A stretch of DNA of 64,000 bases from Pempheris klunzingeri (taxonomy: Eukaryota; Chordata; Actinopteri; Acropomatiformes; Pempheridae). This document shows positions 1 through 64,000 of the stretch, in pieces. The stretch's first letter is position 1, and every line of letters begins with the position of its first letter. Under the pieces are notes generated by a model. It worked only from the letters and a program-made list of their open reading frames with translations, had not been told where the DNA came from and did not search any database. The DNA lies in NCBI RefSeq assembly GCF_042242105.1, contig NC_092028.1, positions 10,897,338 through 10,961,337 on the forward strand, read 5' to 3'. Made by a program: the position numbers and the translations under genes.

Positions 1-82
1 GTCCAAAAATGACAGCAAGCATCAACAACTCAGAACTCGGCTATTATATTTTGAATGACACACACATATTTCTATTTCTTAC

Positions 83-3000
83 CAGGTTTTCCAGGGTTGG
101 CAGAAGGATTCCCCCAGCCAGAAGCTTTGCAAGGTTCATCTGGATCACCCCAACCCGTTGCTGCTTCTGATGTCTGTCCCCAAGCTGCCGTACCATTGTC
201 TACAGATTGAGTACCTCCTCCCCACATACCTGTACCTGGAGATTGATGAAATTGAACAGCACCCTTTAGAATTTGTTTAAAAGTTAAATGTGTGAATCTC
301 ATGACAAGAGGTCGTAGTCAAGGAGGCTGACATATATTGACACATATTGTGGTCTTATGCTGCAGTTATTCCTGATATTTGGAGTCAATGATATGGGAAA
401 TATAAAGTTGATTGCAATATCACTATTCATATAAACTGGTGGTTGGATAAAGAAACTATAAACTCTTCGTCATAGTAAAACTTCTGCTTACCAACTGCTG
501 CATTGCCAGGATTTGTGTCCCTGCTGTGCTGCATCCCCTGCTGCCTTCTAGGGGGCTGTTGCTGCATGGGTGGTGGTGGTGGGGCCTGTGGACCGTGGCT
601 TTGTTCAGGCGTAGCGCTGTTTTTGTCCCACAAATTCACATTCTTGCTGTTGTAGCACGTTGGGTCTCCCCATGCTGAAGTGCCGTCATCAATTTCCATT
701 TTACGACTGATGGACTGAGGGGAGGGTTCCTCCCAGCCACTGGGTTCCAGGGAATCACCCCCACCCCCAGAGATTTGAGGGATCGGGCCAGAGGTCCAGC
801 CCGAACTTTGGTTCTGATTCTTGGATGGTGGACCCCCACCTCCAACATTGGACCGGCTGTTCCACCCTCCTTGCATGGGACCTCCTTGTGGCTGCTGGCC
901 CTGTGATTGGTGCTGCTGTTGATTTGGGGCTTTCATTGGTGCCACTTGGCTGTTTGGTATCTGTGCTGCTGTTGTGTGAGGCTTAGTACTCCCCCAATCC
1001 TGGTGGGATTTGCCTCCACTGACATCCCCCCCTCCCCATCCTCCTCTCTGAGATCCCCCTTCATCCAAATTACCCCAGGAGGATCCCTCATCAGAGTTAC
1101 TGCCACCTCTGCTTCGCCCATCTCCACATCCACCTCCAGGTATAGAGTCTCTCTGCCCCCAGTCTCCTCCCCCTCCACACTGTCCTCCCCAACCACCTGC
1201 ATCCCCTCTTCCTGTCCCCTTCCATCCTCCTGTAGCTTTATCCTCTGGACCATCTGACCACCCACTACCCTGTTCTCCAAATTCTCTCCATTTCCCTGCT
1301 CTACCTCTGTGATCCCCCCATTGTTGTTCTTCAGTCCCCCATCCTTTACCCTGATTTTCTGGTGGAGGATCACCCCAGCCTCCAACTCCCCTTCCCTGCT
1401 TGCCTTCCATATCTTCTTCTGGCGTTCCTGGCTTCCTTATAGTGCTTCCAGGCAAGTGAGAAACACCAGTGGACTGTGTAGCACCACCATCCCAGCCATC
1501 CCTCACTGCAGCAGGGCCAGAGTTCAGGCTGGTGGTGTGACTGCCAGCAGATAGATCATTAGTTATTGAACCGGTATTAGACGGGTACCCAGGACCACGA
1601 CCAGTGGTAGTGTTCATGGTTGCTGAGGAGAATGCAGAGGAAGATGAAGTGCTTCTGTCATTTCTGTTTCCTATTCCTCTTTTGGTGTCCAGATCCCAGG
1701 CCACATTCTGTCGAATCTGGGTCTGGCCCCAGCCCGTGTTAGACAGAACCCTGGGGTCTAGGTCAGATCGACTGAGCATGCTGAGTAAGGCCACTTCAGC
1801 ATTGGAAGTCTGGTGGGAACTGTGTGCAGACGAGGCTCCCTCCTGCTTTCCTCCACTATCGCTCTCTCCTCCACCACTTCCAGCTATGGACCCTCCTCCG
1901 CTAGACGATGAGGGTCCTCCACCTCCAGTGCCTCCACCCTGCCCTCTTCCACCCCACTCCCCAACTGCCCCATCCCCACTTTCCATCCCTTTCTGATTGT
2001 CCCAAGCTTTTGTCATAGTTGCAAACTTTGGTGAGGCAGAGTCCTGTAAAATACTGCCACCAATACCTCCACTACCTCCACTACTGCTGCTGTTGCTGCT
2101 TCCATTTCCTCCCCTTCCACCTCCTATTGCTAAGTTACTGGAACTTACACCGCCCACTGTGCCACCCCACTCTGCTTCTGAACTGCCCCCTTCCCAAGCT
2201 CCCTGAGATACCACTGGGGTATTTGAGCCACCATCATTTCCCCTGCCCCAACCTGCCTTGTCACCCTGGCTACCAAAGCCCCACACATTCCCTTCTTGCC
2301 CCTGAGCTCCAGTCCCTCCTCCACCCCACCCATCTGCCTGTGAGGCACCTGCACTAAGGTCAGAGGACACTGGAGGCATGGATCTCCAAGAAGAAGAGGC
2401 AGCAGAGGAGGAAGACGAAGAGCCAGAAAGATTACCACTCCCTTCTCCTTCAACACTAGCAACCCCGCAGTCCTTGTCATCACTGCCTTCTTGATTTGGT
2501 CCTGCTCCTCGTGCTCCCTTGTCTGAACACAACTCCGCCCCAAGATTTCCTAAGTGCTGCTGTTCTCCAATCCTGGCTCCCATAGCTGTCTCGGTGTGCT
2601 GCTGATGGAGACCTCCTTGATTCACAGATGAAAGAGAGTGAGTGGTGATGAGGGTGGTGCTGGCAGAGAACGAGGAAGCTGAAGAAATGGACGAGTGTGG
2701 TGGAAGGCTGTCATTAGCCTCAGTTGATGTCCCACCTTGCACCAGGGCAGGCCAGGCAGAGGGGTTCACATTGGGGTTGAAATTGGCACCAGGGACACTA
2801 CTGCTGCCACCCGCAGGGCTCTCCTGAGGCCCAGGAAGAAGATGGGAGACTTTGGAATTGTAAAATGCTGCTGATCCTAGCCCTGCCTCCACCTGAGAGG
2901 AGGTGGAAGAGCCCCACACACCACCACTCGACTGAACACATTCATTAAGTGAGGAAGAGGAGGAAAGAGGAGAAGAACGAGGTGAGGAAGGATTGTCCAT

Positions 3001-5436
3001 GTCTCCTGCTCCTCCTCCTACTGCTCCTCCCTTCTGCTGGATGTTTCTCTCACTCCATGAGGCACTACTGTTGTTGTTGTTACCAGGGCAGTCTTGCTCC
3101 TGATCCCGATCCCCTCCTCCAGCTGTGTCAGAACTCAATTTGGCCCCACCTAGGATGCTAGGCCAATCCCCCAGGTCAGTCCCATCCACAATCACCTTCC
3201 CGCAGCCCTGAGAAGAGGACTGGCTGCCAGAGCCTGCCCCCCATGTGGAATTTGCATAAGTTGAAGTAGTAGTAGAAGAAGAAGACGACAGAGCAGCGAC
3301 ACACGATGAAGAGGAAATGGGGGGTGAAACGGAGGATGAACCCAGGTTGGAATCTATGTAGACAAAATTGAGACCATTAATTTCATTAACATTTTAAAAA
3401 CTAACACCAATACCAACTGATAACCTGGAGAGTATACCAACTGGTGGTCCAATTACCACAGACAGCTACTCAGTATGGTTGAATGCATATCAGTATTGTC
3501 ATGTACAATTTTTAAAACTACAGTTGTACTGATTTTTGATTATAATGTCAACTGGTGGATGTGGCATGTGGTACTCGGCAGACTACATATCAAACTTCAG
3601 CAATTTTTTTTCTTAGACATCAACCCACCTGTGCCTCCAGCTGTGTTTGCATTGGGGTTATCTGCTCCCTGTGAGGAAAGAGGTGGGGTGGCTACCCAGC
3701 CACTGCCTCCTCCAATCCCTCCTGCACCCCCTTCCCCTCCTCCTCCCCCCAGCAGCATGGAGGACAGCGGTGGCTGGCCCCTCTTCAGTAGCACTTTATG
3801 GTCCTGCTGGCAGCGAAATCTTGGTGGAACCTCTCTGGACATGTATCGCTGCTGCTGGGAGGTCTGGCTTCCAGAGGGGGAGGAGGAGGACTGTCCGTTG
3901 GCCACAGCGGTCCGCTGCTTTGCATTGTTCCCACCACCAGGAGGAACTTGTGCAGAAACCCCAGCTGCACCAGGACAGGGGGATGAGGGGGCAACAGGGC
4001 CAGGGCTGGGGGACACTGAGCCTGGGGTAGCGAGTGGCTGGGAACAGGAGGGCTTGGCTGATTCTGGCACTGAAATAAACAAGTAATGAAGGCAGTGAAT
4101 TAGAAAATAGACGATTAAAAGAGAAAAACGGTGCTAGCTACTCTATAGTTGACAGTTTAAGAACAGTTGTAAAGTGTGAGCGTACAAGCAACCCAAGGCA
4201 ATGACTCTCTAGGTCATCACAATACATTTAGGTTATTATAGGAATAGGATACTGCTGATTAAAGCACATTTAACAACACAACATAAAAGCCATATTACTC
4301 ACATTATAATATGGATCAGTGTAACAATAATAAACACAAAATAAATAAAAACTTACCTTTGATTTTCTGTTCTGGCACCTAAATAGGAAAAATAAGTGGG
4401 TCAGATATAAGGCAGAAAGAAAATGTTGGTTTGTTTTGACATCACTACGGACACACAAACCTACAAGTGTAATCTCACTAAGCTTAAGTTTGCTACTTTA
4501 ATTGAGAAATATACTCGCTGGGCACAATCTAAGCAAACATAAAAAATGACAATGGATATTCATTTCACAACTTCCAAACATGACTAAATCATTCATTCAA
4601 GCCCTAAAACTTTTGTTCCCTAATGAAAATCATCACTATGAGACATTCTGTTGTGATATTGGGCTATACAAAATAAAAAAAATTGAATTGAATTGAATTA
4701 TCATTTATAATTTTACTAACTATTTCATTTATAGCTGGAATTTATAGTTTTGGAAGATGTTTAAAAATAAAAGTTCGCCACCACTTCTCTGAGCTCCTCT
4801 GGTTAAAAGTAACACAAGAGGTAAAATATCAAGATGGTAGCATGCGCTAATAAAAGAGAGGAATCTGTTCTCAAAAAGGCCCTGTCTCTTTCTCATTTGT
4901 AAGGGGTTTAGTTTTGCAGCATCCGACCTCAAGGAAACCACCGTCGGCAGTAAAGTTTGTCCGAAGTCTATGACAAGTAAAAGCAGCAGCAAGACTCATT
5001 TATTCTGGCATCTCAAACATAGGCGTGCTGCCGAGTGGAGGAAGTGTGTGGCACTGTGAGTGCATGGCTCAGATAGCCTTAAAACAAAGGTAACATTAGC
5101 AGAATCATATCATGTAGTAAGCTTTTAAGAAAATTAAATTGATTAAAATTGTGAATATGGTGTGGAAAAAAATCGGAGATTTTATTTTTAGGTCATATTT
5201 TTTTGTCTATTTGCCGAGTCAGGCAGGTGATTTACAGGATTTACTTGCCTGTCATGGCTTTTTACTTGCCCCAGGCAAGCCTTACTGTTGAACCATGGAT
5301 ATATCAGCTCCTTCCCGTGTTATCACAGTGATTTTCTACAAAATTAATAGGCAAAATGATATTTGGGGACACAGTTTACCTTCTGAGAGGTTTCCCTTTT
5401 CTTTTTATCTTCTTTCTTCTTTTTCTTGTCTTCCAT
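83..5436 (-). CDS. tnrc6b: TNRC6B (GW182 family miRNA-silencing scaffold), 5' half, runs off the left edge
   Basis: GW182 proteins bind Argonaute through GW/WG repeats and recruit PABP and deadenylase complexes to miRNA targets in the cytoplasm and P-bodies. Coding exons in transcript order are 5436-5380, 4378-4357 (only 22 nt), 4069-3629, 3353-492 (a 2.86-kb GW-rich exon) and 235-83; all junctions keep phase and the gene continues beyond base 1. The N-terminus is a lysine-rich [13 protein letters not shown] segment. It is followed by [20 protein letters not shown], which I recognise as TNRC6B rather than TNRC6A or C, and by [12 protein letters not shown]. Around residue 705 lies [13 protein letters not shown], a conserved Argonaute-binding region, and around 1050-1075 [19 protein letters not shown]. 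The big exon is rich in Gly, Ser and Trp. The UBA, Q-rich, PAM2 and RRM parts lie outside the window. The start is the only usable ATG in its exon because an in-frame TAG sits two codons upstream. Confidence 0.93.
4640..4700 (+). repeat. Tail of a teleost SINE/LINE-type element
   Basis: TGATATTGGGCTATACAAA, an A-rich stretch and three ATTGA-type pentamer repeats form the typical 3' end of fish L2/SINE elements, lying in the first tnrc6b coding intron. No body of the element can be recognised upstream. Confidence 0.45.
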
Positions 5437-6300
5437 GAACTACTGTTCCCTTTCCTGATTCTCCTGTCTGAGAGAAGAAATGTACACATTCAATTATTTA
5501 TGTCACACCTCAAGTCATACTGAAAGTAATTTGACACTCACAAAGCAGAACTTTTTCACACACACACAAACAGGCTGACTCAAAATTCATTATGTGCATT
5601 TCATCAGACCACTGCTAAGTATTTTCATACACAGCCAATGTTGTAAAGACTGTAACGTTAACCTGGGGCAGACAGCTTGACAACAGCCCTTGGTAGCCTA
5701 GCTTCTCTCTGCATAATTCATTAACCAACCAACAGACAACACACAGGCAGCAGCCACACAAACAAGTGACTTCAAACTCAAAAAACATTTCTGGAAAAGT
5801 CAAGATCTTTGGCATCAAACTAGAGACTACAATGGCAGCATGGCCCACAAGACAGAGAGCTTTACTGCGAGGACACGACAAGATCTGTCTAGTGTTGTGA
5901 AGGACACACTCTTGTTGACCTCACATATGACCGCCGATCTGCCAAAAGTAAACCTGTGCAATATGCAAATACACAACTCATACGCAGGTCACGTGATCCC
6001 GTTTTAGTGGCAAACAAATCACACAACCAGGGGCTGAGAAAAACCGGTTATATGTGGAAACGTGAAGGGGTCCCATACATCAGAGTGCTGTAAATAGACT
6101 GGGCCCAGTGTTTCGGTTAGCTAAGCTGCACATAATTAGCACCATGCCACACAGCGCTAATGACAGCTAACTGGACAAGGCTTTAACCCCCTCGATGTAT
6201 CCTACAAGCACCAGCTGACATTGCCTTTAGTAGTCGGTTTGTGTAATGCACGACAACCCTTACAAGGCAGGTGTCTGCAGCCTCATCAGGGGAAACCTAC

Positions 6301-7160
6301 CTGGACTTCATGTACATAACAGGCCAGTGAGGTATGCCTGTGCAGCTACTGGGGATCAACAGAGGAGCTTCACTCGACTGACTAGGGGCTAATGCTAGTC
6401 GACTGTAAAGCAGCTGGTGAGCACTATGCCATGACCTGAAGAGCCGGGGGCACGCTGTCCCAGGGCTCCGCGCGACGAACCTCACCTCTACGCAGTTGAC
6501 TGCAGACAACAGGCACGTCATGTTAGCCTACGACGTACGCCTTATTTTCACACTTAATTTACTGTTATATTTCGTAACGTTTTACAGTGCGTACAAAATA
6601 CCACTAAGAAGTAAGAGGACTGCCGAGGTTAATCAACACTGACGGTCGACAGGGCCATATTAAACGACGAACTTCAGTGACGTTTCCCCAGCATTGCAAC
6701 GAAGCGAAGCTGTTTTCTAAAACTGAGAAACCCCAATGTTGTTGGCGGTGAAGGCGGAAATAACTGACGTCGTTAACCAGCAAATACACGATAAAAGCTA
6801 CCAAAGCGCACAACAGCAATGTTAAATACTCACCTCGGGAATCACATAGGACATAAAGTGCTTCTGTGCAAAAATTCTTGCAGACCTACCGCTAGCAGGC
6901 TAGCAAGGCAGCTAGCCTAGCGAGCTAGTTCTTCGAGGCTTTCAAGGCTAAATTGAATAAGAAATGACATCACCGAAAGGCGAAATGTTAATCGTAGAAA
7001 AATTGACGGAAGGCGAGTATCCTTTTGAAGCGACTGTGGTTCTCAAGCTGTAAACGAAGCGTGCATAACCCCTTGATGACTGTCAGACGCTGTATGATCG
7101 GTTAGTTTACTATCGGCCATTTTGCTTCTGTGTGGAGGTTTAGGCAGCATATGATATCAC
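6301..7160 (-). promoter_or_regulatory. tnrc6b: Probable tnrc6b 5' UTR exons and promoter
   Basis: Two good minus-strand splice donors lie upstream of the coding exons: CCGAG|GTGAGTA with its exon end near 6836, and CCAG|GTAGG with its exon end at 6301. A matching acceptor TTGTCTGCAG before 6499 would define a non-coding exon 6499-6301. The far end, around 7110-7125, carries an AAAATGGCC motif like a YY1 element, common at vertebrate TSSs. Exon assignment is inferred from splice signals only; there is no coding content to confirm it. Confidence 0.45.
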
Positions 7161-7215
7161 CAGGCTGGTTGTTGATCAGAGAGGGGAGGAGGAGCAGGGC
7201 GCGTGCCGACACCGG

Positions 7216-7253
7216 CCACCAGAGGGCGTCACGTCACTGGAAACATGACGTCA
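7216..7253. promoter_or_regulatory. CTCF-like site followed by a consensus CRE, upstream of tnrc6b
   Basis: CCACCAGAGGGCG at 7216-7228 is a close match to the CTCF core. A half CRE (CGTCA) occurs at 7227-7236 and the full palindrome TGACGTCA at 7246-7253. They lie about 100 bp upstream of the presumed tnrc6b TSS, in the gap before the 3' end of card10. Function is inferred from motif match alone. Confidence 0.4.
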
Positions 7254-7794
7254 TACATAAATAAGTAAACAAATCTGTCACTATATGACCTTATTCCATG
7301 TGGGGAAAATTATAATATTGTTGAGTAATTATGTACACAGTATTTCATAATCGATTTCACATCTGGACAAAAGGCAAACAGAAATCAGTCTTGAAGTGTT
7401 TTTGCAAATTTAGTCACAAACAATCAAAAGTAAGTTATCTGACAAATGATAAATCTATTGATTTATTACAAGATTTGATTCGCCAGGATGCTGGAATCTT
7501 CCAGCATTTTAAAGTTTTAATATTTGTTTTAGTAGTAATCATGAGAATATAGTCTAGTCTAGTTGGATGGGTCTATCAAATTAATGTAAAAATTAGTTCA
7601 GTTTTAATTTTCCATACTTTGTCTATATCATATTTGCGTTTCAGATCGTTAGTATAGTTTCCTCATTGGATCTAGCTACTGCACTGATGTGTAAATGTAT
7701 GCTGTTGTTATATTAGTTAGCAAAAACAATAAGATTCTGTCTGTTGTGTATTTGAACACACAAGAGAAGTAAAAATCAATTATTTTTGTATCTA

Positions 7795-8614
7795 TTTATT
7801 ACAGTGATTACAAAAGATAAAAAGATTTGGCAGTAAAACAAAACCTTTTTGTCACAGTGAAGTACAGCTTCTGTTGTAAAATGTAATGTAAATAAAAATG
7901 CAGCATCTGCTGACTTTCAGTCACACAGAGGCCACCTAAAAATCCAGAAATACCTGAAAATCAAAAGTTTTTCCTCTAGAAAAACTGTGGTGATATCACA
8001 TTGATGATCTGTATAATTGGTTAACATTGCAAAGATTACGTCATCCCAAAAAGAAGTACACTGACTTGTGCAGATAAACAGATTTGGACCCCTCCACTAC
8101 ATCCCTGCTTGCAACATAATAAGATCCACATTAACCTACACCTATCGTCGCTCTTCATGACCCCACTCACAAAATAACTGAATGACTGTCGACCCAAATG
8201 CCTTAAAAATGGGCACCTTGTGTGATCTTGGAGCATCATTTTGAAAGCAGAGTTATATGATAAAATTTCAAGAACAGTAAGCTGTCTCAATGGACAAAAG
8301 TAAAATGCCATTATTCCTGTTGATAAAAACAGCTAACTATAGTTGCTTGTGTTGGACAAATCTGCTTAGTTGAAATTTCTTTCACTATTCTCTCATTGTG
8401 GCCAGCCCAGCTTGGCTATGTGTGAAATTCATGTTTGCGTGCGTGTACATAGACTTAACCTGACCTCAAGTTGATCTTGGTCCACTCACTTAGAATGATA
8501 AGATGTTCTAACAATAATGCTAATCCTCTATAGAGTATAGGCTGTGTTTTTTTTAATTTAAATACAGGAAAATCTTGCTCATGCTATGAATATACACCAT
8601 GTTGTGTCTCAGTT
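7795..8614 (-). terminator. card10: Probable card10 3' UTR and polyadenylation signal
   Basis: After the card10 stop codon (8617-8615) no coding content is seen. The first AATAAA on the minus strand is the complement of 7795-7800, giving a 3' UTR of about 0.8 kb. The remaining 7254-7794 stretch between the two genes is AT-rich, without recognisable features. Confidence 0.45.
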
Positions 8615-11600
8615 TTACTGAAGCCTATCTAGTTCAACCCATGCTAGGGCCCTCTGCTGGCTGTGGATGGCATTGTGTATGGCTGCCAGCAGCTCATCAG
8701 TGCAGCCCCAGGTGCTGGGCTCCAAGGTGTAGAAGAGCAGGGGCAGTGTCTCCAGCTGTAGCTCCTCAGCCTGGCACACCTCCTCCATTATGCTGTCCTC
8801 TCCACACCGTGGGAAAAACTTCCTATTTCAAGAGTCAGAGATTCACATGAAGCAAGTTAGGGGGAAAATGTAGGGCTCTTTCAAAGTAAGACTTTTTGCA
8901 TATCTGTAAGGTAAAAACAAATACCACACTGTCTCCATGTGAAGTCAAATGCTGCTATGATCTGATGTTTACTTACTATAGCACTGCAAATGCATATGCA
9001 CTCACCTAAGCTTCTTGTGCTTTTTGTTCTTAGGGCGGATATGAATGACAATAGGGTAAATTCCCTGTCTTAATAAACTCTCAACACTGGCCAGCCCCAG
9101 TTCCAGCAGGCAGTGCTTGTCCTGAAACAGAGGCATAAAGGGAGCTTTAGATAATGTGGGATGATGTACATTTATTATTCTCATTATCACAAACATCTTC
9201 TCTTTCCATAAAATGAACATGAGATATAGATAATAGCTATGATTGGTTATTGATTTCACCCACAAACATCCCTCTTACTTTTCCTTCAAGGAGACTTAGG
9301 CAGCATAATTCAGTGCAGTTCAGTAAAACTATGCGTGTCAGGCAGACGAAAAACAAAACTTTTTTTTTTAAAAAAGGCAAAAAAAAAAAATGTATTACCT
9401 GACTGATGACATCCTGTATTGACTGCAGCCGTATGCCCAGAGCCTGCTCCGGACTGCAGGAATCCAACAAGAACACGCTCTTGTCTCGCTGGTTTGCAGC
9501 CTGGATAGGCTCTGCAAACCACAGGAAACAGAGAAAAGAGGAGACTATGTGTATCATGTGATGGTCAATTGGAGAATCACCTTTTTGGTCACTGAGTTTA
9601 TCTGTCTTTATGGCATCGTGTGGGAATAAGTGTGTTTGCTTCATGCATACCTGGTGGACAGGTGTTGAACTTCAAACCAGACTCTGCTGGTTGCAGCAGC
9701 CTCTCTATGAGACCGCGGGAGAGAAGAGAAGGGGAAAAGATGACTGGCCGCTTAGTCTGAACCAGCACTGGCTGCACAATACTGTACGGGATCAAGTGCT
9801 CCTCATGACCTGAGGGGACAAGCACACATAAAGGTACACGCACATGTAACGCTTTTATCCCCCTAAAAGAAATGGAGAACAGATTTGGTGCTGCATTCTG
9901 AGAACAGTATGACTGGATCTTACGTTTGCTCAGTGTGTAAAGGATCTGCTGTGTGGAACCACTCCCACGGCAGCTGGGGTCCACTGCCTTGACCAGTCGT
10001 ACACGTCCAGATTCTTTCTTCAGGAACTACACATAGGAAAAAATGAAGTAAAATTAATACCTTAAAGCTGTGTTAACTGTTATCATCAATTATGTAATGG
10101 TTTGGTTAAACACAGTAACTGAAATTGAGTCTGCTGCTCATACAACCTTCTTCTTGAAGTCCTTTTGGTCCAGGGCCATTTTTTGTAGCCTTACAAGTAA
10201 CAGCTGTTGTGCCCTGATGGAAAATAGTACAATCTAGGTTATTTACACTGCTAATTCTGCATAATTCAAATACAGGGCTCAGGGCTGTCTTTTAACATAC
10301 TACATAATATAAGTCAACCCAGGCCAGTATTTGTCTTACAGAGCTACTGTAAAACATCCTCATTGGCCAGAATTAGAATACAGTCTAAATAATATAATAT
10401 AATATATATAATATAATAATATATCAGTCAAATGAAGGTCTATGGCGTACCTGTTGTAGTTGGGCATGGTTCCTGTCTGCAGGGGCTTGGCTGTGCATGT
10501 GTCCACCAGGGAACAGCTCCAGTGGTATTTCCCATTGTACCGTGTGTCTGTGACATGTATAATATCATCACAGGACACACCCAGAGACGCCTCACCATGA
10601 GGCTCCACGTTGAGATTGACACGCACGTAGAAGGAGTCAGCACCCATAAAAGTTGGCGACAAGAGCTCGGAGCACAGCTTGGAGTATGCTGAGGAGTCAG
10701 AAGAGGGGACAGTTTATTCCCACCTTGCTGAGACATAATTTTGCCATCATGGTAGAGATTTCGAGAAGAAACTATTACTGTTTCATATATATTATTTTAA
10801 ATCTCTCTGAGAAAATGGGCTCACCGTCTGGATTGCTCTTGTGTTTGAGTCTTGAGGGCTCAGTCCACCACTGCAGAGAAAAGTGGGCTACTTCAGCAGT
10901 GCACTGGCCCAGCAGCACACTACCCCCACCAAACAGAACCCGCTCCAGCTGAACAACATCAAGAGAAAACTACATGTTATGCTCCACTCTTATGTTCTTA
11001 AGTTCATCTTTTTTCTCTTTTTTATGTTTAATTTCATTTAAACATTTTGCAATCAAGAAGCTTGAAAAAATTCACACACCTGCAGGCAGACTTGTAATGT
11101 GCATTTGTCCAAAAAATGAATGTATAGGCATTAGCTGAAGCACATATGCTCTTTATTAAGCATGTATTTGCATATACACATGTGAACTCAGACATGATTA
11201 GCCACCATAAAGACACACACCTCCAGTAGCTCACAGCCCTCCTTTAGCCCACATTGTTCAGCAGGAGAACCAGGTTTCACATGGCTGACAAAGATCCCTG
11301 TTCGGTTTCCCCCTACTATCGTAATATCGTCAGCTAGACTGGTTCTTCCGTGCTTTGGTGAGGTGGGGGGACTTGAAGACGGTGAGCGGGGGAGTATCCT
11401 TAGAGATGGCAAGGATGGGCAGCAATAGAGAAGCATGATGTGACATTTACATCAAGCAAAGAGCAGTGCAACTAGTCACTTTATATAAAAAGAGTAAGTT
11501 CACTTTTCTGCTTGTTCTGCGCTCTAAAAATGTCTTTTATTATACATTCACATCACGTTGTATGTAATGTGAATATTTACACTTGTACCTGTGAGCAGTG

Positions 11601-14600
11601 GAATTGGGTTGGTGTGAAGAGACTGCAGGCAGATTGACCAGGTCAGGGGGGAAGAGATGAGAGTATAGGGAGGTGCAGGAATCCCACAAAGAAGGATCAC
11701 TCTGCTCACCTGAAAACACCAGAGAGCTATATAACTTATCCTCAAAATGTACCACATGCAAACAGGGAAACAAGAAATGGAGGCACCTCTTTCTCTGGTT
11801 TCTTTTATTGTGATTCAAAGCCAAATGAAAAAATAGAGAATCATGGACAATTATCATTAAAGTTTTTTTCTGAATGACTGATGACTAATTTTGTAAGAAG
11901 TTTGTGACTTTTGTTCACACAAAGCATGGCATCAAATATACCTGTAATGTTATCATTCTCATCACTGCCCCAGGATTCCATGTCAATCCTTGTCAGAGCA
12001 GAAAACCATTGTTAATCAAATGAAATAAAGGTGAATAAATGAGTTACAACAAGCTGAAAATATGCAGGGTTATGAGGTGCTGATGAACTCACTCTGTGTT
12101 GAATCGTCGGTTGATGGAGTTCATACAAGGAGGAAAAGGGAATGTGGAGAGCCGATTAATTTCCTTTTCATTGTCTTCTGTCTGAGGGTAGATTAGAAGA
12201 TACTGAGTCTGACTCTTTCATTTTTTCTCTCTCGTTTTCTTTCAGTCCTGTGTTTGTCAATGAGCACAGATTTGATACTCACTGATGAAAGGAGATTCTC
12301 CTCTGAGTTAGAACGAGAATCTGTGAAGGAGCAGATAGAATATTTGAATACATAAAGTACATCTGTATGAAATACACAAAGCAATCAAGTCCAAATATTT
12401 TCCAGGTGTCAGCGCGCACAACTCACCCTCTGAGTTTTCATTGGCTTGGCCATTGGAGGGCACCTGTGACACAGAGAAGTAAATAGAGGACGACTACACA
12501 GCTACTTAGCAATATTGTGCAGGTACCAACACGCTAAGAGTTGCATAAGAGTCTACTACAGTGCCCCTCTGCTACTCTAGACAATCTAGAAAAAAATACT
12601 TTGCCGTCCAAAAGCTACATTCCTCTCATAATAACAACTTAACAACAAGGGGAGAAAACATGTTGTTGCAAGTACTTACACTACATAAATAACAGTTAAA
12701 GCTCCTATGATTGGCAGCAGCACCATATTCCTGTGCTTCTGATTTAGATCATAACAAAGGTGAACCTAAATTTGTTGTGAGTTTGATGGAGATGAATGCC
12801 AGCCCTGACCTTTCGTAGCAGCAGACGGTTGCCATTGGTCTGAGGTCTCGGGTTCAGACTGAGGGAACAGCAGGGGCCGTAGCACTGGTCCTCACTGCAC
12901 AGGGACAGGTGAGACTGGGGAGCAGAAACAATGAATAATATACGTATAAAATGCTCTGGGGTTGGATTGAAAAAACAGTGCTGCACTCCTAAATTGCAAT
13001 ACTCTGCTGTGTTAACTCACACAGTGCAGACAAGGGCTGCTCTGCTCCATTTGCTCCCGGCATCTCTCCCTCTCTCTCTCCAGCTCCCTCTGCTGCTGCT
13101 CCAGGTTGGCCTGCAGCTCTGCAATGCGTTTCCGCAGACGGTTCTTATCCAGCAGACAGTCAGTGTACTCCAACTGCAGGCTGTCTCGACTACGCAGAGC
13201 CTGGCAAAAAGGTGAACAAAGACAGTGATAAGAAATTTGGAAAAGTTGTCAAAATTAGTTGGATGGTTGGAGACCCTCCATTCACACTGACCTGGTCTCT
13301 CTCCTTTTCCAGCTCCATGATCTGGTTGAAATAGGACACACTCCTCTTCTGCTCAGTCTCCCAGTCCAGCTGGAGAGTCCTCACCTTCAGCTGTAGCTGC
13401 TCGCACTGCGACTCCAGCTAGAAACATAGTTTACCATTACAACCTCTATTCAAAGGCAGAATGGAGATGTTTAAAGTTAAAAATTGAATCTTAAAGACTA
13501 TTGGGACAACTGTTCACCTTGTCCCTGTGCTCCTCAGTGCTCTGTAGCTCCCCTTGTAGCCTGGTAATGATATCACAGAGCTCCTGCCTCTGCTCTGCAG
13601 ACTCCCTGCGGTCCTGCTGTAGGATATCCATCAGAGCCTGAGGTAAACAGCAGAAAGAACATTTTTACAACATGAAGCACTGCATTTTTAGAGACATCAT
13701 GAGAAAAAGGAAGAAAAATCTTCTAAATGATAAACACTGCAGATTAAAAAACATACTATGACTCCAGTGGCAGGACCTGAGTTCCTCATCTGAGTTCCTG
13801 TATTCTCAGCTTTATGAACCTCAGTACGGTGCTGCGGTTTTTCTGGTAAAGAAGGTGGAGAACCATTTACTCCACTAGAGAGCAAACTTTTTTTTGCTGG
13901 TGTAGTGATCCCTGGAGTATTGATTGTTTCTTCCTCTGCCTTGATCAACCTGGAATTTAGCTCCTCTACCTGTATGGAGAACAAGCAAAGCAGCCATAAA
14001 GACATATGGTACCATGAGCTGACATTTTGAAATGCAGACTTTTCTACATCAGGCGTATGTAATACAAGAATATATCTCCCCTCTAAATCTTTATTCCAGA
14101 AATAAAGGCGTTGGGGGTAAATAAAAGGTAAACCAAAGGGTTTATAATACACAATCACAATACCTACTACAACCCTCTACTAGAAGCAGGCACAGTGCAC
14201 ATAAGGTAACAAGACTATTGTGGAAATAATGCAGTTGATCTTTTAGGCCAGCTATTCAAAACCAAGTGATTTGTACCTCACTGGTATGATCAACTTGTTG
14301 TGACAGTGCACAAACCAAATAAAAAGAAGGCTGATAGCACCTACACACTGAACTGCTCACGTTAGTTGTGATGTTGCAGTTGCACGCTGCAGCAGTTTCA
14401 CTTGACCTGCCTTGACCGCCTTATTTGCTGCCTTATCACACCAGCAAATAAACCCCACAAAAACAGCCCGTCTCTACATATGGGGGAAACACTGTTATTA
14501 ATAAATTCATCACCTCTGCAGCAAGTATACAGCTGCTTTTACAGTCAAGATCAGCTGAGGAATGTGGTCACAGAAAGGGAATGACTCATCCTCTCACTTC

Positions 14601-17600
14601 ACACTCACTTCAGCAGCCTTCAGTGCAGTTTCTCACTAAAAGGCTGTTTTTAGACAACTCCTCAGTATTTGTGCTTCAACTATATGCTGCTCCCAACCGA
14701 CCTACCTGCCTCAGTAGCTCTCTCTCACGGTTGGAGGCCTTGCCTTGTTCCTCCAGGGCCCTGGAATACTTCACAGCCTGCTCCAGGTGCCTGTCCTTCA
14801 GCTTGCCCAACTCTCGACTGGCCGACTCCCAGTCCTGACGCAGCCTAGAGATCACAAATCATCCAGTACACACATTCTCTTATTTTTCTCATTGATTCAT
14901 TTTTATGAAAGACAAGGTAAACAATGTGCCTTGTGTGACAAGTTATCCAATCATGAATTCATTATAGTTAGTTCACTTACTGAAGCTTCATGAGGAAATC
15001 CTTTTATTATGAATGTGTAGATTCACACAGCACATTTCACCCCTCAAATAGAATCTTAGTTAGTCTCTTAATTGCAGAGGATCTTTGCCAAAATAAAGTG
15101 AAGCCATCTACAAGGGAAGTTATTAGGCTCAATGGTCAGTAAAAGAGTTACTGGAGTTGTGCAGCACGTATTCATTCTCTGACACAAGGTTTTCTTTTCA
15201 CAGCCTGATATCAGTAAGATGCAAACTTAGGGGAACTACAAAAGTGACACAAACCTCTCTAACTGCAGTCTGTCGTGACGCAACCCCTGAGCTTTATGTT
15301 CAGCGCGACTGCGCTCCTCCTCCGCCACCCGGCAGCGATGAGACAGGCGTCGCTCACACATACGGCTGTTTCGAAGCTGTTCCCTCAGTTTACGCACCTC
15401 CAAAAGCAGAAACTGAGTCAAACCCTCTGGACCCTCCTCATCTATGGAGTACAGACAGGTGGAGGTTAAGTTTTAGATCATGGGGGTTACTGGTTAAAGT
15501 ATGGTGAAGGTAAACTTCCATGTAAGTCAGAGAGGCTTCTTTTAATGTGTGAAGGGAAAGGACGGGTGTATGAATCTGTGTTTTATTTCTGGGTGACAAG
15601 CAGAGAAACCTACTTTTGAGCTAAGATTTCCTCTCAGGTTCCCATTCTGGCTCTACATATTTTGATCTTTGCTTTAGAGACCATTAATGGCAACTGATGG
15701 CCTTCATTCCTTTAGATACTCCTGAGTATCATAATAACAAAGACCTGTGTGCTCAGCTCTGCAGAGAGAACCTCCCTACTAGACAACATTGAGCACTGAG
15801 TTTCTGGCTCTGAAAGTGAGCTGTTAACCAATCTTTAAGTGCTTGTATCTCAGGTCTGTTTGCTGGCCAGGTAACATTCAAATATACTTTTCAAAGTTTG
15901 AATGTCTTAACACAGTTATAGTTAATGTTTCCAATCAAATCATTATATATATTCACTATTGAAATACTTCAATAGTCTTGACAGAGACCCTGATGCAAAC
16001 ATGTCATTTGATTCAAAAGGTATCCATGAAAATTCTCATACTGCAATAAGATATTTCTCTTTCTTCTCGATCCTTCTCTCTTCACATACAATATATGATC
16101 AACAAAAAAATTCCTGACAAAAAAATTTTTTAGATCTTTTCAGTGGGCCAGCAGTTTGAACGGCTTTTAATAGGCCTTATTCACAGGACATTTTTACATG
16201 TCATGTAGGTATTTTGGTTGATTTCTTTCAAGTTTCAATTTAAGGACTAGGTCTAACTCAGCTGTGTGACGTGTGGTGAGTCGACTCTTGACACGCAGAG
16301 ACATCCCTGCTTACCCAGAATGAGGGAGCATCGTTGCGTTGGCTGTTCTCCAGTCAGCTGCGTGTACTGCTCTGGGTGGTAAAACTCCAGTGATTCCATG
16401 AAGGCTTGAAGCCCCCTCTGGCCCTGTCCACGCAGAATGTCCAGCAAACGACCTGTTCAGTGAAAGGGAAATACAAAGTCTGAAAAGCTGTAATGATGTG
16501 GAATAAATTACTGTCTTAGACACACTGTCTTTAACTATGATAATGTGAGAAAAACACATTAGATAGATGCTTGCTCAAGTCACCACTTTGGCACTGCAAA
16601 CTACCAGTCTAACCACAAAAATGCTGCCTCTTTGATGTGAGCATCATTTACCCCTATAGTTACATAGGCATTTCAAACATGACCATGATGAATGACTGGC
16701 TCCAGGATGAGCTAACTCACTGGCAATGAAACAACATTGATATGAACTGAATGTTTAGGTGCTCTTCATCTCCTCTTTGCTCTTCTTTATCATCTTTCAC
16801 TCCTCATTCTTCCCTCTCTGTCCGCCTTACACTCCCCTATACTTATCGCTGTCTTTCATCTTAGTCTCTCCTTAGTTTCTGCTTGTTTTTATCACTGCAC
16901 CATTTCTCTTTACCAACCTGTTGCTGCCTGACAACCTGCTGCGCAATCCTTTACACATAATGTTTCTTCTTTGGGACTTTTACAGATTTGTTTCCTCTAA
17001 GCAGCCAGTTATATCAGTTTATCTTAGTAAAGGTCATCTATCATTTGTCTCATAAAGGCAAAAATGCCAGAAATCTGTAATGCAAGAAATTTCCTCTATC
17101 CTTTTTAATAACAATAACCACATTTGTTTAATTTGATTTTCTAATAAGGCCCCATGTGTTTACCGTATAAACTACAACATGCCCATGGATGTAGAGACAC
17201 TTATCACTGGATTATTTTAATACTGAAGAAATCATTGCGCTAATTCTCAGGGAAATTCTGAGGTTAGTTACAAGGAGTGTCTTCTCTATAGTGTCGAAAA
17301 GGTTTTATGGATGTTTATTCAAGATGGGCATTGGAGATAATCCTATCCTCAGAAATTGTGACTGAATGTCATGTCAAATGAATATGATTAAATCGGATGA
17401 TTTTGCTTCAGGTGCTCAATTTAGCTGCGTGGTTGGTGTTGCTATGTTGATTTATTGATGTTTTCAAATGCAATTTTACTCCTCTCACCGGCCTTGCTGA
17501 TGCGCAGTGGGTACTGTGTGGAGTTGAGCACCTCGTCTTCATCCTGTTCATCTATGACCTTGCACTGGCGCAGATATGGGGTGAGTTTGGCCGGGTTGAG

Positions 17601-19506
17601 GATGCGTGTGAGCTTGTGCCGTACCCCCTCCACGCGATCCCAAAGCTCCTCACAGCGCTCCTCTGACCATGAAGGAGAAGATCGTGCCTCCTCTTGCGGT
17701 ATGTCCCCCTCCACTGCCCAAAGCGTGACACCTGAGAAAAGCAGGTACGGTAAGTTTGAGTACTGTAAAAAGGATCGTGCATTGAGAGAGACAAGAAGAC
17801 AGAAAGGTTGTCCATCTCTTCTTATTCTTATTCTAATTAAGTGACTAACTTTTCTTTAAAGTGTGAGTCAGATGGAGCTCCTTACTGGAAATCTTCCAAA
17901 GAATGCTGGGGGGGATTTATTCCCTACAAAATAGAGGCCTGACACATGAACATTTGACCTGAAGCCATTTGCCCTGGGCACAGCTGATAAGGTGTTAAAT
18001 CTCATATGAATCTCTCATATTTGCATGAATGAACAACTTGTATAAGTGAGTTAATATCACAGCAGCAGTGCTTTTAGAATCTGTTCAATTCCTGCTGAGC
18101 AAAGGGCCTGCTGTTATGAGGGCCATAAACTATAGTGGTCAGGATTCTTTGTGGGTCAGTGTCTCAGAGAGCAGGAATGACAATACTGGCGTGACTCATA
18201 TTGCACACCTAAAAACACACCAGTGGACCGCAGACAGAAACTTTGGTAGTCCCAGTCACTCCACACTGTGGAGGAGACCAGGAGAGAAAAGTGAATAAAT
18301 CTGCCACTACAGGAGTAGAGACCATCTACATATATACTTCTTATACTAGCAATGACAACATAATTGTTGTTTCTATCATTGGTGATGCAAGGGAGGGAAT
18401 GCTTTTACCAGCCTTCCAAATCCAGTGAGAAATTGCTGAACAAGGCACACTAAAACAACACAAGCCCCAAAAAGCTGTGTTGATCCACAGGCAAAATCCC
18501 ATGTCTCATTTCTGTTGGTTTAACAAATGTAGTGTGTCTGTTATAATCACAAATGTCCTGGTCACCAGCTTGGTGCTCATCTCACTGCTGTCTGAGATGT
18601 AAGTAAGCATTTAATTTCGCCTCATTTTAGAATGCTTCATGGTTTTTTGGCTTCATATCAGCCTAAAAAAGACATCATTCTACGCCTTGATAACCTGTGA
18701 TTAATACACTTTGTAGGGTAAATTACTTAAAATTAAATCCTAGACACAACCAGTGACCCACAAACAAATGAAATAAAATGAAAACCCTATAAATTGCCCT
18801 CAGTATCTCCCTGTTGTTATCCATCCTAGTAATTACTAATAATGAGAGTAAGGTGCCTGCTGCTCTGTGCAGCTGATCTGAAATATCTGAGCTATCAGGC
18901 AGGCTGAGGCAGGCCTGGAATCTCAGCATTACCCATAAACAACCAGACACATTGTTCTCATGTGACTACCACTACAAGTCCTCCACCTTACACTCGAAGC
19001 AGTAGAAAACACTCAGACGCCAGATATGAATACTATCCTCTTAGAAAATGATTGATTGAGAGAAAACTGTAGAAAATTCTTAGTCGGCACTTCTAAATGA
19101 AGATCTGCTCTCCATTCAGGGACAAAAAAACAAATAATGGCACAAACCTACAATGCTGTCATAAAATAAGATAGGATAAGATAAGATCAACTTTATTGAT
19201 CCCAAAGGAAATTACTTTGCCAGAGAACAATACAAAAGTTGAAGCAACAATACAAAACAAGAAGAATGGTGTAGAAGATATAAAAATATCAATGTATTTA
19301 ATAATAGTGATGTATTAGATAGTTTAACTCTAAACGGCCACGTTTTAATTTTGCTTAAAAGTCTGGAAAATGTAGTGTTGAATGATGATATATCACTATA
19401 TACCGTCTATACCATAGCCTTGCTGTCATTTACAAATATGGACACATAGAAATAGAGTCAACTGCGCCCAAACTGTTGAAATCTTAAATGTCAGCTTACC
19501 ACTCAT
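8615..19506 (-). CDS. card10: CARD10 / CARMA3, CARD-coiled coil-MAGUK scaffold (complete model)
   Basis: CARMA3 joins receptor and PKC signalling to BCL10-MALT1 and NF-kB in non-lymphoid cells. Exons in transcript order: 19506-19500, 17731-17489, 16452-16315, 15441-15255, 14844-14706, 13969-13757, 13637-13518, 13417-13292, 13200-13021, 12914-12810, 12463-12427, 12320-12283, 12181-12093, 11988-11942, 11709-11589, 11398-11221, 10948-10825, 10688-10451, 10213-10147, 10026-9924, 9809-9651, 9511-9399, 9121-9006, 8822-8615. They total 3096 nt (1031 aa plus stop), close to human CARD10. The CARD (about residues 25-115) has [31 protein letters not shown] opens the coiled coil (about 130-450). EKEINRLS in the linker, the WDRVEGVRH start and the cdc42ep1 neighbourhood favour CARD10 over CARD11/14. 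PDZ-like ([18 protein letters not shown], about 610-660), SH3-like (about 700-780) and guanylate-kinase-like (about 840-1031) regions follow. The first coding exon is only 7 nt. Confidence 0.92.
19164..19260 (-). mobile_element. 3' end of a non-LTR retrotransposon (L2-like), minus orientation
   Basis: Read on the minus strand, a segment with TTTGGGATCAATAAAGTTGA is followed by degenerate ATCTT/ATCCT repeats, the typical 3' terminus of teleost L2-clade elements. Only the tail is recognisable; it sits in the first card10 intron. Confidence 0.55.
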
Positions 19507-19730
19507 GTCTTGGACCTGCTTGAATCCCTGAGGAAGATGAGGCCAAGTGAAATGCAATGTTATCAAGCCCTCCACATCCCGTTTAGGTCCGGAGATGCGT
19601 CAGGAGTGAAACTGAGCTGTGAGGTCAGTGAGTGTGGAGGAGCGCACGGGTCCTCCTCCTCTCACACCTTGGCGCACTCAGCTCCTCCGCCCTCGATCAA
19701 CCTCCACCGGCCAATCGGCAGCAAAGAACA
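19507..19730 (-). promoter_or_regulatory. card10: card10 5' UTR and proximal promoter region
   Basis: The start codon at 19506-19504 is followed at once by a strong donor (ATGAGTG|GTAAGC), so this stretch should hold the 5' UTR. It is locally GC-rich with several CpGs, and has a CCAAT element (GGCCAATCGG, plus strand) near 19710. No TATA box is evident. The TSS position is a guess. Confidence 0.35.
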
Positions 19731-19859
19731 ACGGAAAAAAGTCCCACTTGCCGCCACATCACAGAGAATTTCCACTTTCAAATCTTTCCACATTGGTCAG
19801 GAAAGGTTCGACAGCAAACGATACAAGTGTGATGTCTGTGTGGGAGAGTCTTAAAGCAC

Positions 19860-22800
19860 TAGATGGCGCTTTCACCCAATGATTGTCCACTCATGAAGTT
19901 GTCCCCTCTAAGTACAGGATTACAGTGGTGTTGTGGTATTGCAAACTATTAGAGTGCAGAGTAAAAAGTATTATCAAGTAAGTAAGTAGTAAGTATTAAT
20001 TTGTTTTCAAAAATTCAGAATTTTGTGATGAAGGCTCGCAACAGAAACGTCACATAAAGACTAGAAGATATGACTCAGACTGTGAGTCACTCCTCAGGTG
20101 TTTCACTGCAGTCAAGAGCATAAAATAGCTCCTCATCTTGTAAATCTACAGGGGAAACAGTTTCTTATTGTAGGATCAGTAGGTAGGAAAGTAGGCCAGT
20201 CATCAGCACTGGTCTTTTACATCGAAACACAATGACACATAGTTTCACCCTCACTTTTTTTCTTGGTTAATGCTTGTACGCCTATGGTTGTTCTTCCTTG
20301 AGCACTACCCACAGACTGACTGCAATTAATGCGTGGGACAGCTGACTCATACTGTTTAATCTAGACTACTACCAGGTAACTCAGTACACCACCTAATAAT
20401 GGGTTTAGCTTGGAAATGAAACCAGGAAGTGACGTAAAGGTTAAAACAAGTAGAGGCAAGTGCATCTTGCCAAAAAAAGCCTTGTGCGAATTAGTGTGAT
20501 GATAACATTTCATATTCAAGATCAGTTAACACCAGGTGAAATACTTACTGGCCTTCTGAGCATGAAATGAGAAGAAAAGGTGGCACAATTCAAATGATGT
20601 TCAATACATGCACAGGATATAATGTGATCAAAATCATCAGTTTATAAAAATACTTTTTATTCATACATAAAGGTTCAATCTGAATTTGAAATGGTACTAA
20701 TGACTAATAGTAGCACGAAGACAGACAGGAAATATGGGGTGCCCGGCACAAGAATGTGTCTTTTCTTTGGCATGTGGACAGGAAATCTCAGGCTGCCCTC
20801 CGTCTCAGGACCTCCCCTGAATAAATAGGCCTCCTGTTTCAGTCTCACTACTGCTGCAAGGAGATAGCTCAGGTTAATGTAGATGTGTTATGTAAAGAGG
20901 ATATGATATTATGTATTTGTGTCTAGTTATACACAACAGGAAATGTAGACGGGTGAGAATGCTCTCTCTGTAAATATCCTCTGAATAAACTGGCTAGGTT
21001 GCTGATAAATGCATACCTTGCAGCAGGCTGTGGCCATACTTAGTTTGTGCTGTTGAATAATAGCATTGATGAGATCATTTCATTTTATACACCCACAGAA
21101 GGACCTGTAGTTATATACCTATCACAAAAAAATAGGCCTAAAAATAGTTGAGCAGTGTTGCATGTATAATCCTAACCATGTGTAGGGAGACTATATAATC
21201 TTATGAGCTTTAATCTATTGATTTGATGATTGATTTTAAATGTGAGAGTTTACCGAAAGGAAATAAAGTAGGTCATATAAATAATTCCAGTTCCTCCTTG
21301 TGGTTTTATCTCGTGCTGCTATCTCTTTCTTTCTGTCTGCCCCTCCCTGCTCCCTCTTGCCTATTCTGTTCTTCTTCCATTCCTTCTTTTCTCCCACTCT
21401 CTGTCTGACTGTTTGTCATTTACTCTGTGCTTCTCCCTCCGACAGACCAATCCATCCTCCAACAGTACGTCCAGGCCTTGGTGTTGGGAGGGAGGGGGAG
21501 CTGCAGTGGAAGAGCATTCCTGTTGTCTCTGAGGTGACAGCGGCACAGAGGAGCCATTGACAGCAGCTCTGGACCCCACAGTTTGCTCATGCTGTACTGT
21601 GTGATATTGTGGCAGTTCAGTGACACAGAACTAGACCATGCAGAATTCCTTAAGTGCCCCACACACTTTAGTTTTTAGTTCTTAAGCTGATTTTTTTGTT
21701 CTACACACAATGAGTAGATGAGCAGGTGTTGCTTAAGTGTCATTTTGAAAAGACAAAGTTGTTAAATGAGATAGATGTGTGAACCACTGTGATTTGTCTT
21801 GACCAACACTTAGCAGAGGACAGTTTTCACTGCTGCACTTTGTGGAAAAAGCAACGTTTCTTAAAACTGCTGTCCATCAGACGTTAAGAATTGATTTAAA
21901 TACAACTTCATGTATTCATTTATAACAATTCAACAACACTTAAACAGCACCAGTGTCTGTGAGTTTCATTTCTCTGTTTGTTCTGCTCTGATCCTGCCCG
22001 GCACACAACGGGCCTGGCTCTTCAGCCAGCAGCTGACCCCCTATGGCTCCATCTATGACTCAAGCCTGGCGGCTGCACAGAATCGCCCCTTTGTGTCCCT
22101 GAAGAATGTGTCTTTTCTGACTTTTTTTGGAAAACAGAGTCAGGGGGAGAGAGAGAGAGGGATGGGGGCATGAGTAATTTGAATCTATTGAGACAGATTC
22201 AAATCTTGACATGTGATTTATGCTTCCTTTGTAGGCAGACTATTGTGACAGTAGCTTTCACTATTGATCAGGCTGCTTGGTACTCAAGATACCCTTGACG
22301 ATTATAAGTGAGAAGTGAGTATCAGACGCCAATGAAACACATGTGTTTCTCTCCACTCTCTCTTCGAAAGAGGCAAATATATTTTGATGCTGCTCTGTGT
22401 GGATTAATTTGCCCTGACCAAGAAAGCCACTACACAGTTAATATGTCCTCCTATTCTCAGCTCAGCAACTGTGTCATGTATGGCCGCACCAGTGTAGCTT
22501 AATGAAATCTTGCAAATGTCCCACAGTAATACCATGCAATTTCCTGTTTAACATGGAATCAACATCAATAATACCAGAGGGTCAGAGTGAGGGGAGGAAT
22601 TCTTATTGAAGCAAACAAGAAGCCTGGAAAAACAATGAGTGGGACAAAAATATTTGTAAATTTAAACCAGCGGCCACTTTTTATTTACCTTTGAATGAAC
22701 TTGAAAAACTTGTTGATTTGATTTTCCTGGCCTTGCTGTGTGAAAGGTTTTACAAAGCAATGCTGGAGGAGTTTTTGTTTTTGCTGACATGGAGACTATG

Positions 22801-24220
22801 CAGCTGATACTTCTTGATACAAATCAGACCTCACCAGACTTGAGGAGGCTTGTAGAAGTCATCATCCAACCAGGGCACAGTAAAGGACCACCTGAAGATA
22901 CAAGTTCACACAAGTTTTTAAATCATCTCCTGGTCCAAGCTTCTCTCGCTCTTAGAATGAAAGAAGTGGGGAAATTTCTTGTCAGCAGGCCTTCCTCAGC
23001 TCAGGTTTCACAATAGTTGGCCAATAAGTACACCTGTTCCCCACACTATGACACCAAGAGTAGCCTGTTGATCGACTCATTATACTGTCTCTTTTTCTAC
23101 ATTGCCACGGACAAACATGCACACAAGCATGACTTTGTGGTGCCAGCAAAAAACTGACGCCCCGGCCTGCTCCCCTTCCTGTCACTCTCCTTCCAGAGCA
23201 GTGAGGTTTGAGTTGACGTTTGAATTACAGGGTGTTACATAGCTGTCTAAATCTGCGCTCCACCACACATTTGAACTGCAGACATAGACAGCTTTACCAA
23301 CCACTGCACATCAATTTCCAGATACACAAACAGTTTTAAAAATGCAACTATTGCTAACCACATACTAAAAGTTGCCTTAGAACAGGAACAGGGTTACATT
23401 TAGTAATAGAGCAGTCACGCATAACACTTTTGGCATCAACCATCCACATGTCTGTCGGGGTATTTGTTTGTGTGTGTATAAGCTCACATTTCAGCACATG
23501 TACCATATTCCTGCTTCTATTTTTTATGATGTCTAAATGGAAAAACTGGGAGATGACATCCAGGGGGTTACTGTTTTCTGCGTGCCTCACCTTTTGCTGG
23601 AGCACATTTCCCTGGCTTTCTGGCTTTAGGGATTCTTTTTTTAACTGACATCAACAAAATAAACACCAGGAGGAAAACCGTCCCTCTTGGGAAGGGTAAC
23701 AATAAAATAAGAGAGTGGCAGTGTGGTAAGACACTTGTGTTCTATTTCAAGCTACACAACAATGTTTTTTCTGTACTCTCACAAACAGAATGTATTTAAG
23801 GTCCAGAATGTATTTAAGGTACAGACACAGATACTAACAATTTGGAATACACTCCATACTTTTCAGGAACATTTTTTCGGATCGTTATATCACAATGACG
23901 TGATTTTCAACTTTATTACAATTATATCAAACCTTTACATGTGAAATCACCCAATAAACCCATTATCATTCATATATGTATTTATTTTTGTGAGCATTTT
24001 GAAACATGGCTGTAGATTACGTTGCAGGAATGGTCTCAAAAATCTCTGTGGATGTTTTCCACAACTTTACTTATAGAACATTTTGAACATCTTAGACAGA
24101 CAGTGTGATGCACAGCACAAGAAACAAAAATATAGAATAAACGTGGATTGGCACATCTGACTGTCACCCCTCTTCCCCCCACCCACTGCCAGGCCAGACA
24201 CTTCGAACACAAAGAGAGAA
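19860..24220. other. Intergenic region with no gene recognised
   Basis: On either strand I see only short open frames without family features. The stretch holds a pyrimidine-rich patch around 21300-21450 and an 18-bp direct duplication (CAGAATGTATTTAAGGT core) around 23788-23823. It could hold enhancers of card10 or cdc42ep1, but nothing in the sequence shows that. Confidence 0.5.
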
Positions 24221-24365
24221 AAAAAACCAAAAAAAAAAACATTATATACTAGAAGATGAATAAAATAATTATTAAATGAAATTAAATAAATAAATAGGAT
24301 AAATACATAAATAAAAGTTAAGGAAAGAAAAAAAAATAATAATAATAATTAAATAAATAAATGAA
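24220..24365. repeat. A-rich TAAA/TAAT low-complexity tract
   Basis: Runs of A, TAAA and TAAT units lie directly beside the 3' end of the LINE remnant and may belong to its 3' region. No coding potential. Confidence 0.6.
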
Positions 24366-24377
24366 GATTTACACATT

Positions 24378-25540
24378 TCAATCTTCCAGCTCAGGTGAAA
24401 AGTCTAACGAATGTACATAGTTCAAAAAAGGATCCCAAGTAACATGAAATGATTTCACAGAACCTCTTAGTGCAAACCTGAGTCTTTCAAGCTTCAAATT
24501 ATAAAGCACCTCATGAACCCATAGCGAATGTGAAGGGGGACCAGGGAGCTTCCAATTGAGGAGAATCAGACGACGAGCTAATAGGGTGGAAAACGCCAAG
24601 GCCTGTTTCAAATATTTAGGAGCACTTGTGGAGGGTGCAATGCCAAAAATCGCAGACAGACTGTTTGGAGCGATAGCATAACCGTATGCCCTAGTTAATG
24701 TATCAGAAATGTATGCCCAAAACGGCCCCGGTTCAGCACAAGACCAGAACATATGAGCATGATTTGCAGGAGATAAATTGCATCTACCACAGGTATCATT
24801 AACTGAGGGATATATTTTTGCAAGTCTTGCATTTGTATAGTGAGTTCTGAATAAGACCTTACATTGTATCAGTTTGTGCCGGGCACAGATTGACGACAAG
24901 TGAACAAGAGAAAGTGCGGATTCCCATTGTTGTTCCGTCAATTTGACATTGAGACTTTCCTCCCATACGCTTTGAACAGCAGTAAGGGAAGTAGAAGATG
25001 CAGACCAAATAGACCTATACAAAAAAGAAATGCAACCCTTAGCAATCGGATCTGTATTTAAAAGAGTATCTACTAAGGTTTCTGGGGGGCGATTTGGAAA
25101 GTGGGTGGAAAGTACTTTTTTAACATAGTCGCGAATCTGAAAGAAACAAAACAGATGATGTCGTGGGAGGTTATAATAAGTTTGAAGTTGTGTAAAAGAT
25201 GAAAAGGTCTTGTCTGTGTACATATTATTAACTGACTTTATACCATTGTTATGCCAGACCCGGAAGGCTGAGGCTCAAAGGTACAATTTCTGTATATGGA
25301 GGTCAGAGTGGATGGAGCTAGTAGGCCAAAAGCCTTTCTGAACTGACACCAGACCTTTAAAGAGACAGCAACAATAGGACAGCTGGCCAAATTCGATACA
25401 GGTAGAGGAAGTTGTGCACACAAAATTGATCGCAATGAAAATGGGAGGGCTTTGTTTTCTAAGTGTACCCACACAGGCATGGATTCTAAATCTCTGTGGA
25501 GTTTTTGATGCTCAATAAATAGATTTTGCTTGGATATTCC
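24378..25540 (-). mobile_element. Remnant of an L1/Tx1-like LINE: C-terminal part of ORF2 with zinc-binding motif
   Basis: An open stretch of about 280 codons (25223-24378) ends in a reverse-transcriptase zinc-binding region: CGRCNLSPANHAHMFWSC gives a Cys-x2-Cys followed by His and Cys, and RLILLNWKLPGPPSHSLW follows. A second open segment just upstream (25480-25238) with VWVHLENKALPF continues the same protein, but a stop and a short non-aligning stretch separate them. The catalytic reverse-transcriptase core and endonuclease are absent, so this is a 5'-truncated dead copy. The exact LINE clade needs a repeat-library search. Confidence 0.72.
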
Positions 25541-27600
25541 TTAAAGACATAGTTTACTTAATCTAATTTCCCTGACAAATAGTCAACGAGGAATAAGCAT
25601 TGTGATGTTGAGATGTCATGTTCTGTTCTGGATGTTTTCTGAAAAACATCTGACTCCTAAATTTAGACCAAGTTTCTAAAAACAAACGTGAACAGTGACC
25701 GTGCAGTGGCTGTCAGAACCAAGTGTTTCAGTATGTCCGTGTGTTCAAGCTTGTGTTTTTATTGTAGCCTAGAAAGCACTGAGGACTGACACTACAATGC
25801 TCTATTGTCTCTGGGCCAACACGCAGCTTCCTGGCGGGTCAGAATCCACGGAAACAGCAGCGCAGTCTAAACAAAGACACAGGGGTCAATATCTTTCATG
25901 TACCCCTTAACCCAACTCTCCATATATCAACCTCATCACACCACACTCCCCCCACTTCAACTGAACAGTCCCATTCCCTGAACAGTATTCCCCAAATGCA
26001 CATCTGGGTTTCATGAGAACAGGAGTCTAAACTGGATCTGTCCTCCAGAGCAGGAGCCAGATTCACGAAACCAAAAAATACCTCCAGACTGACAGACACC
26101 CCCCCCATGAGGAGTGATGGTCCCGGTGAAATGGAATCACCTTCTACACTAATTCATACGTGACTCCTTTAAATGTGCTTTTTTTGTGTAAGTGACCATA
26201 ATATTAGTGAGCTGTTGAATACTGAATGAGTCTCAGTGTCTGAAAAGAGTCTTGGCTGCCACTCGGATCTGTGAGAAAGTCATTTCCTGTGAAGATAAAC
26301 TTTCTTTCTCAGAGACTTCTCATCCTGTTTGACGAGCACTTCTTCCTCTCTACCTCCTTGTCTTTCTTCCTATCATGCCGATGAGTCCATTTGTCCACTT
26401 TTATCCATGCTGGATCTCTGTTATATCTGTTTATCACTACTCTGCAATCCTACTATAACTTCACCATACAATAATAATTACAATAGAATATAATATAGAG
26501 ACAGAGACAGCAACATTTCCAACATGATAGTCTCCTTCTCTTCACTCACCTCTTTCCCCTTGCTTGTAGATGATGACTTTTTGTCCTCGTCCTCCTTGAT
26601 TTCTCAGAACACTGATTTTTATTTTTGTTTCTATTTAAGTGAGGACATTTTATTACATTTTGGACAGGTCACTTCATTATCTGGCCTTTTTTGGTACATG
26701 TCTAGGTCTGATGGCCTCGTAAATGTACTGTTTACTATATGTGTGGTGACACACATCATACACACTCACCAGCTTGTGCATCTGAGCTTGTATTTCTGTT
26801 TTAAATCAAGAAACTCCAAATACAAATACTAAGGTAGAACATATACGCTGACACCATGCGGGTCAAACTGCTGTAGCACTCAAATATCTGTTCAGTCAAA
26901 CCAAACAACAAATATCACTCATACATCAGTGAAAGGTAGATGGACTGATGATGCCCTGCGGTGAGCTTTCCATGAAGTAGTGCAGGATCAGATGTATCAC
27001 TAACATCCAAACCATTTCACAAATTAAAGTTGGATCACATGTGAAACATTTGCATAAGGCCATGCCAGACACAAAAGATCCAAGGTTAAGACTTGGTGAG
27101 TTCAAGCATCAGGGAGCTCCTCACACTCACAAGATCACACTGATGAAATTCCGAAATCATAAACATACCCATGTTTAGCCAGAAGCAGATGCACGCAGTA
27201 ACTGGACAGTGTGGGAAGAGACACAGTGGTTTATTATTGCAGCCTCCAGCCTGACATGAGAACGTGCTCAGTGTGTTTCTTCATCACATAAGCTCCTTTG
27301 GTGACTTTCAACTAACATTTCTAACTCTTTTATGAGTATCTTTTACATGTGTTTTCATAGATTTGCTCAAACCTAAAGTATATGCTTACATGATCTTATG
27401 TAAACGTCAAGGCTTGTTAAACAGCCAGTTCTGATTCACAGACCTAAAACATGGGACACATGCACACTCAGTGTACAGTGCCTCAGGCATCCAACCGTTC
27501 TCTGTCTGGACTAGGGTTCGGGTTAGGGCTTCACTAAACATCCATCATTATTTAGTCATTCACGCGTCTTGAGTCCACCCACCACCACAACCTCCTCCTC
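25541..27600. other. Intergenic region with no gene recognised
   Basis: No coding region or known repeat is evident on either strand. The stretch leads up to the candidate first exon of cdc42ep1 and may contain its distal promoter. Confidence 0.45.
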
Positions 27601-27639
27601 CTCCACCTCTCCCTCCTTCTCCTCTTCCTCTCCATCTCC

Positions 27640-27801
27640 TTCCAGTCCACTTGACAGCAGCAGCACAGAGCCGCTGCACCGTTACACTGCACCCAAGTGA
27701 AGTTAATGACCAAGCGGAAACATACGAAGACCGCAAGACTGAGGAGCATGTCGGTGCAGCTGTCTCTCTGCGGATTCACTGCGCTCTGTCTTCATTCTAA
27801 G
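27640..27801 (+). other. cdc42ep1: Candidate non-coding first exon of cdc42ep1
   Basis: A plus-strand segment ends in a consensus donor (CTAAG|GTAAGA, exon end 27801). It is less AT-rich than its surroundings and follows a CCACC/CTCC-rich stretch that may be promoter. CDC42EP genes are known to have untranslated leader exons. Assignment to cdc42ep1 is inference from strand and position; the 5' end is arbitrary. Confidence 0.35.
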
Positions 27802-28744
27802 GTAAGAATATAGTGAAGAATAGAGTTTGTAAAAACGTATTTACAGTAAGTTACTACTACACAGCCTAAATGTAGGGCAGTCTTGTTGGCTTTTTCTAAA
27901 ATGACGTTCATCTCTGTGCGTAAAAGCAGGTTTAGCCACGGGCGCCAAGCGTCGCTTCACCTTGGATCTCAAAATCACCACACATTCAACTTTTGCACAC
28001 TTAAGACGTTGTTGTCACACACTGTGTGTCTGTCACATGCTGTTCATGCACGCTGCATAGCCTGCACTTGTTGAGAAATAGTTAAAAGGAAAAGACAAAT
28101 GAATGTAATCGACTTGTGGAAGGACGTTATAGACACTGATATGTACATGGAGGTGTGATAAATGTGCCTGCGCGCCAAATTTGAACATTTATCAGCTGGC
28201 AACATCTGGCAGACAAGTTTAACACAACTATCAGAGCTCCAAAGTGGCCAAATAATTTGTGTCAGGACTGCAGGTGCAACAGTCAAAAGACTGCATCATT
28301 ATGAGGTGAAGATATGTCAAGAGGAAGAGTCTTAGAAAGGCAGAAGAAAACAAACTGCATTGTCATTGATGGGCAACTTTTCCAAATGCTGCAATTTTGG
28401 TATTCCAACTACTTTTTTTTTTATCAGCGCTTACATTGTGTTACTCTAAACCTTCTCTATATCCTCTTCTACAGCATTACTTCCCATTAGTTCAGTGGTG
28501 ATTTCTGTTTTTAGGTTGGATTTCAATTTTACCTGCTATTGAAATATGAACTGTGAGCCCTGTATTATAGGTCATATGACTTCAGTGTTGCAACCTATGT
28601 TGATCCACAAACTGCAGTTTGGTTCTAACTGAGGTGGTGAGACTGCATGTTTGGTGAATCAGAATCAATTGGTCACTGTGCTTCTCCAGTGGAACCGCAG
28701 AACAACTGCTCTAGAGTCGTGCCAGATCTCAGATCAGTGGGTTG

Positions 28745-28800
28745 GCAGCCTGTCAGGGGGTGGCGTCATGGTTAGAGAGACTGTCCTTCAACCATCCAAA
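28745..28800 (+). repeat. Possible diverged tRNA-derived SINE fragment
   Basis: GTGGCGTCATGGTTAGAGAG followed by GTCCTTCAACC resembles the A-box part of teleost tRNA-derived SINEs. It is short and diverged, without a clear B box, so the call is weak. Confidence 0.25.
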
Positions 28801-29990
28801 CATCTGGCCTGTTATGTATCTTGCCTCCAACAAGATACTCTGTCTGTCCCTGCAACAGTGCAGGTCTTTAGTGGACACTGACCTTTGTTCTACCTGGAGA
28901 ACAACAAAATATATGTGCATGATAATGGGTTTACTGGGTGATTTCACATGTGGATACCCTTCTATAATAGCTTGACAGGTAGCCTAAAAATACTATGTTC
29001 TTTTCAAGTGATGGGATCATGACAACAAATCTTAGAAATCTAAAGTGATGGAGTGAGCACTAAAGGTGGAAATGGAGGCCATGGAGTCCACCACAGCCAC
29101 ACATCAATTACACAGACTTTTTAAACAAGACTTAAAGTGAGCTTTCTTTTAAACTGCCACTTTAACTGTGCCTCTCTGTTTATGTTTGCTATGTGGAAGT
29201 TTGGACAGGCAACATTTCCTGATGCTCTTTGTTCAGCATGGCTATTGAAATGGAGTAAGATGTGTTTGCACTTCACTGCTGCTTGGCCTCATTTCCCCAA
29301 TGCTCTGTTGACAAAAGTCTCAAACATAAAAAAGAATTCATGAAAGTAGTGAATGATGGCGAGGGTTAAACCTAACCATAAAGATTGATTTGGTTGCTTA
29401 GGCTGCTGTTGTTTTCTTTCAAAAGTCTTTGTGCACTGTAAAAGAAGTCATTGAACTACTTGAAGAGGTCTAATGTGTAGTGTATCCTTATCTCAAATGT
29501 TCCTTCCTTTGAATTATTTTGTTGACTCTGTAGTGTGCTAATGAAATGAAAGGGGGTGAGCAGGAAGTTCATTTAAAAGTCACAGTGCTCGGATATGATG
29601 CACGCACATATCAGACGCCCTCACAGCCTGACACCGTCAGACAACATCATAAATCATCACAGTCAACTATCATTGCAGTTACACAAGGTACAAGACACTC
29701 AAGAGTATGTAGAGACACATACAGACACCCTTACCATGAGGACCTGGCCAGGCCTCAGAGTGTATTGCCACGTTGCAGTAGTTGATCCTTGTAAACTGAG
29801 TGCATGTTGTATTTTGGAGCCATGCGTAATGGTCAGGGTGTTCTGACCTCAACCACAGTTTGCTGGTGCTGTGCTGTAAAAGGACCAGGGCGCTCCCGTC
29901 CAGTTGAGGAAGAAACCTCAGAGCTGGCCTACTGGGACACAGCCCTGTGTGCGTGAGTATGTGGGCGTTTGTGTGTGCATGCGTGCTTGA

Positions 29991-29993
<3 letters not shown>

Positions 29994-30032
<39 letters not shown>
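29994..30032. repeat. (GT)n microsatellite
   Basis: About 19 uninterrupted GT units. Long antisense open frames here are just CA-repeat translation. Confidence 0.95.
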
Positions 30033-30033
<1 letters not shown>

Positions 30034-30219
30034 AAGCCATGTACAGATGCACAGATGAAACTCTTTGGAAGCCACTGTGAACCCTAACCCTGTGAGCAGT
30101 CCATCAAATATCATCAGAGCAACTTTCTGCAATTTGTGACTGTGTGATACCAGATGTTTGACTAACAAAGTAAATCTCCTTGCTGCAGGGAGAGTGGCAG
30201 AGAAGGGAAACATGTTTGA

Positions 30220-30221
<2 letters not shown>

Positions 30222-30250
<29 letters not shown>
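30222..30250. repeat. (GT)n microsatellite
   Basis: About 14 GT units, 190 bp from the preceding GT tract. Confidence 0.93.
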
Positions 30251-30255
<5 letters not shown>

Positions 30256-31789
30256 GTGTGTCTGTGTTTGTGACAAGGAAAAACGAAGAGATAAAAGACA
30301 GCAAAATTCATTGAAGAAACAGGCTAAAATAGAAGTCTTGGGGGAAAAAAACATAAAGAAAGGAGGTACAAATGTGTTTCTCATCAGCGTGCTCAGATCC
30401 TTTATTTGATGACCATAATAGATGGCGTCCGGTCTGCTCTCCGCATTGCACGCTGTTCCCATTACATTTTCCAACCCCCATGTCTGTCTCTGTCCCTGCA
30501 ATCAGTCAGGCACCTAATCCAAAACAGGCTTGTTTATGGATGTCTGCAGGTACAATTTGCAGATAAATAACATGTTTAGCAGATCTAAATGTCTTCCGGT
30601 GTATTTCTAATGAGGTACATTTTCTGAACATAGTTCCTACAGTGAATTTCTGTGCTGGTATTACACTTTGTTGTACACGAAGAGATCTGAGTTGAGCCGC
30701 ATTTAACAAAGCCATGAAGGGAGAAAAAAAACCATACAAATGGCTGATATGGGGGTAAAGGAAATTGGCAGCCGTGAAAGCAGGGGAAGACATGTTAATT
30801 ACACCATGAAAATATGTGAATTAGGCATCAAATGATTGAAATGCAGCATCAAAATGAAATTCAGATGACAGAAAAAAAAAACAAAGAATGTAGGGAAATG
30901 ATATCTAATCGATCTGGGAACTAATTAATTAAACTCAGCACAAAGCAGTTACTGACATGATTTGATTTTATCCAAACATGGTGTCGACACTGACAGCAAC
31001 TCCCTTGCTAAAGTCTATCTGCCTCTCACCTTCTTGTGTCCGACAGGCCCTAATCGCCACGGTAAGCTTAATGTTATTGAGCTGAGGGATCAGAGGTGGT
31101 CAGGCAGCAGCCAAAATCCATCCTGCCTCCCCTCTGAATGGTCGCTCTCCTAAGTTGATTACACCTTCTGTCTCACCAGACCGTTCAGCACATCTTCCCT
31201 CGTTCAGTTTTACTAGGTTACGGATGGTGAATTCTCTCTGTGGTGGCAACCCCTGAACATTTGTCCTTTTGAAAAACTTGGATTAGTTAAAGATTTAGGG
31301 AAGGTAATCAGCCAGTGCTCGGTAAGACTGGCACCATCTCCTTGCTCAAGTTGTTATATTACAGGTCCAGATTGACCTGGCAGCAGCCTCGGCTAGAACC
31401 TCCTGCGACAATAATCCAACAGTGGCTTCTGTTTGGTGTCGTCACGTGTTTGGAGCTTATCAGTGCTCCATTTGCCATGGAGTCATTTCTTGAGCAGACA
31501 GGAAGTAGGTGTATCCAGGAAAAACAGATAGGCAGAGTATTTGGAGGTATCTATGTCCAGAGAAGTGGATTTATAATAATTATTGGTGTGTGCATCTCAG
31601 CGTGGTTAAACATGTGCTGACAGGGTCACATTATGTCATGTCCTGTCACATTAAATTGTTTGTCATTTTTTAATTCATGTCAAATGTCAAGAAAAAATGC
31701 ATAATGCAGAGTACAATTTCTCGGTTGAAATAGCATTTTCTGTGTGAGCAATCCTCACATTGGGGAGGCTGGATCCAGCAAATGTTTGG

Positions 31790-32225
31790 CGTTTTTGATT
31801 GACAAAAATTATCAAGGAGCGCATCTGCAGCCCGGACATTGAACTGTTTGCTGGTCTTCGTCCATATTATCTGCCACGGGAGTTTTCACATGTTGTTGTG
31901 GTGACTGTTTACATTCCTCCTTCTGCCAACCCAACTTCGGCGTGTGACATCATCCACTCCGCCATAGCTCGAGTACAGACTCTACACCAGAGTGCACTCA
32001 CTGCTATCTCTGTCTTCAACCATGTCACCATGGCAAAGGCACTGCCCAACTTCACCCAGTACGTGAACTGTTTCACCAGAGAGGAGAGGACCCTGGAATC
32101 TGGACTCACCTGATTTACTTTTGTGTTTGAAGTTTATTTTTATTCTTTTGGAGCTGTGTGTAACAAAAAGCTATTTCCCCCTGGGGATTATTAAAGGAAT
32201 TCTGATTCTGATTCTGATGCTGATT
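31790..32225 (+). mobile_element. Internally deleted LINE (L2/CR1-like): endonuclease fragment joined to a 3' tail
   Basis: 31799-32110 encodes a diverged endonuclease fragment with GLRPYYLPREFSHVVVVTVY and IPPSANPTSACDIIHSAIAR, wording I recognise from teleost non-LTR elements. It is followed directly by a tail with CCCCTGGGGATTATTAAAGG and three TTCTGA repeats (to about 32225). The rest of the endonuclease and the whole reverse transcriptase are missing between these parts, so the copy is inactive. It lies in the presumed first intron of cdc42ep1. Confidence 0.72.
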
Positions 32226-32617
32226 AAAAGCAGTCAATTTTCTGTTCAACTGATATCCACTAATATCAACAAATCGACTAATATTCTAATTGTTTCAGTG
32301 TTGAAATAAATATAATTGTAGGCTGTGAAACTGTCAACTGAGATAATAATGGAAAGCGCTTGTACTGAAATGAATATAAATCATATGAGTCAGACTAAGA
32401 TAATACACAAAACACTCAAGTTTTATTTATCAAGTTCAGTCCCTGAACATATTCTAGAGAAGCTGGTGGCAACAGAGAGGAAAAAAGCATTCCCAGCATC
32501 AGTCAGTCCAAAGTTGCCTGACACATTTATGTGCGCCTGAATTCTCCTGCTTTATTCTTTGGACTGCCGTGTAACTCACGTCTCTCTCCTTTTCTATTTG
32601 TCTGTCTCTTCTCTTAG

Positions 32618-32707
32618 CTGGCCTTAAGTGAACTGAATGAAAACACAGAAGCCCCCCTACCTGGAAACCATTGGTGAACTAAGTGGATTGAAGGAGGCAG
32701 AGAGCAA
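32618..32707 (+). other. cdc42ep1: Candidate second non-coding exon of cdc42ep1
   Basis: A long pyrimidine tract and TTCTCTTAG|CTGG give a strong acceptor at 32618. A possible donor CAA|GTGAGG follows at 32707, with later donors up to about 33070 also possible. No open frame fits, so it would be leader sequence spliced to the acceptor before 34158. Confidence 0.35.
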
Positions 32708-34254
32708 GTGAGGGAGTCCAAGAGGGAGGGAAGACCGAAGGGATTAGCGGCTAATCCAGTGCACGGACAATCCTGGAGGAGCCTTATCTTTCTTCCAGGA
32801 TGATTCCGACAAAACAGTTGCTGGATTACGGCACCTTACTTTATTGCCCTTTTCAAGAAAGTGTCACCCACCTTCTTCCTTTGCTCTGATAACCTCTCAA
32901 AGATCAGGTGTCTTGGCTGCAAAGGGACCAGGGAACTGAAGACAAAGAAGCGGGGTGGCAGGCCCGGTGACAGGATGTCGCATGGACAGTGTGGTTCCAC
33001 ACATGGATAAACCTCTTTAGTGGGAGACGGTGCATGGCAGAGGACCCCCCGCTCTCAAGACAAGTACAGAACAACGGTATTGGATGAGATGCGCAAATTC
33101 CTCTCAGACGTTAGGACCATTCTATTGAATACACAAGCAAAAAGGATTTTCAGTTCAGTAAACGCAGGGATGAAATTGTCCAATTAATGATTCGCCATGT
33201 ATGTGTTTCATTATTACTTGAGAACAGTGCATGGGATGCCAAAGTAAGGTTAAAACCACAAAGAATTGAGTAAGACCTATTTAGTAACATAAACTCAGGT
33301 GCCAATCCTTGTAGGCCAACCTGAAACCTAAATAATGAGGTTTATAATAATAGTGAGAAGGGAAGCCACAGTCAGGTGGAAATGGGCTGCTAAAGAGGCT
33401 CAATCCAATTACACAGAGTTATTTATATGTTTATTTATATCTGCCTATCTGCTATTTAAAAGCTTGTTTTACAAGATTTGGGCAAAAGGAAAATTACAAG
33501 TACTTTTGCTTTACAAGGCTTATTGGTGAGGTGGTCCAGGGCTGCAAGCAAAGCATAAGTTGAGACTTTGAGACAGTTTTCTCTGTCTGAACAGATATAA
33601 AAATTAAGTGAACACAGTGTAAAGAAAAGTCTGTTTTCTTTGTCACTCAAACCAATGGAGTTGTTTGGCTGAAATCACATCTCAATGTATTTGCAGTTGT
33701 GGTAAGACTTTGTATTTTTAAACTCTCATTAACCGAATCAAATCCAGCCAGCCCCGAACTCTCCAACCACAAAAACAATGTATGACCTTGTAATTCTTCT
33801 TCTTTGTTATTTTGTCATAACTGAAAGCCGCTGTTGTGCACAAGACGGGAGCTCAGTGTTTAATCATTCTGGACAGACCTGCGGTACGAGCTGTGCATGT
33901 GAGAGAGAGAGAGAGAGAAAGCTGAGAACAGGACAGGATGTTGATGGAGACTTGAGTGATTCTATATCCATACTGGCATCTTTCATTGTAGATCCAAAAG
34001 GAGAAACCGTAGGCCGATAGTGGATGAATAGCTGGCTCTGACTGTGTGGAGAATGGATTATACACACATTCTCTGCTAACTGAGCAACCACATATTTGTG
34101 TTTTCTGTTCTTACTGTCCTGGTATTTAATTTTTTTTCTCTCTTTCTGATTTTACAGTGAACCCTGAACTGGAATTTACACTTGACTGACATGTAATCAG
34201 AGCTCAGACACTCTCATTCGAATTAAAGGGAAATTACACAGCTTTCCTGCCACC

Positions 34255-37200
34255 ATGAGTCTGGGAAAAATGCCAGGGATTAAGGGCCTTATGTCTGGCT
34301 CTCAGGGGAAACGTCGTTTCAAGAGCGAGCTCTCTGTGGATATGATCAGCCCTCCGCTAGGTGACTTTCGACATACTATGCATGTTGGTCGTGGCGGGGA
34401 CGTGTTTGGTGACACTTCCTTTCTTAGCAACTATGGGGGCATCCGAGAACCGGGAAGTCCGGACTCAGCGAGCAGCTCCAAGACAACTGGGTTCTTCACA
34501 CGCACTTTTCGGCACGTGCGGAAGAACTCTGGACTGCGGCCGCGAGGTGGCTCCCGTGACTTGTCATCCCCGCCACCAGACATCTCACCCATCATCAAGA
34601 ACGCCGTCTCCCTGCCCCAGCTGAATATGGACTCCCCCAATGGGTGCCTACAGAGGGTACTGTTCCCAAGCTCTATCAGCTCAACAGATGACTCCCTCTG
34701 CACATATGGTAAGATAATATAGATGATCACTTCCAGCCAGAGATGAGGTTTATGCAAAGCAGCTTAGCAGCAAGATTATCTTCATTAAAAGTGAGCTGAG
34801 AACACGTCATGATCTTAGAAAAGTGAGGCGAAGAGGGATCATACTCAAATATAATGTTTGATTAAATAAACAATAGGGCACATTGTTGTCCGTGTCACAA
34901 CAGCAACTGGAGCAGATTCGTTCACACCAAATTGACTTATTGAAGAAGTTTGGGCAAAGAAAGCATATTTTGACATTGTTACTCAACAAGCACATCTTAA
35001 GACTTTTCCAGTGATACCCAGGGTTGATTTATTCATCAATTAATCATCAAAGCTCAATTTAAATTCCATTTTATATGGAGAGTTGTATCTTTGTATATTT
35101 ATTTTGTATTGGAAATAAAAGCTAATTGAAATGAATAATGATTTGCTAAGATTATATTCATTAGTTAGAGGCCCAGAATCACTCTCTAACATGAGGTCAA
35201 ATGCAGCATTTATGCCATGATGTGAGATGTCAAGAGTCATTTAGTCATTAGGTTACTCTAAATTCAGACGCAATATACAAATTACCCTAAAAGGTCCTGA
35301 AACCTGAACCAGTTATGGGCTGAAGCTGATTGGGAGAGCAGCACTGCATTAGTTGCCATGAATTGGAAAGAAAAAACAAACTGCTGTAGTATGATATATT
35401 ATGACAGTTGCAGCTCATTATTCACTCTCCAACAGACCAAACAGCATAAAGAGCTGCTGAGCTGACTTGGCGCAAACAGGACAATAAATGTCAGTGAACA
35501 CACAAACTGAGAGGGTGAGATTGCCCTCTCCCTTTCGACATCGTTCCCACATTCCTCCACGACAACCAGCAAACAAACGGGCTTCTTCAGAGTTATCTGG
35601 AGTCACCTAGGCAACACCTGTACACAATTGGGTCTATAAACACAAACACACACAGCTGTTCTGGGAGAAAGAAAGATACTTAGTGGGCATTTCCTGTCAT
35701 CTCTGTGTGCATGTGTCACAACCTGAATGCACAGCATAAACACACCATTCATTATATCTGCTAACCAATCGGAGCTTATCAGGCAGCAGTGTGCAGTCTG
35801 GACTGGAATTCCCCTCTCCGTCTCCAGAGTCCTTACCCAATCCGTAAGGAATTTTCCCAAACTGAGTGATGTGGAGCTGGCATAGAGAGTCAGTGAACTG
35901 AAGGATGATGGGTGATATTTGTCACGAGTGGTTTTCTCAGGTTACCATCCATGTCATTATTTCCATCCATCTTTTCATTATCTTTCAGCTGTGCTTTATA
36001 TACATTTCTTGTATACAAGAAATTGTATTCTTTAAAGATTTCAGTCTCAAGTTCACCAATAGTGAAGAATCAATCTGTATTCCAAAACCAGGTACACTGT
36101 AGGCACCAGTTGGGTTCTAACAATAGAAAAAACACAATTCTTCCTCAAAAGCTCAGAATTTATTATTGATAGTGCATAGAAAAAAAGAAGTTATTTAAGG
36201 TTTTCCTTTTTTTTTCATTCTTAACTTGCAGATCAAATCATTCACTGGACTACTGAAGCAGAATAGGGACTTCCATGGTTCATAGAGAAGGGAAAAAAAT
36301 ATGAAGGGGCAGAAACGCTTGTCGTATACAGAACACCTTTACTATCAGACCAGCCTGTGGCCTTCATCTGGGTTTTTACTGGAAACCCATCCTAAAAAAC
36401 TTTGTTTCCAGTCTCTTGGCATTTGCCACTGAAAGGGGGCAGAAGAACAAGGGAAATAAAGATATTATTTCCCTTGTTCTTCTGCCCCCTTTCAGTGGTA
36501 TCATACCACTCATACATCTTCTCCTGTTTCCTCCTGCCTAACAGTAGCTTTAAGTCTGTTCAGGAAAAGTTAAACCCAGTCTGTCCCAGCACGGAACTTT
36601 CAGCAGTGGATGAATGTGTTGATACTGCCACTCTGTGGTAAAAGAATTTAATTGCTAGACTTAATAATAGCTCTAACAGCTCATACCTCAGACAAGGCCC
36701 CATATTATTTCCCCTTTTCCAAGAATGTCATGTCTATGCTTAAAGACAATATAATTCAGTATGTTTATCATTGTATTTTGAATAGTGTGATATTTATAAA
36801 CAGTCAAAGCTGGAGGAATACAGCTACATGAGTGACATGAGTGAAGGCTGTAGATTTGCATTTTGATGAGCATCAAGGCAATTTACTCAACATATTTGCT
36901 TTCACTAATGTTAGGGGTACCTCCTTTTGACTGACCAAGAGAGGCTGGCTGTGGTGATGTAGTCTTCTGTCCTGGAGCTGCTCCATGGGAGTTATAATCA
37001 GACACAGTATGGACAGATTACTGATATATGGAGATTTTCCACACTTACTCTAATAGAATTATTCTGAATGTAGCTATCTCAGAAGTTTTTGTTGCTAAAA
37101 AAGATTTTTACTCTTCAAATAACACAGTGTCAGTTCTGTTTAGATTTCAATCGTTGCCAGAGGTTTGCCCTTTGCAACCTGAGTTGAAGTTAAAAATAAA

Positions 37201-38052
37201 ACCCAAATCCAACTCCTATTACACAAACATTCTATGTAGTTTACCTACATTGAGATTTTTCTTCTAGGATTTTGAGGATGTCATCTACAAAGTTCAAGTT
37301 CTACAAAGTTGCAGAATGTCTCTGAGATGTTTTCTCTGTCTTATCATTAGTTCAGATCATTTCAGTCACTTCAGTGCATTTTCTTTTTCTGTCTGTTTGC
37401 AGGTCTGCAGTCTGGATTTCTCACCCTGCCCCGCCTCTCGCGCCTTGACAGACAGTTTCAAGATGGTGACCACCGTAAAGGGTCTCTACCAGACGGTGGT
37501 GGCATCACACTGACACGCTCAGACTCCCTCACCTCATTTACTGTAGACCTTGGCCCTTCCCTTATGACTGAGGTGCTGAGCTTGATTGACAACCCCAGCT
37601 GCCTTCAGATGTCCAATTGCAGCAAGGCAGTAGGTGAGGGAACAGGAGAGGAAGAGGAAGAGGAAGAAGAAGAAGAAGACGACAGCTCTCTGACAGAGAC
37701 GCCTGTGCAGAGCCCTGGGGTGACTTCACCCAACCCCTCCATGTGTAGCGGGAAATTTAGCAGGAACATGAACTACAGGGGGCGGTCTGGTAGTTCTAAC
37801 TGGACGGAGCAAGAAGAGGAGAGGAGGTCACCGACGACACCAACTGTGTGCACGAGGTCTCCTGAGAGAGCCGAGCCTGGAATGGAGGCAGAAAGGTTTC
37901 AGAGGGCAGCTGACGTGCTGTCCCGTCATTATGGTGGAGGATCCTTCACAAAGGAAACAAGGATGAGCAGTAACACCACCTCTCCTGCTTTTTCTCACAG
38001 CCACAAAACACAATTTGCCTTTTCTGACGAGGAGGAAGAAATCAAAGTCTAG
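34255..38052 (+). CDS. cdc42ep1: Cdc42 effector protein 1 (BORG/CEP family)
   Basis: BORG proteins bind GTP-loaded Cdc42 (and TC10) through a CRIB motif and organise septins and actin under the plasma membrane. Two coding exons, 34255-34708 and 37403-38052, join in phase 1 to give 367 aa plus stop. The ATG is in a perfect Kozak context (GCCACCATGAG), in an exon whose acceptor is TTTTACAG before 34158. The CRIB motif ISPPLGDFRHTMHVG is at residues 31-45, after a basic stretch (GKRRFKSE). Later BORG-like blocks include NAVSLPQL, LTLPRLSRLD and SFTVDLGPSLMTEVLSL. An acidic run (about 12 Glu, then Asp) lies at 37650-37683, and the tail FSDEEEEIKV is acidic. The heptad repeats of mammalian CDC42EP1 are not seen. 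Position beside card10 supports CDC42EP1 over its paralogues. Confidence 0.9.
36426..36498. repeat. Perfect 33-34 bp hairpin (inverted repeat) in the cdc42ep1 intron
   Basis: Arm 36426-36458 (starting CCACTGAAAGGGGGCAGAAG) is the exact reverse complement of 36466-36498, leaving a 5-7 nt loop (AAGATAT). The right end is itself part of a second small palindrome, AGTGGTATCATACCACT, at about 36494-36510. No TIR family or target-site duplication is recognised. Confidence 0.9.
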
Positions 38053-38620
38053 ATGGGGACACTCTTTCTGAGACTTCATTGATCCAGTAAAACCATAATA
38101 ACTTTCCAGTAACCTGACTTCTGCAGAGAGGCTTAAAGTTGTTGCAGTTGTTATATTCTTCCTTCCTCTCATGCATCCACATGAGGGCATCATTGACCAA
38201 CCACCAGATCCTGGTCTGTATCCAGTTTCTGCAAGATATGGAAGGATATTTGATGCTGATCTTGACCCTGGACTTGGAGTGATTTGATTTTTAAAAAATG
38301 GATTCTTGTCAAGACAAACAATTAATTATGGCATTTTACTTTTGTCAGTAACAAAGGTTTAAAAGTGAAAGAAGTATGTTTATTATAATCACAACAGTTG
38401 ACTGAATACAGGATGAAACAATGAATCTGGAATGAACTTTGATTTTTTTACACACTGTAGATAACTATTCTCTACATAACCATAATGTTCAACAGTAAAA
38501 TGTGTTTTATATGAATAAAGATGTTCAGGTTCAAAGGTCTGAGGGGCCAAGATGGACTTGAAATTTAAGGAACACTGTTAACAATTGTGTTAAAACATCT
38601 GTACATTGTAAATAAATGGA
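38053..38620 (+). terminator. cdc42ep1: cdc42ep1 3' UTR with candidate poly(A) signals
   Basis: Untranslated sequence after the stop has GAATAAAG near 38513 and GTAAATAAATGG near 38609, either of which could direct cleavage; a further TAATAAAGG lies near 38777. From there to about 39950 I see no gene or known repeat. Confidence 0.45.
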
Positions 38621-39893
38621 CTGTAATCAGGAATAATGGCATTATCTTAAAACTAAGATAGTTGTACAATTACAGCTCATATTCCTCCACAGTGATCACT
38701 GACCTGTACCATGTTTTTAGGATTAAGCATGAAGCTTTTATAATTTTTTTTTTCCTAAAATGATATAGCTGATGTAATAAAGGCCTGAACTGCAATATAC
38801 ATGTAATTTCAGCTTTCATTTTTAAAAACATTGTAAACTCACATCAAATTCCCTCAACAACTGTTCATTTTGTTTTGGCCTAAAGCAAAAAAATCAAAGA
38901 CAATCTAAACTCTCAAACTGTGACTCCAAATAAAAGTCACATCTCAGACATCATAGACTAGACCAGAGCTAAAATGTTGGCTAAACTTCTTTATTTGAGT
39001 TTATCAGACACCTCTGCTATCAGGCCACATAACTGATAAAAGATAAAGCAAAAATCATCTGAGATGTTTACTGCTCTCCATAAAACTAGACCTTCTACTG
39101 TACCTCAATTAAACCTATTCATTGCCCTTCTTATCTTGCTCTACAACCCAAAACTCTTTTATGATGTCTGGTTAAAGGCCAGAGAAGACTAAAGGTAACA
39201 CCATATACTGTAAATGTTTTGCATAACACTGTTGTATGGATAATGTTAACATGAAAAGTATTTCTTAATTCCTCCATTTAAGTTTATCAGAAATGACTGC
39301 TAGCAGATCTCAAATTAGGTCAACTATGACAACTAAAAAAGCATATCAAATCAATCATATTTACATAAAATGCATTATTTGATTTATAGTTTGACCAGCA
39401 GGGCACCAGAATAAGGTGGAATCATAAAACACTGACATACAAATTATCACATTATGAAGTTGTATTGCAGCTGTAAAGAGCAACATTAGCATTCAATTGG
39501 AGTCATATTTCTGGCCCCCTTGACAAATTTAAGTCCAATCTATCCCTTTAGTTTGGTTACCACCAACTTAAGAGGGAAATATCTGGCTCCTTAGATGATA
39601 ATTGCTCCACTAGGGTTAGGGTTAAGCTACAGTTAACTGTGTCTGTCTTCTGTTTATTGCTGTCCAGGTAGCTTACCATGTGTTTTTAGAGCTTTTTGTT
39701 GTTAAAACCATACTTATGAAAACAAAAAGCTGAAAGACCCTGTAATATTAGTAATATTAATAGCAGAGGCAAAGTGATGAGTCAGGTGAAAGTTCTCTGT
39801 GGGTTTGTCTCTGCCAGTGATCCTTCAAATTATACGATTACTAAATTGTTTTACTGTTGTGATAAAAGTGTTATCGCTGCTGTGTTATCAGGT

Positions 39894-39902
39894 TTCAAGG
39901 AA
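39894..39902 (+). promoter_or_regulatory. GAS-type STAT site upstream of GVIN copy 1
   Basis: TTCAAGGAA fits the TTCNNNGAA gamma-activated-site consensus, 54 bp before the candidate first ATG of copy 1. A nine-base degenerate motif is weak evidence alone, but the family is interferon-inducible and copy 2 has a GAS site too. Confidence 0.3.
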
Positions 39903-39955
39903 AATGAGTTACAGATGTCCTGCTTTCTCTTATCGCTGTTAGTGGTTTAAAAGAA

Positions 39956-40084
39956 ATGCAGATGCCGAACCCCTCAGCTCATCACATCACGCTGGAAAAG
40001 CAGAAAGGACGAAATAGTGAGGAGCAACTTCAGACAAGTTATGAACTTTTGGTGGGTGCATCTGATTTCCCAAAACTTCATAAG
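39956..40084 (+). CDS. Candidate alternative first coding exon of GVIN copy 1
   Basis: From an ATG at 39956 a 43-codon frame (MQMPNPSAHHITLEKQKGRN...) stays open to a consensus donor (CATAAG|GTAAAT) in phase 0. The giant exon of copy 1 opens at 41740 in phase 0, so the two could be spliced directly to give 1671 aa. The encoded peptide matches no domain I know. It would need a transcript to confirm; the other model starts at 40944. Confidence 0.35.
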
Positions 40085-40247
40085 GTAAATTTTCACATTG
40101 CAATATAGACGACATTTTGCCTGAAATTACATATTTATTCATATGCATTAATAGTCTATTATTTTACTTGTTTAACTGACTTTGATTTATGACTCTGTAA
40201 AGTATGAAGAGCAAATAAGGTGCAAAGAACCACAGCAATACGGCAGC

Positions 40248-40299
40248 TGGAGGAGAGTCTGAGGTCAAATCTGTAATGCCATCTGTGACAAATGAAAAG
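40248..40299 (+). pseudogene. Relic linker exon of GVIN copy 1 with altered donor
   Basis: The open segment GGESEVKSVMPSVTNEK matches the second half of the linker exon at 53358-53469 of copy 2 (GGESDINSLPSVTKEK). The expected GAAAG|GTAAC donor is replaced by GAAAAGG|GCAAT, so only a weak GC donor remains. The first half of the exon is not recognisable. Confidence 0.55.
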
Positions 40300-40643
40300 G
40301 GCAATTTAAAGTTTAAAAATAAACTTCAATAGAAATATAGCAATGACCTGACCAATTATTTTGTTTTGATACTGATCACGTGTATTCTGATATTCCGACA
40401 TGGACCTACAGTATGCTCTATTCATTTTTAATAGTCATCATTATTATGCATTTGTTCTGTAACAATTGACTTTTAGGGCTACCAACTTGCATTTTGTTGA
40501 TATATATTATTTACCCTATCAATTAGCACACCACTGTATGTTGTTATTCTGCAGTTTTCTTGTTTTGTGTTGCAAAAAAAAACAATACTAGACTTAAGAT
40601 CTCAATGTGGAGAATTAATATATAGAATCACCTATTTTCTCAG

Positions 40644-40752
40644 TGTGATCCAGTGAATTAATCCAGTGAAGCTCAACTTTCTGAGAAGAGTGATGAAAGC
40701 ACAGGAAGAGAGTCTGAAATCAAGTCTGTACCATCTGCAACCAGTGAGAAAG
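40644..40752 (+). pseudogene. Linker exon of GVIN copy 1 with in-frame stop
   Basis: Between acceptor TTTTCTCAG and donor GAAAG|GTAAC lies a 109-nt exon of the same phase (0 to 1) as the linker exons of copy 2. It reads CDPVN, then TAA at 40659-40661, then an otherwise intact frame ending ESEIKSVPSATSEK. In copy 2 this codon is GAG or GAA. The exon would terminate any protein started upstream, unless skipped. Confidence 0.75.
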
Positions 40753-40943
40753 GTAACATTTTAATGAATGAATGAATTAATTAATTAATCAATAGAAGAA
40801 TAACGATAATTATTCAATTCAGAGCATTTAAAATTATTTAAGAGTGAATATTATTAATAGAAATAAAGATGCATTGGTTCAATTGCTCATTGATCTGTCC
40901 TTCATATAATGCAGTTCATTATTTTACCTCAGGTATCTTAAAT

Positions 40944-43900
40944 ATGGATATGAGTGGAAGCAAGGTAAAAACATTTAATTCACACAATCTTTTGGACTAT
41001 TTATTTCATATTATATTGTAATTCATTATGATTGCTTTCTGTTTTAGCGGCAGTGATTGACTCAAGTTCTGCTGCTCTTAATCTAAGCTCTGTGCTTTAT
41101 TTTCCGATGCCTGTGTATCTCTGTCATACGTGATATGTATTTCAGCAGCGAAGGCGAAAAAAATAACAGATTTGTCTGGCCATCGCATCACTTATCCAGA
41201 TACAGCAAGTCTGATAGAGTAGGAAACAATGCAGCTGCCATGGCCCCTTCAAAATGTTCTATATTTTTGTTTCTGTTAATTTTTTCGCCTTACTGACATG
41301 TGAAATCTGTTGTGGGTCACTGCTGTCTGTCCAGTTTTTCCCTGTGTTTTCCCATCTCCTGTTTGCTTGTTTTAGTGTGTGTGTATCTGTGAAGTGGGCA
41401 TTATGCCGATTGCTGTTTACATGTGAAAGCTGTACACTCAGAAGACTGTGGAATAAGAAATAGCAGATAGGACTGCAACCCTACAGATCTTACAGTGATT
41501 TGCCTGTCTTTGCAAATTAGATTAGAGGTTTTATGTTTTGGGGAATGAGAAATGATATGTTTGCCTTCTATGCTGATATCTAATTTTAATGACCTTGGTG
41601 GTTTTGAAATTCAAGTAAAAAAAAAATTGATTGAACAACAGTATCTGCATTGATTACTTGATTTTACATTCATATGCCCATTATTTCAAGTCAGTCTTAG
41701 TGGATTTTTTTTAATTGATTATTATTTGCTCATTTACAGCAGTTGGTGAAGATTTCTGAAGAGTTCAACAGGAATGAACAATTTCAGAGAGAAAATGAAA
41801 CACTGCTTGGCAGACTTCATCTTCAAGATGAACACAAGTTGACACCAGCTGATTTTCTTAAAATTGGTCCATCTGTGAAACAAGACTGTGACACATCTGA
41901 GAAAGATCTAGCTCACACTTTTCTACAGAGGTTGTTGATGTTAGATTACAGAGCCAGATATATCCCTGTAAAACAAGACAGTCCTGAGTTGAGCCAGTCA
42001 AAGCCTGTTCCACAGTTTGATACTTTTCAGACGGACGAGAATGACTTAGATGCTCTTTTTGGCACCAGTGTTGACTCTGATCAGTCAAAACAGAGTCATG
42101 TGCATCCAATGGATGTACAAATGGCAGTATTTCAGTGCTCAGACAGCTTTTTTAGACAGAACATGATTACAAAGCTATCACAATGTCAGTATGCTGTACC
42201 GTTGCTTGTTCCTGACCCAGTCACAATGGATATTGACTTTCCTCTGTGGACATTCAGACAAATAAGAAAAAGCTGGAAGATAATTCAAATCAAAATGAAC
42301 TCAAACACTGTCACCATGAAGAGTATGCCCATCTGCAAAGCAGAGACACCAATGGTGTCATTTTTCCGCCTTGGTTCACTATCACAGTCAAAATCTCAGC
42401 TGATGAACACTCTGATCAACGACCGTCACAGCACCTTCTTCCACAGAAACTGCCCAGGAAGCACCAAGTCTCGTCATTTGATGGATGGAGTGGCAGAGAT
42501 TGCCTGGTACTGTCCTGCTGGAAAGCACAATGATGCCTTCACTGACTGCATTGCCTTCTGTAATCTTCATGGTGATGCTTTGTTGATTGAAAAACAGCGT
42601 GACATACTGACTGAAAAATCTTCAGTCAATGTTGTTCTTGTGCCAACTCTGGAAAAAGGTGACAAAAGTACTACAGTTATCTCAGACCTTTACAAGTCTC
42701 CTAAGCCTCTCATTATTCTCATTGCTGACAATGATTGTGGTACAGTTCAGATGAAAGAGGGAAAATACAAAATGGGCCTGAAAGACAGAAGCCAGTCAGA
42801 TGTTTCTGAAGAACTGAAAAAAATCATTCGCAAAATCTTGTCTGGACCACATGCATCTTTCCAGCTTGAAACCATGGCTGAGGTCTCTGGCATTAGAGTG
42901 GATGAAGGTGACTTAGTCTGCCAAAAAGGGAAATCTGCTGCAATGAAAGCAGTAAATTTGCTCAAGGGGATGGATGTTTCAAAGATCAAAGACACATTTC
43001 TTCCTTGTCAAGGCCAACTGTGGCATGAGTGGTGCAAAATAAAGAAGGAACTGTATCGCCTCAAAGGACACTTTGTTGAGCAGGACAAAAGTAAAAAGCA
43101 ACAGGAAATGATACAAATACGACAAAATCAATGCACCGCTTCTTGTAGCGAGCTGATGAAGTTGTTCATTGAAGGCCTCTCATCTTTGCCATCAACAGAA
43201 AAAGTGTATTTCCTGAAATGGACTCAGATCTTAATAGATGCCCTCTCCACAGACGATCTCTCTTCAATTCTCCAAAGCTATGATGACAAGTGGTCTGAGG
43301 TCTTGGCTTTAAAGAAGAAACATGACAAATCTGCTCAGCTAACAAAGAAGCAAGCTGAACTTGATCAAATATCAACAAAACTACAGTCAGCAACATTTGG
43401 CTTGGAGCACATCTTTAGAGAAATGGGACAGATCTATGAAGCCCATGCTTCTCTGCAGGACCAGACAAAGAGGGGATGGACTGATTGGTCTAAATACCCC
43501 GAGCTGGCTGCAGAGCTGATGATATCAGGACACCCAATGGAGCTGATGGATGGAGATGCAGGTCATGTGCCTTTAGTGTGGATCTCTAGTCTTTTAGATG
43601 AAGTCATTAAGAAACTGGGCAACAAGAGAGTTTTTGTTTTGTCAGTTTTGGGCGTACAAAGTAGTGGAAAATCAACAATGCTGAATGCCATGTTTGGGTT
43701 ACAGTTTGCAGTGAGTGCTGGCAGGTGCACCAAGGGTGCCTTCATGCAACTGGTGGAAGTGTCAGAAGAAATCAAGAAAGGCTTTCAGTGTGATTATGTT
43801 CTGGTGGTGGACACTGAAGGACTGCGTGCTCTCGAGTTGGCAGGTAGCGCCACTCTTAACCACGACAATGAACTGGCTACATTTGTTGTTGGTCTGGGAA

Positions 43901-46626
43901 ACATGACATTGATCAACATCTTTGGAGAGAATCCAGCTGACATGCAAGATGTTCTGCAGATTGTTGTTCAGGCTTTCATGAGGATGAGGAAAGTTAAACT
44001 TTCTCCAAGTTGTGTGTTTGTTCACCAGAATGTCACCGATATCGCAGCTGCAGAGAAAAACATGGATGGCAAGAGACGCTTGCAAGAAAAACTGGACCAA
44101 ATGGCCCAACTAGCAGCCAAAGAGGAGGTTTGTGATGCTGAGTGCTTCAGTGACGTCATTGCATTTGATGTGCAGAAAGACGTGAAATACTTTGCCCAAC
44201 TATGGGAGGGAAGTCCACCTATGGCTCCTCCAAATCCAGGTTACAGTGAGAGCATCCAAGAGCTGAAGAACTTCATTCTCTCCAAAGCTTCCAAGTCTGC
44301 AGGGATAACTCTTTCACAGTTCAAAAGCAACATTCAGGATCTGTGGAATGCGCTGATGAACGAAAACTTTGTTTTCAGTTTCAAAAACACCCTTGAAATT
44401 GCAGTGTACAGAAAACTTGAGTCCCAGTATGGGAAATGGACCTGGGCCCTGAGGAGCAGCATGTTGGCCATTGAAAACCAGCTTCATACTAGAATTGAAA
44501 ATGGAAAACTTGACAAGGTTGAGGCCGGTTATCTTCTCAAAGAAATTAGCAAAACTTATGGAGAAATCACAAAAGACATGACAAAGTACTTTAATGATGA
44601 CACGGACAAAGACATGTTGGTTCAGTGGCGAGGCCGATTTGAATTCAAAATCAAGGAGTTTCATGATGAACAAGTTAAAGGAGTTAAAAAGAAACTGGAT
44701 GTCGTTATACAGCAGAAGAATGCTTGTAAAAAGCTGGATGAAAAGAAAACAGAGTTTGAGAACAAACTGCTACAAGAGAGCAAAGAGCTTGCTCATCAGT
44801 TAAAAGACAAGGCCAAAGACGAAGAGGAACTTGAAAAGCAATTCAACTCTGTCTGGAAAGGCTTGGTTAGTGAACTAACTGCAAACACAACACCTATTGA
44901 GGATATCAACTTGGAAGAAGATCAGCTCAAAATCCTTGATGACCTCGGTATTGAATGGTCTTTTGTGAATAGATCCAAAAGCAGTGGCAGCTACAAGAAA
45001 ATATCAGAAGTTAGAGATTATTCAGATTATGTCATCCTCACCAAGTGCCAAGAGTTCCTCGAGACAAGACAACAATCCCAATATAATGAGAAGGGAAGCA
45101 AGGAAACACAACACTACACTAAGCAAGAAAAATCTTTTTTTACATCTGCCTTAAATTATGGCAGTAAGGTTGTCCAAAAAATGAGTGGAACAAGCTCAAC
45201 AACACTACAAAAAAACCAACAGAAATCATGCAGTGCTTTCCCGTTTGAAGAACAACAACAGATCAGATCCTTCATTGACAAGGTTGTAAACCAGTCCCTT
45301 GATGCAATCAAAAGCAAACCTGTAGATACAAGAGGCTACAGTCCAACATACCTGCTAGAGGTGGCCAACAGTGTAAAACAAAAAATGACAGAGTTTGAAT
45401 CACAGAGAAAATACGCTCTGAAGAAGGAGTTTACAGTTGATCTCTTACTGTATGTATTCGACAGAGCAGAGAGTTGGCTCTCACAGTCACACATGAAATT
45501 CAAAATGAAAAACGATGCACTCATATATGTAGAAAGCAAGAAAATGCAATATTACAACATTTTCAGAAGCTTCTGCAAAGGAAACTCATCTGCTGTTGTG
45601 CTTGGAGAACTGATCTGTGAAAAACTGAAGATTTCCACTGTTGAGGCTGTCTGTAACAAGACTGCCATTGATCTTGCTGACGAGATGAGGTGCAGTCTAC
45701 CAGCATTCAGTGAAAACAGGTTGAACTTGGAGAAACATGTGTTGATGTCACTGGCAGAGGAAGAGGACTTTGATGGCTTTATCACCTACATCCGATGCCC
45801 AAGAAACCAAGTAGAGACTTTTATAAAAGAGGAAGTCAAGAAATACATCTTCACAGAACAAAGCGATAAAGCACAGAATATACTCAAGAAAAATGTTGAA
45901 GACATCAATAAGAGCATGAGTCTAGCATTATTTACTGCAACAGAGAATGCCAAAACCCAAGAAGGAGACATAGACATGTGGGTGGAGGAATTTTCCACTT
46001 TAATTAAAAATGATCTAACATTTGACCCTGTTTCTTGTAAAAACTTCAGTGACATAAACGATTTTGAATTTCTTAAAACAGAGATAGAGAATGGCCTTGT
46101 GTCCATCAAGAAGGAGATGAGCAGCCTCTCATTGTTTAAAATGAAAGAATTCAGGCTGAAGCCTGATGAAATCCTCATTGATCAGCTGTGTGACTGCTGC
46201 TGGGTGAAATGTCCTTTCTGTGCAGCTGTTTGTACCAACACAGACAAACATCACTATCCTCCTGATGAACACAATGTCCCCTTTCATCGGCCCTCTGGAA
46301 TTGAAGGATGGCACACTAGAGATACAGTGGAAATGGTTATCAATTTCTGCACAACATCAGTTGCAAGTGATAGATATTTCCGCCCCCATCATGATCGAGA
46401 TAAGAAAATTCCATATAAAACGTACAAAGATGCTGGGGACATGTATGCTACATGGAAGATTACTCCTGATGGGTCTAAGCTGACATACTGGAAATGGTTT
46501 ATATGTCGATTTCAAAAGCAACTGGAAGACCACCATGACTTAAAATTCCAGGGCAGAGGAGAGATTCCTAGTGAGTGGAGAGACTACAGTAAACAAGAGG
46601 CGATTGAAAGTCTTGACGAAATGTAG
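40944..46626 (+). CDS. gvin1-like: Very large interferon-inducible GTPase (GVIN/VLIG-like), copy 1
   Basis: GVIN/VLIG proteins are giant interferon-induced GTPases of the dynamin-like superfamily, acting in cell-autonomous immunity. The giant exon 41740-46626 is open throughout. The VLIG-type G domain has the P-loop GVQSSGKS at 43651-43674 (residue 637 counted from codon 41743), the switch DTEG at 43810 (690) and HQNV at 44023 (761), probably near the base-recognition loop. A Lys/Glu-rich helical region follows. The C-terminus has a Cys/His cluster (CDCCWVKCPFCAAVC, then several His) and TYWKWFICRFQKQLE. I start at ATG 40944 in a short exon (40933-40964, donor AAG|GTAAAA), giving 1635 aa; an alternative first exon is 39956-40084. 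The acceptor at 41740 is a tandem CAGCAG. The giant exon opens on TTG, so it has no start of its own at that end. Confidence 0.85.
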
Positions 46627-48180
46627 AAACTGCTGAAGGAACAACTGAGCTCCACTCAAAGTAACAGAAACCCAAACTGTTCAAAAGAAATTAGTTTTGA
46701 TCTGATTGATGGAGTGCAACAATAGCAATGATGAGGATGAAGCATCTCTAAAACGCCTGGAAGAGCACAATTTTAGGTTAATTCTATTACTTACAGAATA
46801 TGAGATGAAATATAACACTGAGTTGTAAGAAGTCCTAAAAATGACCTGAAGAAGCACAACGTACTTACTGTATGTGTATGACAAATGATGTGCTTATTAG
46901 GATGAGGATAAGGATGATTTTAAGAATGAATCATTATGTTTTTATTTAATTAGAAATTTGCATTTATGATGAGAAGACGAGGAAAATAAATGAATGAATT
47001 TTTAAAGGAAAAAATGCTCATAGAAGGAATAAGGAGGACGTTTCTAAGTTGTCAGATATTAAGGACACATTTTCATTATTATCTTTTTACTTTTATATAC
47101 AAATCTCATCAAACAGACGTGACATGAAACTATTTTAAGTTGTATGCTTTTCTTTAAAAAAAAAGATCCAGGATTTATATTGTTATAAGGCGATCTCTAT
47201 TCATCCAAAGATATGAAGGTTTCTTTGGAAATTCAAGATGAATGAAATGTTTCTCTTACAGCTGTTTAAAGTTAAAATGGCAAAGAAAGGTGTAAGATGT
47301 CGCTTTCAGAAGTGTATATGGTTTCATTTAGTCAAAATAACAAATGGCAGCCATTTTTAGTGGCAATTTGTATTATTATGTTTTTTCTGCAATTTAAATC
47401 GAATTAAAAGGCATGATGATGAGCAACACATTTTAAAATGTTGATAAAAGTTGGATATGAATATCTTAATTATATTATAAGCTGATTTTAAGAGGATTTG
47501 TCAGAATAATGGCACATAATTGATATGATGCATGAATCATTGAAATTGAATTAGTGTTGTTGAATGTGAAAACACATAAAACTTATAGTTGAAAGTTGAG
47601 TTTCACAAAAAATTGACATCTTATGTTAAAAAAACAAACAATGGAATTCTTGTGAAGTTCTTTGGTCATGCTCATCTGAAAATCATTTTCACAGAAATAT
47701 TTTCATCTTTAAATTTCATCTTTATTTTTATCTTTCCTAAGGTTGTATGTTATTCAAAGTATTTTGTGAACGATGCTTTATCTTTTTGATTTTTAACAAT
47801 CTTATTTTGCCCATATTGGATATTTTCTTTCTTTTTTTGCTTAGTCATTCTTCTGTCATTGCTACTGCACATTGATATACATAATTAATAACAGATATAT
47901 CAGTCTTTGTGAAATTTTTGGATATTTTCTTTTATTGTAATAAAAAAGACCCTACATACATTGGAGTTTAAATCTCTTCTGTTTCTAAGCAGCATTATGA
48001 GAGGACCAGATTTTTCTCAAACTGTGGAAATCAAGTGCATTTTATTTGTATAATCCAAAACCACAAAGCGTGTAAATTGTGTCAGCTAATTTTTAGTTAG
48101 TCCTGAGTTGATCTCATCCGTGATAGTTTTAGTAAAATTCAACCTCTTCCTTTTATATAATTAAAGTCATCAGGAAACAG
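46627..48180 (+). terminator. 3' UTR and duplicated 3' flank of GVIN copy 1
   Basis: AATAAA occurs near 46986 and again near 47938 (GTAATAAAAAAGAC). Patches around 47200-47230, 47920-48010 and 48050-48120 match the flank of copy 2 at 59850-60720, including the sequence around its later AATAAA, so the duplication covers the 3' UTR. No coding content. Confidence 0.5.
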
Positions 48181-49550
48181 GAGAATATCACAGTTTTGTG
48201 AATCTTTTGAGAGCATCTGACTCATTCCCTTGTTTAATCATTCACTCAGTATGGATTATCATTACTTTGCATTTTTCACTGACAGGTGAAAGGTCATGCT
48301 GAACTGCACACTAACTCAAGGTATGTAGCAACTACAGTGGACACTGTTGCAATGGACTACATCCACTAGAGGGAGCTCATTTCCATGCAATTATACCTAG
48401 AATGGGACAGATGCTGTTGATCCCCTAGATATATTTCTACAGTTCTGCAGCCTTTTCTAAGATGGACAGAACTTGCAAGAGGCAAGTGTTTGTTCATCAT
48501 TTATTAACGACATGTGGTTTTTATTAACTAATGGTTTATAGATGACTTACAACACATTTGTGAAATATTAACATTTACAGTCATTTACAAAAGTATATTT
48601 AATGTTGTGTTGGTGATTAGTTCGTCATTAGCTAATGGCTTATAATTGATTTACGACCCTTATGACTTTTATAATAAAGTGTTGCCCTGAAAGGTTGAGA
48701 CTTCATCACTTCTTCTGTTACAGTGCCCCTGAGAGCTAAATGCCCTGAAACTTAAGAAAGAGCATGAATTCCATAATTAGATAAGTCACAAACCATAGCA
48801 ACAATAAGCATTTCCCATACTTTTTAGTGCCACCTGATAATGTTTCTATAGTCGTTGCTACTTGCATTGGATTTCCATATTTGGTTGTGGCTTGTATTTG
48901 GGGAGAGAGACAACAACCTTGAGGGGAATCAGTGGAGCTGCAATTACTTTTAGATCAACTTTAAAATGACAGATGAGCCTCCCTACAAGCAGGAGTAGCT
49001 GAATGAAGAATATAGAAGAGAGGCTGTTGACAGACAGAGGCTGTTTTCTTCTTCACTTCACTAGTATCATTAAATATTACTAAAGGAGTCAAGGCTGAAA
49101 TAATTGAACACTTCAGAGGTTTTACTCCTGGCAACTTGGACAGTAATGGAGTGTTTCCAAAGCTTGGCTATCTTCTGTAGTTTAGGAGATTGTGTAAAGA
49201 TACTGTAAGATCTGGAGAGCTGGTCCACACAGGTTTACGGTAGGCCTACCTAACCACAGTTGTCAGGTCCTGAGCTCTAGTCTTACTATGGCTGAAGAGG
49301 TTTGTCACTCTCTTTCCACTGATATCAATAATATATCAATAAATGCTGGAGAAACTGCATTGCCTTCTCTTACTCTTCCATCTGTGCAGTAAACTCATAA
49401 TGATTAAATCTTAGATATTCTAGACATTCTTATTGCAGCTGTAACTTTGCAGGTTACATATGTTCAGTGTTGAGCATGTGTTTGGCAGAGGTTAGGGAGT
49501 TTGACTTTTGAATAGATTGACCACACCCCTGTTTCCCTCTCAATCACATG
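48180..49550. other. Spacer between the GVIN genes, with a diverged dispersed repeat
   Basis: No gene is seen. 48500-48690 holds degenerate internal repetition (TAATGGTTTATAGATGACTT and TAATGGCTTATAATTGATTT) ending TAATAAAGTGTTGCCCTGAA, which looks like a common teleost interspersed repeat that I cannot name. Confidence 0.4.
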
Positions 49551-49552
49551 GT

Positions 49553-49735
49553 TTCTGGGAAGTTAGGTCAGTCAGACTTTCGTTTTTGTCACCACTGATT
49601 TACAAATAACATGCATGCAGAGTTTCTCAGTCCCTTAAACTATCACGTTGCATCAGATTTGTTATGAGCAGGTGGGAGGTGCTTGTGAGGGGAGGACTCA
49701 GCATTAATGGTAACTCTCTACATACAGTATATTTA
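49553..49735 (+). promoter_or_regulatory. Interferon-type promoter of GVIN copy 2: GAS, ISRE-like site and TATA box
   Basis: TTCTGGGAA at 49553-49561 is a full GAS (STAT1-type) site. ACTTTCGTTTTTG at 49576-49588 resembles an ISRE/IRF element with two deviations. TATATTTA at 49728-49735 is a plausible TATA box about 25-30 bp before the presumed TSS. The order and spacing suit an IFN-gamma-responsive gene, but activity is inferred. Confidence 0.5.
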
Positions 49736-49757
49736 GAAAGTGGACTGGAAGGCTTTC

Positions 49758-49813
49758 TGACAAGGCAACCATACCTACACAGAGCAGGCAGAGCTAAGGA
49801 GGCGTAACAAAAG
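49758..49813 (+). other. Presumed non-coding first exon of GVIN copy 2
   Basis: Downstream of the TATA box, a purine-rich segment ends in the strong donor AAAAG|GTGAGT (exon end 49813). It would splice to the acceptor GTGTCAG before 50367. The TSS is placed only by distance from the TATA box. Confidence 0.5.
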
Positions 49814-49966
49814 GTGAGTTTATACACACTTATATATAGTTGTGTGTTTGTGTTGTACAGACACACAGATCTTAGCATGTGTACTTTTTATAACAGACTT
49901 TTTCAAACAACATCAGTTTCATACATATTTCTGCTTTGCTGCTCTGACTTTTTTGAGTGCTGGCAT

Positions 49967-49968
<2 letters not shown>

Positions 49969-50002
<34 letters not shown>
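49969..50002. repeat. (CA)n microsatellite
   Basis: About 17 CA units in the first intron of GVIN copy 2. Confidence 0.95.
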
Positions 50003-50004
<2 letters not shown>

Positions 50005-50371
50005 CACACACAGAGACATACACACACAGACAGACAAATTCATCTTTCTTATACTTGTGAGTACCCTCAATGACAGGAAGCATGCTCTATCCAGTAACCC
50101 TAACATTAACCATCACAACTTAATGCCTGACCCAACCCTACACTCTTGGCATGGAAACTGCTCCTGTTTTAACCCAACCTAAACCAAATTCTAACCTTGA
50201 CCTTAAAACTAAGCCTTAACCTACAACCCATCCTTTGCAACATATCACCAGAAGTAAAGTCATCCTCATATTTTATTTCTAAGATGTGATTCTTTTATTC
50301 ATTTTGTCAAATGATTTCAATTCCATTTGATAGTTTCCTGTTTTGTTTGTCTGAATGTCGTGTCAGCAAAG

Positions 50372-50386
50372 ATGGACAGCAGATAA
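50372..50386 (+). other. Minimal upstream ORF (MDSR-stop) just before the GVIN copy 2 start
   Basis: The first ATG after the acceptor opens ATG GAC AGC AGA TAA, ending one base before the ATG at 50388. The region AAAATGGAGGCTGATAAAATG is a 15-bp duplication that repeats the start codon in frame (MEADKMEAD). Confidence 0.6.
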
Positions 50387-50387
50387 A

Positions 50388-53300
50388 ATGGAGGCTGATA
50401 AAATGGAGGCAGACAACCATGACAACACTGCAGCTTCAGGAAGAGATTCTGAGGCAAAATCACCAAATGACAAAGGTCAGCTAAAATTTTGAAAATAGTA
50501 TCTCAAAAACTGAGGATGGTTAGCCAACCACATATGTTTGCTTATGCTGATCCTGTGTGTTATGTTTTTTCTGACATGACCCTGCAGCAGCTAAAATTGA
50601 TGAAAGTGCTGACAAAGTCAAGGTAAATCCAAAATCTTTTCCCCTACATTAGCATTATGTTATTGCAAGATTATTTATTAGTTATTGTAAGAATCCATCC
50701 CTACATTTGAAGTTAATACAGTCCAACTTGCATTTTGTAGTTTATATTGTTTTACCTTGCTACTTATTTGTTATAAGTGATTGTTTAATAACCTTGCCTA
50801 TTTTTTAGTGCGATTCAGTGAATGAACCTGGTGATGCTCAACTCTCAGAGAGGAATGATACAAGAGAGTATGAAATCAAGTCTGTACCATCGGAAGTCAA
50901 TGACAAAGGTAATATTTTAATCCATTACTGATTGTACAGTGGGCAGCACAGTGGCATGGTGCTTTGCACTGTTGCCTCACAGCAAGAAGGTTCCAGTTTC
51001 AAATCCCGGTTTAAACTTGGAATCTTTCTGTGTGGAGTTTGCATGTTCTCCCCATGCTAGCGTGGGTTCAATCCAAAAGATATGCAAGCTTGGTTAATTG
51101 TTAACTCTAAACTTGCGTGGGCTCAATCCAAAAGACATGCAAGCTTGGTTAATTGTTAACTCTAAATTGGTGTAGGTGTGAGTGGTTGTTTGTCTCTGTA
51201 TGTGGCCCTGTGATTGGCTGGCGACCAGGCCAGGGTGTACCACGCCTCTCGCCTGAAGTCACCTGGGATTGGCTCCAGCTCCCCCGCAACCCTGATGGAT
51301 AAGCGGTATAGATAATGGATGGATGGATGGATGGATGGATTTTGTCACTCTTTATAACTCGAATGATTCTTTCATTTTGTTTCAGTGATGCCTGGACTCA
51401 CACTTGTGTTAATTGGTGACACAAATTCCGTTGAGAAGGGATCAAAAAATATCTTACTTGACCATGACGAGCCAGCAAATGAGTTTTCATCCAAACTGTA
51501 TGATTTGTGTGGTCGGCACATCTCAGTCATTAACATGCTTGGTCTCCAAAACATTGACAAATGGCCATTAAATCAAGGAATTCATGCCTTTCTCTTACTG
51601 CTACCAAATAGTCTGCATAACAGCCATTACAGTTCAGGAGTGCAGTGGTTAGAAAAAGCTTTTGGGAAAGGATCACTTGCTTATTTAATGACAGTTGTAA
51701 CTCACAAGTCAGATGAAAAGTGTGAAAATGCATTGACCGACCTGAAAATCAACAGTACTTTTGTTGAAAAAAGATACCACACATGTACAAGAAATATGAT
51801 GGATGAAAGAGAGATTATAGCTCTGCTGGAAAAAATAGACATCATGGTCTCTGAAAATGATCCCCACTGTTACGATGGACTGGTGTGTGATGAGAATAAA
51901 GAGCAGAATGACGACGTGGACCACAAATCCTATCAAGCAGAAAGGATGGATTCCTCAGTGTTTCAGCAAAATGAAACAGGTGAGGGTTTATGTCGGTTGT
52001 CAAAGATTACCCCTACATGGCTTCAGAGAAATAAGCTGGAGAGAAATTTTACACTAACAATCAAATGACAATGTGACGACAATTTTCTAATGTGAAAGAG
52101 GTCGCTCATAGTGATGATCCTACAACAAATAATTTCTATTTATACTGTTTTGGTTCATGCTCACTACTCTCACAGGGTCATTTTCAACCAGAACCAGATG
52201 TTTCCCTCAGGATTTAGTAGAAACTACAGTACAGACAAACACATGAGCTAAAAGAGACTTACTTTAGCCTGGTGGCCAAAACAAATGAATATCATTGTTG
52301 CTCCATAACTAATAGATGTATAAATACACAATGGCAAGTTCTGCATGTGAACTGAAAAGATGATATGTCGATCCTGTGTTAACAAACGTCAGCTGCCCCA
52401 AAGTGTCCAAAAATCACTTATCAGTTAAGGAAAAAGCCAATATTTTGATTTGAAGAAGCATATATGTGTATATATATGTATATACACTACTCACAAAAAG
52501 TTAGGGATATTCAACTTTCGGGTGAAATTTATCGAAAATGTAAAAAGTTAATGCTACAGTGATATTATATCATGAAAGTAGAGCATTTAAGTAGAAGCAT
52601 GCAATGGTAATTTCTTCATCTCAAACAATTTAATGAAAGAAAAGCTAACAACAGTGGTGGGTACATCATATATGTCTCAATAAATTGGGATGTGGCCAAA
52701 GGACGTCCACTCCTCTCCTTTCTGTGACTCTTCCAGTCACTCTGTATCACTGTTACAACCTCCTGATGACACTCTGTGACCCTCTAAGCTCAGTGAACAC
52801 CTCCGTCTGAGGACTTCCTGTTTGAAGCCTCGCAATGCCGAGGTGCTGTTGATCAATTGTTAGGTGTCGTCTTGGTCTCATGATGTCAGAATGTGAACAG
52901 CATGATGAGGAGGACTGTTTAAATACCAATTCTAACTGAAGCAGGAAATGTATTGGTCGATTGATGGATCAAACCTGTTGTGAATTTTGCTGTTAAGCTT
53001 CTTGTTAGAGAACAGCAACTTGTGCAAAAAGTACTGAAACACTGAACAGTTGGACATGTGCATTCAAAGGTTTAGAGAAGGTCACATTAAGTTTGCCTGT
53101 AAAGGTTCTAATGCAATTTAGGTTCATCCTGAAATTTCACCCGAAAGCCGAATATCCCTAACTTTTTGTGAGTAGTGTATATAGAAACAACTTGATCTTT
53201 TGAAATCTGCTTTTCTTACATTGCCCTGCAGTAGAGGAGTTGCAGGAGAATGCAACTGAAATCACAGTAAAGGTAAGATTTGTTCACTTCCATTAGTCAC

Positions 53301-56300
53301 TAGCGGTCACCACTATTTATGTTAAATGATGTTAAATGAAATTACTCCTTGTTTTAGTGTGATCCAGTGAATGAGCCTGGTGATGATGTTAAACACTTGG
53401 AGAAGAATTTCGACAAAACAGGAGGAGAGTCTGATATAAATTCTTTGCCATCTGTAACCAAGGAGAAAGGTAACGTTTTAATGAAAATTTTGATTATGCA
53501 GTAACATCAGTTTAGAAGTTACACGAGTGTGCAGTCCAACAGCTCAGACTGTTTCAAAAGTTACCCAAGAATGTGAGGATGACTGAATTTTCTTTCATTT
53601 TTGCATTGCATTTCTGCAAAATCTGTTTATCTACTAACATTGTGTATGCTGAACAATACAAAATGTCTGCATTCTCTACATGTTGAACAATACACAATAC
53701 CTTTTAAATATACAAAGAACAACAAAGTCTTAAAATCTTACTTATGTGACCAAAACAATTTCTTTGTTTGATCCTGCAATCTGCTTGTTGTTACATCACC
53801 CTGCAGTAGATGGGCTGGAAGACAGCACAGCTAACTCAGAGGTAAAGGTGCCATCTTTGATCCTCAGTAGCCATCACCATGCAGAAAAGTTTGTATTTCT
53901 CACCTACTGTAACCTACCTAGAGTAACCTACCTGTAACTCTACCTTATTACCTATTACATATTAAACACATTACCTATATCACAACTGTGTACTGAACTG
54001 AAGATAGGAGCTGGTTCATTTTTAGTCTTGATGGGGAAAGATTTTGACTCCCCGACCCACCTACTTTAACAAACACTTTTGCAGAAAAGTTTATTTCTTC
54101 TCACTAAAACACAAACCTGCTGGAATTTAATTTGTGCATATTTTCCCCCTTACTTTTATTTTTGGTATACCACTGTGTGTAATCTCAGTGGTTCGAACCT
54201 ACTTACCTGAAGCTTATATAAAATCACTTGTTTTTTGTAGTGTGATCCAGGGAATGGTGTTAATCACTTAGACAAGAATGATGACAACAGCACAGTGGGA
54301 GGAACAGCTGAAGTCACAAGTGTACCATCTGCAACCAGTGAGAAAGGTAACATTTTGATTAATTACTGTACAATAACATGGAACAGTCAAAAAGAGAATT
54401 TATAAAGTTTATAACATCCAAAATTGTGTTGAGAGAACATTATCTTCTTATAATTCAGTTGATAATTCTCCTGCAGGTACCTTAGATGTGGATATTAGTG
54501 GAAACAAGGACAACGTAAGAAACTCAACTACTTAAATTTCTACTTTCAACTACTTCAACGTTTCTTAAGCACTATTTCTTTCATGTCCTACTGCATTATA
54601 TCATTATTTTTTATGTATTCACAGCATTCAGTGACAATATCTGAAGAGTTCAACAGGAAGAAACAATTTCAGAGAGAAAATGAAACAGTGCTTGGCAGAC
54701 TTCACCTTCAAGATGAACGCAAGTTAACACCAGCAGATTTTCTTAAAATTGGTCCATCTGTGAAACAAGACTGTGACACATCTGAGAAAGATCTAGCTCA
54801 CACTTTTCTACAGAGGTTGTTGATGTTAGACTACAGAGCCAGATATATCCCTGTAAAACAAGACAGTCCTGAGTTGAGCCAGTCAAAGCCTGCTCCACAG
54901 TTTGACACTTTTCAGACGGACGAAAATGACTTAGATGCTTTTTACAGAACCAGTGCTGACTCTGATCAGTCAAAACAGAGTCATGTACATCCAATGGATG
55001 TACAAATGGCAGTATTTCAGTGCTCAGACAGCTTTTTTAGACAGAACATGATTACAAAGCTATCACAATGTCAGTATGCTGTACCGTTGCTTGTTCCTGA
55101 CCCAGTCACAATGGATATTGACTTTCCTCTGTGGACATTCAGACAAATAAGAAAAAGCTGGAAGATAATTCAAATCAAAATGAACTCAAACACTGTCACC
55201 ATGAAGAGTATGCCCATCTGCAAAGCAGAGACGCCAATGGTGTCATTTTTCCGCCTTGGTTCACTATCACAGTCAAAATCTCAGCTGATGAACACTCTGA
55301 TCAACGACCGTCACAGCACCTTCTTCCACAGAAACTGCCCAGGAAGCACCAAGTCTCGTCATTTGATGGATGGAGTGGCAGAGATTGCCTGGTACTGTCC
55401 TGCTGGAAAGCACAATGATGCCTTCACTGACTGCGTTGCCTTCTGTAATCTTCATGGTGATGCTTTGTTGATTGAAAAACAGCGTGACATACTGACTGAA
55501 AAATCTTCAGTCAATGTTGTTCTTGTGCCAACTCTGGAAAAAGGTGACAAAAGTACTACAGTTATCTCAACCCTTCTCAAGTCTCAAAAGCCCCTCATTT
55601 GTCTCATTGTTGATGATAATTGTGATGCTGTGGAGACAACAAAGGGAAAATACAAAATGGGTCTGAAAGACAGAAGCCAGTCAGATGTTTCTGAAGAACT
55701 GAAAAAAATCATTCGCAAAATCTTGTCTGGACCACATGCATCTTTCCAACTTGAAACCATGGCTGAGGTCTCTGGCATTAGAGTGGATGAAGGTGACTTA
55801 GTCTGCCAAAAAGGGAAATCTGCTGCAATGAAAGCAGTAAATTTGCTCAAGGGGATGGATGTTTCAAAGATCAAAGACACATTTCTTCCTTGTCAAGGCC
55901 AACTGTGGCATGAGTGGTGCAAAATAAAGAAGGAACTGTATCACCTCAAAGGACACATTGAGATGGAGAAATGTAAAAAGCAACAGGAAATGATACAAGT
56001 ACGACAAAATCAATGCACCGCTTCTTGTAGCGAGCTGATGAAGTTGTTCATTGAAGGCCTCTCATCTTTGACATCAACAGAAAAAGTGTATTTCCTGAAA
56101 TGGACTCAGATCTTAATAGATGCCCTCTCCACAGACGATCTCTCTTCAATTCTCCAAAGCTATGATGACAAGTGGTCTGAGGTCTTGGCTTTAAAGAAGA
56201 AACGTGACAAATCTGCTCAGCTAACAAAGAAGCAAGCTGAACTTGATCAAATATCAACAAAACTACAGTCAGCAACATTTGGCTTGGAGCACATCTTTAG

Positions 56301-59300
56301 AGAAATGGGACAGATCTATGAAGCCCATGCTTCTCTGCAGGACCAGACAAAGAGGGGATGGACTGATTGGTCTAAATACCCTAAGCTGGCTGCAGAGCTG
56401 ATGATATCAGGACACCCAATGGAGCTGATGGATGGAGACGCAGGTCATGTGCCTTTAGTGTGGATCTCTAGTCTTTTAGATGAAGTCATTAAGAAACTGG
56501 GCAACAAGAGAGTTTTTGTTTTGTCAGTTTTGGGCGTACAAAGTAGTGGAAAATCAACAATGCTGAATGCCATGTTTGGGTTACAGTTTGCAGTGAGTGC
56601 TGGCAGGTGCACCAAGGGTGCCTTCATGCAACTGGTGGAAATGTCAGAAGAAATCAAGAAAGGCTTTCAGTGTGATTATGTTCTGGTGGTGGACACTGAA
56701 GGACTGCGTGCTCTTGAGTTGGCAGGTAGCGCCACTCTTCATCACGACAATGAACTGGCTACATTTGTTGTTGGTCTGGGAAACATGACATTGATCAACA
56801 TCTTTGGAGAGAATCCAGCTGACATGCAAGATGTTCTGCAGATTGTTGTTCAGGCTTTCATGAGGATGAGGAAAGTTAAACTTTCTCCAAGTTGTGTGTT
56901 TGTTCACCAGAATGTCACCGATATCGCAGCTGCAGAGAAAAACATGGATGGCAAGAGACGCTTGCAAGAAAAACTGGACCAAATGGCCCAACTAGCAGCC
57001 AAAGAGGAGGTTTGTGATGCTGAGTGCTTCAGTGACGTCATTGCATTTGATGTGCAGAAAGACGTGAAATACTTTGCCCAACTATGGGAGGGAAGTCCAC
57101 CTATGGCTCCTCCAAATCCAGGTTACAGTGAGAGCATCCAAGAGCTGAAGAACTTCATTCACTCCAAAGTTTCCAAGTCTGCAGGGATAACTCTTTCACA
57201 GTTCAAAAGCAAGATTCAGGATCTCTGGAATGCCCTGTTGAATGAACAGTTTGTTTTCAGTTTCAAAAACACCCTTGAAATTGCAGTGTACAGAAAACTT
57301 GAGGTACAATATGGGAACTGGACCTGGGCCCTGAGGAGCAGCATGTTGGCCATTGAAAACCAGCTTCATACCAGAATTGAAAATGGAAAACTTCACAAGG
57401 TTGAGCTCAGTTATCTGTTCAAAGAAACGAGCAAAACCTATGAAAAGATCAAAAAAGATATAACAACGTACTTTGATGATGACAGAGACAAAGACATGTT
57501 GGTTCAGTGGCGAGGCCGATTTGACAGCAAAATCAAGGAGTTTCATGAGGAACAAGTTAAAGGAGTTAAAAAGAAACTGGATGTTGTTATAGAGCAGAAG
57601 AATGCTCGCAAAAAGCTGGATGAAAAGAAAACAGAGTTTGAGAACAAGCTGCTACAGAAGAGCAAAGAGCTTGCTCATCAGTTAAAAGACAAGGCCAAAG
57701 ATGAAGAGGAACTTGAAAAGCAATTCAACTCTGTCTGGAGTTCCTGGGTTGGTGAACTAACAGCAGATGCAAAACCTATTGAGGATATCAACTTGGAAGA
57801 AGACCAAATATCCATCCTTCAAGAGCTTGGTATTGAATGGTCTCTTATAGCTGAATCCAAAAGCAGTGGCAGCTACATAGAAATAACCGAGATTGGAGAT
57901 TATTTCGATTATGTATCCCTCACTAAGCACCAAGATGTCTGTGACACAAGCCAACAATCTCAAGATGACCAGAGGGAAAACAATAACACAAAAGGTCGAG
58001 GAAAACCTTCACTATGGGCATCTTTTAAAAAGATATTTGAACTTTGGTCAACAAAGCAAGATGAAAAACGTACATCAAGACATTCTTTACCATATACAGA
58101 ACAACAACTGATCAGGTCCCTCATTGATAATGTTGTACAACAAACCATAGACATAATTAAGAGCAAACCTGTGGCTACAAGAGGCTACAGTCCAACATAC
58201 CTGCTAGAGGTGGCCAACAGTGTAAAAGAAAAAGTGACAGAGTTTGAATCACAGAGAAAATACGCTCTGAAGAAGGAGTTTACAGTTGATCTCTTACTGT
58301 ATGTATTTGGCAGAGCAGAGAGTTGGCTCTCACAGTCACACATGAAATTCAAGGTGAGCAATGATGCACTCACCTATTTAGAAAGCAAGAAAATGCAATA
58401 TTACAACATTTTCAAAAGCTTCTGCAAAGGAAACTCATCTGCTGTTGTGCTTGGAGAACTGATCTGTGAAAAACTGAAGATTTCCACTGTTGAGGCTGTC
58501 TGTAACAAGACTGCCATTGATCTTGCTGACGAGATGAGGTGCAGTCTACCAGCATTCAGAGGAAACAGGTTGAACTTGGAGAAACATGTGTTGAAGTCAC
58601 TGGCAGAGGAAGAGGACGTTGATGGCTTTATCACCTACATGCAACACCCAAGAAACCAAGTAGAGACTTTTATAAAAGAGGAAGTCAAGAAATACATCTT
58701 CACAGAACAAAGCGATAAAGCACAGAATATACTCAAGAAAAATGTTGAAGACATCAATAAGCGTATTAGTTGCGCTTTGTTTACTGCAACTAATAGTGTC
58801 CGAACTCAGAGAAGAGGCCCAGACATGTGGTTGGAGGAATTTTCTAGTTTGCTAAAAGATGATCTAACATTTGATACCATTTGTTGTCAAAACTTCAGTG
58901 ACATAAACAATTTTGACTTTCTAAAGGAAGAAATAGAAAAAGGCTTTTCGTCCATCAAGAAGGAGATGAGCAGCCTCTCACTGGATAAGATGAAGGAATT
59001 CAGGATGAAGCCTGATGAAATCCTCATCAACCAGCTGTGTAACTGCTGCTGGGTAAGATGTCCTTTCTGTGCAGCTGTTTGTACCAACACACTGAAAGAT
59101 CACAGTCCTGACAAACACAATGTCCCGTTTCATCGTCCAGCAGGGATTAAAGGATGGCACTATAGAAACACAGTGGAACCTGTAATTGATTTCTGCACAA
59201 CATCAGTTGCAAGTGATGGAAGTTTCTACCCCCATCATGACTCAGACAAGAGTATTCCTTTTAAACAATATCAAACTGCTGGGGACATGTATGCTACATG

Positions 59301-59481
59301 GGAGATTACCCCTGATGGGTCTAAGCTGACATACTGGAAATGGTTTGTATGTCGATTTCAAAAGCAACTTGAAGACTACCATAAATTAAAATTCCAGGGC
59401 AGAGGAGAGATTCCGAGTGAGTGGAGAAAACATAGTAAACGAGAAGCAATTAGAAGTCTGGATGAAATGTACAACCTGTAG
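50388..59481 (+). CDS. gvin1-like: AIG1/GIMAP-like pseudo-GTPase fused to a very large interferon-inducible GTPase (GVIN copy 2)
   Basis: Ten coding exons keep phase throughout: 50388-50475, 50588-50622, 50809-50908, 51386-51979, 53232-53272, 53358-53469, 53807-53841, 54241-54346, 54477-54514 and 54625-59481. They total 6006 nt (2001 aa plus stop). Residues 1-74 are acidic linker. Residues 75-272 form an AIG1/GIMAP-like domain without a working P-loop. Residues 273-383 are repeated linker units. From 384 the GVIN body begins, with P-loop GVQSSGKS at 1020-1027, DTEG at 1073, a long charged helical region, and a C-terminal Cys/His cluster (CNCCWVRCPFCAAVC). The giant exon is open throughout and near-identical in blocks to copy 1. 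Expected role: interferon-induced cytosolic defence GTPase. The fused front end is inferred from splice sites and phase, not from a transcript; a shorter protein from an internal promoter remains possible. Confidence 0.82.
50938..51340 (+). repeat. Dispersed teleost repeat ending in a (GGAT)n tract
   Basis: GGGCAGCACAGTGGCATGGT, GCACTGTTGCCTCACAGCAA, GTGTGGAGTTTGCATGTTCT, GATTGGCTGGCGACCAGGCC and GGATAAGCGGTATAGATAAT follow in the order of a very common fish interspersed repeat. A tetranucleotide tract (51316-51340) ends it. About 55 bp are duplicated in tandem inside (51061-51115 and 51116-51170). It lies in the intron before the AIG1-like exon. Confidence 0.8.
51386..51979 (+). CDS. Symmetric exon encoding a degenerate AIG1 (GIMAP) G domain
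   Basis: This exon of GVIN copy 2 runs from acceptor TTGTTTCAG to donor AAACAG|GTGAGG and is 594 nt, phase 1 at both ends. The fold is recognised from LTLVLIGDTNS at the start, HAFLLLLPNS, GVQWLEKAFGKGSLAYLMTV and VTHKSD (G4 position), then RYHTCTRNMMDEREIIALLE, the usual AIG1 C-terminal helix signature. The P-loop is lost: GDTNSVEKGS stands where GxxGxGKS is expected. The DxPG switch reads NMLG. It is therefore probably a non-hydrolysing domain used for binding. A chance GTPase-like match is unlikely given the ordered motifs. Confidence 0.72.
52483..53179. mobile_element. Non-autonomous Tc1/mariner-like element (MITE) with long TIRs
   Basis: The left end TACACTACTCACAAAAAGTT and about 28 further bases are repeated inverted at the right end (about 48 bp, with two adjacent mismatches). 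The element is about 700 bp and flanked by TA on both sides, as expected for mariner-type target-site duplication. No transposase frame is present. It sits in the intron after the AIG1-like exon of GVIN copy 2. Confidence 0.85.
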
Positions 59482-60770
59482 TGACCCAGAAACAACCGAG
59501 CCCCACTCAAAGCAACAAAAGGCCTCTAGTGCCTCTAACCATTCAAAAGAAAAAGTCATTTTTGGTTTGATTGATGGGGTGCAACAATAGCAATACTGAG
59601 GATGAAGCCCTTCCAAAATGACTGAAACTATTTTACATTAATTCCATTAAATAGAGAGACTGGATTGCAGTGTAACATTAAGTGGAAACTATTCCTGAAA
59701 ATGACCCTGAAGCAAAGGAGAACACAATGTATGTGTAATGTGTCATGACTGATAACAATTAGTCATGGGTTTTTGACTTTTGTTTTTGCATCTTTACTTT
59801 CATATGAAAATCACATCAAAACTGATATGAAACTGTAAAAGATATTTGTATTCATCCAAAGATGTGTCATTTTTACTTGAAGATGCATGTTATTTCCTTT
59901 TGCTTTGCTGTTTACAGTAGAAGAAAGTGTAGGATGTTGAGACATTGTCAGAAGTGTCTATGATTTACTTCATTTGAAATAAGAAATGGCAGCCATGATT
60001 TTGTTTTGATGCATCATAACAGGTGAGACACATTTTGTAGTTTTGATCAAAGTTGTTACAGAAATATCTCTTTAATTGTATTTGTTGTAAACTAGGATGA
60101 GTCATAAGGTGCATGTTCTGAGATTAATTAAGTGTTGATGGTTACAAAAATGCATGAATCTTACAAATATGAGATTTATTGACTTCCAAGAAAAGGGAAA
60201 GAGTTGAGAGGTTAAAATGTTTTATAACCTAGTAGCTGCATCTGTTGTTCCATTCATCTGGGAGTTCAAGATCATTTTTTATCATTTTACATTTTCATCT
60301 TTACATTTTTTACATCTTTACAGTTTGTTTCTTAAATCTTTTTTTTTTAAGAATTGAATAAATCATGCTCGACCTATACTGCTATATTCTCATTATTTTA
60401 TATTTTACTCAGTTTTAAATGATCTTATTATGCCCATATTGTAATTGTTGTTTACATTTTTTTACTCCTGTCATTGCTGCATTATATTGATATCTGTAAT
60501 TACTATCTACATCAGTCTTTGTCAGAAAATATTTGATATTTTCTATTACTGTAATAAACAAATCTGTCACACAGCCACTGAAGTTTAAGCCTATTCTGTT
60601 ATTAATATGCATTAAAAGACCAGATTATCTCTTTAAACAGGTGTGCCACCTACTACGTCCAATTTGTTTATATAACCCAACATTGCAAATTCAAGTAAAT
60701 TTTTTCAGCTGTTTTTAGATTTAGTCTTAGTCCTTTTGATCATCTTTATTTGATTAAAACTGTTAAAAAA
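59482..60770 (+). terminator. 3' UTR and duplicated 3' flank of GVIN copy 2
   Basis: AATAAA occurs near 60355 (TTGAATAAATC) and near 60550 (GTAATAAACAAATC). The second lies in sequence that matches the flank of copy 1 near 47938, suggesting an ancestral poly(A) site. No coding content is seen. Confidence 0.5.
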
Positions 60771-60825
60771 AACTGTTAGAACTATTTGCACCAGCTGTAT
60801 ATTGGAATGTACGGTGGCCGGGAGG

Positions 60826-61063
60826 TGCAAAACAATTTTACAATACAAGAAACACTTTTACAAAGCTGGAGACAAATTTACATTTTAGAAAACATTTTTA
60901 CAAATCAGAAAACAAAATTACATTGCCATAACACATTTACAAGTCCTGAGACAAATTTACATTTGAGAAAACAAATTTACAAGACGTGAAACACTTTTAC
61001 AAACGCCGAGACAAATTTACAAGTGATGAAACACTTTTACAAGCGGCCGAAACAAATTTACAA
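60826..61063. repeat. Array of about 12 degenerate ~20-nt units
   Basis: Units such as GAAACACTTTTACAA and GAGACAAATTTACAA alternate with a period of 19-21 nt, each ending TTTACA(A). The last units run into the left arm of the adjacent inverted repeat. It resembles the subterminal repeats of a foldback-type transposon; I cannot name the family. Confidence 0.8.
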
Positions 61064-61238
61064 GTAACTTTTTCAACCGGAAAGGGAATGTACCGCGTTA
61101 ATCAGCTCATATGTTCGCCACAAAACGGGCAAAAGACCCATGGGTCGCCATGAACTCCTTATCACTTCCGGTTCTACTCGACAGTTGGTACATTCCCTTT
61201 CCGGTTGAAAAAGTTACTTGTAAATTTGTTTCGGCCGC
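61043..61238. repeat. 52-bp perfect inverted repeat with a 92-bp spacer
   Basis: The arm 61043-61094 (GCGGCCGAAACAAATTTACA ... GGGAATGTACC) is the exact reverse complement of 61187-61238. The spacer contains CATGGGTCGCCATG and is not obviously coding. Together with the preceding array it looks like one end structure of a foldback element. Confidence 0.88.
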
Positions 61239-61561
61239 AAGTAACTTTTTTTTTGGAGGATGTTTTCAGTAAAAGCTGGTTTTGTTGTTCTTTTTAGCCA
61301 TCACAGTTCACTTCTCTGACTTTGGATATAGTTTTTCAGTCACAGATAACATCAAATGAGGTACATTTGATCGATTCCAGTGGCAAATCATACAAGCAAC
61401 CCTTAAAGGATGTTACAATTTCTGGATGCAATTTGTTGTGTTAATTGGACCGCCGCTCTCTCATGATGAGACTGACACAATATGTTAGGTTAGTGTTGCA
61501 GTTTGTGGTAAATATCAGACCCTTCAAAGACAGCAAAACAAGATCATTTGGATTTAAACAT

Positions 61562-61567
61562 TTTATT
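61562..61567 (-). terminator. Galectin poly(A) signal
   Basis: The complement of TTTATT gives AATAAA on the minus strand, about 155 nt after the galectin stop codon, the first such hexamer downstream. Confidence 0.55.
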
Positions 61568-61720
61568 TTCACGTGCACAACAGGACATTTTTCAATACAG
61601 ATACATTTCAAACACTACATCTCTTAATAATGAATACTTCTTATGATAATTGACCAAGTCTTGTAGTCTCGTCTTTGACCAAACTGATGAACGCAGCATG
61701 CAGGTGTTGTAGCAGTCCTC

Positions 61721-62699
61721 TTAACAGATCTTGAAGGAAGTCAGTTTCAAGTCTCCTGCGATTTTGATGTAGCTGATGACGTCTATGCCGTTACGGTTGG
61801 GAAACTGGATTTCCTGTCCATCAGGAAGCTCCACTTCAAACTGGTCACCGGCCAGCTTCAACACAATCTAACACAGGAAAGGTACTTATGGTAAAACCTT
61901 TCTCATCTTTAGGAGACAATCTCTGAGACAGATATTTCAAAAGTAAACTAAACTAAATATCTCAAAGGTAAGAGAGGAAATATACTTCTTGTGATTCATG
62001 TGAAATCCTGGTTACATCATCCACAACTTTTTTCCCCACAAAATACACACATCTCCACTTCCTTTTAGTCGGATCCCCTCACCTTGACTTCTGTGCCCCT
62101 CTCTAAGGGGTTGTGTATTTCCCGTTTCTCATCGCCCCAACACCCGGCAATCTTTGAGTTGCAAACGAGAACAGATCCATCGGTGTCATCATGGAAACGG
62201 GGGTTAAAGTGCAGAGCCACGTCATCTGCACCACAGCCGAGGTCGATCTGGAATCTGAGAAGTCACAATAAATGTATGGGCGTCTTATTATCCAGATGTG
62301 TTGCAGAGCTTAGAGTTTTTATAAAAATATTGTTTTCTAGATTTTTACATGGATACCATAATATTATTTTATTCATTTAAGAAGCTAATATAAGATTCAT
62401 TTACCTCTCAGCATCGCGCAGAATTTCCCCCTTTATTTTCAGCTGGTCCCCAGCTTTCAGATACACATTCTTCAATTCAAGTTGCTGAGAAACACAATTG
62501 TACAGTTCAAGTTTTAAACAATTCAATCAAAAAATGAGAGCATTGATTAGCTGACTTTGTCCTAATGGTAGCAGATATAGAAGCAAATATTGATTCCCGT
62601 CAGGTATTTTTATGACAATTTACAGGGGACAAATCCATACTCTGTTCATGTAGAGTGAAACAAAAGCAGAAACAAAGCAGATGAACTTACCATGCTCAT
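61721..62699 (-). CDS. lgals2: Prototype galectin (galectin-2/galectin-1-like)
   Basis: Galectins are small beta-galactoside-binding lectins, made in the cytosol, exported without a signal peptide, and usually dimeric. Exons in transcript order 62699-62691, 62484-62405, 62254-62083 and 61867-61721 total 408 nt: 135 aa plus stop, the normal prototype length, in the typical four-exon layout. All seven sugar-contact residues are present: His45, Asn47 and Arg49 in HFNPRF, Asn62 in VCNSK, Trp69, Glu72 and Arg74 in WGDEKR. The short first coding exon is ATG AGC ATG before its donor; there is no signal peptide. Position next to cdc42ep1 (apart from the GVIN pair) points to the LGALS2 slot, but teleost galectin-1 and -2 paralogues are hard to tell apart by eye. 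Confidence 0.9.
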
Positions 62700-62817
62700 T
62701 TTGGCTGCTGGCGTTGGTTAACAGTCCTAATAGAAGTTATAAGAAGACGGCACACGGGCACAGGCCTCTGTCATGGAAGACAAAAATCAAGTGGCGTGAC
62801 TGTGAAGTCTCACTTCA

Positions 62818-62823
62818 TTTATA
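62818..62823 (-). promoter_or_regulatory. Galectin TATA box
   Basis: Minus-strand TTATAAATGAAG lies about 120 bp upstream of the galectin start codon. A TSS near 62790 would leave a leader of about 90 nt in the same exon as the first three codons. Confidence 0.5.
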
Positions 62824-62829
62824 ACATAA

Positions 62830-64000
62830 AGCACAAAAGATTCACTGAAAGGACTTTTATCAGTTACGCTGTGGCTCATTCATCATCATGACAGTCGAGT
62901 ATTCAATGCAGATGCACGCCTCTATTTAATCAGCGCTGTTGAACTCATGTTGCAAATAAGATGAATTGCTCCCTTGATCAAGAGACAAGTTGTGAGTAAC
63001 AGCTGCCTCAATGGCACTGTGAAGGTTTGAAACATCCCCAGATATCTCTAGACTGGCAGCCAGTGAGTAGACTGAGGAAGGTCTGCAGATACGACTGAGT
63101 ACACTGGAGGAAGAACATCACCTGAGAGAATACTGTAACCAGTATTCAACCAGTCTATTAATACTAGGACGAAAAGAACATTAACATGTTTGATTTGTAT
63201 GTTTGATCATTAGAATTTAAACATAAGTATTTAATAATTAATTATGTTTTTTTTTAGGATTGATTCATTAACCGTGTGTGTGAGTTTGCTCGATGTCATT
63301 TTCAGTGACTGAACAATAGAAAATTCAAGGAGGATCTACTGTAACGTTTTTGTGGGACCAAATTTATTCTTATATCATTTAAATAGAATATGGTAACTTT
63401 GAGATTTACCTTTGGTTTTAAGGTTAATCAAGACTTATTCAGGTAATTAATGACTCAACATTAAATTAAAGTGGAAAACTGTCAACAAACAGTTCAGATG
63501 AAAACTGGAGGTTATTTAGTTACATCTAAAGATGACACAGGTCATAAATGTGTGATCAATCCTGCTGTCTTCATTACTGACAAGACTCCTCGCTTCAAAC
63601 TTTAGTGTTGATCCAAGAAGCTTTCTGATAAATTCACAGGGCATTGTGCCTTTGGGTCAGTTATCGGCTGATTAGTGATAATCTGTAAATTACAAGACAA
63701 GGCTGTGATACAGAGTCTTCACTGTCATCCAGTAGTCAAAGTCCAGGATGCCACATATTAAATTTGTAAATTCATAAATTGATCCTTTGGGCGACGATTG
63801 GCCTTTAGAGAGCTATCATGTCTGTTGGATTACTTCTACAGTTTGGAGACTTTATTTTGAAAGTATTTACCGGAAGTCTTTGTATGCTGTCGTGTCTGCA
63901 ATAAAACCTTAATAGTGAGGGGTTACGTGAACATTTGAGGCAACTGAAAGCAGCCGAGGTTATCGATGAACTCTTATTTACTGTGTTAATGTTATTTAAG
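62830..64000. other. Right-edge intergenic region with an ETS motif
   Basis: No coding exon is seen. ACCGGAAGT at 63869-63877 is a consensus ETS/GABP site typical of CpG-type housekeeping promoters, so the 5' end of the next gene may lie at the right edge. This is a suggestion from one motif only. Confidence 0.3.

Follow-up and report, generated by a model that had tools for sequence, protein, structure and literature searches.

A predicted GVIN-type gene of Pempheris klunzingeri with a degenerate AIG1 exon in its N-terminal exon array

Human GVIN1 forms coats on intracellular bacteria, and it requires an interferon-inducible co-factor in order to block actin tails (PMC11974893). The available text of that paper describes two large-GTPase domains in the protein, which is modelled to dimerise via its LG domains. 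For the GIMAP proteins, the accessible part of another paper describes dimer formation by GIMAP2 as GTP-induced and GIMAP7 as promoting GTP hydrolysis by GIMAP2 (PMC8201404). Multidomain AIG1 proteins are described, again in text available in part, from the snail Biomphalaria (PMC7053062) and from the lancelet (PMC12373286).

Here, a fish gene is described in which an AIG1 exon appears to precede a GVIN/VLIG body. It lies in a window, the whole stretch of 64,000 nucleotides that was analysed (C17:10897338-10961337 of the 646-Mb genome), which holds two tandem GVIN-type bodies on the plus strand, those of gene 1 and gene 2 (Table 1). Gene 2 has the giant body and two GTPase-like domains in common with human GVIN1. 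However, human GVIN1 is intronless and has no AIG1 in its domain order as described in the available text (PMC11974893), whereas gene 2 has nine upstream exons, including the AIG1 exon. With the snail and lancelet proteins gene 2 shares the joining of AIG1 to other modules, which in those animals are death domains or CARD, kinase, ARM and HINT. The pairing with a giant GTPase that is found in gene 2 is not among the combinations described in the accessible parts of those two papers (PMC7053062, PMC12373286). A literature search, for which most subscription papers were out of reach, found no description of the dead-AIG1 plus GVIN arrangement and no paper with GVIN1 and AIG1 together.

Exon structure of gene 2 and its tandem paralogue

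A sequence-only reading had proposed that gene 2 is a ten-exon GT-AG frame with consistent phases, and this was borne out, as every exon and border was found again. Its length, put at 2001 aa, holds if exon 7 stops at donor 53841; otherwise it is 2003 aa, the value read here. The donor at 53841, 6 nt earlier, scores 7.3 as compared to 4.1 for 53847, these and all other donor scores being from an approximate donor matrix. A single two-exon unit, duplicated and since diverged, makes up exons 2-3, 5-6 and 7-8; the likeness of its copies in DNA includes the splice signals and, for exons 3, 6 and 8, is seen in the protein as well. Introns of phase 1 separate the units. Exon 4, which starts 3.2 kb upstream of the gene 2 body, is placed between repeat unit 1 and repeat unit 2. 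Ahead of gene 1, a stretch similar to exon 1 is found at 40222-40272, and DNA that is 80% similar to exon 9 at about 40900-40965.

Table 1. Features of the two tandem genes (positions in the window) and of upstream modules at other GVIN loci
Feature	Position	Strand	Description
Repeat-unit relic upstream of gene 1	40644..40752	+	in-frame stop
Gene 1 (tandem paralogue), GVIN body	41746..46626	+	87% identical to exon 10 over best match
Gene 2, exon 1	50388..50475	+	start codon, acidic linker; ends phase 1
Gene 2, repeat unit 1	50588..50908	+	exon 2 (50588-50622, phase 1-0) and exon 3 (50809-50908, phase 0-1, CDSVNEPGD...)
Gene 2, exon 4	51386..51979	+	198 codons in symmetric phase 1-1, predicted to encode a degenerate AIG1 (GIMAP-type) domain
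Transposon-like insert, intron 4	52479..53183		52-nt terminal inverted repeats, 96% complementary
Gene 2, repeat unit 2	53232..53469	+	exon 5 (53232-53272) and exon 6 (53358-53469, CDPVNEPGD...)
Gene 2, repeat unit 3	53807..54346	+	exon 7 (53807-53847 or -53841) and exon 8 (54241-54346, CDPGNG...)
Gene 2, exon 9	54477..54514	+	13 codons, phase 1-0
Gene 2, exon 10	54625..59481	+	GVIN/VLIG body, 1618 aa, one exon
PYRIN exons	L057:1635-1908, L058:1649-1972 (C23 GVIN cluster)		each about 2 kb before a GVIN body
B-box and two FN3 exons	L054:925-2687 (C3)	-	upstream of GVIN/URGCP body

The body encoded by exon 10 scores over the curated cut-offs for both URGCP (360.2 versus 27 bits, 1e-107) and URGCP_GTPase (437.5 versus 55 bits, 5e-131). 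Its second GTPase domain reads GVQSSGKST, in agreement with the earlier view that the GVIN P-loop is intact. The first GTPase-like domain has a degenerate P-loop (SLSQSKS), and the first-domain P-loop is degenerate in the GVIN bodies of all nine loci in this genome. The contrast of a dead and a live GTPase in gene 2 is therefore not as unusual as it looks: within the GVIN body itself, a degenerate first GTPase-like domain precedes the intact one.

When the two tandem bodies are compared (41746-46623 and 54625-59478), dS is patchy and ranges from 0.008 to 0.37 over eight full 200-codon blocks, with an overall dN/dS of 0.565. Gene conversion in and near the GTPase region would be expected to leave dS patchy in this way.

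Exon 4 as an AIG1 domain

Exon 4 is, judging by profile comparisons, a real but degenerate AIG1 domain, homologous to GIMAP-type domains. A profile of AIG1 domains from the same genome, with 27 rows (30 loci were taken and three, short or with a stop, left out), scored exon 4 at 42.0 bits, as compared to 7.7 bits for the highest of 1000 shuffles. Using hhalign, exon 4 matched an alignment of 21 of these domains (six further loci, hand-picked and mostly near-duplicates, were left out) at 98.6% and an E-value of 5.4e-16 over residues 5-168. In these residues, and in being a one-exon domain, exon 4 is like the GIMAP/AIG1 family (structures of GIMAP1, 2, 4, 5 and 7). Exon 4 matches best in its C-terminal half.

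Searches of other kinds gave weaker matches or none. Pfam AIG1 (PF04548) matches exon 4 with an E-value of 1.3e-4 and 21.8 bits, under the curated cut-off of 27, and exon 4 is absent among the 88 matches of a whole-genome AIG1 family search (E<=0.001). A phmmer search of the PDB with exon 4 alone gave no match at E<=1, and a scan of viral contigs with exon 4 gave no match. AlphaFold, run with one sequence as input, returned a pLDDT of 39, too low for a usable structure. The nearest of the 27 AIG1 copies are 25-28% identical to exon 4, with 28% at most, and a tree in which exon 4 has a long terminal branch (4.2 changes per column) does not place its donor.

The motifs bear out part of what the sequence-only reading had said, namely that the P-loop and DxPG were lost and the other signatures kept. 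Both losses were found: at G1 and DxPG, GKTGxGKS has become GDTNSVEKGS and DTPG has become NMLG. More has been lost, however. About 20 residues are missing from the switch I region, about 13 are missing from the stretch after DxPG, and TRGD has become THKS at G4. The loss of G1, switch I, DxPG and G4 sets exon 4 apart from the GIMAP/AIG1 family.

These losses, together with that of the stretch following DxPG, weaken GTP-dependent dimerisation, and with it the earlier suggestion that the AIG1 part serves as a dimerisation module, as GIMAP2 dimers are GTP-induced in the available account (PMC8201404) and the switch regions of exon 4 are deleted. A reading in which the remnant dimerises with resident GIMAPs via the usual G interface, or else serves as a decoy that lures a GIMAP-directed pathogen factor, is held to be improbable. 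Possible partners would be many, as the genome gives at least 88 AIG1 matches (E<=0.001), and the action of GIMAP7 on GIMAP2 offers a precedent (PMC8201404, in its accessible part). Against dimerisation, but not against the decoy, stand the deleted or changed switch I, DxPG and following stretch, all of which an interface that depends on nucleotide would presumably require.

Probable membership of exon 4 in the gene and its possible role

At the DNA level, there is good support for the predicted gene structure of a dead AIG1 and a GVIN body. The fusion gene model, as first proposed, stands in that the frame is open, splice signals and phases agree, and both the homology and the repeat array were found. 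What speaks most strongly for what would be a genuine fusion is the place of exon 4 within the array of duplicated units, with copies on either side and relics before the tandem paralogue. In addition, the exon 4 donor ranks first among the 279 GT sites in 50000-54600 using the approximate donor matrix, the acceptor is pyrimidine-rich and the phase fits on both sides. Entry in phase 1 is common to exon 4 and to other AIG1 exons of this genome: 28 were tested, an acceptor candidate was present in 14 and in none of the remaining 14, and phase 1 was found in 13 of the 14 testable exons, several of which had more than one candidate.

Splice signals, phases and the place of exon 4 within the array all speak against its being a leftover within an intron, or a short AIG1 gene of its own, which the real GVIN transcript would skip or bypass so that the fusion would exist in the gene model only. 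The frame of exon 4, open despite very deep divergence, does so too. Some observations fit a leftover or separate gene. No AIG1 exon was found upstream of gene 1 by the AIG1 profile, and the Pfam AIG1 score is under its cut-off. With the donor unused, the exon 4 frame continues to a stop ending at 52068, and an AATAAA is present at 52679, though within the transposon-like insert. On balance, this explanation is considered unlikely.

The open frame can be set against neutral decay. When GIMAP exons were taken by neutral substitution to the divergence of exon 4, 0, 0, 1 and 0 of 2000 runs from four starting exons were free of stops. This speaks for past, not present, constraint on exon 4, because most of its divergence may predate the insertion. 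The codon score of exon 4 peaks in the right frame and, at 0.148, is under that of exons 3, 6 and 8 (0.25-0.32). The codon-score evidence is weak, since 2% of null pieces reach the score of exon 4 and the null stretch (16000-33000) may contain other exons. Exon 4 could be pictured as a cassette exon that has no function at present and is tolerated for being frame-neutral, and its 198 codons in phase 1-1, the lost nucleotide-binding motifs and the weak codon score would all suit this. However, neutral decay runs almost never stay open, an objection that is softened if the divergence is older than the insertion, and a functionless cassette is regarded as quite unlikely.

The reading that is preferred, with a probability of roughly 0.55, is that gene 2 is one teleost GVIN/VLIG-type gene into which exon shuffling brought an AIG1 (GIMAP-type) exon, and that the AIG1 part, its nucleotide-binding motifs lost, is a docking or regulatory module. 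Here, the AIG1 exon would have entered a phase-1 intron of the N-terminal exon array, and the inserted domain would have lost its nucleotide-binding motifs. The remnant, retained mainly for the sake of its C-terminal half, may then act near the N-terminus as a nucleotide-independent module by which the GVIN body is steered or gated. Docking without nucleotide is favoured because GTP-induced dimerisation is improbable for a remnant that has lost its switch regions. The intact GTPase of the GVIN body would drive coat assembly, as proposed for human GVIN1. As exon 4 is symmetric, its skipping would keep the frame, and both protein forms could be made if it is optionally spliced out. That exon 4 is in the mature mRNA, the order of these events and the function are what we infer from the DNA.

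If transcribed as modelled, gene 2 would bring two immune GTPase families together in one protein, and would show how GVINs may gain sensing or docking parts. Any interferon control is putative, as an exact ISRE core GAAANNGAAA occurs in neither 37390-41745 nor 44383-54675. An argument from interferon sites was dropped, as the matches were not near the 5' exons.

Possible N-terminal modules at other GVIN loci

There are nine GVIN-type loci in the genome (11 matches, with two loci giving two each). Two are covered by the window, and at the seven others 3.1-4.7 kb upstream of the body exon was read (3.1 kb for C4). Within these stretches, an AIG1 exon is found upstream of one of the nine. At the other GVIN loci, the AIG1 profile scored at best 4.6 bits upstream and 9.2 bits within the GVIN bodies.

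Modules of other kinds precede most of the remaining bodies. PYRIN exons, at 68.4 bits each, lie before two C23 loci, FN3 exons before two further C23 loci (L052 and L056), and the fifth shows a weak stretch of FN3 likeness for which Pfam gave nothing at E<=0.1. The C3 locus has a B-box with its FN3 exons (Table 1), and no recognisable module was seen in the 3.1 kb upstream of the C4 body. At L057, the PYRIN exon has a phase-1 end and is followed by a body exon for which an acceptor candidate of phase 1 is present, and the FN3 exons read at L056 and L054 are phase 1-1. A phase-1 acceptor candidate is present at all five C23 bodies; it is less clear, among several candidates, at the C3 and C4 bodies.

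Position, strand and phase, across gaps of about 1-4 kb, are what suggest splicing of the PYRIN, FN3 and B-box exons to the GVIN bodies; alternatively, a separate PYRIN or FN3 gene may lie upstream of a GVIN body. The exons at L057 and L058 suggest PYRIN-GVIN proteins that could link to inflammasomes. Exon 4 may exemplify a swapping of N-terminal modules on GVIN bodies and, with the PYRIN and FN3 exons at the sister GVINs, it poses a testable question, which is whether the N-terminal module sets the coat target or the triggered pathway. A wider and rather doubtful extension is that teleost GVINs are a modular receptor-effector class, in which a phase-1 entry takes PYRIN, FN3, B-box/FN3 or dead AIG1, the AIG1 form being an integrated bait or adaptor that would link GIMAP biology to GVIN coat formation.

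Two further loci on C23 are of unusual form. At C23:5.81 Mb, a single open frame of 1868 aa (L034:4315-9921) has AIG1 stretches near both ends, with a long middle between them that looks coiled-coil-like by eye. At C23:13.417 Mb, one GVIN body is spread over two frames (L045/L050, open frames of 794 and 838 aa), and this is either a frameshifted copy or an assembly error.
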